From Mytilus galloprovincialis (taxonomy: Eukaryota > Mollusca > Bivalvia > Mytilida > Mytilidae), in contig NC_134838.1 in NCBI RefSeq assembly GCF_965363235.1, positions 997,001-1,061,000 of the forward strand: a stretch of 64,000 nt of DNA, given 5' to 3'. How positions within the stretch are numbered: the stretch's first letter is position 1; each line of letters opens with the position of its first letter. The position numbers were made by a program, and so were the translations under genes. Shown here one piece after another: positions 1-64,000 of this stretch. A model generated the notes under the pieces. It was given only the letters and a program-made list of their open reading frames with translations, did no database searches and had not been told where the DNA came from.

Positions 1-283
1 TTTAATTATAGTAGCATTGGGCTATAACCTAAAAATGATAAACTATTGTATATTTTGCAATATATGTAATGTTATTTATATCCAGCTATTTAAGAAAAAA
101 AATTATAATGAGAAATTATATGACACCTAGCTGGTTTTCAATCTTCAGATCCAATCACTCAATTTGACAATTACTTTCATCAGATTAGTATTTAAGCCTA
201 GTCATTTTTCAGGACAAACCAATTGATAAATTAATAAAAAAAAAACTATCCTTTGTTTTGTATGTGCTGTTCTTTGTTTTTAG

Positions 284-3200
284 AAAACAACAGCAACAAG
301 ATGATCTTGATGAAGGAAAAGATAAGCCAGTTGTAGTTCGTTACTATGGAGACCACAAAAAAGAAGTCCTTCTAAAATATAGAAAATCACCTGTAAAAAC
401 AGATAGTCCAGTATTAGGAAAGTCAGGGAAAATCCGAATACCCATCATTGGAGATGATAGAAATGAAGGGAAACAACTCATACAGGCCACAGTTCATGAT
501 GGAACTAGTTTTGTGTAGTATCCTTTGTTAATGATGCCATTGAAATTAATGATACTGTAGATTCATTATTATTCATGAGATATCAACTTAAGTTGATTCC
601 ATGGTTACCAGTAAACTACGAATTAGATGTCAAGTTGGTTTCATGGTTACCAGTAAACTACGAATTAAATGTCAAGTTGGTTTCATGGTTACCAGTAAAC
701 TACAATTAAATATCCAATGAAGTACACATTTTCTGTAGGCTTGAATGTAGACTGTGGTAAAACCATGAATTCGAATATCAATGGAAATACAATTTTTTGT
801 TGTATCCATGAAAATTGATACATATGAAAGAAACTGAATCCACAGTTACTAGAATACAGGCTGTGACATTTATAAACAAAGTAAAAATTAAAATAGTATT
901 GTTGTTTGGTTCTTATATAATTTGTCTAAAATAAAACTTTTTCACAATTTATTAGATACAGTGCATTATCCTTAACTATTGTCAGTTACCCCTCTGGAAA
1001 GCCAGCTATAATGTTTAGTTCTGCAGGATATGGTCGCCCAGGATATTACTTGGTGGCATATGATGATGGCAACAATCCTAGAATGCTAGCTTGTTTTACT
1101 CCCTGTGGCAAGGGAGTATGTTTTAGCAATACCAGTAAAAATATTAGGTAAGAAAGAGAAAGGAAAATAACATAAGGAGGTCTCCTAACACAATTGTTCT
1201 AAAATATCAGGTAGGTTTTGTTGTCTGTCATCATAAGATCCATCAAATCTACTTGTTAGAAGTCATGTCCCCAAGAATCAGAAATTTCAAAGGATATCAC
1301 GACACTGATAAGATATATAAAAAAGACATTGAAATGGAAGCTTAGACTGGGCAAACTGCCATTCATCTGAATGTGTCGTCTGCTTAAGGCACTTTATTTT
1401 TTAATTAAAAAGATAAATTTAATACATTTTGCATTATAATTTCTGTTAAAGTATTTTTTTTAGTCTAAGATTATTGTAAATCATACTTCTTTCAAAACTG
1501 TCTCATTTTATCTAAGGCTAACAAAATAACAAAACAAAATAAGAAGTATTGCCAATGAGTCAACTATCCACCATGTTTTACAACACTAAAATAACTTTAA
1601 CAATTCTACTTTTTATTGTAGGTTTTTGTCTACAGCAAAGGGAGGTCATTTAACCGACACTGAAGGTAGTGTTATACAGAGATGGAAATGGCCAATGGGT
1701 AGTGTTAAACTGGGGACTCCTGTTATATTACAGGTACAAATCATTACACTTTGTGGACTGTACATGATCTTTACAAAAAAAAAAAATTGCACAAAGAAAG
1801 AAATTTTACATGGATATGTATCTGTCTTAAACACTTATGTAGTATATATTTCACAATATCTTATATTTCCAAAATGAAAATAGGAATTAAAATAGAATAC
1901 AGAACATGACAAACTTATTATGGTTGACTAACAATAGTTAATACTTCTTAAATTTAGGAGGAATTCTTTTGAATCACTACAAATATAAAGTTATGTCTTT
2001 GACAATATTGACTATAACTATCCTGCTCTGAAGTTTACTACAACAAAAAGAGATGTAATTTTGAGTTTTCTCGTGATATCTACAATACTGATCAAATAAA
2101 TCATACTTATTAGTATTCATTACAGATAGTCAACTATGTTCTTTTTCCCCTTCACTTCACAGAAAGCTTTATACTGTATACCTTTCAACAGCAATAAACA
2201 ATTCAAATCTGTTTTTTCCCAGCTCAATAGCCACCTAGTGTTCAGATGTTATAGTCAGACAAGTATGGCCATCGTGTTCAACTGTCAGAAAGAAACAGCC
2301 AAGTTTCCTATCTTACCTTATACAGGAGCTGTGGAGAAGGAAGACAATGTGAGTAAAATGGCAAGATAGTAATCAATAGTCATGTGATCAGGTTTTGAAA
2401 ATGGAAAAGTGACAGCAATAATGTTTCTCCTAGATTTCAGAAACAGCTTAATCACTCAAAAAAAAAACCCCAAAAAATCTCACAGCATTTAAAAAAAAAA
2501 TTTAAAGAAAATATTAGAAGAACCAACAACAACAATACTTTATTGTAAGAGGGTTGCACAGTTAGCTATATAACTTATCTTCCCTGAGGCCTGAACCAAC
2601 ACTAACATGTTTAACACGGACACATTCTGTATGCATGTGCCTATCCCAAGTCAGGAGCCTGTAATTCAGCGGTTGTCGTTTGTTGATGTGCTACATATTT
2701 GTTTTTGGTTCAATTTTTGTACATAAATTAGGCCATTAGATTTGTTGTTTGAATAGAGATTTGTGTCATTGGAAATCATACCACAATATAAACACATCTT
2801 TTTTTTTATATTGTCATTATATTCAAATATATGCTGTAACTGAAACGATAATTATGTATTTTTGTCAAACAATGAAGTAATTTCCACTGAGCTATTAATG
2901 ACATCCTTGGTTAATAGTTGTTAATAATCCATAAGTGTTTTGATTAATTATTTATATTTTTTACATTTCTATATTATCAATTTCTTAAAATAAATTTTAA
3001 ATTAATTTGCAATTTTTTTTTTAGGAACAATTACTTACAGGAATTAACTTTACTTCAAGAGCAGCCAAAGAGCTTATGAGAATTTTTGCACCAAAAACCA
3101 AAACGAAGAACAGAGGAAAACAGAAAAAGGTAAAAAGAATAACATTTCAACAGAATTTGAAAATTGGATCTGTCTGAAAAAAATCTGTAACATAGAAATC

Positions 3201-6200
3201 ATAATGAAAAATTGCCTTACAAGAGTCTTACAAAGCTCTAATTAATGGAACATTGCCTTACAAAGTTCTTATTAAAGGAGGTCTAGTTCTTGACTACAAG
3301 TAAGAATCCAAAGATTTTTAAATTTTTTTTCTCAATTTTTAAAGTAATTTTTATGCCCATATTAGTAGATGACTGTTTTTTTTGTTAAATAGGGTGTCTT
3401 CCTCTATCTTGGATTTGGAAATACCAGAAAACAAGTAGCTATAGGAAGATGTGGTGTGAGTGCCAATGAGACAACTCTCCATACAAATAACAATTTAAAA
3501 AGTAAACCATTATAGGTTAAAGTACAGCCTTCAACATGGAGCCTTGGCTCACACCGAACAACAAGCTATAAAGGGCCCCAAAATTACTAGTGTAAAACCA
3601 TTCAAACGGGAAAACCAACGGTCTAATCTATATAAACAAAACGAGAAACGAGAAACACGTATATATTACATAAACAAACGACAACTACTGTACATCAGAT
3701 TCCTGACTTAGGACAGGTGCAAACATTTGCAGCGGGATTAAACGTTTTAATGGATCCAAACCTTCTCCCTTTTTCTGAAACAATAGCATAACATCACAAC
3801 AAAGAAAAACATACGATAAAATATCAATTGGCAGACTTAACTCAATCAAAAAACGTATGATTAAACAATGAACGAATAAATTTGATCTGCGATATCTGAA
3901 TACAAATGCACAGTTAATTAAATATTAGAGACAAACATTCATGACCAAAAAGCTAACAAACAAATTCAAACACAGGACATGACTGAGAAATATTTAACCA
4001 ATCAATGTTCACTTTAGAAAAAAAACGTTTTTTTTAAGGTCTAGATCTTTAATAGAATGTGCAAATTTTTAGAGAAGTAGATAATTCATGTGTAAGAAAT
4101 TCCACTTCTACATAGAAAATGACATGTTTTATCATATTTATGATTGTATTTTACAAAAAACCAGAAATGTTTTATTTGAACAATTTTTTTCCAACTTTGC
4201 CACATAAGGGGAGGCAACTCAAATGCAAGGGCAGATAATTCAGATTAAGGTATTTTTACAATAGAATGTGTTAGGAATTTCTCTATTTTATTATGTAACA
4301 AGAAAACAGGTCCGGTGACCCCATTTTTTCTTTTTCTTAACTGAAAGCATACTATTAAAGCTATCTTCTCATATGTTATCTCAAAATTCTATGGTGTAGT
4401 TTACGCTTTATTGCAGAAAATTGGGGTTTCCATGCATAATCTATACAAAATTTGACAATTTTGAACACCGTGTAGCATGAAAAAAAGCCCGGTGACCCAT
4501 TCTTTTTATTACTTTTTTTTAAAAAGCATAATATAAACTTCATTTTGGCAAATTATTAAAAAAATCTATGGATTATAATTTAGACACCCCATCTACCTTA
4601 ACCATGTGCAATTCCTATGATTAAACAATTTGCAATGGTGGCTTGAAATATGAATATTGTTTGTATGAGCTGAAAAAAAGGGAAAATGATAGGTTTATTT
4701 CATTGAACAGGAACCCAAAGACAAAAAAAATCCAGACACCAAAAGGTTATATTCTCTTAATGGGCCCTTGAATTTGGAAAATAAAAAAATATTGTAAAAT
4801 ATTGTATATTCCATACAAATTTAATTTTGTTTTAATAACCAATAAGAAAAGTACATAATTACTTTCAGGTGAAAGCCCACATAGCTGAAATGCAGAAGTT
4901 ATTAGAGTTTCCTGATAAACTACAGTATGAGCACGAATCTGAAAGAGACTTAGCAAGATTACAAAGAAAAGCAAAGTAGGTATAGTTAGGTTTGGGTAAT
5001 AAAAGAATACAGATAAATTGGACATGAGACAATACTCTAGTAAAATACAAATAATATCCAAGATTACAAAGAAAAGCAAAGTAGGTTAAATTATGTTGTC
5101 TTTTGCAGTCAAGTAAAAATCATATAGATTGGGACTAGAGATCTGCAATACCATAAACTTGAATTATTTACATAAACATTAATTATTTACAAGTCATACA
5201 ATGTTTTCAATTAAACTTATAATATAAATGGTTTGGAAATTATCAGTTCCTAGTTATAGAAAAATAATGTAAAGTGAAATACAAAAATCAATACTATTAG
5301 ATTGTCACATGCTGTGAAATGTTTTTATTGCAATATTCACAGAGAAAACAAAATTTCAATTGATGTTAAACATTATTGAATCATTGTAAAAATCTAATTC
5401 CTTTAAATAAAAAACAAAGATGAGACAAGAAAACAGACAACCAGTTCTGTTATTGTTTACAGTTTTAACAAAGCAGCCTTCAATTCAAAGTAGCTTCTGA
5501 AATGAAGTGGCCAACTGGCGACCAGACATGAAAAATTTAGTGGCCAACTCAAAATTTCAGTGGCCAGGATATAATTTCAGGCCGCCTACATTTTTTTTCT
5601 AGCTAAACAACCCTTGCTGAATAAAAATACAATTTTTTTGTTCTGTGTTTTTTTTAATATTGTTGAGTGTAGAAAATAGTTTGTATAAATCAATCGTAAA
5701 AAAAACCACATGTTTATTTAATTTTATGCTTTATATAACAATCTGTGATGTTTAGTGGTAGTCTGAAGCCCAGTCAAAAAAAAATCTCATCAGACTTTTG
5801 CAGTAGCAAGCGGACATCTGAAATCGTTGTAGAAATTGTAGCCAGTAGTTTATTAAATCTATGTCGTAGACTATGAGAACAAGTTACAAAATTGTTGCCA
5901 ACCTTGTTTCATCTGTTTACTGACGAAATCATGAAGGAGGCTCGACCATGTGCTTTTAATAAACAATCCACAAATGCTAATGGGTTTCTTACTAATGGCA
6001 CATAATAGTCAAAATTGTGACTGAGAGTGAACCCAATAATTTTGCGCCCTCTAGCAGCCTATAGCCTATAGAGGTTAATTTAGCAATCAGAGATTAGACA
6101 GAGATCGGCGGAATATAAAGACTGACATTATTCGGGTTAGACTGAGAGCAAAATAAGAAAATAGATGGATCTGTGCCAATTTAAGTCAATGCTTACAAAT

Positions 6201-9200
6201 GACCTACAATTGCCTGATGCAATAAAGCGCTGATAAGATCAAGCTTAAATCTAAAAGGCGCTTGAAATACAGTATAAATTTGTGTTACTGTCCAGCGCTC
6301 AGGCGATTTTTTAAAACCAGACTCAGATCAGGGCAAATTTCCAAAAATTTCTGGTTGCCTGATCTTTAATATTCTAATTGCCCAAATGGTGACCAGATAT
6401 AAATTTTTGGTTACCAATCAGCTTTTAAAAACGCCCAAGCGACCATTTCAATAGACTACATTGAGGGCTGTAAAGTATAATTTGTTTCAAGTTATGTAAA
6501 TTTAGAATAATAAAAGTTGTAAGCAGTCATGAAAAATAAACCTTTATGAATTATTTCTTGTAATATATTGTATGTAACATGTAAATTTGCATTGTAATTT
6601 TAAATTGTAGAAATTTAGTTGACGACTGGATGGAACATTATCGTGTAACAATAGGACTTATCTCCCCTGATATCAGCCGAATGAAAGACCGACCTGAATT
6701 TACAGATTACAGACGCAAGATACAATCAGCTAGAATATCAGAAAGACTGGACAGAGACCCAGCAAGCCAGAGACCAGTACTTGACCTGGCTACTGACAGA
6801 CGAATTAGAGCCCCATCAGCACCATTAGGTAATTGCAAAAGGAAATAGGATTTTAAACTTATAATACTTTCTTATATCCTAACAGTCAGTTAAAGTTCTG
6901 TACTGGAGAAGGTGTATACATGATTTACTGCTATTTTAGAGTACTTAATATAATAACTGACAGAGGATTTAATTAAAGAATACCAAATAATTTTGTAAAT
7001 TTCTGGAATCAGGACACCATAGAAAATTCAAGGGTATTTAATATTTTATTTTTATTTTCAGGAAAATTTGATGCATATTGTAAGATATCTAAAATGTCTG
7101 AATCAAGGTTCAATTATTATTACTTTGTGAATTTAGATTTGTGTTTGACTAAACAACTAAACCAAATTCAATGTCACTTTGAAAAGCAAGATTAAACTTG
7201 GCTTATTGTTTTTAAAAGAAAAGGTCAGCCTAATTCATATTTATAATTAGTAGATAACTTTTTATCTGATACTATTATTTGGATTTGTATATGTTATGAC
7301 TTACCAACTCATGTATTTATTTTAGCCCGTTCTTGCCTAAAGAAAGGTAAAGTTAACCCTATCTAAATGATCACCTATACAATCAGAATCCCTGTCCTAT
7401 ATTTCCTGAGCGAATCCTTTAAACCAGAAATACCAGTTGAAAGGGTTGAAATAAGAAAGAAAATTGTTTGTTTCTTTTTGCAGGAAGATTATTAGGGCAA
7501 GTTCAAAATACAAATGCCTGCTGGATTTCTTAGTTTGATAGCCTACATATTTTTTTAAGTAATATTTATCTTATTTAATTAGTCTTATTTCAACCCCAAA
7601 ATACTTCATTGCCAAATTCAACAAGAACACTAGATTTCCCTACCCAAATGACATAATTCTTCTTAAATGCCATATGTAATTTCACTTTCAATTTTGAACA
7701 GGAACCATTAATTGTCAGAAATAGTTTATATTGTTAATTCTTTTCAAATATTCAACAATGACCAGCCAAAAGTTGTAAATCGTTAGCTAACACAGTAACC
7801 ATCTCAGCCAGTCACGTCTTGCATGACCTTGTCCTAATCTTAACATTCCAGTACCTATATTAAAGATTTTGGAGAATTTCTTATTCTCAATAACAATGCA
7901 TGACTTGTTCATAATTTATTTGGTATGTGGATTTTTTTTGCAGCATTTTAAATCTGATTAAATATTTTGAATTAACTTCCTTGGTAACAAAGCATAATGA
8001 ATTAAAAGTATTTGATATTTATAGATAACTGATGATCATCTCAATGATTTTCTCGCTTGAAAGTGAGAAAAGCAATCAAGTTGAGATGACCAATGATAAT
8101 CTGTTTATCGCTATTTTACCTATGACGATGTTGTCAATTTCATTGACAATGCCACATGCACTCTTAGTTTCTAGCGGTAATTTTTCATATCACTCGACTG
8201 TACTGAGAAAGGAAATTATCAGCAGGATCAAAGGAAAATTTTCCTAAAATAGCGATAAGAAAGCTTGCTGAAGGGAGTACATGTCTGTGTAAAAGGTGTC
8301 ATAACTTTGACCTAAATTTTGTGTTGTTTATAGATTTAGATGTATGCAGATGAGACATTTTGGTGAGTGATCTGATTTTGTGTTGGTTATATTATTCAAG
8401 GGATGGTGCGGCTAATAGAAGTTTAACTTTATGTCAAACCTGACCATGTATCCTTACAATTATTATCACTTTCAAAAGACAATTTTTTTAGTAATTTGTT
8501 TGGTTACATATGCTGCAGTGCAATTATAATAATATCTGGTCTGAAAGAGTTTAATTTGAATGAATGCATGTTTTTTATTTCCAGTTTTATCACGGACCAC
8601 ACCTAAAGACACTGCAAGAAAATCTGCTGTGGCATCAGTGGTTAAGTTTGATGACGAGCCACATGAGATCGGTGATGATGATGTGTCACCCACTGCATTA
8701 GCTGTCCTAGAGAGATTAACACAGTAGGATTATTATATTGTTTAGGGAATGGGGTGGTATTTTGACACTTAAATTTGATTGCAGGTTGGCCATAAATAAA
8801 CCTTGTTGACAAGCTACCATTGGAGTTCAACACATAAAAATTTGATGACATGGCATAATTTTAAATTGGAAGAAATTTTTATCATTTGACAGAAGTATTT
8901 TTGTTTTTCTCATTGAAATTTCCGTTCCCAAAAATCATTAGAAACACATATCATAGATTTGTTTGTTTGTTATAGTATACAAAGAAATCATGCATTTTTA
9001 TCTAAATTTGCTGCAATTTACTTTCAGGTCAGCTGGTAAAAGATCCACTAGAAGTACTAGAACAAGTTTATCTAGTGCTCCTGTGTCTAGACAGTTAACA
9101 AGTTTGAGCCATATAGACTTGTCATCTGTCAAAGTCCATTGTCCAATAGCTATTCGACAACAGCTATTAGGATTAGAGCGGCCATCTTGTCGCTGCAGCA

Positions 9201-12200
9201 GACATTACATTCCACAGATCACTGACATTGAATATGATGATTTTGTTTCAACCGAAGCTCCAGAATCACAAGTTATTGTTATCAGCGTTATTTCGTCATT
9301 GTAAGTCAACTTTCAGTTCCCTATATACGTATTGTGGTTATATTTGATATTGACATGCACCCCACATCTTGTCTTATTCATATTTCGAGAATTCCTACTG
9401 TTTTTTCCTGATTTATAATCTTATGTTTAAAAAAATGTCACTTCTTTAATTTTCACTATACTGAAGTTCTAAGACTATGTTGATAATTTTCAAGATGGCT
9501 GAGAAAAGTGTCTTAAGAAATCAAACAAATAATTGATACGCAAAGTTTTCAAAATAAAATCTCAGATTTTGGTGTGCAGTGGCAAAAATAGAAAATTATT
9601 GGTAGACTTTCAAAATTTGGGCACCATTGTAACAGAAGCAAAAAGAGTTATTTCAACAGGGGAAGGGAAATACAAAGTTTTCAGATGATATAATTCCACA
9701 GAAATATGTCTGTTCTCTTTTTCAGATTTCCATATGTTAATTCAGCAGAAGATATGTTGGAAGAAATTTATATGAATCAAAATAGGAATCGGACTAAACC
9801 TTGTGTTCAAGGACGGAATGATACCTATAGGATTTTTCAATATGATATTAATACGGCAGCTGAAGGGTCACATCACACAACACCTCTTCTTCTTACTCGG
9901 CATAATGTAGTTCCTGGCATGATTCTTGTGAGTCCTATTATGAATGAAATCAATAGATATAAATTCAATAGCTCTGTCAAAAATTTAGCACTATTTATTT
10001 CATGTAGATGTTTCTAGCTGACTCTTATGTTTATGATGTTACGTTAATATGCAAAAGAAAGGCTTTGAATAAACACAATCTATACACAACACGTGTTATC
10101 TACTTACAGTGTTCCAGCTAGGCCGTTTTCAGAGGGCGCGGCGCCCGCCCTTTTCGGAGTGGCGCCCTGTGCCCTTTTTACAGTTTCCAGGGCGCCCTGC
10201 CTTTTTTTTAAGATCGATTGCATATTAATTTGCGTATTGATATGATACGCTAATTACTAAATTTTACCTGGGGAAAAGATTATGACTTTGTTTACCACCC
10301 CAAGCTAATCAATGGTGACAACTGGTGTCATAATCTGTTGTTATAGGTAATCCGTTTATCGGATGGGTCATTAATGATCATCAACATTAATTCGTTCAAA
10401 TAGAATCGGTCAGTCGGCAATTATCTTTGAAGAAATGTGCATACAACAACTTGGGCACAATTTGCGATGTTTACCGTAGTTTCATGGAAGAAACGTAATG
10501 ACAGAAAGTTGGAAAACCATTATAAACTCGTTGAAGACATTGTTTTACTTGTTTTCTGTAAAATAAACAGAAAATTCAGACGTATTTGTCATTGACTGCC
10601 TTCATTTTTGATACGAAAATAACAAAATCGGCCTCCATATTGTGATCATATTTACATCATATTTACGTACTGTTTATAATCCTCAAAAGAAGGAGCACAC
10701 CCGAATAAAGAAAGATAACTCAATCTGATTTTTTTCCTAGCATTGAGTAACCCATTTACATATTCTAAAATGTGTCTCCATACTTCTTGCTTAAGAATAT
10801 ATATGTTTAGGTATTTATTTTGAGTTATGGGAAAAGTTAAAGAGGGTCTTAGTAGCAGTGTTGGTAGGGTGCCTTGGTCATCTTTTTCTGTATTCTTTAT
10901 TTTTGATACTATTTTTCACTGTTGCTTTATATCCTAAAATTGTGAATTTACTGAGCACAGCTGTTTTGTGCTGTATTGCCATCAAGCACAGCAGGGGTAG
11001 AAAGGTGAAACTGGTAAAATGTGGTAGACCATAGAAACAGTATGAAACAGATCTCCTTTCAAAACATACTGCATATAAAGTTCAACTGTGCCAAGCAATG
11101 ATAAAAAAAACTTGTGTGACAAGCTGCTTGACAAGTTTTCAGCCTTAAAAGTAGAAAGATAGAGTTCTATATGGCCTAAAGATGTTGATCTTGTATAACC
11201 TGTGATTCAACGAATAAACACAAATGTTTGATTAACATCTTTTATTAAAATATGCCCTTTTCATATTATCATATCACGCGTTAAATGCCCTTTTTCAGGA
11301 TTGGCACCCTGCCCTTTTGAAAACCTAGCTGGAACACTGACTTAACCTATCAATTTGCATAATTGACTTTTTTTTAGTTTGATTTTTTACTGCCTATAAG
11401 TTTTATTCATTACAAAACTCTATAAATTGTGAAAAGTTGATGTTAAAATGCTATACTGTTTACATGTCTTAACACATCCTAAATGATATTTTAGATGTAT
11501 ATGAATGGGCATCTGTCATTCTGTGATCATATATTCAATGGTTATGGTAATGCAAGAAGAGACTTCAAAAAACAAGTAATGAAAACCAGATTACAGGCAA
11601 TGCAAGGGTTCGCCTTGCCCAGAGATTTCAGATTCAGGTAAATATCAAGTATAAAAGGTAATTTAAATTAAAATAAGACATTATTAATTGATTGTTGATG
11701 TGTAATGCCATGTTAAACACTCTTGTCTATTTCGTGGCAACCAGTTTTTATTGGTTGAAGATGCCTGAGTACCTGGAAAGAACTACAACATTAGGATAAT
11801 GATGGTGGTTTTTGACAATGTTGACTTGCTATAAAGGCCTCACACGATCGACAACTTTGAGAGTTCATATTTCCCTGCTTATGAGCTGATTTGATAAATA
11901 TGGCATGTATTTATTAACAAGTTCATGATTTGTATTCTTCACTATATACACTGATATTAGGAATCAATTGATATTTTCAGTCCAGTGAAGGGTAAATCTG
12001 GGATGAGATCAGCTTGGGGTGGAGAGATAGGGGGTACAGGAGTGGACCACTGGGGTAATCCTGGAATGTCCGTAGACTCTGCACTAATGCCAATACAACG
12101 CCCCCTCACATCTTCGACTGACGAGGACAGAGTGGACAGACTCAGAGAAAACACAAATATACAGCAAGTCAAGTAAGTCTAATGTTGTAAAGTCATGGCA

Positions 12201-15200
12201 TTTTATATCCTTGGTAAGTGAAGATACCGCTGGGGACATTAGAAAAACATTTTTGTAGGCATTAAGAGAGAAAAAATACAAGTTCAATCTATAACATATT
12301 ATGCAATGTGAAGAATTATTATTGTTAATAAGGGTACAAGGTTTTGTAAACTTCCAGGTTTAGAACCACGAAACAAACTACAGAATTTTATTTTTGCAGT
12401 TAACTGATCAGAATGGATTCAAATGCCAATGAGCAACATATATTTTACCAACCAAAATTAATGTCTAAATTAGAAAAATCAATGTTTGAATGGTGCTAAT
12501 ATAAGTGATGTAGAAACCTGACCTTATCATTACAATCAGTATTGTACATTATATATATAATTCAATGTTCCATGGCGTATTGTGTGTTTTATATTATTAG
12601 TAAATAGTTGTATATATTAGCTAGATGTTACCTCCTATATACCCTATCAATGTTCACGGTGTTGTAAATAAATCCCTCTCACAAATCACGGGGAATAGTT
12701 GTTTTTCAAGTGAACTCTTAAATTTCTAGAATTTCACATGAACATTTTTAGATAATTCCACACAATTTTATAAAAAATTATTGAAAAGATTAAAAATTCT
12801 TCACAAGAAAACAGGACAGAAAACTTGAAAAGCAATTTCCTTTCAATTTATCCAGTTCCGGTTGCATATTGAGGTAACTCTCAAGACACACAATTTTTCC
12901 AACTTCAATGAATATAAAATATCTATTCAAAACATATAATCTTCTTCTTAATACCTTTATTGTTTTGCAACACAATGTATTGGAGAGGGACAGAAGGGCC
13001 TTTTTCTGGAACTATGCATCTTCAGGAATTCAGAATGAAACCACATCTTACCACCCACCACCCCAATTTGATAATGAAATGATAACTTGAGTAAATGATG
13101 TCACAAGATTTAAAAAGTAATTATCTTTTTCTTAGAAACCTAGAATAAGATGTTATAATGGTCTCAGAAATTTAGCCTGCTTTAAAACTAAGGACTATTT
13201 GTTGTATAATTTCTTTTGAATTTACAATTTTATTTCACTTTTCAAGGTGGATTAGGTATAGCGTGCACTGATGGAAAAAGGGATTGAGGTTTTGGATCTT
13301 TTTGTCAAAACACTTTTCACAATTTAGCTAGTGACAATACTAAAAGTACTTCGCTTAATTTAGAAATCATTTAATTGAATACAAGTAGATTTTGATGTTA
13401 TAGTATTGTTTATTAAATTTTGCCATAAAGAAGATTTGGTGTTCAACCAAAGTTCTAACCTCTAAATGATTATATAAATACATGTATTATCATCTTGAAT
13501 AAAAAAAAAACATAGTAGTTATTTAATATGAAAACCCAAATGGAATATATATGTTTACATTGGAACTTATTTATGGTATCTCTATTTTGATGGTTAGAAT
13601 ACAATACAAAATATGAAATTGACCAGAGTAGAACTAAAGCAATCTTCAGAAATTTCAAGACTTGTTGGCGTTTAAACTGTGTTTGCAACTATCAAAATAG
13701 ATTTAACCCATCTCAAGAAAATATGTCTATGACTGCTTGGTTTTTACAAGAAAAAAAACTAAATGTTAAAATAACTGAAATGTATTGTCACTTTAAGTTT
13801 TTTTCACTTAGGCCTAGGTCACAATTGTTGCTTGTAGATTTGAACGGTGACGGAGATATTGATGAGGATGTTCTTACAGTTTTCCTTGGTGGTAGCTAAT
13901 AACCAACTTTCTAATTGCAGATATAGATAAAACATTACTTATCATTAAAAGTTACTGATTGATGAAATAAGTAGCATCATATTTTCATTTAAAAATTTGT
14001 CTTTGATAAAATGGTGAAAGCCCTATAATGTGTTTCAGGTTTCTTTCTATATGTGGTCAAGGAACGTTACCAGTATTATGCAAGTTAGCCTGTGTATACT
14101 ATCTATCTTGATTGTGTATGGTGTGTTATTATAAATCTACACCATACTGCCACTGTCATTACTAAGAAACAAATATCTAACAGATTTGATAACCTAATGT
14201 CACATTTTTTTGTTTCTAGCAATTTTAATCTTAATCAAGATGTCTTCTCTAAAGAAAAAAAAAAATTATTAAAAAAGTAAAAATAACTTCAGTAGAAATT
14301 TTCATTATATCTTTATAACATTTTTTAGGGAAATTTATGCTAAACTTGGGCCAATGCTATCAATTGAACCATTCAAGAGGAGGTAACTTGTGTTGTTTAA
14401 TGCTCGCACATTTATAATCTAAGGGGAATCACCTCACAATTCATTCCGGCATTTCATCAGCATGTCATTTACTGCTTTAACAAAAATATGACAATGAATG
14501 CTATTTTTTTTTCAAGAGAATAAATCTTAATATAAATATGTATGCCATTAATACATAAAAAAAATGAAAAACTCAATGAATCACTTGATGCATTTTGCAT
14601 TCAGGCTAGCATTGTAATTTTGGCATGTTTTCACAATATCATTTGTGAGAAGCTTATTTATTCATTAAAATTTTCATTAATTAACCAGATATAAAGATAT
14701 AGAAGTTTCAGGGATCAAGTTTAAACTTTCTTATTTTTAAACCAGACTTGAATGAATTGTGTTTTAACAGAAATTTAGATATACTAGGAATAAAACTCAC
14801 AGTGATTGTGTTAACCAACACTTTATGCTAATTTATTTAAAATGTAATTTATTTTTTAAATCTGTTTTAAATTCCTTTGCATACTAATGGTAGATTTTAT
14901 TTTAATATTTTAAATTCAGAATCTTATTTGACTATTTTTTAATTTTTTTTTTAGAGTTTTTGCATTATAAAAACTTCTATAAATATTTCTTATTTCTATT
15001 TTTGGTTTGTATCTTGTCTGGTTTGATTTTTATGAAATAGGTTTCTTGCCATTGACACTGCATGTAGATGAGTTGTTTTATTATAACTTAAGTACAAATT
15101 TTATCATGATAAGATATATATAAGACATGCCTGCTAAACATCTATAAAATTTACATTAGTTCTTGGTGTGTCAGTCTGGGCTGTACATAAATGTGATGGC

Positions 15201-18200
15201 AGACTCATCTTCTAATTATCTAAGTAAAGAAATGAGGGTAGATGGGCATAAGAATATATCTGAAGCATAGTTACACCTACATCATTTCATTCTATATAAT
15301 CATTCATGGTGGTCACATAATGTTTTGATGGCCTATCTCATTTATATCTTTTCAAGATCAGAATGTTTAATTTTATAAAATGACTCTTTTTATGAAGAAT
15401 TTTGATTTTAAAGTTATTTTAATATCTTAATCCAATTTGAATGTAGAAATTTCTTATGTGTTAAATTAAAATTATTTCTATGAACCTACATGTACTTTTT
15501 GTTTGAAGAAAAAGTAGTTGACTATGTTATTCTCATCATTTGCTCATGAGAACCAAGTTGAATTACTAGTAAGTCTGTTTCCCATTTTTTTGTACAGAGA
15601 GGAAAGGGGCCAGATCATTTATGTAAATTAGTTTGTAAGTACAATGGAAGGATTGATTTTGTAGTGAAGCAATACATGCACAAATATTTTAGCAATGGTT
15701 CACTACCTTTTGGATTATTGATATTATTTTCTAAAATTATACCCAAGGAGGGTTACATGCAGTAATTTAGGGCTGCAATTTTTATATATTTTTTATATTT
15801 TACCAAATCAATTAAATAATTAAATATTCAAGCTATGAAGATAGGCACTCTTTCAAAGTAATATTACTTTCTGGTGGAGATATTATTTGTTTCAGTATTT
15901 TGTATTTAAAAATAATTCTGGAACAAGTAGTGTCTTTTTCTAGAGCAGAACATTTATGAAAGAGAAAAATGATAAACCGTAAAAATAATATTACATTTTA
16001 AAGAGTGCACAGGAGGAACTAAAGTCACACAGAAGTCAACTTTTTACCATAATATTGTTTCTGAAACTTCAAATAACAATTATTTGCATTGGTTTTATTC
16101 ATTTTTCACTTATACAAAGTCCTTTAACAGTTCATGACAATTTTAATTTTATTACCAACTCTACTTCGTAAATTATTTTGAAATTTAAGAATTGGACATT
16201 AAAACTCAAATTTAAAACTCTCCCATCAGACCAATTGTTTAATAATTCAAAACTTGACCAATTTAGTATAATGAAAGATAACAACCAGTTTGGATTACAC
16301 CAAAAAAGGTGTTTGTCCTGAATATGCATGTTCAGTGATCATTAACATTGAAAATGGTCAAGCAGCTCAGTACTTGAAAACATTTGTAAAAGTGTTATTT
16401 TAAGAACTATCTTTGGGTAAAAAAAATCCAGCTTATTTTGTTAAAAATGTTGTTGTTAATCCACAAGGTCTCAATAGGCAAAACATTTGATCCAAAAGGT
16501 CCTTATGGGCAATACAATAGATTCTACTCGCATGCTGGCATGGCTTCACATTTTTTTTTATTCAAGTAGAGATGAAGTCGAAAGAAAATGATTTCTAAAT
16601 TCACCTCACTTGATGGTGACAATTGTTGCACTGTAATGAGATTGCTGCAAAAGTGTTGGGAAATGTATTATTACTTAGAAGTGGATGTATCTTTATGAGA
16701 GTACATATCTTAAAGTGTACCATCTATCAGAAGAATGTATTAAATGATCTTATGCACTTTAGACATTGTTCATAATGGAATGTGAACTGATATAAATGAT
16801 TAATGCTGTTGTGGTGTCTAAAGTTTACGTGTCTTTAACTCATGTTTTGGTTTTGAAGCTTACCTTAACACTCCTCTTGATATTGTTTCTATTATTCAAA
16901 AAAAAAAAGTACACAATTTTTTAAGGCAAAAACTGGTAAAATTAATAAATAATTTATCAATTTTTGAAAAATGAATGTCACATTCTATATCTGCAAAATT
17001 ACAAGACCTACAAGATAAAAAAGAATGAAATTATTTTGTTGACACATTTTCAATTTTATTGTGTCTAAGCTTGAACTTAAATTTGCTACACATATGACTG
17101 AGAAATTGATAATTTAAAAAGGATTTGATTCAAATAAGGTAGAAAACTTTTAAATCATTTGAATTTAAGCTTCCATGATTTTAACATATTATCCAAATAT
17201 CAGAACTTATTACTACAAAAGATGCAGAACGCAAAGTTATAGTATTGTGAATGTTTTCTTTTAGATCTTGCATATTTCATTCAATCTTGTTTCATGTTTG
17301 GTTATTTCATTTGATAGACTTATTTTATTTGACTGTATTTTAGACTAGTATTAGAATTGTATAACATTAGTTAACAAGTATTAAACACATATATTCATTG
17401 TTAATAGTGCATGGTCTGTGTATTTACTGCATGTTATTTTATTAACAGACTTCAGCGTCATCGGACTTTTGTTCCTCGTTTAGTTGATTTACAGGTAATT
17501 ACAGACACTTTAAAGACAGGTTCTCCCATGTATTTACAGTTCATAGGGAAATCCAAATTTTACATAAATTTCAACAATCCCAATATCTTATTACATATAT
17601 ATAATAGTGATTTATCTTTGTCACTTCTTCCTATATACATTTCAAACAATTAGAACATTAGCCAATGCACAAGTCCTACCCTAGTCCTTTAATAGAACAA
17701 TATACATTCATTAGTTTTAAACATATTTATTTATAGTGGATTGGGAAACAAGTTTTGCAACTTATATTAATCCCTTTCCACTTTGCGGGTGCGAGTGCTG
17801 CCTTGTAGCGGCATTAGCCTGCTCTTTTTCGAAATCTACATTCATTATCATATCATTTATGGTGGTTTTCATGGTTAAAATATTTTTCAAATTTCTTTAT
17901 TAGAAAATGTTAGCATCCAAAATCTAAGGAATGTTTAAAACAGAGTTTGTCATCTTCTGAATGTTTAAAATGTTATGAACCAACCTGTTTTAAGTTCATC
18001 AAGCATGTAAACAATAGTCTAAGGAATTTGTATTAAAGAATGTCAATCATAATTTAAGGAATATTTTTACTTTGAGAACCATAATTTTCAGAACTTATGA
18101 AATATTTTTACCATCAACCCTAAAAAAATACCTGTACCAATAAAGTAAAACCCATTGACAACAAAAAAGCAAACAAGCAACACCACTCTTTGTATTTAAA

Positions 18201-18566
18201 TTCTTTTTCTCCAAAGATTTTTTACACTACAAAAATTTAAAGTAATTATTACACATTGATATGATAACTTTTTCTGTGAACCAAAATTATGAATACACAT
18301 ATTTATAAAGATTATAATTTAAGAAGTTGTTTCAATGTTTTTATTTATTGCAAAAAATGTTTCAGAATTGGTGTAGCAAATATAAAAAAAATAAATTTAA
18401 ACTTTGATTGTATCAATTGTATTCAGCGTTTACTGAAACCTGCATAAATAATTTGACATTCTTGCGCATTCTTCAAAAATCACAATAATTAATGTATGCA
18501 AAAGTTTCTGAATACATAACTGAACTAAATTCAGTTGAAGGAGCCTCTAGCTTTTGAAACTTTGTC

Positions 18567-18597
<31 letters not shown>

Positions 18598-19220
18598 CAA
18601 ACAAAAACATTGGATTTATGAAATGTCAACAATCTTCAAAAGACCACACAAATATTTACAATATAACTACAAGACAAACTGTTCTGTAAATTGGCCAACA
18701 TTGGCTTTTTTATTTTTATTAATTTGGAACATTGATATTCAATAAAAAGATTTGCTTTCTTATCAATTTAAATGAAATAGACAGCAATACAAACCAATGT
18801 AATGACTTGTCAATGTATTCTTTGGTTAACTTCCTTTAATAGAAGTGATGTCCCCTGTAGCAATACAAACCAATGTAATGTCTTGTCAATGAATTCTTTA
18901 GTTAACTTCCTTTAATAGAAGTGATGTCTTCTGTTGCTGCAATATTACACTTTTTCAGTGGAATAGTAGATTTGTATAGCTATGGTAGAATTGACATATT
19001 TTACATACATTTAAGTAGTTTGGGAAGTAGTTGACAGACTATTTTTTAAACACATTTTAAATATAGTTGTTTTATGGGTTCTTTATATTTGTTTTATATA
19101 TTTTTCAGAGGATATGAGAAGTATGTGGATCATTCGCCGTCACCTGTTCGTTACCATATTCTAGACATGAAAAGACATTTCTCTGCCCCAGGAAGAAGAC
19201 TTCAGGGAACTGTTACTTAA
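284..19220 (+). CDS. FAM194-domain protein, C3orf20/ERICH6-like (3' part, 14 exons)
   Basis: Exons by splice sites and open frame: 284-514, 956-1147, 1622-1733, 2223-2348, 3025-3129, 4869-4975, 6611-6828, 8585-8723, 9028-9300, 9726-9927, 11495-11637, 11981-12172, 14329-14382, 19109-19220. All have AG/GT borders and join in phase into 734 codons plus TAA. The first exon starts on the last base of a codon, so the true 5' end is outside the window. Exons 1-4 encode a FAM194-type domain: SYPSGKPAIMF, then ACFTPCGKGVCF, RWKWP and FRCYSQTSMAIVFNC. Exons 5-8 are basic, charged and rich in R/K/D, probably disordered. Exons 9-11 hold a second conserved-looking block (CRCSRHYIPQITDIEYDDF; FPYVNSAEDMLEEIY; MYMNGHLSFCDHIFNGYG). 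The family's biochemical role is unknown to me. The order of FAM194 domain and downstream block suggests C3orf20 rather than ERICH6; this is from memory. Introns are long and repeat-filled. Two more exons (13812, 17449) suggest alternative C-termini. Confidence 0.78.
603..712. repeat. 42-bp tandem repeat, about 2.6 copies
   Basis: The motif beginning GGTTACCAGTAAACTACGAA recurs at 603, 645 and 687 with a 42-bp period, lying in the first complete intron (515-955) of the FAM194 gene. Copies are nearly identical, so the expansion looks recent. The rest of that intron shows nothing recognisable. Confidence 0.85.
2585..2795 (+). repeat. Fragment of the abundant mussel-type dispersed repeat
   Basis: Contains CCCAAGTCAGGAGCCTGTA followed further on by a 'cattggaaatcatacca' end. 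The same block is found at 23060, 31385 and 49490 on this strand and inverted at 3433. It is diverged and sits in intron 4 of the FAM194 gene. In this window the best-preserved relative lies at the 3' end of a Penelope-like element (47393-49820). Confidence 0.7.
3433..3990 (-). repeat. Dispersed repeat, longest inverted copy
   Basis: Begins 'gatgtggtgtgagtgccaat', passes through 'acagccttcaacatggagcc' and 'tcctgacttaggacaggtgc'. It is the reverse complement of the repeat seen at 2585, 31385 and 49490, and it joins the 'ccaatgagacaact' end and the 'gacttaggacagg' part in one unit, showing that those separate fragments come from one family. It lies in intron 5 of the FAM194 gene. Further on (about 4305-4500) is an imperfect repeat of 'ccggtgaccc' blocks; nothing else recognised before exon 6. 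Confidence 0.7.
5059..5086 (+). repeat. Duplicate of exon-6 end plus its splice donor
   Basis: About 28 bp starting CAAGATTACAAAGAAAAGCA repeats the last 20-odd bases of exon 6 and the following GTAGGT donor (first copy around 4954-4981). The second copy lies about 105 bp downstream in the intron, so the intron carries a second near-identical donor context. Confidence 0.85.
8030..8260. repeat. Hairpin-rich dispersed repeat (MITE-like)
   Basis: Two nested inverted pairs are visible: 'atcatctcaatgattttctc' against 'gagaaaagcaatcaagttga' (stem around 8035-8095), and 'ttatcgctatttta' (from 8106) against 'taaaatagcgataa' (to about 8258). I recall similar sequence as a common mussel repeat. No clear target duplication found. 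It lies in intron 7 of the FAM194 gene, which otherwise shows nothing I recognise. Confidence 0.5.
10107..11339. mobile_element. Non-autonomous DNA transposon, CAG..CTG ends, 5-bp TSD
   Basis: Ends are inverted: CAGTGTTCCAGCTAGG at the left and CCTAGCTGGAACACTG at the right. They are flanked by the direct repeat ACTTA (10102-10106 and 11340-11344). Just inside both ends are short runs about 'cgcccttttc' or 'tgcccttttg', part of a subterminal repeat. No long ORF, so it is non-autonomous. The CAG..CTG ends suggest a hAT-type element; the 5-bp duplication is shorter than the classic 8 bp. It lies in intron 10 of the FAM194 gene. Confidence 0.85.
13812..13899 (+). CDS. Probable alternative terminal exon of the FAM194 gene
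   Basis: A good acceptor (pyrimidine-rich tract, then CACTTAG) precedes an open stretch that joins in phase with exon 12 (ends 12172) and gives 28 codons then TAA. The peptide includes VDLNGDGDIDEDVL, a calcium-loop-like sequence: D and N at positions 1, 3, 5, G at 6, I at 8. Position 12 is V rather than the E of a canonical EF-hand, so it resembles FG-GAP or dockerin-style loops as much. If used, it replaces the last two exons. It could also be a cryptic or unused exon; transcript data are not available here. Confidence 0.5.
17449..17494 (+). CDS. Possible optional exon of the FAM194 gene
   Basis: Acceptor AACAG and donor GTAATT bound a 46-nt open stretch that continues in phase from exon 13 (14382), encoding RLQRHRTFVPRLVDLQ. 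Including it shifts the frame of the final exon so the protein would end two residues later. Skipping it lets exon 13 join exon 14 and read to the TAA at 19218. So this exon, if real, gives a second C-terminus. A later donor at 17520 would give a third. Confidence 0.45.
17717..17840. repeat. Dispersed repeat, uninterrupted copy
   Basis: About 70 bp starting 'tttaaacatatttatttata' and ending 'ccactttgcgggtgc' matches the sequence at 50561-50630. There the copy is interrupted at CACTTT by a 2.9 kb element and resumes at 53502. This copy therefore shows the unoccupied target site. It lies in the last intron of the FAM194 gene. Confidence 0.8.
18783..18935. repeat. 76-bp direct duplication
   Basis: Two tandem copies of a unit starting 'agcaatacaaaccaatgtaa' at 18783 and 18859 with only a few differences. 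A run of about 27 A lies upstream near 18570. Both are in the last intron of the FAM194 gene; the remaining intron sequence shows nothing I recognise. Confidence 0.85.
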
Positions 19221-21270
19221 GTGAGATAATCCTCAATCTAGGAACCAAAACAGGGAAGATAACTCATGACAATATCATTGTTGGATGAAGTTTACATGGA
19301 GTGTTGTATGCCAGTGTCAAATTTGCAATTATATATTTATTTATAAAACTGTTGTAACAGATTTTGATGTACAAAAAATATAGTTAGATAGATTGTAAAT
19401 TACTGAATATACATTGTACGACATGTAGATTAATTTATTTTTGCACAAATGGCAAATTGATATGAATGTTTGACAGAAACATGTTATTATTGGTTATATT
19501 TTTGTATCATTGAATTTGTATGCTTCAAGCTCACTTTCATACAGCCTAAGTGCCCTTTCTATTACATATTTATTATATTCATATATTTTTTCATATTGAA
19601 TTTAAAATTTTAGAATAAAAAGTTCCTGCATAAATATTGAATTCCTGCAGTATCTTTTTTTTTTAAATAACTGTATTTGGTTTGATATTTTGGTTTGTAT
19701 TTGTGCCAAATTGTTTAATTATATGTTTGTGCCAATTTATGTCCTGTTTATTGTTACAATGTCGGATGACTTTTTGACCTTTTATGTATTTGTTTAAAAT
19801 TACAATAAGACAACAGAAAATTTACATATTTTTCTGAGTACCTGAAATATTCTAAAATATAATTAATTTTTTCCATTTTTTCATCATATATTCCACATAA
19901 TAGATTTGAAAAATAGTACCGGTTTCCATTTTCTATGATTATTTATTCATTTGTTTTTAAATGTATATTTGGCTTTCAGTATCAACACAACAGCAAATAG
20001 AAATTATAAGTACACTTTGCCACATAAACTTTGTTGAACTATTATGCTGTAGGAAGTAACTCACAACCAGACTGAGATTTGCTTGCATCAAATTTAAATA
20101 TTCTAGTTGGTTTTAATCAAATGTTACATAAAGTCTATATGCCAATACTTAATTTATTCAAGTCTAGTTAATTTCTGATAACAGTACTGAGGTAAAATTA
20201 AGTTCAAAAGGCAGGGTTGTTTCCATCTCAATTAAGTGGTTATTACTTCAAATTATTCAAAACCCCAGTGATTTGTAACAAGTAAAAATGTTTGCAGGGG
20301 GGCTGGTTGCCTGGTATGTGTATGATTGTGACATTTTCAAGTTTTTTTAATTTAAAAAAGAAAAAAGAAGTTTTTTCCTTTGTTCTTTCTTGGTGCTGTT
20401 TTAACTATTCAATATTATATCTTAACTGACTTAGAACACTGTTAAATCATCTTACTTGTTAATTGGTGGTGGTAGTTTTGAATGCACCATGTATATCTTC
20501 TTACATTTATCTGTTGTGCTATTTACCTGCTTAGTTTGTGATCAACTCCTATATTAGGGTTGTTAAACAGATGCTTTAATGTATAATGTTATTTTATAAT
20601 CTGAAAATTTCTTCCACACTATTTTGGAATAATAGTACATGCATAGTGTTTAGCATGATATGAGGCCTGTGGTTGTTGCACTTTCCAGAAAAAAAGATTG
20701 AAGTTTAGGGGAAAAAAACATGTTTATTTATCTAGAATTTGCACCAAAGGTTACTGTTAGCTACTCGAGACATGAATATTTTTGTGCAGTTTTGTTTAAA
20801 AAAATGTTTTTGTTGAAATTGAAATTATTTTTTCATGAGTAACTTGCCAATTATTCAAAGTTTTGTTTATGCTATTGTCTCTATATAACAAAATTGCTAT
20901 ATAATCTGGTGATAAAATATTAGAAATGCAATGTATTTCCACAAATTTAGAGACGTTTAACTACAAATTTAATCATTGATAATCTTAAAGTGCCTCAAAT
21001 GTATATTAACTCAACTTGCTCATCCCTTTCTATATGTTATTTCTAATTCAGGGCCGATCTAAGAGATAATTGTGAAATAATTGTCTTGAGTAAATTTTCC
21101 TGATTTTCCTTTTGAAAATCCTGGATCCCCTGCTGAAAATATGCTGATTTTATTACTGCTGATATTATATGTCTGTTTCTTAATTCTGTGATATTTATTA
21201 TGTACTGCTGATTATGTTATGTGCCTTTACAGATGATCTTTGTAGAATAAAAACATCAGTCTGTATACGA
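19221..21270 (+). other. 3' UTR and downstream of the FAM194 gene
   Basis: AT-rich, without long open frames. AATAAA signals lie near 19614 and at 21246, so a 3' UTR of about 0.4 kb or about 2 kb is possible. No repeat recognised until about 21430. Confidence 0.5.
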
Positions 21271-21429
21271 TTTTGTTTACTCTTGTTGTCACAGCGCAAT
21301 GCAATGTGGGGGGAAAAGATTTGTCTGGTTTTGTAAGCACTCTTGTTTTCATTATTCAGATTGTAGGATTCTTATGAAATTTATACGGTTATACCAAAGA
21401 TTTATATTTTCAATGTCTGAGGTAAGTTC

Positions 21430-22130
21430 TAAAATCGACCTGAATCAGTAATTTTTAACAAGAGTTATGTCCCTTGGAAATTTCAATTTTATAGGAAATA
21501 TCATTGTAAATGCTCTCAAGTGTACAATTCTTTCCAGATATTAAGAAATGACAATTTGGAAATTCAGTACACAAATGTACCGAAATAAATCATTTTAAAG
21601 AGTTATGTCCCCCAGAAATATAAACTATATAGAAAATTCCATCAAATTGACAACAATGTGTGAACAAAACAAACAAACATAATTTATAAAATGTCAAAAA
21701 TAGGGGTACAACAGTCAACAGTGTTATAATCTTAACCACTATAAAAAAAAATCACCAAAGAAAAACAAAATCGCATATAGACAAAGTACATAGGCAAAAA
21801 TGAAAGACAAGAACACAAAAATTTACCACAACATAACAACAAGTTGGAAGGACGTAGGAGTACCGAGCCACACCAAAAAGATATGTGGAATGCAAATCAT
21901 TTTGAACCTTACATTGTAAACACTCTCACATCAATGTTTCTTGTTTAACTTTTATGAAATTAAGATAAAATGCTTATATCAGAAACTTTTTTTTACAGGC
22001 ATGCTGCCCCTTGGAAATAAAAATTATATGGAAATTATATTGTTAGCATCCTCATGTCTACATTTCTTTTAAAACATCTTGTATAGATACAGAGATACAG
22101 ACCTCATCCATAAAAATTAACTGAAGACTG
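21430..22130. repeat. Degenerate repeats of a 'gagttatgtccc' unit
   Basis: The phrase 'gagttatgtccc' recurs at about 21463 and 21600, with a decayed form near 22003, each followed by 'agaaat' or 'ggaaat' and 'tatagaaa' type sequence. This fits an old satellite-like repeat. Between 21650 and 21900 lies an unrelated A-rich dispersed fragment. It is in the convergent intergenic region. Confidence 0.45.
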
Positions 22131-22439
22131 CTGAAGGGTCATAAACAAACTCAATAAACTAGATGAAAGTGGAGATCCATTTTAAAAGTTGTACTGCTAT
22201 ACCACTGTCAATTAGCAGAGGGTTTTAAAAGTGTTCACAACATATTTACCCATATCATATTTTTGATGTGCCAGCCCCAAGTAAAGAGCCTGTAATCCAG
22301 TAGAAATTGGTTACTGTTAGGCATTATTGTTTTTAGTTTGTATATCAGGTTGTTTGTTGTTAATTGAATGAATTAATGGTTTGTCATCCTGGAACTTCAT
22401 ACATTTACAGTATGGGTATTAATCATTGTTGCACGTTGT

Positions 22440-22830
22440 ACCTGCATGGCAATACATAGTCCTCTCCTGGTTAGAAAGTAGTTGTACTGGAACAAAATGC
22501 TAACTTGATCTATAATTTGTCATTATGTAAACTATATAACAAAGATTAAGTCAATATCTTCGAGCATGACAAAAAAAAGTTTGAAAGTGAATTTTATTGG
22601 TCCAAGGACCATAACGCTGTACAGAAATATCAGACTGGAACAAAATTGGAATTGATCTGTAACTTGTCATGATAAAACAATATATCAAATATCAAATCAA
22701 TATCTTCAAACAGGAATGAAAAAAGCATGGAAATGTGGTGATTTGCCAAACTAACATACTGACAGACAGAGTGAAAACCTTAAGTCCCTTTGACTTCATT
22801 GGTAGGCGACTAATAAATTACTATCCACCA
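22440..22830. repeat. Imperfect dimer repeat ('ccaaggaccataac' type)
   Basis: Two diverged units share 'cttgatctataatttgtcat' / 'ttgatctgtaacttgtcatg', then 'tcaatatcttc' and a 'catgacaaaaaaa' or 'ggaatgaaaaaag' stretch. It ends in 'tgacagacagag'. This resembles a dispersed repeat I know from bivalves. Confidence 0.5.
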
Positions 22831-23059
22831 GTCCCAATGAACTGGATGCAAGTAACTTTTAAGTCTTCAGCAATGAGCAGAAGTCTACATTGGCACATGT
22901 ATAGTCAACAGTTCTGTTTACATTAGCAAACATTCTTGACGTCTAGTCTGTTTGTTTTGCTTTTAATTGATCGGATGAGTTATGTCTTTTTGAACTGATT
23001 TATATGGTTTATTCTTATTGCCTTGTTACACCACTGTTCTAGGTTATGGAGAAGGTTGA

Positions 23060-23165
23060 GAGTTCAAACATGATTAACCCTGCCACATTCATCAGTGCCT
23101 GTCCCAAGTCAGGATCCTGTAGTTCAGTGGTTTTCGTTTGGTTCATGTCTGTCATATTTATTATT
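23060..23165 (+). repeat. Fragment of the abundant dispersed repeat
   Basis: Contains 'tgattaaccctgccacattc', 'cctgtcccaagtcaggatcc' and 'gtggttttcgtttg', matching the copies at 2585, 31385 and 49490. It abuts the LINE fragment at 23285 on its 3' side. Confidence 0.65.
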
Positions 23166-23284
23166 GGTAAATTGAGTTGTTACATATTTTTCATGCCAGG
23201 GCCTTTTATAGGCAACTGTACAGTTTGCATTTTTCTCATTGATGCAGATATAATTGCATACATCCACTTTAATTGGCGAAATAT

Positions 23285-24470
23285 GTAAAGGCCATAACAT
23301 GAGTTATCACTGTTATGCAGACAACACACAAGTTTATCTCGTGTTCAAGCCACTTGATAATTGGACGAACATATCAAAGTGACTTGAGGCTTGCGTAGCT
23401 GACATCAGCAAGTGGATGTGCTTGAACATGTTAAAATTAAACGAAGATAAAACGGAATTGATAGTATTTGCTCCAAAAAAACGAGTGAAGGACCTTTCAA
23501 ACTTGAATCTCAATTTTGGTGGAAACATTGTTAGTGATGCTGAATGCGTAAAAAACCTAGGCATTTATTTTGAGAAAACTTTGGCAATGGACAAACAAAT
23601 TAGTGCTGTTTAAAAATCATGTTTTAATCAGATTAGAAACATTGGACGAATTCGACCATATATTACCGAAGAAGCATGCAAAATGTAAGAATGCTCTCTT
23701 GTAACCTCTCGTTTAGATTATGGGAACGCATTACTTTATGGACTCCCAGCAACATCTATTCAAAGATTACAAAGAGTCCAAAACACAGCAGCCAGGGTCA
23801 TTACAGGGAAGAGGAAGTACGACCACACAACATCGATCCTCAAGTCTCTCCATTGGCTGCCCGTAACATATTGATGTCAGTATAAACTTCTTGTGTATGT
23901 GTTCAAAGCTTTGCACGAGGAGACACGGTCTACCTTCAAGAACTTGTTCAATTATATAAACCAATGCGAGCACTTAGATCTGAAAATTCCATGATTTTAA
24001 CAACGCCACGTGTAAGAACTAAAACATATGGGGAAAGAAGATTCGACAAAGCAGCAGCCGTTCTGTGGAATGTTTTACCAAGTGATCTACGGAACATCCA
24101 TTGTGTAAACGTCTTTAAGAAAAACCTGAAAACTCATTTATTCAGACATGCTTTTCATAGTTCTTAAAATATTTCTATATCATTGTAATTTTGTTTTGAA
24201 TTTTTAAGCAATTACTTTTTTTGAAGTTTTAACTTACTTTTATTGGTACGGATTCAATATCTCCTTATCATGCCCATTTTATATAAATCTTAATGTTTAT
24301 CAGTGCTATATTTTTAAAATCTGTTTGTTTTAGAATTTTTAACATGGGCTTTCATATTTTATTGTAAATACTTATATGTGAATTGATAAATGTTGTGAAG
24401 CGCTTTGGGTAAATTTAGTTTTATATAATGCGCTGTTATAAATACTGTATGATAATAATAATAATTATAT
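23285..24470 (+). mobile_element. 3' fragment of a non-LTR retrotransposon (CR1/L2-like)
   Basis: Starts in the catalytic block of a reverse transcriptase: CYADNTQVY, a decayed YADD. It continues through WMCLNMLKLNEDKTELIVF, NLGIYF, SRLDYGNALLYGLP, RLQRVQNTAARVI and the C-terminal DLRNIHCVNVFKKNLKTHLF, stop at about 24167. Several frame breaks and an in-frame stop show it is dead. The 3' end has the 'gcgctttgggtaaattt' tail and an ATA/ATT microsatellite near 24450, typical of CR1/L2-type LINEs. It is 5'-truncated, as usual for LINE copies, and lies between the two convergent host genes. Confidence 0.85.
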
Positions 24471-24921
24471 TTGAACTTTGATGGATAGTTGTCCCATTGG
24501 AAATCATAACATGACTCCTAATTTCATGCCTCTGACAGCAGAATTTTAACTTGGTACAAAATGTAACAAAAACAGGTGTAAGTTGGGGAGAAGAACTGTT
24601 TAACCTGTAAAAGCACACGTTTTTGGTTGGTTTATGTTTTGTTCAATCAGCAAATTCTGTGTATGCTTTATTGAATTATTTTTTTTATCTGTCTGTCTTT
24701 CTTGGACTTGACCTTGGTATCTTTTCCCTTTCTATAATATTAGACAAGAACCACAATAAGCCGTCATGAAAATAAAATCTGCTTTCCCCAACAACAAAAC
24801 CTTCATCAAAAAGACAGAACAAAAATTGTTTTTATCTTTTTTTTATTTTTATAATTTTTTTCTTCTTAAAATGACATCAATATGTAAATAAAACTCTTTA
24901 AGTGTTTATGATGTAATTCAA

Positions 24922-27900
24922 TTATAAACTAGCTCTAACAGATTCCATTTTCTGAAGTAGTTCCTCCCGTTTGGTATTATTAGCTTTCTCCTGGTCAATA
25001 TAAGCTTGTCTTGTCATCTTGTTGTTGACAAGTTTCTCAGAATATTGTATAGCAACAGCTATAAGATCTTTGTGTTGGGTGTCTAGACGTTGTAGCTCAC
25101 CAACCTGCAAAATAATTACAAGTATTTAACTCAGAAATAAAACTTGTTTACAATAGTGCATGCAAGATCTTTTACTGATTTATTAAGGAATGACTGTAAT
25201 ATTTTTTCAGTCTATGAAGAAATAACATAAAAAATGTGGTACACACTGAATAACACGCGTAGCGGGTTATTTAATAGTGTGCACCACATTTTTTGTGTTA
25301 CACTATTTCGAATAGACTAACAAAATATTACATTTATTTCTGATAATTTAATTCTAAATTCCATTTTAAACCGGCGTAAATCATGAAAAAACATTGGTGA
25401 CGGCATGGTCACATGACAAAATTGTGTCTATGATACGATAAACAAGAGGCTGTCACAAGGACAGCAAACCGGATTTATTAACATTTATTTGTGTCCTGGC
25501 AATATCACAAGAACCATAACTGATGAACGGGGAAAGTGAAAATCGTCAATATCAAATTTGACCTCCATTTTGTCATCAGTATCAACATATTAAAATTTGA
25601 AAAGCTTAGGTTGAATGGTTCATGAGTAAATGCAACAACATGAATGGAAATGCCATTTTTTTATCTTTCAAGAACCATTAGGCCTAAAAAAAAAAGATAA
25701 GTGTTTCCGGTAACATCATTTTGAAAAATAGGGTCGGTAGGTCGGAATTCTTTTTTTTTTTTTTTTTTTTTTTTTTTTGACATCATAAATGAAATCCGGA
25801 AAATTATCATGGTTTTTCCAAGTCCGGATCCGTAATTAGTTTCAAAAACGGGAAGTGTGCCATTTGCAATGTTTTTGAAGCACCTGCTGTGCAAATTTCT
25901 TGGATTTTAACCTATTTGGAATACCTTTTGACATTAATAAAATGTTTTACTGGCTTTCTATGCAAGTAGAAGCAAGAGAGAAAAAATATTATGTCATCTA
26001 TCAGAAGACTGTGTCAAAAACGGGGTCGGTTGATACAATTTTTTTTTTTTTTTTTTTTGAAGATCCAATAAAAAAGTTAGGGTCGGGGCTAAAAAACAGG
26101 GTCGGTCGGGTTACCGGAAACATCGATCTTTTTTTTCTAGGCCTTACTCCTGAACGGTAAAAGACATTATTGAACTTGACCTCCATTTTGTCATCAGTAA
26201 CAACATATTAAAATTTAAAAAGCTTTGGTTGAACAGTTCATGAGTAAATGCACAGACACAACTGGAAATGCCATTTTTCAATCTTTCAAGAACCATAACT
26301 ACTGAACAGTAAAAATCAAAATCGTCATTATTGAACTTGACCTCCATTTTGTCATTAGTAACAACATATTAAAATTTGGAAAGCTTTGGTTGAACAGTTC
26401 ATGAGTAAATGCACGGACACGACTGGAAACGCCATTTTTCAATCTTTCAAGAACCATAACTACTGAACAGTAAAAATCAAAATCGTCATTATTGAACTTG
26501 ACCTCCATTTTGTCATTAGTAACAACATATTAAAATTTGGAAAGCTTTGGTTGAACAGTTCATGAGTAAATGCACGGACACGACTGGAAACGCCATTTTT
26601 CAATCTTTCAAGAACCATAACTACTGAACAGTAAAAATCAAAATCGTCATTATTGAACTTGACCTCCATTTTGTCATTAGTAACAACATATTAAAATTTG
26701 AAAAGCTTTGGTTGAACAGTTCATGAGTAAATGTAAGGACACGACTGGAAACGCCATTTTTCAATCTTTCAAGAACCATAACTACTAAACGGTAAAAGTC
26801 ATAATTGTCATTGTTGAACTTGACCTTCATTCTGTTTTCAGTAACAACATATTAAAATTTTAAAAGCTTTGGTTGAACGGTTCATGAGTTATTGCAAGGA
26901 CAACATTTGGTTGCTGCCCGCCCGCCCACCGTACATCCCCAAATCAATAAACGACATTTTTGTCACAAAAATCAGGTTAACAAAAGGACGTCAGCCAATC
27001 AGAAGACACATTTCATCCCAAATTAAATTATTCTAAAATGTTGATAAATATGTTAATCTATGTAATATGTGTTTTATTCATTGTTGAAAGTCATTCATTT
27101 ATCTATAGTTGTAACCTTTCATGTCATTTGGTCTGTGGAGGAGAGTTATCACATTGACAATCTTATTACTTATTTATATTATCTATGCCTATTTATCATA
27201 AAATCTTCCCATCATTTATCACTTTATTAAACAATGTATGTTTGAGATAAAAGGAAGCATTTAGTATAAATAAGTATTATATAAAGACATGATGAAACAA
27301 CAATAAGTATTATAAATAGAAACACATGATGAAACATGTCATAATGGTCTCTTAAGTGATTTCAAACTGCCTTAATTGCTACTAAGACTTAGACCTTATA
27401 TAAGAGAAAGAAAAGATGGACATGATGAAAAGTGAGAAAAAAAGTCCTACCAGAAACTTGTAAGTAAAAAATATTCAAAGTATAATATAAATGTCTCTAA
27501 ACCATTCACATAATGATCCATTACCTTTTCAGCAGCATCAGCTCCCTCATTTTTCAGTTGGGATTGTAGACCTTGTATTTGCTGAGTCAGCAGTTTGTAA
27601 TCACCATCAATCTTCTTCCTGCTGTTCGTGAAGTTAGTAGCATCCTTCGTAGATTTAAACTTGTTTACAGCATCATCGAAACTTTGGTAGAGAGCACTTC
27701 TCTTGTCTTGTAGACTCTGAACTTCCTCTAGGATACTGGCTACTCTCATCTTACTCTCTTTGGCTTCATCCTGTTAACATGTGTAATGTAATTTGTCAAC
27801 TAATCATACATGTCATAAAATTTTTCGATAAATCATGTGTAATGTTAATCATCATATAAATTGTTGATGATAAAAGTTAATACATCAATACTTAAAATTC

Positions 27901-30900
27901 AAATAATTGTCTCTGATCAATGGAGGAGGGGGGTGTTTAACAAAAAAGATTTCAGGAGGTCCCACCATACAAAATGGTGAGGTAAATTGTCAATTCAGCA
28001 TTTTCTTTTTAATTACATGAACATCAAGATAACACATCCATTTAATGAAATGCTTTTTTACAAAATAATTTGAAGCTTTGAATAGATCATTTTGTAATAA
28101 TAATTATTTGAACCAAAACTGGAGGGTTACAAGACATGTGGAAAATTAAATGATAAAATTGGTTAAAAGTCAATGAGAGAATTAGTTTTAAAATACCTCC
28201 AAATTATCAAATAACAAAAGAAAGTCATCACAGACATGACATACCTAATTTGCTTGGGAAAAAAAAAAATCAAATTCAACAAAATTATCTGCCCTTGATT
28301 TTAAAGGATTTTTCTGAAAATTATACAACTTAAACATTTTTGTTGTTTATTGATTGGTACTTGATAAAAAATAATAAATCCTCAACAACTGTTTTGCAAC
28401 ATGCCCAAAGGGATGCTCAGAAAAAAGCTCTAAATATCTGTTAACAAATCATTTTATAAAGATTCCATTAAAAATCTAATTATAGGATGATATGCTTCGA
28501 ACACCATTTTGGTCTTTCTGTTTTAAAAATAGTTATAAAAGCAATGATGTTTTTAAATAAATCTTGGGTCAGTCTTGGTCAATTCTATTTATTATTTTGT
28601 CAAATTTCCAACAAAAATTGTACATTGTTTTACTTTCATTTTCATGCTATTTTCTGAAAACTGAAACTTTCTAGATAAGAACCTTTATAAAGGATTACTT
28701 ACCTTTGTAATAGAGAAGTCCAGTCTGACATATATAATAACACATAGGAACAGTAAGTAGAAGGCTCCGACCACCAGTAAAGGCTCTTGTAGTAGTAAAT
28801 ACTTGTCAAAGGTGTACCACAGCTGCAAAATAGTAAGTTATACTCAAAGTAAGTTATTTCAACAAAGTCTGATTTTAAGTTTTATGTTACATAAAATAAC
28901 ACTTTTATAAAGTCTACGCTTCCATACTCAGCCTTTTATTCAACATGTCCATGAACATGTCTATACACATTTTAATTAAACTGGGTAGATAAATCCCATT
29001 CTTGTCACTCAGAAACTTGCTAAGTTTTGTCATTTCAATGATTTCTTTTTTGTGAAGGTTAAAAATTGCTTGACAAAAGAAAAGTTATTCATTTATATTA
29101 TAATTTATTTCAACGAATTATTTGAGCGTCTTATTTCAATGAATGTATGCCAAAACACTTCGATAACAAAGAAAAGTTATTTGTGTCCGAACTTGATACC
29201 TTGGACTAGAACTTAACAAATAAAGGAAATCAAATAATCAAAGTGCTTGTAAGCACTGAAGGGTAAAGAATGCTTTAATTGATCAGTGTGAAGTAAAATC
29301 AAATATTGCATTGTGACAAGCATTAGTAGTAGCTGATCAAACTACAATTATGGACAAAGGAAGATAACTCCAATTTTAAAGATGACTTTAACAATGAAAT
29401 AATTGATATTTTAGATTTAAATTGTTGCTTTATTTATCAAATTTCACTTTTCACTAATGCATAAAATTTACAATATTTATGCTGAATTAAAAATACAGAT
29501 GTAAAACATTTGTGTAATAACTATACCTCAAAATCTTGAATATGAGCGTCAACCAGATTAGTTTTATGAGCTACAATCACTGGTCTACCAACAGTATCTA
29601 AGTATGTATAATGGAGGGTATTCTTATCTTTCTTTACACTGAAGGGGGTGACTAGCTTGGTGTTCCTACAAAATAAAACAGTCATATTAAGATATAGACA
29701 AGTATCAATAAACAAGTTTGATTAACCGTATTTAACATGTGAACACTTAAAACAAAGTTCACAAAATGATACTCGAATCCATACATAAAGAAATGGCAAA
29801 GTCTGTGGCAGGTTGTAACTATTTTTCAAAATCAGAAATCTCCCTCATTTCAATAACACAACATACAATATATAAATAAGTACAATAAAGCACTATGACT
29901 TACTTTGCACCTTCAGGTAGAATTATCTTGACTGTCATTTCATCAATAACAACATCATCAAATATATGGTCAACAAATCTCATCTTTAAAGCATATTGGT
30001 TTCCTGAAAATAAAGATAAGCATATTCAGCATTTTTGAGGGAATCAAAAATATTCATTTATGCTGTCATAATGGCTAATTTGACCCAATTCTTTTCTAAA
30101 ATTAATTTGAACTTCCTAAGTTTCCATTAAGCCTATTTAAAAGTTGAGGTACAGTGCAGAAAATGCAGAAGTAGAATGTGTTTATCAAAGCAAAAATGTA
30201 AGATTTTGATCATTATCATAGGACAGAAATTACCCTTAGCTTACTTATTACCAACAACAGGTTAACTCCTTCTTTATCAAATCTCCATAACAATTCCTCT
30301 TACCTTGATTATATAAATACTGATAACTTGGAACATTGTATCCCAACAGATACTGAGTTTTCCATCCTCCAAACAGGGGAAATCTTGGACGGAGTTCGAC
30401 CTCCACCATATCGTCGAGTTCCTTCAGATGACTGGTAGAAATGTTTCCAATCTCATCTCTATAGTAAACATCTTTGGCTGATGATGGTAACACAGTCTAC
30501 AATATAACATGTATAAACAATATTAAAACTATATCAACCATCAAAATGTGTTTTTTTTTTAAACATTACTTTTAATTACTGTAAAATCACCAAAATTTGA
30601 ACATTATTTTTTGTCTATGAACAGAAATATATTTCAAAAGTGTTAACCTGAAAATGTTTAATTATTTCATTCATGTTTATTGACAATTAATGACAAAACC
30701 AAATGACTTTAAAATGTGTTCAATAGATATTTAAAATTTATGAACAACAAAATTGTAAAAGTTTGACCAACACAGCACATATGATGAATCCAAGAAATAC
30801 AAACCTCAATAATCAAAAGCTATATCAAACCACACTTGAATTTTTAACAGGTTCATTATCTTCTAACTATTCCTACCTTGAATGATTTAATAGATGCTCC

Positions 30901-33900
30901 TGCATCTTGTGTCCTTTGATAATCATATCTAGAGAAAGGTCCATTGAGATCAGCTCCAGAATGTCTCATCTGTATGTTCTCCTCTACAGCAATATTTCCC
31001 CAGTGAGATAATTCAATCACACGTTCTAAATGTGTGACAGTCAAAAATGGATTATTGTTCTCTGCATGAACTCTCAATTCAGCCTATAAAACATAAACAA
31101 ATTTAAATTTACTACTAATAAAAGTAATACTTATTGATCTTACATAACAGTTATTTTAAATTCCTACTCATAACTTATTTTCTGAAAACCTACTTTCACT
31201 ATCTTTTTGTATAAGTATATATTTATCTGCTGGGTATGTGCATCTTTTAAGTTTTATTATTAGTTACATGTATGAAATTGTAATCTTTCTGGTTTAAATT
31301 CTATGCTTTAAAAAAAGAACTTTTATGTAAATTGCATACTTTTATTTAGTGTGACTAAAGTTTATCTTTCTCTTTAAATATCCTTTTAATTATATACAGT
31401 TGAGATCTCACAAACATGTTTAACCCCGCCGCATTTTTGCGCCTGTCCCAAGTCAGGAGCCTCTGGCCTTTGTTAGTCTTGTATTATTTTAATTTTAGTT
31501 TCTTGTGTACAATTTGGAAATTAGTATGGCGTTCATTATCACTGGACTAGTATATATTTGTTTAGGGGCCAGCTGAAGGACGCCTCCGGGTGCGGGAAGT
31601 TCTCGCTACATTGAAGACCTGTTGGTGACCCTCTGCTGTTGTTTTTTATTTGGTCGGGTTGTTGTCTCTTTGACACATTCCCCATTTCCATTCTCAATTT
31701 TATTAACAATTGATAATAAATCTTACATATCTTGCTGTACATCATTTTGATACAAATGCAAGGTGTCTGACATCATGCACCAATACCATGCCCCATTTGC
31801 ACAATCAAATTTCAATATTGAGGGAACACCAAAATTGGGTTCAACATCCAAATCCAGCATATATATGTTTCAAAAAGTTCAAATCACAATGAATAGAAGT
31901 AAAGTTTAAAAGTTGATGTCATCACAACTTCAGGGTAAACTCTTACATGTATATGTTCAACCAACTTTTTAATCTCTATCTATGCGATGAAAAAAACAGA
32001 AGGACAGCTGCAAACACTTTTAAAAAACATAATGCCCCTATATGATTGTAAGCTGGCACAAAAACCAGATGTTTCTCTCCTACAAACCTCTGTAAATGGC
32101 TCCCTGGCTTCATAAGGTCCATATGTTACAGTTTTTTCACTCTGTGAGACTGGTTTTGGTGATTTGCTGTAGGATTCAATAGATGATGAAGCTAAGTTAA
32201 CAGTGGTGGTCTGACTGGTTATCTTGTATGGTGAATACAGGAATATATTGCCAGTAAACACTACCAATTGTTTCTCAGACTGTTTAATCTTAGTTGGGAA
32301 TGGTGACAGAGCATGAGCATAAACACTGTCTACATCTACTTGTAATGATTTCCCTGCTGCAAGGCTAGACGGCAAGTTGATTCTCCAAAACTCTTTGTCA
32401 CTGAAATGAAGCAATAACAGGCATGATAAATAAAAGGTATGCACAGCCAATAGACCCTTCTAGATTAGCACATCAAAAGAAAAGAAACTTCACCTTGTCC
32501 TGTGCATTTCACAGTCAGAAGACGAAAAATTTAATTGTTGAAAATGAAAAATTTGTTCTTTGCAATTTTTTAAAATGATGCATGCAAAAAACTTTTCATA
32601 ATAGCGGAAGCAATTTTAGCTATAATAAGGTCATACAGTGTACATCTGACAAGGCAAACTGGTAGATGATCTATCAAGATTTGACAAATAAGTTTACAAG
32701 AGGGAGGGTGTCAATTTGTTCTTCAATTACAGTCTTCAAAACCTTTACCAGACAGTCCTTTTTCTTACAAGTGCCAGCAAAAAAAGAAATTTAAGTTGTA
32801 AACAAGAGACCTAAATTTTTCTCATTTACAGCTCTTCTATAAAAGCATGCAAAGCAAAATTTTGATCAACTTGCTTGTTATGTTTGCTTGGATGTTTAAT
32901 TTGCAAACAATAGGTTAGTGGAGTTTCAATATATACTGGGATTTGATTGGACATGAATTGAAGTTAATGTTTAATGCCCAATCACATTACAGTATATAGT
33001 AAACAGACTACCTACCTGTAGTTTACGAACATTCAAACAAACATAGCAAGCAAGTTGATCAATGGTTTGCTATGCATCCTTTTATAGAAGAACTGTAACT
33101 GATATCCCAAGAAATATAAATGCCTAAATGGTTTGAAGCTACTTACCCATGACCATCAACAGCAGTCTTGGAAACTGTCAGCTTATTGTCATCATCTTTA
33201 ATCTGCAAGAAGAGGTGAAAAAAAATAATTAAGTATTGTAAACTATCACTGTCGACTGGGTTGCATGTATATCCCTGTTTCAGAATCTGATGGATTCTGA
33301 GTTTTAGGGGCTTATTAATGAGATTACCTCTTGTATATACTTCAAAGTTAAAATTTTACATAGAACTACGAGGCGAAATATACCAGAGGGACATTTAAAC
33401 TCATAGATTGAAAATAAACCAAAAACTGGGGGTGATCTCAGGTGCTCTGGAAGGGCACCTGTTGTGTTGCTCAAGAGTCATGTTATGAAAAACCTGGGAA
33501 GTAGTAATATATTTTGGTAGGTCACATTCCTGAAAAGGGAAGTTGATCGATGATTGTAGTCACGACATAAGGAACTTGTAGATATCATCTGTGACAGACA
33601 TTCCATAACGGTCAACGAATAACTTTTTCACTTCCATCTATCTGTTACATGTATGTATGTACAATGTAAGCATATCAAAATACAATCATAAGTCACACAA
33701 CAAGAGGATGAAAACACAGGACGTACAGATTGCAATTGACATACCATTAGGCAAACTGGTTTCTATTTCTTCAGGACCATTAGAGTTTGGCGAAGGCTGC
33801 GACACAGGGTTTTCATGGTTATGTTGCCGCAACTTTTATGTCCCAGGAGGATGTCAAATACATCATTATTTTTACACTGGAATACTTAACATTTATCATT

Positions 33901-34316
33901 ATGGTATTGTAAAGAGTAAGCTAATTATGAATCGGTATGTTATTATTCTGGTGTTTGCTACACTTATTTGTCGTTTACACTGTGGCTCTATGTGAAATAT
34001 AGGCTAGCGACCAGTAGTCTTTCATTTAAAATGAATTTGGGATTAGTGCATGACATTACAAACTTACCGAAGCTCCAATGAATGACAGATATTTTTGCAA
34101 GGATGGTTCGATCGCATATAGAAACGATTTGATGCCTGACTTTCCAGTATTTTCAACTGTCAGTGATGACGCCGACTTCACTAAATGAGATGATATGTCA
34201 ACCTTCCTTTCAACCTTAGTAATCACGACGGATGGATTGATGGTGTCCTTGTTGACATTGCATCGAACAATTAAGGCAAAGCCTAACAGAGTCAGATACA
34301 AAAATGGACGATTCAT
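24922..34316 (-). CDS. RPN1: Ribophorin I, oligosaccharyltransferase subunit 1
   Basis: Ten exons, read on the minus strand: 34316-34068, 33202-33147, 32400-32088, 31083-30877, 30496-30304, 30003-29904, 29665-29527, 28822-28703, 27770-27525, 25104-24922. All borders are GT/AG and in phase; total 601 residues plus TAA, close to the vertebrate length of about 607. A signal peptide starts [19 protein letters not shown]. The lumenal part contains [75 protein letters not shown] and [15 protein letters not shown], all near-identical to family sequence. One membrane helix lies at about residues 434-451 in exon 8, followed by a cytosolic coiled-coil-like tail (exons 9-10). It is a subunit of the ER complex that transfers glycans to asparagine. 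The start is the only Met ahead of a signal peptide. An LTR retrotransposon lies 172 bp upstream. Introns carry several MITEs. Confidence 0.97.
25196..25332. mobile_element. Foldback MITE in RPN1 intron 9
   Basis: A 137-bp near-palindrome: 'tgtaatattttttcagtcta' at the left pairs with 'tagactaacaaaatattaca' at the right. The stem continues through 'aaaaaatgtggtacacact' against 'agtgtgcaccacatttttt', with a loop around 'acgcgtagcggg'. Arms are about 60 bp. No gene content. An RNA from either strand would fold strongly. Confidence 0.8.
25508..26935. repeat. 161-bp tandem array, about six units, split by a MITE
   Basis: Units share 'caagaaccataactactgaa', 'cttgacctccattttgtcat', 'acaacatattaaaatt' and 'gaacagttcatgagtaaatg'. 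The best-preserved units (around 26289, 26450, 26611) are almost identical with a 161-bp period; outer units diverge. The array is flanked by 'gctgtcacaaggacagcaaa' and a 'gcccgcccgcccaccgtaca' segment, which may be the ends of the parent element. A 463-bp element sits between units one and two. It lies in RPN1 intron 9. Because 161 is not a multiple of three, the short ORFs in each unit are chance. Confidence 0.9.
25681..26143. mobile_element. Harbinger-like MITE with TTA target duplication
   Basis: Ends are inverted: GGCCTAAAAA at the left and the complement, TTTTTTCTAGGCC, at the right. Further pairing follows: 'gtttccggtaac' against 'gttaccggaaac', with GGGTCGG repeats beside each arm. 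The flanks carry TTA (25678-25680 and 26144-26146). Removing the element restores the 161-bp array unit. A 3-bp TTA/TAA duplication is typical of PIF/Harbinger elements. Long T runs lie inside. No transposase. Confidence 0.85.
31385..31705 (+). repeat. Dispersed repeat copy in RPN1 intron 3
   Basis: Closely matches 49490-49803 in the same order: 'catgtttaaccccgccgc', 'gcgcctgtcccaagtcagga', 'gggccagctgaagga', 'cgctacattgaagacc', 'cattccccatttcc'. At 49490 this block is the tail of a Penelope-like element, so this copy is probably a 5'-truncated relative. Confidence 0.8.
32829..33105. mobile_element. 277-bp palindromic MITE in RPN1 intron 2
   Basis: The left arm starts 'ttacagctcttctataaaag' and the right arm ends 'ttttatagaagaactgtaa'. 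Pairing continues through 'gatcaacttgcttg' / 'caagcaagttgatc' and, nearer the centre, 'atatactgggatttgattgg' / 'ccaatcacattacagtatat'. Arms are about 130 bp. No ORF and no clear target duplication. Confidence 0.85.
33360..33900. repeat. Dispersed repeat in RPN1 intron 1
   Basis: Contains 'accagagggacatttaaact', 'gatctcaggtgctctggaag', 'ttccataacggtcaacgaat' and 'cttcaggaccattagagttt'. I recall these as parts of repeats common in mussels. Boundaries are uncertain and no terminal repeats were found. Confidence 0.45.
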
Positions 34317-34488
34317 ATTGCAGATTCAAAAGATGGAAGCTGATAAAAAATATCGTCTTCTATTCTATTTAGCCGGCATAGAGCCCTCGGAAATACGTGT
34401 ACTGTCTTCCGGTTTCACGTCTTCTTCGTATTGTGTATTCCTCCTTGTTTATAGGAGCACATGTATCGATCAATCTCATTCATTATAG
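34317..34488 (-). promoter_or_regulatory. RPN1 5' UTR and remaining proximal promoter
   Basis: The 172 bp between the RPN1 start codon and the LTR element are all that remains of the native upstream sequence on this side; the former upstream sequence resumes at 41244. No TATA box or clear binding site was recognised on the minus strand, so the transcription start is unknown. The region includes 'ccggcatagagccctcggaa' and is less AT-rich than its surroundings. Confidence 0.5.
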
Positions 34489-35087
34489 TGTAGCAGACAG
34501 AGTTATTAGTTAATTTTTAGCTCCCTTTGGTAAAACTCTAAATTTCATATTTGATGTATTTCATTGTTAATTAATTTACATGAAGCTTATTAAGGATATA
34601 TTTGTTAAATAACATAGCTTTTGCTATTTTAATTCATTGGTTAAAGATATTTATTTAAATTGTAAAGTTTAATATTTGCATCGTTGCAAATTCTTTGGTT
34701 ACCTTCTGTGAGAAATTTATATATTTTATATAACTAGTTTTAGATTCTTATTTTGAATGCTCTGAGGACTGACATTTAGTCCAACCAAGGAAAGCCAGGC
34801 TTTCCAAACAAGTATCCATTAAGTGAGTGCATTTGCTACATGCCTCCATAGTACGAGTTAATTAGAAGTCATTGAATGCTCCATTTCTACACTTTTGGCT
34901 TTACTTAATAAAAGTTGTAATTTGTTTAATAAATTATATATTGTTTTCAGTTTTTGGTTTTCATTTACTTAGATATATTATAGCGCATCACTTTTGGCAT
35001 CAGTTGTTTTCCGCACACATCAGTTTACAAACTAGAATTAGCTGTGGTCCGCATCCCCGAATCTTAGGCAGAATTGTTCCTGCTACA
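34489..35087 (+). repeat. 5' LTR
   Basis: TG..CA ends with an 8-bp terminal inversion (TGTAGCAG / CTGCTACA). It contains a TATA-like stretch near 34720 and AATAAA at about 34907, so U3 and polyadenylation functions are plausible. The LTR reads away from RPN1, which starts at 34316 on the other strand. Confidence 0.95.
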
Positions 35088-35292
35088 TTTGGTAGTGCGG
35101 GTGGGGTGCGGAGTTATCAAGCAACTTTTTTTGGTTTGTAACTGATCAAAATATATAAGAAATGGAGCAGACATTTGAGTCAATGTTTGGTGCCACTGGA
35201 TATGACAGTCCTAATCAGAGCAGTTTTGAATAGTTATTTCTGGGGTATTTTATTTTCATAGTTTGGTTTATTTTGTAAATGTTTATGCAGTT

Positions 35293-36090
35293 ATGATTAG
35301 GTTTGAAGAAAAACCTTGTTTGTTTGATGGTATCAGCATTGATATTACAGATTATTTTGTTCATTTTGAGACAGTTTCTCTTTGGAATCAGTGGAATGAA
35401 TTTGAGATGGCATGTCAGTTGATAATGAATTTGAGAGGTAATGCTCAAACTATTTTACGGTTCTTAAAAAGGCAACAGTTATATGATTATGACTGCTTGA
35501 AAAATGTTCTCATTCAGAGGTTTAATCCTAAGGAGAGGGTGGCATATTTTAAATTTCAATTGCGAGTTTGTAGTTTGAAGGAAAATGAAACAATTTCAGA
35601 ATTTGGTCAGCGTTTCAAGATACTTGCTCATAAGGCTTATCCTGATAATTTTTCAGATTTAGATGAATATTTTACTGACTTATTTACATCATGTTTGAAT
35701 ATTGAGATGGCTAAATTTGTCACTTTTAAGCATCCTAATAGTTTAGATGAGGCTTTATCACTTGCCATTGAATATGAAGCTGTTCATTTTTCTGGTGATT
35801 CAGAGACTATTGATGAGACAGAACGTTTAGATTGTTGTAAAACACTTCATAACAGTTTTGAAACTTTAATTAGTATATTGAGGAGGCGATTGAAATCACG
35901 TAGGAAACATAAACCTAAGAGATGTTTTAAATGTCACCAGTCAGGTCATGTCAGGTCTAAGTGTCCAAATATGTCTATCAAAGTTCATGCTATAGTTGAC
36001 AGATCTGCAGATAGTCAAGTAAAGCTCTCGGAAATAGGTGGAAAGTTGAACAATGATTATTGTAGTTCAGATTATGTTACCTTTGTTTAA
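35293..36090 (+). CDS. Gag-like protein with CCHC knuckle (LTR element)
   Basis: A 265-codon open frame. The central region (QLIMNLRGNAQTILRFL, RFNPKERVAYFKFQLRV, ISEFGQRFKILAHKAYP) has the pattern of the Ty3/Gypsy Gag capsid family. A basic stretch precedes a zinc knuckle C-x2-C-x4-H-x4-C (CFKCHQSGHVRSKC) near the C-terminus. In this family Gag packages element RNA. The frame is followed by non-coding sequence rather than pol. The start is the first Met of the frame. Confidence 0.85.
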   Translation: MIRFEEKPCLFDGISIDITDYFVHFETVSLWNQWNEFEMACQLIMNLRGNAQTILRFLKRQQLYDYDCLKNVLIQRFNPKERVAYFKFQLRVCSLKENETISEFGQRFKILAHKAYPDNFSDLDEYFTDLFTSCLNIEMAKFVTFKHPNSLDEALSLAIEYEAVHFSGDSETIDETERLDCCKTLHNSFETLISILRRRLKSRRKHKPKRCFKCHQSGHVRSKCPNMSIKVHAIVDRSADSQVKLSEIGGKLNNDYCSSDYVTFV

Positions 36091-37130
36091 TGTTTGTTTT
36101 TACATTGTGGTGTGTGTATATATGCAGATTTATACATTAGTTTATTTCAATTTACTCATAGTTGTCATGCGTCTCAGTTTGGACTGTTTGGTTTTTCTTT
36201 TTCAAAGGGAGGGATGTTGCACATCCCAACTTGTTTTATTTTTCATTTTCAATACTGGCTTGAATTATGGCTGATCTTCTGTGTAGTTTAAAGTGTAGAC
36301 TGTTAGCTAGTATTAAGTAGGAATTGGTTTGTTTTATGAGTTGTTGCTCGTTTGTCTGGATTGTAATCTCTAGCTAAATATTCAGTATTTAGGGAGTTTA
36401 TGAGGGTCCGACTTGTTGACTTTTGTCATTGCCAAGAATCTGTCCGGTTTAAGAGAGATAACTGAATTTGATAACAATTATTTGTATCGACAAGGACGAT
36501 AATCCATCCTCGCTCCACATGGGGTTACTTGATAATTTGACATGTGCGATAAGACGCACAATTAAGGGGTTGAACACCCGCTGGTCTGTAAAGATAACTT
36601 CAGTGAAAACCAATACCAGATGTTATCGCTAAAATAATTTGGATTCATGTTTTCTGTATTTTGGTGCAATTTGTAAAATTAATTGAAGACCGGAGTTAGT
36701 GAATACATAAGTCCTAGTTGAAACATTAAAACGGCGCAAGATGTTTGACCCAAATTGGTAAATGAAAAATGCATATAAATAAATTAGATTTTCTTATTCA
36801 AAATGGATTGATCATCAAACTGACTGAAATGTATTTGAAATTTTAGTTCAACTAACACATTTGTCCGAAAGGTCGCTGTCTTACGATTCTTTTATTTATT
36901 ATTTTTATGTGTGGATATATATATAACAGGTACCTCGAGAATTCGGAATGTCTGTCGTTTAATTCAATTTTAAAATTCATTGACAGTTAATAACTATTAA
37001 ATTTACACTCACTTTGAGTGAGGATAACAGCACAATTCCGCGAGTTCTGATTTGTTTTTCGTAAATTCTTTTGTTATAAATGAAGTCGTTAGTTTTATCA
37101 ATTGAATAATTCCATATTTTTTTTATAGTT

Positions 37131-37420
37131 GGGGCCTTTATATCAGACTATACGTACGGTATGTTTTTTTCCTCAATGTTGAAGACCGTACGCTTGTCCG
37201 CTATAGTTGGATACGACCACCTACATCAAGTCAGGAATATGACAGTTGTTACATGTATCCATTCGTTTGATGTGTTTTATCATTTGATATTGCCATTTGA
37301 TTACGGACTTTTCGTTTTGAATTTTCCTCGGAGTTCAATATTTTTGTGATTTTACTTTTTTTCGTTTGAACTTTGGTGGACAGTTGTCTTATTGGCAATC
37401 ATATCACATTTTTCTTATTT
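37131..37420 (+). repeat. Dispersed repeat inside the LTR element
   Basis: Contains 'cctcaatgttgaagaccgta' and 'ttggtggacagttgtcttat', followed by 'tggcaatcatatcaca'. It matches, inverted, 52425-52575. A second fragment at 37770-37890, after a run of 15 or so C, carries 'gtcgggttgttgtctctt' and 'cccgttttcattctcaattc' from the tail of the same family. Confidence 0.65.
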
Positions 37421-39834
37421 ACATATGTATGTTCGATATGTACTGGTAGATAACTTATCTTCAAATCGGTACTTTAGATCTTTTGTATTTTGTAGATAAG
37501 TTTCATGGCCAATGTACAGGGAAGCATTTTCCTACTAATTTTAACACAGTCTTGTGTTGTGCTTTTAAGTCAGGAACAAATTACTTGTAATTATGAGATA
37601 GTCGTTTCTTGCTATCCACGAGATAAAATATGACACAGAAATTTTGTTAGTCTTATGTGTGTGTGTGGTTTTTTTCAATTTTGGTTTATTTATATGTTAC
37701 GGAGTTTTGTGTGACGTTCTTTTCGCTAAACTATATATAGTTATAACATTATTGTATTGAATACCCCCCCCCCCCCCCTTTTGCGTTTAAGACCCATCGG
37801 TGACCATAGGTTGTTTTTCTGCTCTTTTGTCGGGTTGTTGTCTCTTTTTATAACACATTTCCCGTTTTCATTCTCAATTCTATTGAAGTTAATAAGCTAC
37901 TATACGATATGAGTTTAGCTAATTGATAAAAGCCATACAGTAACTTATACGGTTGCACGAAGATAGTGAGAAAGCGTCATTTCAAAAGCAGATCCTACAT
38001 TTTGTTTGTATCTACGTTATGACAACGAACTTAAATCATGTCTGAAAATAAAATCTCGGAAATGTCATATTTATTGACCCTTTCCTGTTTTTAATAAAAT
38101 AATACAAGCTTCAAGCATCGTTTCCACCATACATCCACCTCGAATATCCACAGGTATATAGCCTGAAGCTGACATGTTAATTGTTATACAAGTACCTGTT
38201 CAAAGCTAATAATTTTTATCGTTTTGTGAAGAAATTATTGACTTTTTATTTAATAATGTTTCGGTTCAATGAATTTTAACTCAGTTGAAGAGCTTGGGAT
38301 AAAATAAAATGACAAGGCAATTCTATAAACAGCAGTTTATTTTCATTTTATACAAGAATACTGTTGTATTTAAATATATATGTTAGTTTCGATTATTTTA
38401 GTCATCAACAAGTTTCTTTTTGACGGCGAATGTAAATTTATATCATCATGGTAAAACGTGTCTTAAAAGGTGCTAACTTTCTAATGTATTGTGCGCACAC
38501 ATTATTCGTATATTTAGTTTTTACGAAATTAATAACAGAAACTTGGTTTTGAAGAAAAATCTATAATATCTGATTTTAACTTGTCGTATCAAGTGGTCGA
38601 ATTCAGTGGTGTATTCTTTATGCTGTTTTATGCACTGTTAAAGTGCGACGAAATGGAATTGTTCTCCTTTATGATTGTGTATTCAAATTATGTGTCAGAA
38701 AATAGCCTTAAAAAGGTTGTAAAAATATCGTTACGAAAAAGAGCCAAAAGGACCAGTTAAAATGCAGCTAGTCACTGGGAGAGTTGTCTCATTGACAATC
38801 TGCAATCATACAGCTACTGCTGAACTTTTTTTTTTTTTTTACCAAATATGAATAGAAACTATTTAATCCCATTAATTAAAAAGGGATTGTGTATTGATAA
38901 AACACTTAGTTGAACGTGCATCGATCTGCATCTATTTGATACAATGCGTTAACTTTTAGATTAATTTACGATCATTGCATTCTCATGCTTTATTTAATAT
39001 CGGTTATAAGCACGTGATAACAAACACAAACAAAAACTTTGAATATATAATTAACTTCAATAATAAAAACGTGAATTTCATATTATTTATTGTTTTGTAA
39101 TTCCTTCAGCCCTAAACCAAGTTAATACAAAACGTCGTTTCCACTAAATATAACATGAATTATTATGTCTCAGCATGACTGTATAAACAAGATTGTGTAA
39201 CATGCTTCTATCTGTTTACACAAACAATGTATCCTGTTGTCAAAAAGAAATTGATAGAATAAAAACTTAAAATCGCCTACTTTTAAATCAAATTTGGTGC
39301 AAGGAGACAATAACCAATTTAAAAATAAACTACACTACATTAAACTATAACTTTTCATCTTTCTCTTGGTCACAACAGCTAAGGAATGTCATCAGTAAAA
39401 GTATTTTATTTATTTTTTCAAAGCTGACCACTTTCCCTAAAAATGACATTTTCTGTAAGAATAACGGCAAATGTAAGCCATTTGACATCACTGTATGAAA
39501 AATCTAAATTTGTTGCATGAAGTTTAAACATTATTTTGAAATAGTTTATATCATTAAAAAGAAGACACATTAAGGATTATGGTGATCACAACAGCTAAGA
39601 AAAGAACTGAGAAGAAAATTGAATATCGTCTGTTAAAGAATATTTTCCATATAACTTCTATATAACGATTGTCTCCATGTAGGGTATCTGAATTCACGCA
39701 TGCGCAATGTCGACCGGACTGATTCTTGACAATGCATGGCAGAAACCAATAGAGTGAACGTAAAGCTTGAAGTTAGGAACACTTCAAGCATATACAGATG
39801 GATCTGATCCATTATTTGGTACCATGTAAAAATT

Positions 39835-40045
39835 GGGCATCGTCCATTTTATTTTGAGAACCTTGCTATTACATTTGGGCATCGTCCATTTTATTTTGAG
39901 AACCTTGCTATTACATTTGGGCTTCGTCCATTTTATTTTGTGAACCTTGCTATTACATTTGGGCATCGTCCATTTTATTTTGAGAACCTTGCTATAAAGC
40001 TGGGCATCTTCCAACTTTATTTTGAGACCCTTGCAATCAGATGGA
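39835..40045. repeat. 42-bp tandem array inside the LTR element, about five copies
   Basis: The unit starts 'gggcatcgtccattttattt' and recurs at 39835, 39877, 39919, 39961 and 40003, the last copy diverging. Because 42 is a multiple of three, short frames stay open across it on both strands. It is flanked by the related phrases 'cagatggatctgatccat' and 'cagatggacccgatccat'. Confidence 0.9.
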
Positions 40046-40644
40046 CCCGATCCATCTTCGGTGGCACAACGTCTGTGTTACCGTTATCAACAACGTTGGA
40101 TTGCAGAAATAGAACCCGGTGGTACACGTCAAATGTGCCACTGTGAGATCAACACTGGTGGACATTGCCTGGTAAAACTTTTCATGTTAGATTTTAACAT
40201 TAGCTATGCCGTTACCGTATATGCCGTACCACTGATTCTGAAGCCTACTTGTCAAGAAGACCTCAAGTCGCGTCCGCCAAAAGATGTACCTGATTCCGAT
40301 GTGTGTTTGTGTATGCGTTAAACAGTGACATTTATTAAAAAGGGATATTATGTATTTGAAAGACATTTAATCTGACGACGTTAGTTATCAAATGTTATTC
40401 CATATAGTATATGGCATATACATTTGTTTTCGAAGGGAGGAGGAGGGTAGCAGATTAGTGAAGTGGTCTCCATTGAACAGATTGAACTGTCTCAGAATTT
40501 GGATTTGACTTATATATATTTGATTTAATGTTTACATGACTGTTGAAACTTGCGTTTTCAGTGCAGCAGATACATCAATTTGATAGATATTTTAGTGTGA
40601 AGACCTTATTGATGAAATTTTTCGTTTGTCTTAGGGGGGAGGAA

Positions 40645-41243
40645 TGTAGCAGACAGAGTTATTAGTTAATTTTTAGCTCCCTTTGGTAAAACTCTAAATT
40701 TCATATTTGATGTATTTCATTGTTAATTAATTTACATGAAGCTTATTAAGGATATATTTGTTAAATAACATAGCTTTTGCTATTTTAATTCATTGGTTAA
40801 AGATATTTATTTAAATTGTAAAGTTTAATATTTGCATCGTTGCAAATTCTTTGGTTACCTTCTGGGAGAAATTTATATATTTTATATAACTAGTTTTAGA
40901 TTCTTATTTTGAATGCTCTGAGGACTGACATTCAGTCCAACCAAGGAAAGCCAGGCTTTCCAAACAAGTATCCATTAAGTGAGTGCATTTGCTACATGCC
41001 TCCATAGTACGAGTTAATTAGAAGTCATTGAATGCTCCATTTCTACACTTTTGGCTTTACTTAATAAAAGTTGTACTTTGTTGAATAAATTATATATTGT
41101 TTTCAGTTTTTGGTTTTCATTTACTTAGATATATTATAGCGCATCACTTTTGGCATCAGTTGTTTTCCGCACACATCAGTTTACAAACTAGAATTAGCTG
41201 TGGTCCGCATCCCCGAATCTTAGGCAGAATTGTTCCTGCTACA
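40645..41243 (+). repeat. 3' LTR
   Basis: The same 599 bp as the 5' LTR with about four differences; preceded directly by the polypurine tract. Downstream sequence resumes with the ATAG duplication. Confidence 0.95.
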
Positions 41244-42437
41244 ATAGCAACAAGACGCCACAGAAAGAAAACTATATTCAAGTTCCATAATATATAGGTA
41301 TACAGTAACATTGACGGAAAGATAGACCTGTATGAGTCTGGAAAAATTCAGATGAAATCACACTTTAATATTGAATTCGTTATATTTGCGGTTTCACTAA
41401 TTAGCGACAACAAGAATTTTAGCGACAAGAAGCGACAACAAGAATTATTTTAGCGACAACAAGCGACAAGAAACTATTTAGCGACAAGAAAACATTTTTT
41501 TTAATTAAGATTAATTATTGCAATAAATATTAAAAGAATATGCAAAAGAAAATAATTTTAGCGACAAGAAAGTTAAAATTGATAGAAAAAAATGAAACAT
41601 TATTTACATAATATTTTATCATCTATTTTGAATAACAGCCAGTATTACGTTTAATTATTGTATTATGAGATTACTTTTCCTTGTGTTTTAGAACATATTA
41701 TTTATCTTATAATTTGTTTTTTAAAACTCTTTTCGTGCAATATATATTAAGCTCGCAAAATGAATTATTTGTGCATCATTGTCCTGAAAATATTGACACA
41801 AATTGTGAAATACAAAGAACTGAAATCAAACAGGAGGAAAAGAAAATTGAAATGTGAATGTTTTCATCTTTTTATTTGTTTATTGCCTCATTAAACGATA
41901 TTTATCATGTTTATGTATATTGATTGAAGATGAAAGGAAATTAATGACAATCTTGGGTTTTCAACAGGTGTTCACTATTTACAATGATTGTATATTCTGG
42001 CGCGTGCAATTGTATAGTCTGACGCGTGTACAAAGTTGAAGGTGTTAATTGGATGTTATTGTAGCAATAAAACAGGGGGCACGCGACTCGTTAATCTCAT
42101 TTGATGTTCCACATGTTTGCTTATCAAAATGGGACCACCATGTACAAAATGTATAAATATTATGTTAGATAGGAATGTACATATTACTAAATAATGACTA
42201 AAAATAATTTAAATTTTTTTTTTTTTTTTTAAATATATGGACCCCAAGGTAGAGCCACGTGTTCTTTAAAACTGAAGGATTTTTATATATGTAAGATTAA
42301 ATTCAGTGTTCCTGAAGCAGAATTAAGAAATCTCTATTTACGAATAAGTTATATTTTTTTGTTATCACAAAACTATATGTATTTGCTCTTTCATTCCATC
42401 TATTGAAATAAACATTAAATATTTATGAAATTTATTA
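41244..42437. other. Former upstream flank of RPN1; no gene seen
   Basis: After the LTR element the native sequence resumes. Around 41400-41570 is a simple repeat built from 'agcgacaacaag' and 'agcgacaagaa'. The rest is AT-rich, with a T run near 42215, and no coding or transposon signal that I can recognise. Distal RPN1 promoter elements, if any, would now lie here, more than 6.7 kb from the gene. Confidence 0.5.
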
Positions 42438-42629
42438 ACACTTAAGATGAGCATGTGAAGAGTTGTCTCATTGGCAATCATACCCGTTACCAGACCTCAT
42501 CTACAACTACATCTATACTATTGATCTGCAGTGGAAATCCGTAACGCAGATACTGCTGTGCAAACGTCAACCTGCGTGCTCAGTATTTACAAGTGCAATT
42601 AAAATTGGATAAAATCAGGTGGTTTCTGT

Positions 42630-45600
42630 TTACAGCTGTAGTCTCCGAAGCTGCTGCTTGAAGCATTCCAGAGATGTAGCTAGGAAGGCTTCAGGAGGCA
42701 GACTGTTCCAGTCGGTGATGGTGCGTGCATGGTATATAGCTGTATTTGTAGGCATCTGTGGAGGTACTGATCTGAGTAAATTTTTCTGGATGGTATTGTC
42801 TAGTTGAGGTAGATGGTCTTCTCACGTACATGTATGATGGTATGTTGACTACCGCCTTTCCATGTGTGGCTTTGTAGAACATGCTCAGTCTACTAGATTT
42901 CCGTCTAGATTCTAGCGTTTGCCATTCTAGGGTTGTCATGATGTTTGTTACTGTCCCTGGTTACCGACTGTATGTTGATGTCGAAAATCTGGCAGCTCTT
43001 CTTTGGACCATTTCTAGTGAGTCAATGTGGTGTTTTCGATATGGGTCCCAAACTGTGGAGGCGTACTCAAGATGTGGGCGCACTAGCGATGTATAGGCCT
43101 GCGCTTTGATGTCTTGTGGACACTTCCAGATGTTGCGTCTTAGGAATCCTAGTACTCTGTTGGATTTTGTGATGACTTTTTTGATGTGAGGATCCCAACT
43201 GAGATCTTCTGATAATTCGACTCCGAGGTATGGATATTGGTGGACTGTGGATAGTTGTTGTCCCATCATTTCATACTCTTCTATTGTTCGGTTTTTCTTT
43301 CTCGATACTCTAAGTGTGAAGCATTTAGCTGGATGGAATGTCATCTGCCATCTCTCCGCCCATTTGGTTAGTTCCGTCAGATCGTGTTGAAGCTGTAAAC
43401 TGTCCTCACTACCCTTGATGGGTCTATATAGTAGTGAGTCGTCAGCGAATAGGCGTAGGGTTGATTTTTATGATATTGTTTCTCCCATATATATATATAT
43501 ATATATAAGGAAACAAAGTGGTCCCAATACTGTACCCTGTGGAACTCCTGATCGTACTGGTTTGTTCTCACTGGCTTCTCCATCTAGACATACTCTCTGG
43601 TGTTGCTGAGTGAGCCATGCCGAAATCCATAGTAGGGTGTTGGATGTTATCCCATAGTATGACATTTTCATTAGGAGTCTTTGATGAGGAACTTTATCAA
43701 ACGCTTTCGAGAAATCAAGGATTAGCATGTCTATTTGTCCTCGAATGTCCAGTTCTCTTGCAATTGTTTCGATGGTGTTGATAAGTTGTGTTTCGCATGA
43801 TCGATTACGTCTGAATCCGTGTTGGAAGTCGGATAAGATTTGATGTTCTTCAAGATGTTCCATGATATGCTTATAGATTATGTGTTCCATGACTTTGCAA
43901 CATATTGTGGTTAACGATACAGGGCGGTAGTTCACTGCTTGACTTCTGTCCCCCTTTTTGTAGATGGCTGTGATATTTGATTGTCGCCAGTCTTCTGGAA
44001 CTTCTCCACTGTTATCATGGTTATAGGACTGTTCATAGATTTTTGTGAGGAACGGCGCAATCTCGCAGTGTGCTTTTTTCAGGATTCTTGTTGGTATTTC
44101 ATCTGGACCGTTTGCTTTTGTTGGGTCTAGGAGTTTCAGCTGTTTCTCAACCCCTTCCCATCTGATATGCAACTTCTTGATGTTTGGAGTTATACTGGTT
44201 CCCATATTTGGCATATTTTTTGGTATCCTCTGTCGTGAATACACTATCGTATTGAGTGTTCAATATTTCTGATTTTACTTTGTTGTCGATAACATGCTCT
44301 TCGAGGTTGTTCTGGAGTGGTGATATTCCCATCATGTCTTTTTTCCTTGATTTTATGTATTTCCAGAATTTTTTGCCAAGGTTTGGTTTAGTGTTTTCTT
44401 CGTCCTCTTGATTTAGGATTTGTCGAACGTAGTTGTCGTGGGCCTCGTTCGTTGTCTTCTTAACAAGGTCTCTCATCTGTTTATATTTGTTCCAATTTTT
44501 CTTAGTGTTGTGTTTTTTAGCAGCATTGTATCTTCGCTGTCTGCGTCGTATCAGTCTTTTGATATGTGTGGATATCCATGGCACATGTTGTTTACTACCT
44601 ATGGTTTTCTGTGGGATGAATTCTTTAGTTGCTTGTAGTATGATGTTTTTGAAGTATGTCCATTTTTCTTCTACAGTGTTTTTTTCCATGTTGTTCATTC
44701 TGTTTTCAAAGTTGTCTCGGATGTTTTCTTTGAGTCCATTCATATCGCCCTTTTTAAAGAGGTGCACCATTCTTGGTTTCTTTTTTGATGTTTTGGCTTT
44801 CATATCTATATGTGCCATGACTACCTGGTGGTCACTCATTCCAGGATGTACTTCGATTTTACTTACAAGTCCTGGATTGGTTGTCATGAGTAGGTCTAGT
44901 ATGTTTTGTCCTCTAGCTGGTTCATTTACCATTTGGTTCATGTCGTTGTTATTCGAGATTTCAATAAGCGTTTCATTTAATGCTTTTCCATACTTTGGGT
45001 TAGGATTTACAGTGGTTGTTTGCCAGTTGGTATGTGGGAGGTTAAAATCTCCTCCTAGTATGACATTTGGAAGGTTTTGGCTTATATCCATAATGCAGTT
45101 AATAGATTTTTCAAGTTCTTCAAGTTTTTCTATGTCGCTGCATGGCTGTCTATAGAAGGTACCTATGTATAGGGGTTGTCGTCCCTGGGTGTTGATCTTA
45201 CATCATGCTGTTTCACACTCACTTCCAGTCAATATTTCTGTTGTAAGTGGCGGATTCAGAGGGGGCGTAGAGGGCGTACCCCCCCCTTTTTTTGCTTGGA
45301 CTTTTTTTTTTTTTTTTTGTAAATTGATCAGACTAGACTTCTTGAACTTTGCCATTTCCCATGTATTTAATTTTTAAACGATAATTCTTTACATAAAAAG
45401 ATAGTTTTCGCTGGCACTTTTTACTAATTGTCTAGGTCATATGATTTGCTATGGTGGAGGTGACCAATGTGTCGAAAAAACGTCACTCAGTCATTTTGAA
45501 ATTCAAATTACAGTAACACATTGCTAAGGCTGAGGATGACAATCATGACACCTTCAAAGAGACACAGGATTGAGCAAGAACTGATTGACTTCTATTTCAC

Positions 45601-46960
45601 TATTCCACCAAACAGAAAGTAAAACTCTATAGACTATTACACTCTCATGAAAAAAAACTCTTAAACAAAAAATCTTGCCGTATCTGGATTGAAAACACTA
45701 GTCTTGTTCACTTTTTTGCTATTGGAAACGAAAATTTCCAACAAAATTATTCAGCATTAAATGAACATGATGAATACAAACGGGCGTACTTTTTTGTGGC
45801 CGGGGTTTGCATGTTTGACCGTCATGTTTGTTTCGCCGGACTTATATATTGAACACCTTTTTTTCAAGACCAGACTGCTAACTGTCTGCTGGGTGTGGCC
45901 TTTATGTCTCCGTTTGTCGACCGTCATCCATAAACTCGTTGTCATTTCAGACTCATTCGTAGCATTTGGTTGAAACCCCTCACTTCCCGTAATTTTGTTG
46001 GGTGAACCATATAAACCAAACATTTGGATAAGAACTGCTTGTTTGTCTGTTTTAACTCGTGTCGGTTGTATTGTAAATTTCATCGAATAGCCCGGCGTAT
46101 ATCTAGTTTACAACAAGAAATCTGTGAGGTTATGATAAATTAACTTACAAAAAAACGGCGATAATTTCCATATCTATTTTACTGACAAGTCCAACATCAA
46201 ATATATCAGTACATAGCTTTGGATCCATACTTTAATTTTTTGATAGACAATTAATAGGGAGAATACAGCATTAAAAAAAAAACGTTTAAAAAGTGCATAT
46301 TACACTTATTTTATGTTTTTATAGCCCAAAAAAGGTCCCAAAATTTTTTCTACTCGCTCCGCCCAGCAATCTTTGAAATCTTCGCTCCCCTTCCAAAATC
46401 CTGGATCCGCCCCTGGTTGTGATGTAGTTGTTATCAACAGCTATAAATACGCCTCCTTCTCCTAGTTTTCTGTCTTTTCTGTATGGATTCTGGAAATACT
46501 TCGCTACTGGCTATAGTGTTGTCCAGGTGAGATTCTGTCACAAGTATGATGTCTGGTTTGTGTACGTGTTTCAATCAGGTTTTGAAGTTCTACCTTTTTC
46601 CTGTCGCTAATTAGGCTTCTGCAGTTTACAACCATGATTTTCATTTGGTTGCGATTATAATAAGTTGTATGTTGGTGGGTGATGTTTTCAGCTGGAATTT
46701 CATTATCATTCTCAGAGTCAGATAGTGTTTCGAATGAGTTGCTGGTACTCACTGTGTTTGATTCATTCATGAAAAAAGAATCGGTGAATGTCAGGAGTCT
46801 GCATTGCGGACATTGAAATACTAAGCTATGGATGTTCTGAAATTTCTTGTAGTCCTCTTTTGTGAGACCGTCACATTTTGCATGTACCCATGTATCGCAT
46901 TCATCGCATTGTAATCCTTGGTGATTTTTGGCTACAGGTTTACTACAAATGGCTCATGGG
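42630..46960 (-). pseudogene. Endonuclease/reverse transcriptase ORF of the LINE
   Basis: Order on the minus strand: zinc finger with QCDECDTWVHAKCDGL and QCPQC, preceded by a TGA where the first Cys would be expected; endonuclease start MKIMVVNCRSLISDRKK, then a frame change; after the inserted element, ILGGDFNLPHTNW and MSDHQVV (endonuclease catalytic blocks); reverse transcriptase with NYRPVSL, GFRRNRSCETQL, DFSKAFDKVPH, GVPQGTVLGP and FADDSLLY; and C-terminal RPHLEYASTVWDPY and DWNSLPPEAFLA. Between GVPQGTVLGP and FADD a TA microsatellite (about 43487-43507) replaces a few codons and shifts the frame. The Asp pair of FADD lies at about 43438-43443. Confidence 0.9.
45245..46415. mobile_element. 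Non-autonomous DNA element inserted in the LINE
   Basis: The left end AAGTGGCGGATTCAG pairs with the right end CTGGATCCGCCCCTG, except the outermost base. The flanks carry GTTGT (45240-45244 and 46416-46420). Removing it rejoins the endonuclease reading (VFIAVDNNYITT then EILTGSE). Next to the left end is a 'cccccccctttttttgcttg' tract. No transposase is seen; the 108-codon minus-strand frame inside matches nothing I know. Ends match the small element at 55454-55617. Confidence 0.88.
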
Positions 46961-47394
46961 TATCGTATGGGTCCAGGGTTCTGTTGGATATCCCCAGAGA
47001 GAATAATCAATGAAAAGAGTCCAAATGACTGTGTTGATGTTTTCGAGCAAGGCAAGGCGAACCCTCGAGTATTTTAAGTTGCTCTTTTTATGAAGGCCAA
47101 TTGACATGTACCATTCTAAAATGGGATCTTGGTCTAGCCAGATAGTCGTTGTCTGGAATAATGTTGACTCTATATTTCTGATCTCATCGCTATATTGGTC
47201 ATTTTGTCTTTTATATGTATTTATGATGAAGATGATGGTAAGTAGTTTATCATGTTTATAGCAGAACATGAAAAAGTGTAAACTTTTTAATTCGGTCATT
47301 ATCTAGGTTGTTTATATATTGCTATATGATCAAACATGGCGGATAGTCGGCACAGCTGACCAGTGTTTACAAATGAAGAAATACCAATTTTTTT

Positions 47395-47533
47395 TTTAAA
47401 CACTTGAATATAAATTTATTGCATTAAAGCTGTTAACAATAACCTTACCGCTACAGCTTTAACTGTAAGGTACCCTGAAATTGTTAGTATCTATAAGAAC
47501 AGGACGCAATAAATTTATATTCAAGTGTTTAAA
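47395..47533. repeat. Hairpin at the 5' end of the Penelope-like element
   Basis: Arms 47395-47422 and 47506-47533 are perfect 28-bp inverted copies ('aatataaatttattgc' / 'gcaataaatttatatt'). Inside the loop is a second pair, 'taaagctgt' and 'acagcttta'. Penelope elements often carry inverted repeats and ribozyme motifs at this end; I did not see a hammerhead core here. Confidence 0.9.
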
Positions 47534-47555
47534 ATACTCTTTTTTTAATTCAGTA

Positions 47556-49163
47556 ATGAAGATAGTTGATATTCGAATACAACATTTTAAAGAACATTTT
47601 ACCCTCAACAAAAACTATAAAAACCCTATTTCGCGTATCAAAAATAAACTAACAGAACTAGCCAAGGAATTTGTTTTTGTCCCGGCTGATAAAGCTGCTA
47701 ATAATATCATTATTGTTTGACGTAAATTTTATATAGAGGTTCTGCAAAAGGAAATCACGAATTCACCAACATTCCAACTGACTTCATTTTCAGAAAACGA
47801 CATCTGTAACAAACATAAACTTTTAGCTACTTCTTTACAAGCAGAACCAAACACAATGAAAGTCCCAACTATGTACTGGCTTCCGAAGCTGCACAAAAAA
47901 CCTTACAAATATAGATTTATTTCATCTTCCAGCCATTGTTCAACTACTAAATTGTCTGTTTTACTTACTAGTACACTTGGTACAATAAAAAACCTGATAA
48001 TAAATTGTTCAAATAAGGCCTTTGAAAATAGTGGAATTAATTACTTTTGGAGTGTCAAAAACTCGTTGGAAGTACTTGATAAATTGCATGCATATATTGG
48101 TGATTTTGAATCTGTTCAAAGTTTTGATTTTTCTACCCTATATACCACTTTGCCTCATATTCTTATTAAGAAAAAATTCACATCCCTAATTAACTGGGCA
48201 TTTAAAAAGTCGGAATGCGAGTACATATGTTCAAACTCTTTTAGATCATTTTTTAGTAGCAATAAACAAAAGAACTATGTCAATTGGACATGCTTTGATA
48301 CTATTTATGCACTTGAATTTTTACTTGATAACATTTTTGTTCGCTTTGGAGATTCCGTATATCGTCAAGTTATTGGAATTCCAATGGGGACTAACTGTGC
48401 ACCACTTATTGCGGACCTGTTTTTGTATTGTTATGAGTTACAATTTATGACTAAAATTAGCAAAGACCCATCAAAACAACATTTGATACAAAAATTTAAC
48501 AATACTTTTAGATATTTGGATGATATATTGGCTCTAAATAATGACGACTTCAGTATGTATACTAAAGAAATTTATCCTGTAGAACTTACTTTAAATAAAG
48601 CTAATGATAACAATGACCACTGCCCTTTCCTCGATCTTGATATCTATATCATAAACGGGAAGCTTAATACAAAAATTTATGATAAAAGAGATGATTTTTC
48701 ATTTCCTATTGTTAATTATCCATTTTTAGATGGTGACGTTCCCTTGTCACCATCTTATGGTGTTTATATATCTCAACTTGTACGATTCGCTCGTGTATGT
48801 AACAATGTATTAGATTTTAGCGAGAGAAATTTATGTATTACTGAAAAATTATTACACCAGGGTTTTCGATATCACAAACTGGTCAAAACATTTACTAAAT
48901 TTTATCACCGGTATAAGGAAATAATTCGTAAATATAACTCAACATGCAGACATCTTATACGTTCAGGTATTTCACATCCAAAATTTTATGGAAATATTCT
49001 TTATAAAGCACAAAAATGTCAGTATTCTCCTCAGAAACTAACAAAACCTTTAAATAGACTTATTAAAAGGGGATATAGTTACGATACTGTTGTCAGGTCA
49101 TTAAAGATTGCATATTTTGGCTTTAACATTGATTCACTGATAGGGTCTTTGCATCGGAACTAA
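47556..49163 (+). pseudogene. Penelope-type reverse transcriptase
   Basis: A single frame of about 535 codons, with one break in its N-terminal part. Motifs in order: FVFVPADKAANN, YWLPKLHKKPYKYRFI, SFDFSTLYTTLPH (first catalytic Asp block), GIPMGTNCAPLIADLFL, FRYLDDI (catalytic DD) and CPFLDLDIYI. This pattern, with PKLHK upstream and a YLDD core, is characteristic of Penelope-like elements rather than LINEs or LTR elements. The C-terminal part (RLIKRGYSYDTVVRSL) ends without an endonuclease. Confidence 0.88.
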
Positions 49164-49489
49164 ACACATTTATTTCTAAAAAAAACAGTTGTTGGCATGA
49201 CACGGGTTATGTTCTTCTCATATATTTTATGATAGTATGATACTAAACCCCTAACGGGAGGGATTGTACCTGATATTCATATGATGAAGACATAATCTTT
49301 CAATCAGTTTAATTGAGGTCTGGAGCTGGCATGTCAGTTAACTGCTAGTAGTCTGTTGTTATTTATGTATTATTGTCATTTTATTTATTTTCTTTTGTTA
49401 CATCTTTTGACATCAGACTCGGACTTCTCTTGAACTGAATTTTAATGTGCGTATTGTTATTCTTTTACTTTTCTACATTGGCTAGAGGT

Positions 49490-49803
49490 ATAGGGGGAGG
49501 GTTGAGATCTCATAAACATGTTTAACCCCGCCGCAATTTTGCGCCTGTCCCAAGTCAGGAGCCTCTGGCCTTTGTTAGTCTTGTATGATTTTAATTTTTA
49601 GTTTCTTGTGTATAATTCGGAGTTTAGTATGACGTCCATTATCACTGTACTATTATGCATATTTTAGGGGCCAGCTGAAGGACACCTACGGGTGCGGGAA
49701 TTCTCGCTACATTGAAGACCCATTGGTTGCCTTCGGCTGTTGTTTGCTCTATGGTCGGGTGGTTGTCGCTTTGACATATTCACCATTTCCTTTCTCAATT
49801 TTA
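49490..49803 (+). repeat. Tail of the Penelope-like element, source of a dispersed family
   Basis: Order 'catgtttaaccccgccgc', 'gcgcctgtcccaagtcagga', 'gggccagctgaagga', 'cgctacattgaagaccca', 'ggtcgggtggttgtcgcttt', 'tttcctttctcaatttt'. The same blocks recur at 2585, 3433 (inverted), 23060, 31385, 37770 and 56160. Confidence 0.8.
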
Positions 49804-49842
49804 TTTAAAATAAAAAAAAAAAATGAAGAAATACCAATTTTT

Positions 49843-50560
49843 GCCTATTTCTCGAGATCGATGTTTTTATATACTTCCTTGGTGTATATTTGTGTAATTA
49901 ACCACCTTTTGTAATTTTAGAGTTGACAATATAAGGATAAATAGCCGGAAAAAAATCTTTTTGATCAGCTCGTAAAATGTCCGTGCACTCAGGTTGACGC
50001 AGGCCCACGTAAAAACCTTCTTTTTAATATTATGACAAACATATAACCTATAGGCTTCATAACGGCCTAATAAAATGAAGGATCGTGACAAAAATATATA
50101 CCCTTCAGGCTTATACACGATCATATAAATAAAAAAGTAGGATTTTTAAAAGAACACTAGAACACACCTGTGATATCGCGGGTCTGTGCCTGAATTAAAG
50201 AATACAACTATGCGTAAGCCTTATTTTAGTGGTATTGTCATCTGATAAAGTCATGCCGATTATAAGATGCACAGTTTTCTCTGCTTTCAACATCTTTTTG
50301 TTTGAACCCGTCGACCTGGAACTTATCAATTATTGGTATTATTAATTTTATTTGGAAAACAAAAGGGCCTGGAAAGGAGTGATTTTTTAATCAACAGCAT
50401 TGTCCTTTATGAGTTATAAATAAAGTTAAATTCTTTAATTCGCGGCCCTGGTGATACATAAAACTGAATTTTGCATCTCATTCTGAACTGAATTGCGAGA
50501 ATGGGTTATGAAAGGTATATCAGTGAAAGCCAGGATTTGTATAGTAATTTCTATTTCTTA
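49843..50560. other. No recognisable feature
   Basis: AT-rich, with no coding pattern, terminal repeats or known repeat that I can see. The short frames here look accidental. Confidence 0.5.
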
Positions 50561-50630
50561 GTTTAAACATATTTATTTATAGTGGATTGGGAAACAAGTT
50601 TTGCAACTTATATTAATCCCTTTCCACTTT
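50561..50630. repeat. Left part of a dispersed repeat interrupted by an insertion
   Basis: Nearly identical to 17717-17786 up to CACTTT, where the element at 50631 begins. The repeat resumes with CACTTTGCGGGTGC at 53502. Confidence 0.85.
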
Positions 50631-51099
50631 CACTGGTACACTCGTTTTTCTTAAATGTAGCATGTTTTTGTCAATAGTTACTCAGCTGCAAGGTTTATCT
50701 ATACCATTACATCATATTTGAATCGTAACGGTGCACTGGAATTGTCTAAGAGCTGTGAAAATAGCCGTTGAAAAATTCGGGATGATAATCGTAACTCTAT
50801 GGTATTTTTTTTCTTTGATAATCGTAATTTTCTTTATATGATAATAGTAACTGAAACATAATAAATGTGTCTTTCAGCATTTCAATGGTATTTTGTGTGT
50901 TAAAAATGTAAATGCCCAGTTAAACGATGACATTAACGCATATAAAAATAAATGAAGAAACTTACAGGTTAATATCTAGGATAAATTTACCTATATATCT
51001 CTAATTGATGAGAAAAAGGATGGATTAGCTATATCCCATATTCCAAAAGTGCAATCCTTTCAATTCATTGCTCAAAATGAAAGTCACGTATACCACATT

Positions 51100-51480
51100 T
51101 TCATATGTCAAAAAAAGATATATGCCTGTTTCATTGATTTCAGGAAGGCATTTGATACTATTAATAGAGATGCCCTCTTTTACAAATTGTCTTATTACAA
51201 CATAGATGGTCCTTTTTTTTAGTATAATGAAAGATATGTATAAAGAGGTTTTGTACTTGGTAAAGATCTCGGAAGGTATCACTGATTTTTTTAATTCCTC
51301 AGTTGGGGTAAAACAAGGGATGATTTTAAGCCCTACATTATTTTCTTTATATATTAATGATTTACCATCTATTTTTGACTCAACATGTGAACCACCCAAG
51401 TTAAATGATAATGATATATCATATCTGTTATACGCTGATGATTTAGTTCTTATCAATAAATTCAGTCGTCCATATTTTTC
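51100..51480 (+). pseudogene. LINE reverse transcriptase fragment
   Basis: Contains IYACFIDFRKAFDTINRDAL, then after one frame change SSVGVKQGMILSPTLFSLYI and YLLYADDLVLI. These are three core reverse transcriptase blocks, with YADD intact. Both ends are cut: no endonuclease upstream and no C-terminal domain downstream. It differs from the LINEs at 23285 and 42438. It sits inside the inverted-repeat element at 50631. Confidence 0.85.
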
Positions 51481-51619
51481 CTTTGGATTCACTTTTTTCT
51501 ATTTTATACTGATATATGATTTTAAAAATTAAATTCAAATGTTTTGATCAAATTCCCATGTATTTTAGGACGTTTCTTTAAACAGTGTGGATGGTAAAGG
51601 ATCTAGAATAGTTACCAGT

Positions 51620-51715
51620 TTATTGTTATTATTGTTTATTGTCACTTTTGTTTTTTGTTACTTTTGTTTATTGTTACTTTTGTTTATTGTTACTTTTATT
51701 TTTTGTTTTTATTAG
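51620..51715. repeat. Simple tandem repeat, 'ttgtttattgttactttt'
   Basis: About five imperfect copies of an 18-20 bp unit rich in T, inside the 2.9 kb element. Confidence 0.8.
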
Positions 51716-52424
51716 CCTTACCTATAGTCTTACGAAGCATTTGACAGACGAAAAAAAACACAAATATGTATATTGATAAATTACATCAAAGTGCCAAACA
51801 TGTAGATTATCACAGTCGGAACTGGTTTAATTACAAAGATTTTTATAGATTTTAAAACAAATATTTTGTGCTTCAGAAAAATGCATGAAAATTAGAAAAG
51901 GCTAATTTATGTTTTCATTTAATAGAAAAGTACTAATTATATGGCAAGTATGCAAATACAAAAATGTTCCTTGTTTAGTACCTTCAATATTTTTCTCTAC
52001 AATATCTTCCATGCATATGTATGCAGCATACTTTTCATATACCGAGTATTTATGAATTTTGAATAAGTTTGTTTCTAATTTTGCGGAATATGCGTTATTT
52101 TATTCTCATCTTTGCAGTCATTTTTTGAATAAGTATTTCTTGTAAGAAAATTTAAAGCTACATCAATTTTATTTTTTGATTTTCGGGCTTTTGGCCAAAC
52201 TATAAAAGAACACAAATCCATGTTTGTCAATGAACTCCACGTTACTTAATTTCATAATACACAAAGAATCCCATTTAGGGCCAAACATTCTCTAGTCTTA
52301 TATAGCATTAAATGTTTTAAGGATGTCATATTATCATAATTCAAAATTGAATTTGTGTTGTTTATAGTTTATATCTGAGATACTGAAATTTCAGTGACAG
52401 TCATGAAGTAGCTAATATGAATAA

Positions 52425-52575
52425 AAAGATGTGGTATGTTTGCCAATGAGACAACTTTCCACAAGAGACCAACATGACTCAGAAATTAACAAATATAGGT
52501 CACCGTACGGTCTTCAACAATGAACAAAGCCCATACCGCATAGTCAGCTATAAAAGAAATGACACTGTAAAACAC
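52425..52575 (-). repeat. Dispersed repeat, inverted copy
   Basis: Contains 'tttgccaatgagacaacttt', 'ggtcaccgtacggtcttcaa' and 'aagcccataccgcatagtca'. The complement of the fragment at 37131 and related to 3433. Confidence 0.75.
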
Positions 52576-53501
52576 TTTTCAAAGTTATCCCTTGTTCATC
52601 ATAACTTTTAAGTTGTGATATCATCCATGAAAAATGATCGAAGTGACATGAAAACTGTAGCCACTAATTTCTCGTCAAACGGTTTTTGACGAATACTAAA
52701 TGTCTTTCCTACTTCGTTATGGCATAATAGGGTATGTTCTAGAATTAAATCAGCAGTGGCTTCCCGGGGGCAGAAATAGCACATATAACCACCTACAATA
52801 AAATAATTTAAACAATATTAACTATATTTACTATTTACTTCAGGATAAATTATTTTTTGTTTACTGTCTTAATCAGAAATCTGATGTAAGGTGACACATG
52901 CGTGTCGCCTGACAATTATTGTCATGTATCATAATTTCCATCGCTCATTCACATATTTTGTGGCATACCTAGTTTAATAAATTTCTGTATATTAACAAAG
53001 TTCGTGTTTTCCCATTTCCAAATTTCTTGAAGCTTGTTCACCCTTCCAATTTTATAATATACTAGTATGTATCTGTTTTCAAAAGAACAATTAATTATAT
53101 ATGCATAAAAAGAAATGTCATAAGATGTTGGGACGTTTCGTAAATAATTCATCGCCATAATATCATAATATGGTATAAGATATACGTTTTTAGTGTCAAT
53201 ATCAATAAAACAGTTTCCAGTTACGATTATCTTTTTTATTTTTAAATACCATAATTACGATTATCTTTTTTCCGAGTTACGATTATCATCCCGAATTTTT
53301 CAACGGCTATTTTCAAAGCGCTTAGACAATTCCAGTGCACTGTTACGATTCAAATATGATGAAATGGTATAGACAAACCTTGCAGCTGAGTAACTATTGA
53401 CAAAAACATGCTAAAATGAGTGTAAAGATTTTACCTATATCTACCGTCGCCATATTGGGATAATCGTAATTGCAGTTACGATTATCTCTTTAATACCAGT
53501 G

Positions 53502-53900
53502 CACTTTGCGGGTGCAAGAGAGATATGGCTCTCTCTTAACACGGGCCAGCCATTTATCGTCCCTTTCCGACGGACTATCATCGTTTCCTCAAGACACTAT
53601 TTCTATTTCTATTTCTTATTACCTAGCCGAAGTGGTATCTGGCCGAAACGACCAAATCCGATCAAACGTCTCGTTTTCCATATTTCCAGGTCTTTTCAGG
53701 TGCGCGCTCCGGCTTTTAGGACACCCTTCTTATTAAACTGGAATCCGCTTGTATTCGCTACACTCAATGAACAGAGTGTAGTAGTCAGCGAGGCTCATAG
53801 TCTCGATAACCCAGACGCATATTTAAATATAGCGTCTGGGGTGATTAACCGGACTGGTCAGATATTTATAGGGGGCGTAACAAATAATTAAATATAGAAC
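53502..53900. repeat. Right part of the interrupted repeat and a short hairpin
   Basis: Resumes with CACTTTGCGGGTGC, then 'tcgtccctttccgacggact'. At about 53811-53841 is a 31-nt near-palindrome with 'cccagacgc' and 'gcgtctggg' arms, preceded by 'gaggctcatagtctcg'. A related arrangement occurs at 59096. The 130-codon plus-strand frame here looks accidental, since it runs across the insertion border. Confidence 0.55.
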
Positions 53901-54199
53901 ATATCTATAAATAGCACTTCCGTTATCCCCATTATATTTAAAAAAATAATAATAACAACAGTAAAGATCAGTAAACAGTGACATTACATGTATATCTATT
54001 AAAACTGACATTCTTGTAGCTGATCATGTTGCCCAACTTGCAGATGGGCAATCTTAAAAGAACGATAAAAAATACTGTAATTAGCGGCGATCTTTTTTTC
54101 TGAATTTTTGTCACATGTAAAAAAAAAATTAAAGACATGATTTTTTTTCGTGGGAAAAATTTGGTTGATTATATCATATAAGGAAACACTGTAGCATGA

Positions 54200-54245
54200 C
54201 TGTATAGTGCCCTCCTTATAACAAGTTCTGGATCCGCCACTGGTC
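54200..54245. mobile_element. Lone end of a CAGTGGCGGATCC-type element
   Basis: Ends in CTGGATCCGCCACTG, the complement of the terminus at 55454. I found no matching left end nearby, so this is a fragment. Confidence 0.5.
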
Positions 54246-54414
54246 GTGTATAGAGGATACCACGCTCTCTGTGCGCTAAGAGAGGGATCCGTAGGTGGAC
54301 CGTTGTACATAATCCAATATACCTTAATTTTCTGGCGAGTTATAATTTCTCGAACATGTATCCCCAACGGGCTATAATTTAGGACCTCATCTTTATAATT
54401 ATTGTTATTTTTTT

Positions 54415-54665
54415 TTTCGTCCTGAACATTACCATTATTTACCACAAGACGATAACCAAGCAACCCTACTTGAAGATCTATTTTTATATTTTAACACACC
54501 ACGTTTATTATTCTCTTATCTTCATACTATAAACTACCATTTTTCTCTATTTTCATATTATAGCACACCACTATATATATTCTCTATTCTTTATATTGTA
54601 TCACATCGTCCTGAACATGCATGAAATATTTGCCACTTGACGTTAAGCAACCAACAGTCGGTATA
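54415..54665. repeat. Imperfect direct repeats
   Basis: 'cgtcctgaacat' occurs at about 54419 and 54608, each followed by a similar 'ccaca/cttgacg..taa' block with 'aagcaacc'. Between them lie diverged units with 'cacaccac' and 'ttctctatt'. The following stretch to 55336 shows nothing I recognise. Confidence 0.45.
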
Positions 54666-55336
54666 TTGTAGCCACGTTAGTCTGTATTCCTTAATTTTAA
54701 TTTTTATCTATTTTTCTTAGTTTTGTCTCATTCTTATTTCTGTAAATTCTTGTTATAATTTATGCTTTCCTTTTTATAATAATCTTTCAAATATCTGACG
54801 CACTTACCTTACTCGAAAAGCACACATCAAGTTACGTTTATGGAAAGAAAAACAACTCTAAGATTACAATGTAAAATTTTAAAACCCTGTTTAACAACTG
54901 ATCACTGGCAGATCAGTGAGATCACACAATGAGTCAACTCAATTTTTATTTACAAAATTAACTGATCTTAAAATTGCTAACGACAGAATAGTCTGAATGT
55001 TTCACCAATAATCTATATCGCCTAATCCTTTTGGGAAGAAAACATTTGGGGACCAACCTTCACACAATACCACTTTGCCAGTCTCCGTGTCTATGAAGAA
55101 ATACAGAAGTTAACCAGTCATTCATGAAACCCAATACTCTTTGAATGCATGTTTGAATCAATCACATTGAAAAGGTGGAATGGGATTTATCCCATACTGC
55201 ATGATAACTTATACAAAAAATAACTGAAAAGTGTATTCTCCTACTACAAACTATTATAATATCCATCATGACTTTTGTATAAAAGGGCAGCTTCACAAAA
55301 ACAACAACTTCGAATTCTCCTGTACATGTGAACCTT

Positions 55337-55448
55337 TATATAAAATAAGGAGATTGCTAATGAGGCAACAACCCAGCAGAGTTCAAATGACATGGATATT
55401 CGCAAATAGAATCACTGCTCGGCCTCCAATATTAAGAAAACTCCATAC
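55337..55448 (-). repeat. Dispersed repeat fragment
   Basis: 'aaggagattgctaatgaggc' and 'ctgctcggcctccaatatta' resemble the inverted family copies at 3433 and 52425, strongly diverged. Confidence 0.45.
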
Positions 55449-55453
55449 CATAT

Positions 55454-55617
55454 CAGTGGCGGATCCGGGGGGGGGGGGGTTCCGGGGGTGCGCACCCCCC
55501 CTTTATTTTTGCCGATCAATGCATTTGTATCGGGACATATGTTTTGCACCCCCCCCTTTTGCCCTGTTTGCCCTGGGTTAGCACCCCCCCTTTCGAAAAT
55601 TCCTGCATCCGCCCCTG
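55454..55617. mobile_element. 164-bp MITE, CAGTGGCGGATCC ends, 5-bp TSD
   Basis: CAGTGGCGGATCCGGG at the left, with 'gcatccgcccctg' at the right. It is flanked by CATAT (55449-55453, 55618-55622). The interior is dominated by G and C runs around 'gcgcacccccccttt', so each strand could fold. Same end type as 45245-46415. Confidence 0.88.
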
Positions 55618-55622
55618 CATAT

Positions 55623-56159
55623 AGTTAACTGAGAAGGGCCAGACATGTAAATGCAAACATGAAAACTGCTAAATTGTTTATATGATTTTTAATTTGTTGA
55701 TACAAATCTTTAAAATTCTCCGACATATCTGACAACAATGTGTTTCTTGATGTTTGTTTCATTTACTTAATATATGTCTGTGTACCTTTTTTCGCTTTGT
55801 GGTTGCTGTCAAAATAATGTTAACCCAACATTTTTGATACTGTGATTTATTTATAATGATTGCTGCTGCAGTAATTAAAAAAAATCTTTGAATCTTTTTT
55901 TCTTATAAAATTGAAGCTGTTTATGATACAATGAAAATTCGAATATTTATATAGTTTTTTTTAATTCTTCACATTTTACACATAACAACTGTGTCCCGAA
56001 ATCATCATTGGTTTGTCTACAAAATAAAGTAAATGTTAAAATCATATTAATTTTTGGTCACCAGCATAGCATATATGAAAAACAAAATGTTTGGAAAAAA
56101 ACATAAATCATATAGAAATATACATTTAGAAATGTCTTGGTGCAAGCTGAATTCCGCTA
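55623..56159. other. No recognisable feature
   Basis: AT-rich; no terminal repeats or coding pattern seen. Confidence 0.45.
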
Positions 56160-56275
56160 CGGGATGCGAGATTATCTCGCTGTGGTGACGACACGACCCA
56201 TTGGTGGCATTGGGTTGTTTCCTGCTCTCTTGTCGGGTTAATGTCTCTTTGACACATTCCCTGTCTGTATTCTCT
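56160..56275 (+). repeat. Dispersed repeat tail fragment
   Basis: 'cgacccattggtggcattgg', 'tgtcgggttaatgtctcttt' and 'gacacattccctgt' match the end of the Penelope-like tail at 49700-49800. A further piece 'gatagttgtctcattggta' follows near 56367. Confidence 0.65.
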
Positions 56276-56553
56276 ATCAAAATTATGCATGAATTTTTAT
56301 CATTGTTAAAGGCCATACATGCAGTTGCCTATACTTGCTCTCATCCACCTCCTTTGAACTTGGGGTGGATAGTTGTCTCATTGGTATTCATACCGCATGT
56401 TCTTGCTTGTATAATGTTGACCTTTTGGTACTTTTATTCTCAATTTTTGTTTAAGTCAACAAGATGTCCTCTTAATCATGTTGATGTCTACTTTTGGTAA
56501 TGTATGTCATTGGGTTCACCGGTTGCTGCCTCATTGACACCTCCTTTCATTGA

Positions 56554-58040
56554 CAGGGGCGTAGCTAAGCATTCATTCAACTGTAGGCACAAATCGGCAG
56601 GGGGTCTGGGGGCCGCTTAAGGCCCCCATCAGGTCCAGGGCAGAGCCCTGGTAGGGGGTTCTTGGGGGCGAAACCCCCCGACGGAAAACGGATTTCAGCG
56701 TTTTCGCTGCAAAATTTTATGCACAAAAATATTAAATTTTCTGGTCATTTAATCATGAAAAGTATAATATACATGATGAAAAGTTCGAAGAATTATGAAT
56801 AATTTACCATAACATCTGAATGGTGAATTAAATAACGTAGTACAATTGGAAAATCAAATATTAAAAAAAATATTTACAATAAATATGTACTGCCCATCAT
56901 AGATCCGCGTATCCCTTGAATTAAGCAATACACCCTGTTTGGTATTTTCAAATCTATTCTGTTATGATCGATATATACGTTTAACTTAATGGATAGTACA
57001 TATTGACGATCCTTCAGTAAAAAAAAAGGCACGTGCACATAAACACTGATATTATACTATATAATAACACTATCCTTTTGGCTAGAAAGACATCAACCAT
57101 CAATATTTTGATTCTTAAAAGCTTCACCCTAGCCACACAAACACATACACACATAGTCGATGCCTAATGCAAAAGTTCTGTTCTGTTCATACTAACGTAA
57201 CAAAATTCAAGAAATTCGTATTTCTTTATATCCCGCTCTGCTGTAAAATCCCTATCTGCTTAGGAATTTGAATAATTGTGGCCAATACTCTTAGATCTGA
57301 GAGTACTCAAAACTACTGGAATCTAGTTGATAGATTAATTTTTAAACATCCAGTGTAAAATATTTATGCAAGTTTAGAACAAACAAAAAAAACAAATTGA
57401 TTATTTACAATAAACACAACAGGGAGCTTAGTCCTGTAATAGGTGTTGTACAGGACGAAGGTCTGGAAATTTGAAAATGCCATGCATTGGAAAATGAGGG
57501 ATTATTGGATAGGAGCAGAAACTTTGCCTTTCAGTAGACCAACACGAACTCCTCAAAGAGTGGCATTCTCTCTACAACTAGGCATAAGATTAAATGTCCC
57601 CATTCTGACCAAACGTGACTACGTATTTATACATCCTGCACAGCCAAACGGACGACCAACATTGGCAAGTCGGTCGAAGACAAAGTGGAAAGCTATTTGA
57701 AAACTAACAACAACTAATTAAAAATTCATGTGTCTAAGTTGAGGTTCATTCAAGTTTTTGTTGATAGAATTGAAATGATCTGAACCAAAGTTCTAGTTTA
57801 TAGTTTCTATATAAGGTACACACATAAAAAAACATTCAATTCTATATATCCAATGATTCATTCACTAAGGACGAGAGACTAGTGTACACATGACATTCGA
57901 TAATTAGAGTTGTGACAACTTCACTGGAGTTCATATACATATAACGTTGTTTATTATTTTTTTTAACAAACAAAAAAATATTTGTGAAAAAATTATGTGT
58001 AGGCACGTGCCTAAAGTGCCTAACGGCAGCTACGCCCCTG
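56554..58040. mobile_element. 1.49 kb non-autonomous DNA element, CAGGGGCGTAGCT ends
   Basis: CAGGGGCGTAGCTAAGC at the left pairs with 'gcagctacgcccctg' at the right. The flanks carry ATTGA (56549-56553 and 58041-58045). Inside the left end is a GC-rich set of short palindromes ('gggggccgcttaaggccccc', 'ccagggcagagccctgg', 'gggggcgaaacccccc'). Near the right end is 'aggcacgtgcctaaagtgcc'. The 85-codon frame at 57443 matches nothing I know; no transposase. Probably hAT-type. Confidence 0.85.
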
Positions 58041-58045
58041 ATTGA

Positions 58046-59095
58046 TGCTGCATCTATTGTTTTACTGTCTTGTTTTACATCAAAAACAAATTTACAGTGT
58101 ATTCCTCATGCCATGGTTTTGTTTCAAGGTTTAGATAGCCAATTGGTATATATTCACTGACAACATTTGTATTCTTTTAAGGACTTTTTTTAGTGTGAAA
58201 AAAATGCCTCTTAAAAGTGCAAAAAAGTATTTTTCGTTTTTAAGTTGACCAGTCCAGACTTTGTTTACTAACAGTATACTTAAATTACTTTTCATAACAA
58301 CGTGTCGCACTTCTTAAATGTTTGTATAAGCTAAATGCATTTGTTTAAAAAAAAAAATCGAGCATAAATCATTTTGACCGTTTGGTGTATGTACAAAATC
58401 AGTGGCATCTTCTAGATATACTTTGTTTGTTTTTCGTCTGCTTATGTTTTTGAATTGCGTTCCCTCCTTCAAATGTGTACAACATTGCGCATCTCTCCTC
58501 CCCCCCTTTTTTTTTACACATATCAAAATGCAAACTCCTTTATACACTACATATAAATACAACAAACTTATCTTGGATGAAGTTCATATTTCGGCGTCAT
58601 ATTACTTTTCCGTCAAGTATTTTTAAAGTTAACAACCCCAAAATGTATTTATAGCGTACACACGACTGTTCGAGTGGTCCCAGTCAATACAAAAATTGCC
58701 ATTTATTGTATGATTATTAACTTGCTTACGTAGCACGGACATGCATGAAAGAATATATAACTACTCGTTGTTTCAGTTTGCATTAAAATTTATGTAACAG
58801 TTTGTGGTGTTATATCATCTTACCAAGGTTTGATGTGCTGTTATTTTCCTTCGCGGTCATGGAAGCCATGCTGTCTGGTGTTTTCCACGACTTGTATGTC
58901 GTCACAAACAAAATATAAATAGCTTTAAACAACAATCGGTACACTCGGGCTTTTCAATAGTATTATCGTAATATAATTTCTTCCGAAGTCAATAACCAAC
59001 TTCTTGGTTATTCGTCTTGGACATTATCTTTAAAAACAAGCTAAAAAAGCCGACACTATTCCGAATGTCATAAATTACCATTTTTATATCACTTG
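58046..59095. other. No recognisable feature
   Basis: AT-rich, with short accidental frames; no terminal repeats, known repeat or coding pattern seen. Confidence 0.45.
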
Positions 59096-59178
59096 TCATC
59101 CAGACGCTCTACTTTGAAAAATAAAGCGGCTGGATGATCGAGACTACGAGGCTCAGTCAGCCGAGAACCAGCTTATGA
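59096..59178. repeat. Hairpin-bearing repeat fragment
   Basis: 'tcatccagacgct' pairs with 'agcggctggatga' across a short loop, followed by 'tcgagactacgaggctcag'. The same elements appear in a different arrangement near 53786-53841. It directly borders the Mutator-like element. Confidence 0.55.
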
Positions 59179-59187
59179 TCTTCCGGG

Positions 59188-60759
59188 GGGTTACACTAAA
59201 GACCTGAAAGTTGACCTGAAAAGAGATGAAAAGACATGAAAAGACCTGAAAATATACGACTAAAATTATTCAAATTGCAATTACTTTTTTATTATTGGAT
59301 GGAATTTCTTCGAGTTGGAATTTTATTAATTGTAAATATCCCTATTTCATTAAAATTAAAATGTTATAAATTAAAAACAAGTGTTTGATACCAAAAGTTG
59401 GACCTGAACGGAGAAATGAAAAGACCCGAAGGGACCTGAAAATCTATGGTCGGGCTAATTCTAACTTCAATAACTTTTTTAATATTCAGTGGATATCTTT
59501 CAACTTTTGATTTTGTGAAACAAAAAGTTCAATATAATGATAATATAAAAAAATATATATAAAACATATCGTTGGGGTGTGAAAACTCGGACCTGAACGG
59601 AAAATTAAAAATCTGAATGAGCCAAAAATTCCGCTAATATTTTTTTAAAATCGAAAATAATAAACATAGAAGAAAAATATGGTTGTTAACTTTTCATGTT
59701 CGATGTCATTTGGTCTCTTGTGGAGATCTGTCTCATTGGGATCACACCACATCTGTTTTCTAATTTTTATTGACGGATACCAAAGATGATAATCAAAACT
59801 TGCATGCCAAAACTTATAAGTCAAAGAGACATAATATACCATAGAAATAAATAATTCAGAAAAAGGTTTGGTGCCTTTAAACTATGATAACCCTTTCACA
59901 TTCTTTGTAAACGTGTCCCAAGTCTGGAACCTGCACTTTGTGACAAACGTCGGACCTGATGAATTAAAAATGAAGTCCTGAATGAACCTGGATATATAAT
60001 AGCTAATTCAACATAGCTTATAAAACATTTGCATTTAATTTCATGCAAGAAGAGTCCAAACCAACTTGTGATAAAAATATTTAAGTTTAACGATTAGCAT
60101 AAAAAGCACAGACACTTGTCTCAGAATTTTTTTCCCCTATATACCTTAATATAATATGTTATATTAATTAAGGTATATAGGGAAAAAAAATTCTGAGACA
60201 AGTGCCTGTGATAAAAAGTTTATAGTCATAGGCGGATTAATAAAGTTTGAAGTTTTGTTACAAGATATAGTGATAATCCAATTACAAGATTAAAGTAAAA
60301 TGTTTATTTAGACTAATGATCCAATTATCACCTAATATCAATACAAGGTGTGAATTACAACCAGCACACGTTCTTGTAGTCAAAACATTCCAATCGACGA
60401 ACACATATATATTTTTTTTATTTTTATCATTATATTGAAATTTTTGTTTCACAAAATCAAAAGTTGAAAAATATCCACTGAATATTAAAAAAGTTAGAAA
60501 TATTAATGAAGTTAGAATTAGTCCGACCATAGATTTTCAGGTCCCTTCAGGTCTTTTCATTTCTCTGTTCAGGTCCAACTTTTGGCATCAAAGACTTGTT
60601 TTTAATTTATAACATTTTAATTTTAATGAAATAGGGATATTTACAATTAATAAAATTCCAATTTGAAGAAATTCCATCCAATAATTAAAAAGTAATTGCA
60701 ATTTGAATAATTTTAGTCGTATATTTTTCAGGTCCACTTTCAGGTCTTTAGTGTAACCC
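59188..60759. mobile_element. Mutator-like foldback element, 9-bp TSD
   Basis: Inverted arms of about 370 bp: 59188-59570 and 60395-60759. Both read GGGTTACACTAAAGACCTGA from the outside and stay closely matched throughout. The flanks carry TCTTCCGGG (59179-59187 and 60760-60768). Long terminal arms and a 9-bp duplication are the signature of Mutator-like elements. The 'gacctgaa' motif repeats many times in the arms; the left arm has an extra stretch of about 30 bp made of it. There is no transposase, and a 104-bp MITE sits in the interior. Confidence 0.92.
60107..60210. mobile_element. 104-bp palindromic MITE nested in the Mutator-like element
   Basis: The left arm 'cacagacacttgtctcagaa' is mirrored by 'ttctgagacaagtgcctgtg' at the right; arms are about 45 bp with a short AT centre. 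The flanks carry ATAAAAAG (60099-60106, 60211-60218). The 8-bp duplication suggests hAT-type mobilisation. Confidence 0.9.
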
Positions 60760-61048
60760 TCTTCCGGGTGATCTCCCTCCAAAAAGGTGGGATTTCCCAC
60801 TTGATAAAAATACACTAACTGGTAATTTCCAAAAAATGTACACATGACATGTATTCTTCGTTTTGATAAGGATAAGACCAAGACTTGCACAAGCCCTTTA
60901 TAAAGTCCATTTATTCCGCACCCTAAACTATTTTATTTACGTTTCCTGTTTATCATTTGCTTTTGGTTTTTACGTTTTAAATAAACATTTTCTTTATTTA
61001 AATTTTGGGTTAAATATGATAATGACTAATAATTTATGTCTCATTATT

Positions 61049-61247
61049 GAGGGGGGAAAGGAGGGGTCCTGATCCCGAAATCCCGGGCTTAAAAACACGA
61101 AATCCCGAGGTCCCGAATTTAAATAAAGTAACTCCCGACGTCCCGAAATCAGAAAAAAAGAATTCCCGGATCTCGAAAGGGTCAATCCCGAAATCCCGAG
61201 CTTAAAAACACGCGATCCCGGAGTCCCGATAAAGGTCCTATCCCCCC
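61049..61247. mobile_element. 199-bp MITE with repeated TCCCGA motif, 8-bp TSD
   Basis: Flanked by TCATTATT (61041-61048 and 61248-61255). The ends are inverted G and C runs (gaggggggaaagga / taggtcc-type to 'tatcccccc'). The interior has about a dozen copies of 'tcccga' or 'cccga', with 'atcccgaaatcccg' plus 'gcttaaaaacacg' twice. No coding capacity. Confidence 0.8.
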
Positions 61248-61347
61248 TCATTATTCACATCTTGAGAAGTTACGAGAATCGTTAGCTTTAAATTTCCTGA
61301 ACTGTAAGTTCATCTTTCCTTCTAGTAATGTCTGAGCAGATGAAACA

Positions 61348-61391
61348 ATTCTGAAAACACAAAATCATGAAAGATTTTGTGTTTTCAGAAT
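61348..61391. repeat. Perfect 19-bp hairpin
   Basis: 'attctgaaaacacaaaatc' (61348-61366) and its exact complement (61373-61391) flank a 6-nt loop. It could fold as RNA from either strand, but is shorter than a usual microRNA precursor. No flanking direct repeat found. Confidence 0.85.
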
Positions 61392-62384
61392 ATAATGTAT
61401 TCCTATTTATGTATTTTTATTCAAAACAAACATGTCATGAACACAATTAGATACTAACAAAAATCCCTTGTATAAAACTATAGCTTTACCAGTACATTGT
61501 CCTCTGGCTCAATGTTTAACAAACACGTTTTGAAAGTATGAAAGTAAAGTAAACCTAACAAAACAAATGTCCAATGATGTGGTGCTATTTTAAGCACTAC
61601 ATATTTATAGCAACAAGCAACACATTTATTAAAAGGATATTAATTTACAGTAAACATCATCTTTGAATATGTAAATCATGGTATAGTTTTGGAATATTAA
61701 TCCATACATTTATAGTACATTGCACATGTATACAAATACATTTTTTGGCACATATATTAATTTAATTTAATCTTCCTTATTGATGTTTATACCAGGAAGC
61801 TTTTTTTTTAATTTAAAATGTTTATTCAATTAGAATAGCCAAACAAATCCAAGATTTTTATATCTTTAAAAGGATGTACCTGGTCTAGTAATATTTATTT
61901 GAGATGTTTGCATTGAAAAAAAATCATTGATCACAAAACCTTGCATTTCAGTACAGGTACATGTAAATCATCATACATTGATGCTGCACACCATTTAAGC
62001 AGTCGGATGCTTTCAAACTACATTTATACATCAGTATTATTTATATTTGTACAAACATGACAAACATTGTTTTTTTATCACTAATGTCTTCAAAACAAAA
62101 GACATATACATGATATACACAGTAACACTAGGCTTATATTCACTGCTTATATTTGGTAAGCCGGACGGGTGATAACAGATTACACATGTCTGCATTAAGA
62201 AGATAGGTAGATAAACAACTGATGTTTATATCTGCTTCTTAGAACACTTTAAAATACTTGTGGAAGTCATTACAGAAATCTAAAACAAGTGTATCAGGGT
62301 ATTGTAAATTATCATGATTATTAAGCAATCAAAACAGTTTTTTAATTTGTTTTCTTATATGTATAAGTTGTCTTTTAATTAAGT
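61392..62384. other. No recognisable feature
   Basis: AT-rich upstream region of the kinase gene; no repeat or coding pattern recognised. Confidence 0.45.
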
Positions 62385-62775
62385 ATTGTATGCTTCCACT
62401 ATAGTGGATGGGGCATTAAGTTTTACCCTTGTCCGTCTGTCTATCTGTCCGTACGTACGTCTCAAAGTTGGTTGCTATTCTCTTACTTTAGATTGCCTCA
62501 ACCAAATGAAATTTAAAGACAATGCTTATTACCACAAAACACAGATCAAGTTATTCTATTTGTGGTGTCACTTTAACCTTTCTAGAGTTATGCCCCTTTA
62601 TAAATGGAAAAAATTGCTGAAATTTTTGTTTCAGTTCCTTTTTTTTTTGCCTCAACCAAATGTTATAAAACTTATACACAATACTTATTACCACAAAACT
62701 CAGATCAAGTTCAAATTTGTGTAGCATCATTTTTACCGTTCTTCAGTTATGTCCCCTTATATCTTTATTTGATAT
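62385..62775. repeat. Dispersed repeat with two diverged internal units
   Basis: Starts 'ggggcattaagttttaccct', with a 'gtccgtctgtc' and 'cgtacgtacgtct' stretch. Then two units follow with 'gcctcaaccaaatg', 'cttattaccacaaaac', 'cagatcaagtt' and 'agttatgcccctt' or 'agttatgtcccctt'. I recall this repeat from bivalves. Confidence 0.6.
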
Positions 62776-63877
62776 GCAAGTAGGGGCATCATCTAGGTCC
62801 CATGGACACATTCCACATTTATTTTCAAATTTGTTGGATTTGTAGAAATATTCGTATATAATCACGATAATAAACTTGTGTTATTGCGCTTGCACATTTC
62901 ACATTATGTTGTTAAGGTAGAAGATTAAAATGTCTCTGAATGACTGTTGATCCATCTCTTATTGCATTCTGACATCAAGAAACAAACTCTTCTTACCTAT
63001 GATATAAAACATTTTACATTGTGATTCAATATTTTGTAATGGTAGATACCTTTGCGTACAAATGATATTATATTATAAATATACATTTACCAGTAGGTCA
63101 TTGAATCCATAACAGAAATAAATGATTTAGCAGTAAATATTATATTATATATATTTTCAGATAAGGTGAAAGTTCTATGAAACTTATTGATGTAGGAATT
63201 TGTATCTACTAACTGTGACCATGAAGAAAAAAATAGTGTAAGTAAATCTATAAAAAATTAGGAGATGGATGTGGAATGTTACATAAAGAATGTGATGTAA
63301 AACTAGTTTGTGATTTATGATATAAAAAACAATGTTAAATGTGAACTTAGGTTGTTGTTTAGAGCATCATAGCAAAATAATCACTATTATACATTACATG
63401 TTTGGTTGATAGTTGTAATTAGATTTGGATTTTCCAATATTTTGGCCTCAAACATCATGGGAGAGACATTTAATGCACATCTGGTGCAGAAACAATGGTA
63501 TCATTAATGTTATTGATAAGGAATAGTACGAATTATCATACTACAAAACATATTTAAAAAATAATACCAATATTTTCAGAAATACTACTTGTAGGGAAAA
63601 AAATTGTTTTGTAAGGCTATTTGTCAAATGTAATTATTCATGGCTAAAATTAAATCAAGACCTTTATTGCAGTATTTACAGTTAAATAGTTAAAAAAATT
63701 GCCCTTTTAGGCTTTAAGTTTTCAAATTATGCTCTATTAAGTTTTCAAGTACATTTAAATGATTTGATTTCAGTCTGATTGCATTGTTTGCTACGTATAT
63801 TTATTCCTATTCTACAACTCTTTTGAAACAATTTTAACTAAGAAATACATATCAATAACTGTGATTTAATTTTTCAG
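62776..63877 (+). other. Upstream region or 5' intron of the kinase gene
   Basis: AT-rich, no recognised element. It ends in an acceptor (taatttttcag) that touches the ATG at 63878, so the 5' UTR is probably on a separate upstream exon not identified here. Confidence 0.5.
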
Positions 63878-63994
63878 ATGTCATTATCTAACAAAGAAAA
63901 TAAAAACTGGAAATCCACAGAAACATTCTCCTGGAATGAAGGGGATGTTTTAGGGAAGGGTGCAACAGCTGTTGTATACAAGGCCAGAAGAAGG
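63878..63994 (+). CDS. TBK1/IKK-epsilon-like protein kinase, first coding exon
   Basis: Encodes 39 residues from ATG, then a GTAAAT donor at 63995; the gene continues beyond the window. The peptide has FSWNEGDVLGKGATAVVYKA, a kinase glycine-rich loop in the form G-x-G-A-T-A-x-V, which is the distinctive variant of TBK1 and IKK-epsilon (LGQGATANVFRG in vertebrates). These kinases phosphorylate IRF-type factors and autophagy receptors in innate immune signalling. With only subdomain I visible, another kinase with a similar loop (for example ULK) is possible, but ULK loops read GAFA rather than GATA. The acceptor directly before ATG supports the start. Confidence 0.75.
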
Positions 63995-64000
63995 GTAAAT

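What the first reader, a model, noticed from the sequence alone, without database searches (positions are those of the whole stretch)
34317..41247. Young LTR retrotransposon next to the RPN1 start codon
The element lies 172 bp upstream of the RPN1 ATG, with its 5' LTR head-to-head with the gene. LTRs differ at about four of 599 positions, so the insertion is recent. It moves the former upstream DNA more than 6.7 kb away. RPN1 is a housekeeping gene, so either its promoter fits within 172 bp or the LTR now contributes, or this is one allele of a polymorphic site.
Basis: partly seen in the sequence, partly recalled or inferred. Interest (0 to 1): 0.75.

Follow-up and report, generated by a model that had tools for sequence, protein, structure and literature searches.

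The report
Gag-only mobile element beside RPN1
A stripped-down mobile element that carries one structural gene and none of the enzymes needed to copy itself landed fairly recently next to a housekeeping gene, in what appears to be a mussel genome, and was later split by a second mobile element; nothing here shows that it changes the gene.

Summary
The element is real: two 599-bp LTRs with 4 differences, a 4-bp target duplication (ATAG), 172 bp upstream of the RPN1 (ribophorin I) ATG. (1) It is composite: 36427-39734 is a separate inverted-repeat transposon that came in later; the LTR element itself is about 3.45 kb. (2) It is gag-only: no pol trace in it, nor in 19 of 20 fetched family loci; the twentieth has pol-like DNA on the opposite strand. 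Gag is open in 7 of 20 fetched loci plus the window, with mean pairwise dN/dS 0.29. A sister family (gag 46-49% identical) is gag-only in both copies opened. Best reading: a TR-GAG-like non-autonomous family, recently active, borrowing polymerase from an autonomous gypsy element; the helper is unproven. LTR divergence (0.67%) is about one fifth of published Mytilus heterozygosity (3.27%), so a segregating insertion is plausible, but no empty allele could be examined. A promoter role for the LTR is unsupported: the displaced DNA was largely transposon, and the 172 bp has weak promoter-like features.

The parts
34068..34316 (-). RPN1 (ribophorin I) first coding exon, signal-peptide-like start; splice donor at 34067-34066 read by eye
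   Evidence: translation; PF04597 match of 34074-34316, E 6.7e-06
34317..34488 (-). 172 bp between the RPN1 ATG and the LTR; putative compact promoter / 5' UTR (inferred)
   Evidence: single copy in the assembly (as part of 33600-34488); motifs and CpG
34485..34488 (.). target-site duplication ATAG, left copy
   Evidence: 4-bp duplications in 7 of 14 other LTR-pair loci and 14 of 21 LTR loci not beside a fetched gag copy
34489..35087 (+). 5' LTR, 599 bp, ends TGTAGCAG...CTGCTACA; TATA-like 34717-34724 and AATAAA at 34907-34912 and 34928-34933 read by eye
35048..35057 (+). U5 arm of a possible U5-leader stem; the other arm is 35103-35112
   Evidence: z -1.74, weak; aligned in 17 copies
35090..35106 (+). 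primer-binding-site-like stretch starting TGG; primer tRNA not identified
   Evidence: pattern search of the genome gave no signal over its control
35293..36090 (+). gag ORF, 265 codons, CCHC knuckle (by eye)
   Evidence: PF03732 E 4.7e-08 over cut-off
36427..39734 (+). nested transposon, 3308 bp, 21-bp imperfect inverted termini (36427-36447 and 39714-39734), no convincing target duplication, longest frame 79 aa
39833..40034 (+). 42-bp tandem array (4.8 copies) in the 3' non-coding part; copy number appears to vary among copies
   Evidence: broken alignments over it in other copies
40633..40644 (+). polypurine tract before the 3' LTR
   Evidence: similar tract in L036/L037 and L042
40645..41243 (+). 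3' LTR, 599 bp
41244..41247 (.). target-site duplication ATAG, right copy

Best explanation
A gag-only, non-autonomous Ty3/gypsy-type LTR retrotransposon of about 3.45 kb inserted with a 4-bp duplication 172 bp upstream of RPN1; a 3.3-kb non-autonomous inverted-repeat transposon later inserted inside it. Shown: anatomy, duplication, open and conserved gag, no pol trace in this element, other young copies of the family. Inferred: the element's own Gag packages its RNA (which would explain why gag stays under selection), while protease, reverse transcriptase and integrase come in trans from an autonomous gypsy element of the same genome. Also inferred: RPN1 keeps its promoter in the 172 bp, so the insertion is close to neutral and probably still segregating.
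For: LTR pair and ATAG. Other copies run from 36426 straight to 39735: 11 of 20 exactly, 4 more within a few bases. Only long frame is gag. Pol pieces find nothing in the window element at E up to 1. Gag open in 7 of 20 loci plus the window; mean pairwise dN/dS 0.29 over 28 pairs. Young pairs elsewhere: L016 0.17%, L024 0.62%, L020 0.68%, L017 1.0%. A sister family is gag-only in both copies opened. Related gypsy elements with gag and pol exist in the genome. Upstream DNA from 41385 to 42260 is itself repeat, 39 other places at 92-97%.
Against: The helper of the window family is not identified: no shared leader or primer site with the three gag-pol elements opened, and no pol element was recognised among 40 of 119 candidates sharing the leader. 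LTR exchange between loci occurs in this family (L018, L019), so LTR dating can mislead. Seven of 14 LTR-pair loci showed no 4-bp duplication with the boundaries I used. Host species is inferred. Nothing about transcription or translation was tested.
Confidence: 0.8

Rival explanations
1. The LTR now supplies or modifies the RPN1 promoter, for example by bidirectional transcription from the LTR.
For: Only 172 bp separate the LTR from the ATG. LTRs contain promoters in general (established knowledge).
Against: The LTR reads away from RPN1. The 172 bp holds ACCGGAAG and GACGTGA (0.2% and 1.4% of 5000 shuffles, motifs chosen after looking) and CpG observed/expected 1.27, reached by 205 of 3192 windows. 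The displaced DNA was largely transposon.
Confidence: 0.08
2. An ordinary autonomous gypsy element whose pol was deleted or destroyed in this copy, for example by the nested insertion.
For: The nested insert sits where pol would be expected, after gag.
Against: Other copies are continuous at that site and also lack pol; 19 of 20 fetched family loci have no pol match and the twentieth has it on the opposite strand.
Confidence: 0.07
3. The insertion is older than it looks: intra-element gene conversion made the two LTRs alike.
For: L018 and L019 have LTRs that match other loci better than each other, so exchange between LTRs happens in the family.
Against: Gag is open over 265 codons with no stop. 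The window LTR pair is closer (0.67%) than either is to any other of the 45 LTRs compared (3.2-3.3%); intra-element conversion would give the same pattern, so this does not exclude it.
Confidence: 0.1
4. Assembly artefact: the element is misplaced beside RPN1.
For: Only one assembly is at hand and the RPN1 side occurs once.
Against: Both flanks carry ATAG just outside the element, as expected for insertion of this family; the two LTRs differ at 4 sites, so they were not collapsed.
Confidence: 0.02

Closest known systems
TR-GAG retrotransposons of plants (Chaparro et al. 2015, seen only in a reference list; Arabidopsis AT5TE33540 in PMC8704663, passages)
   Same: Two LTRs, a single ORF for Gag, no pol, evidence of recent movement, presumed use of another element's enzymes
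   Different: Here an animal (inferred Mytilus) and a Ty3/gypsy-type gag; AT5TE33540 is Copia with a highly similar putative autonomous partner, while no close partner was found here
Autonomous Ty3/gypsy elements of the same genome (L040, L041, L042)
   Same: Homologous Gag capsid region, 43-46% identical over about 160 residues; L042 has a similar polypurine tract and LTR start and shares the leader 13-mer TGGTGCCGTGACC with the sister family L036/L037
   Different: They carry pol: protease, RT, RNase H and integrase by Pfam in L042, homologous frames in L040 and L041 (pol of L040 is in three frames). The window family has another leader sequence
biv-TRIM of bivalves (PMC6934838, passages)
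   Same: Non-autonomous LTR element in bivalves including Mytilus galloprovincialis, no clear PBS, no partner found
   Different: TRIMs are under 1 kb with 100-250 bp repeats and a short internal domain; this family has 599-bp LTRs and a gag ORF

Membership tests
LTR retrotransposon | two direct LTRs with TG...CA ends, short target duplication, polypurine tract | tested here: met
LTR retrotransposon | primer-binding site complementary to a host tRNA | tested here: inconclusive
   TGG-starting stretch after the LTR, but no tRNA found; pattern search 75 matches against 140 of its control
Ty3/gypsy superfamily | gypsy-type gag and pol order | tested here: inconclusive
   gag matches Retrotrans_gag over cut-off, Ty3_capsid below cut-off, and gypsy gag-pol elements of the genome; there is no pol to classify
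TR-GAG (structural class, described in plants) | LTRs plus a single gag ORF, no pol | tested here: met
TR-GAG (structural class, described in plants) | transposes with enzymes of a partner element | not testable with these tools
   recent copies show movement; no helper identified for this family
TRIM / biv-TRIM | under 1 kb, 100-250 bp repeats, short internal domain | tested here: not met
   599-bp LTRs and a gag ORF; definition from passages

The most novel reading that the evidence does not exclude
This genome carries a long-lived clade of gag-only LTR elements: at least two families whose Gags are only 46-49% identical, both with young insertions, neither with pol in any copy opened, and (in the window's family) gag kept under purifying selection. 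Supplying one's own Gag in cis while borrowing Pol in trans would then be a stable way of life in an animal, not a short-lived deletion product, with young copies mostly segregating in the population.
Probability: 0.5. Interest if true: 0.6.

Novelty: new member of a known kind. Interest (0 to 1): 0.42.

Why it matters
The passages I saw on gag-only LTR elements concern plants, with a first direct demonstration of movement reported in 2021 (PMC8704663). Two such families in what appears to be a bivalve, with pol-bearing relatives in the same genome, would let one ask how such parasites persist and why they keep gag. For RPN1 the site is a natural experiment (filled against empty allele), but no effect is shown.

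Tried and rejected
Single 6.7-kb element: rejected; the middle 3.3 kb belongs to another repeat with the same end points at five other loci examined.

Pol lost through the nested insertion: rejected for the copies opened.

Primer tRNA by pattern search: no signal; 75 matches, several of them the family's own copies, against 140 for the reversed control. The U5-leader stem is only weakly better than shuffles (z -1.74, 9 of 200 shuffles fold at least as well).

Helper by shared leader: 40 of 119 candidates scored, all matching either the family's leader or its LTR end only; I did not open the ones not already fetched. A search with the 5' part of L042 returned only places 90-100% like L042 among 40 of 71 candidates scored.

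Second haplotype of the RPN1 side: one match only, so no empty allele could be shown.

Literature: no animal element described as TR-GAG or gag-only LTR retrotransposon was seen in the listings (one search returned no paper). Passages only were seen of PMC6934838, PMC11304980, PMC11183127, PMC8704663, PMC10294476. The library is partial; absence there is weak.

Gag tree: 6 gag-only rows separate from 3 gag-pol rows (100/100), but the tool warns of long branches and near-copies; supportive only.

LTR pair distances of L021, L023 and L029 (0.26-0.48) come from LTRs with different deletions, badly aligned; I do not use them as ages. In one search, LTR matches shorter than about 480 bp were dropped, so L024's second LTR was not compared.

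Full report
Observation. The LTRs lie at 34489-35087 and 40645-41243, 599 bp each, and differ at four sites (5' LTR 34709, 34777, 34920, 34927). ATAG flanks both ends. The minus-strand gene is RPN1, ribophorin I: five of the five pieces tested match PF04597, E 6.7e-06 to 1.5e-28, and one matches OST subunit 1 in 6s7o, E 2.9e-22. Its ATG is 172 bp from the LTR.

Host. The window is G000:C1:997001-1061000 of a 1.385-Gb assembly of 331 contigs. The family Myticin (PF10690; known from Mytilus by recall) has 17 matches here and none in 14 control genomes. Assembly size is like published Mytilus assemblies of 1.3-1.4 Gb (table passage of PMC11304980). I infer a Mytilus species; no tool named it.

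It is composite. Searches with pieces of the element put 35088-36100 and 40060-40644 in one family and the stretch from 36427 to 39734 in another (40 of 7392 candidates scored). Of 20 other loci fetched, 11 run exactly from 36426 to 39735 and four within a few bases; two have small losses there (L020, L027); three are uninformative (L028, L030, L035); none shows the insert there. Short pieces (78-133 bp) resembling the insert occur elsewhere at L022, L023 and L029. The insert has 21-bp termini alike at 19 positions, with the same end points at five other loci, and no convincing target duplication at any of these six sites. Its longest frame is 79 aa. It came in after the LTR element, which without it is about 3.45 kb.

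It is gag-only. The one long frame is gag, 35293-36090. Pieces of the pol of L042, a gypsy element of the same genome, find nothing at E up to 1 in the window's element, in the whole window, in 19 of the 20 family loci, or in L036 and L037; in L028 they match on the strand opposite to its gag, so another element lies there. Gag is open over its whole length in 7 of the 20 loci plus the window (stops listed as none). Among these eight the 28 pairwise dN/dS values average 0.29, range 0.16-0.73; pairs are not independent, and the highest is a close pair with 8 changes. So gag was kept by selection along the lineages that moved, though no polymerase goes with it.

A second gag-only family. L036 and L037 have gags 46-47% identical to the window's over the whole alignment, 49% over 230 residues. 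Their LTR pairs are 263-980 / 2900-3617 (99.2% alike) and 270-965 / 3634-4333 (96.4%). They have a zinc knuckle (L036) and no pol. One search lists about 20 more places of that family; I opened only these two. L038 and L039, broken relatives of the window family, have no LTR pair by the tool.

Relatives with pol. The next gags, 43-46% identical over about 160 residues among the best, lie in longer frames. I opened three: L041 and L042 have long open gag and pol frames; L040 has pol in three frames. Pfam finds protease, RT, RNase H and integrase in L042. In a tree of nine gags the six gag-only rows fall on one side (100/100), with long-branch warnings.

How it likely works. Own Gag packages the RNA (inferred from gag conservation). 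Pol comes from a gypsy element (inferred). For the sister family, L042-like elements are a candidate helper: TGGTGCCGTGACC follows the LTR in L036 and L037 and lies in the leader of L042; that this fits tRNA-His is recalled. The window family has another leader start, TGGTAGTGCGGG, kept with single changes in some of 17 copies aligned, and its primer and helper were not found. U5 and leader can pair around it (weak); the outer stem keeps pairing where U5 differs in L026, L031 and L032 (by eye).

Age. LTR divergence is 4/599, 0.67%; a Poisson range of about 1 to 10 changes gives 0.2-1.7%. Published heterozygosity of M. galloprovincialis is 3.27%, with 8.79% of the genome hemizygous deletions (PMC11183127, passages). 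If the host is comparable, the insertion is about one fifth as old as a typical allele pair, so it may well be polymorphic. Among 45 LTRs compared, the nearest other copy to the window's LTRs is 3.2-3.3% away; for L016, L017 and L020 (pairs 0.17-1.0%) it is 4.7-5.5% away. So sources of young copies were not seen, but only 40 of 871 LTR candidates were scored. Against simple dating, L018 and L019 have LTRs that match other loci better than each other. Solo LTRs look common: 14 of 21 LTR loci not beside a fetched gag copy have a 4-bp duplication, two of them with the same flanks.

RPN1. The DNA moved away, from 41248, becomes a repeat at 41385-42260 with 39 other places at 92-97% among 40 scored of 723, followed by a LINE-like stretch. 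The 172 bp contains ACCGGAAG (0.2% of shuffles), GACGTGA (1.4%) and TATAAA (24%), chosen after looking. CpG observed/expected is 1.27, reached by 205 of 3192 windows, 53 of them with at least 8 CpG. This favours a compact promoter there but does not show it. LTR promoter use is untested.

Verdict. A real, fairly young insertion of a gag-only LTR element with a nested transposon. On present evidence its nearness to RPN1 is incidental. The family is the interesting part: a TR-GAG-like element in an animal.

Noticed in passing
window 36427-39734: Nested 3.3-kb repeat with CATTG...CAATG inverted termini and no convincing target duplication at six sites; superfamily not identified.
   Followed up: partly
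window 41385-42260: Another abundant repeat starting with AGCGACAA tandem units; elsewhere its start is matched again on the other strand some hundreds of bases on, as in an inverted-repeat element.
   Followed up: partly
window 42691-45202, minus strand: LINE-like stretch: endonuclease match (PF14529) over cut-off, RT match (PF00078) below cut-off; its RT frame is interrupted.
   Followed up: no
window 47721-49163, plus strand: Open frame of 480 aa with no Pfam match at 0.01; by eye and recall it resembles a Penelope-like reverse transcriptase.
   Followed up: no
window 27447-27773, minus strand: REX1B-like exon (PF14966, E 3.6e-07) beyond the RPN1 exons.
   Followed up: no
L059 (C6:33465236-33465929) and L061 (C1:86245081-86245776): LTRs with identical flanks and duplication (ACAG) on two chromosomes, 2.4% apart: one insertion duplicated with its surroundings.
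   Followed up: no
L018 and L019: Elements with matching 4-bp duplications whose two LTRs are 7-8% apart and each closer to other loci, suggesting exchange between loci.
   Followed up: partly
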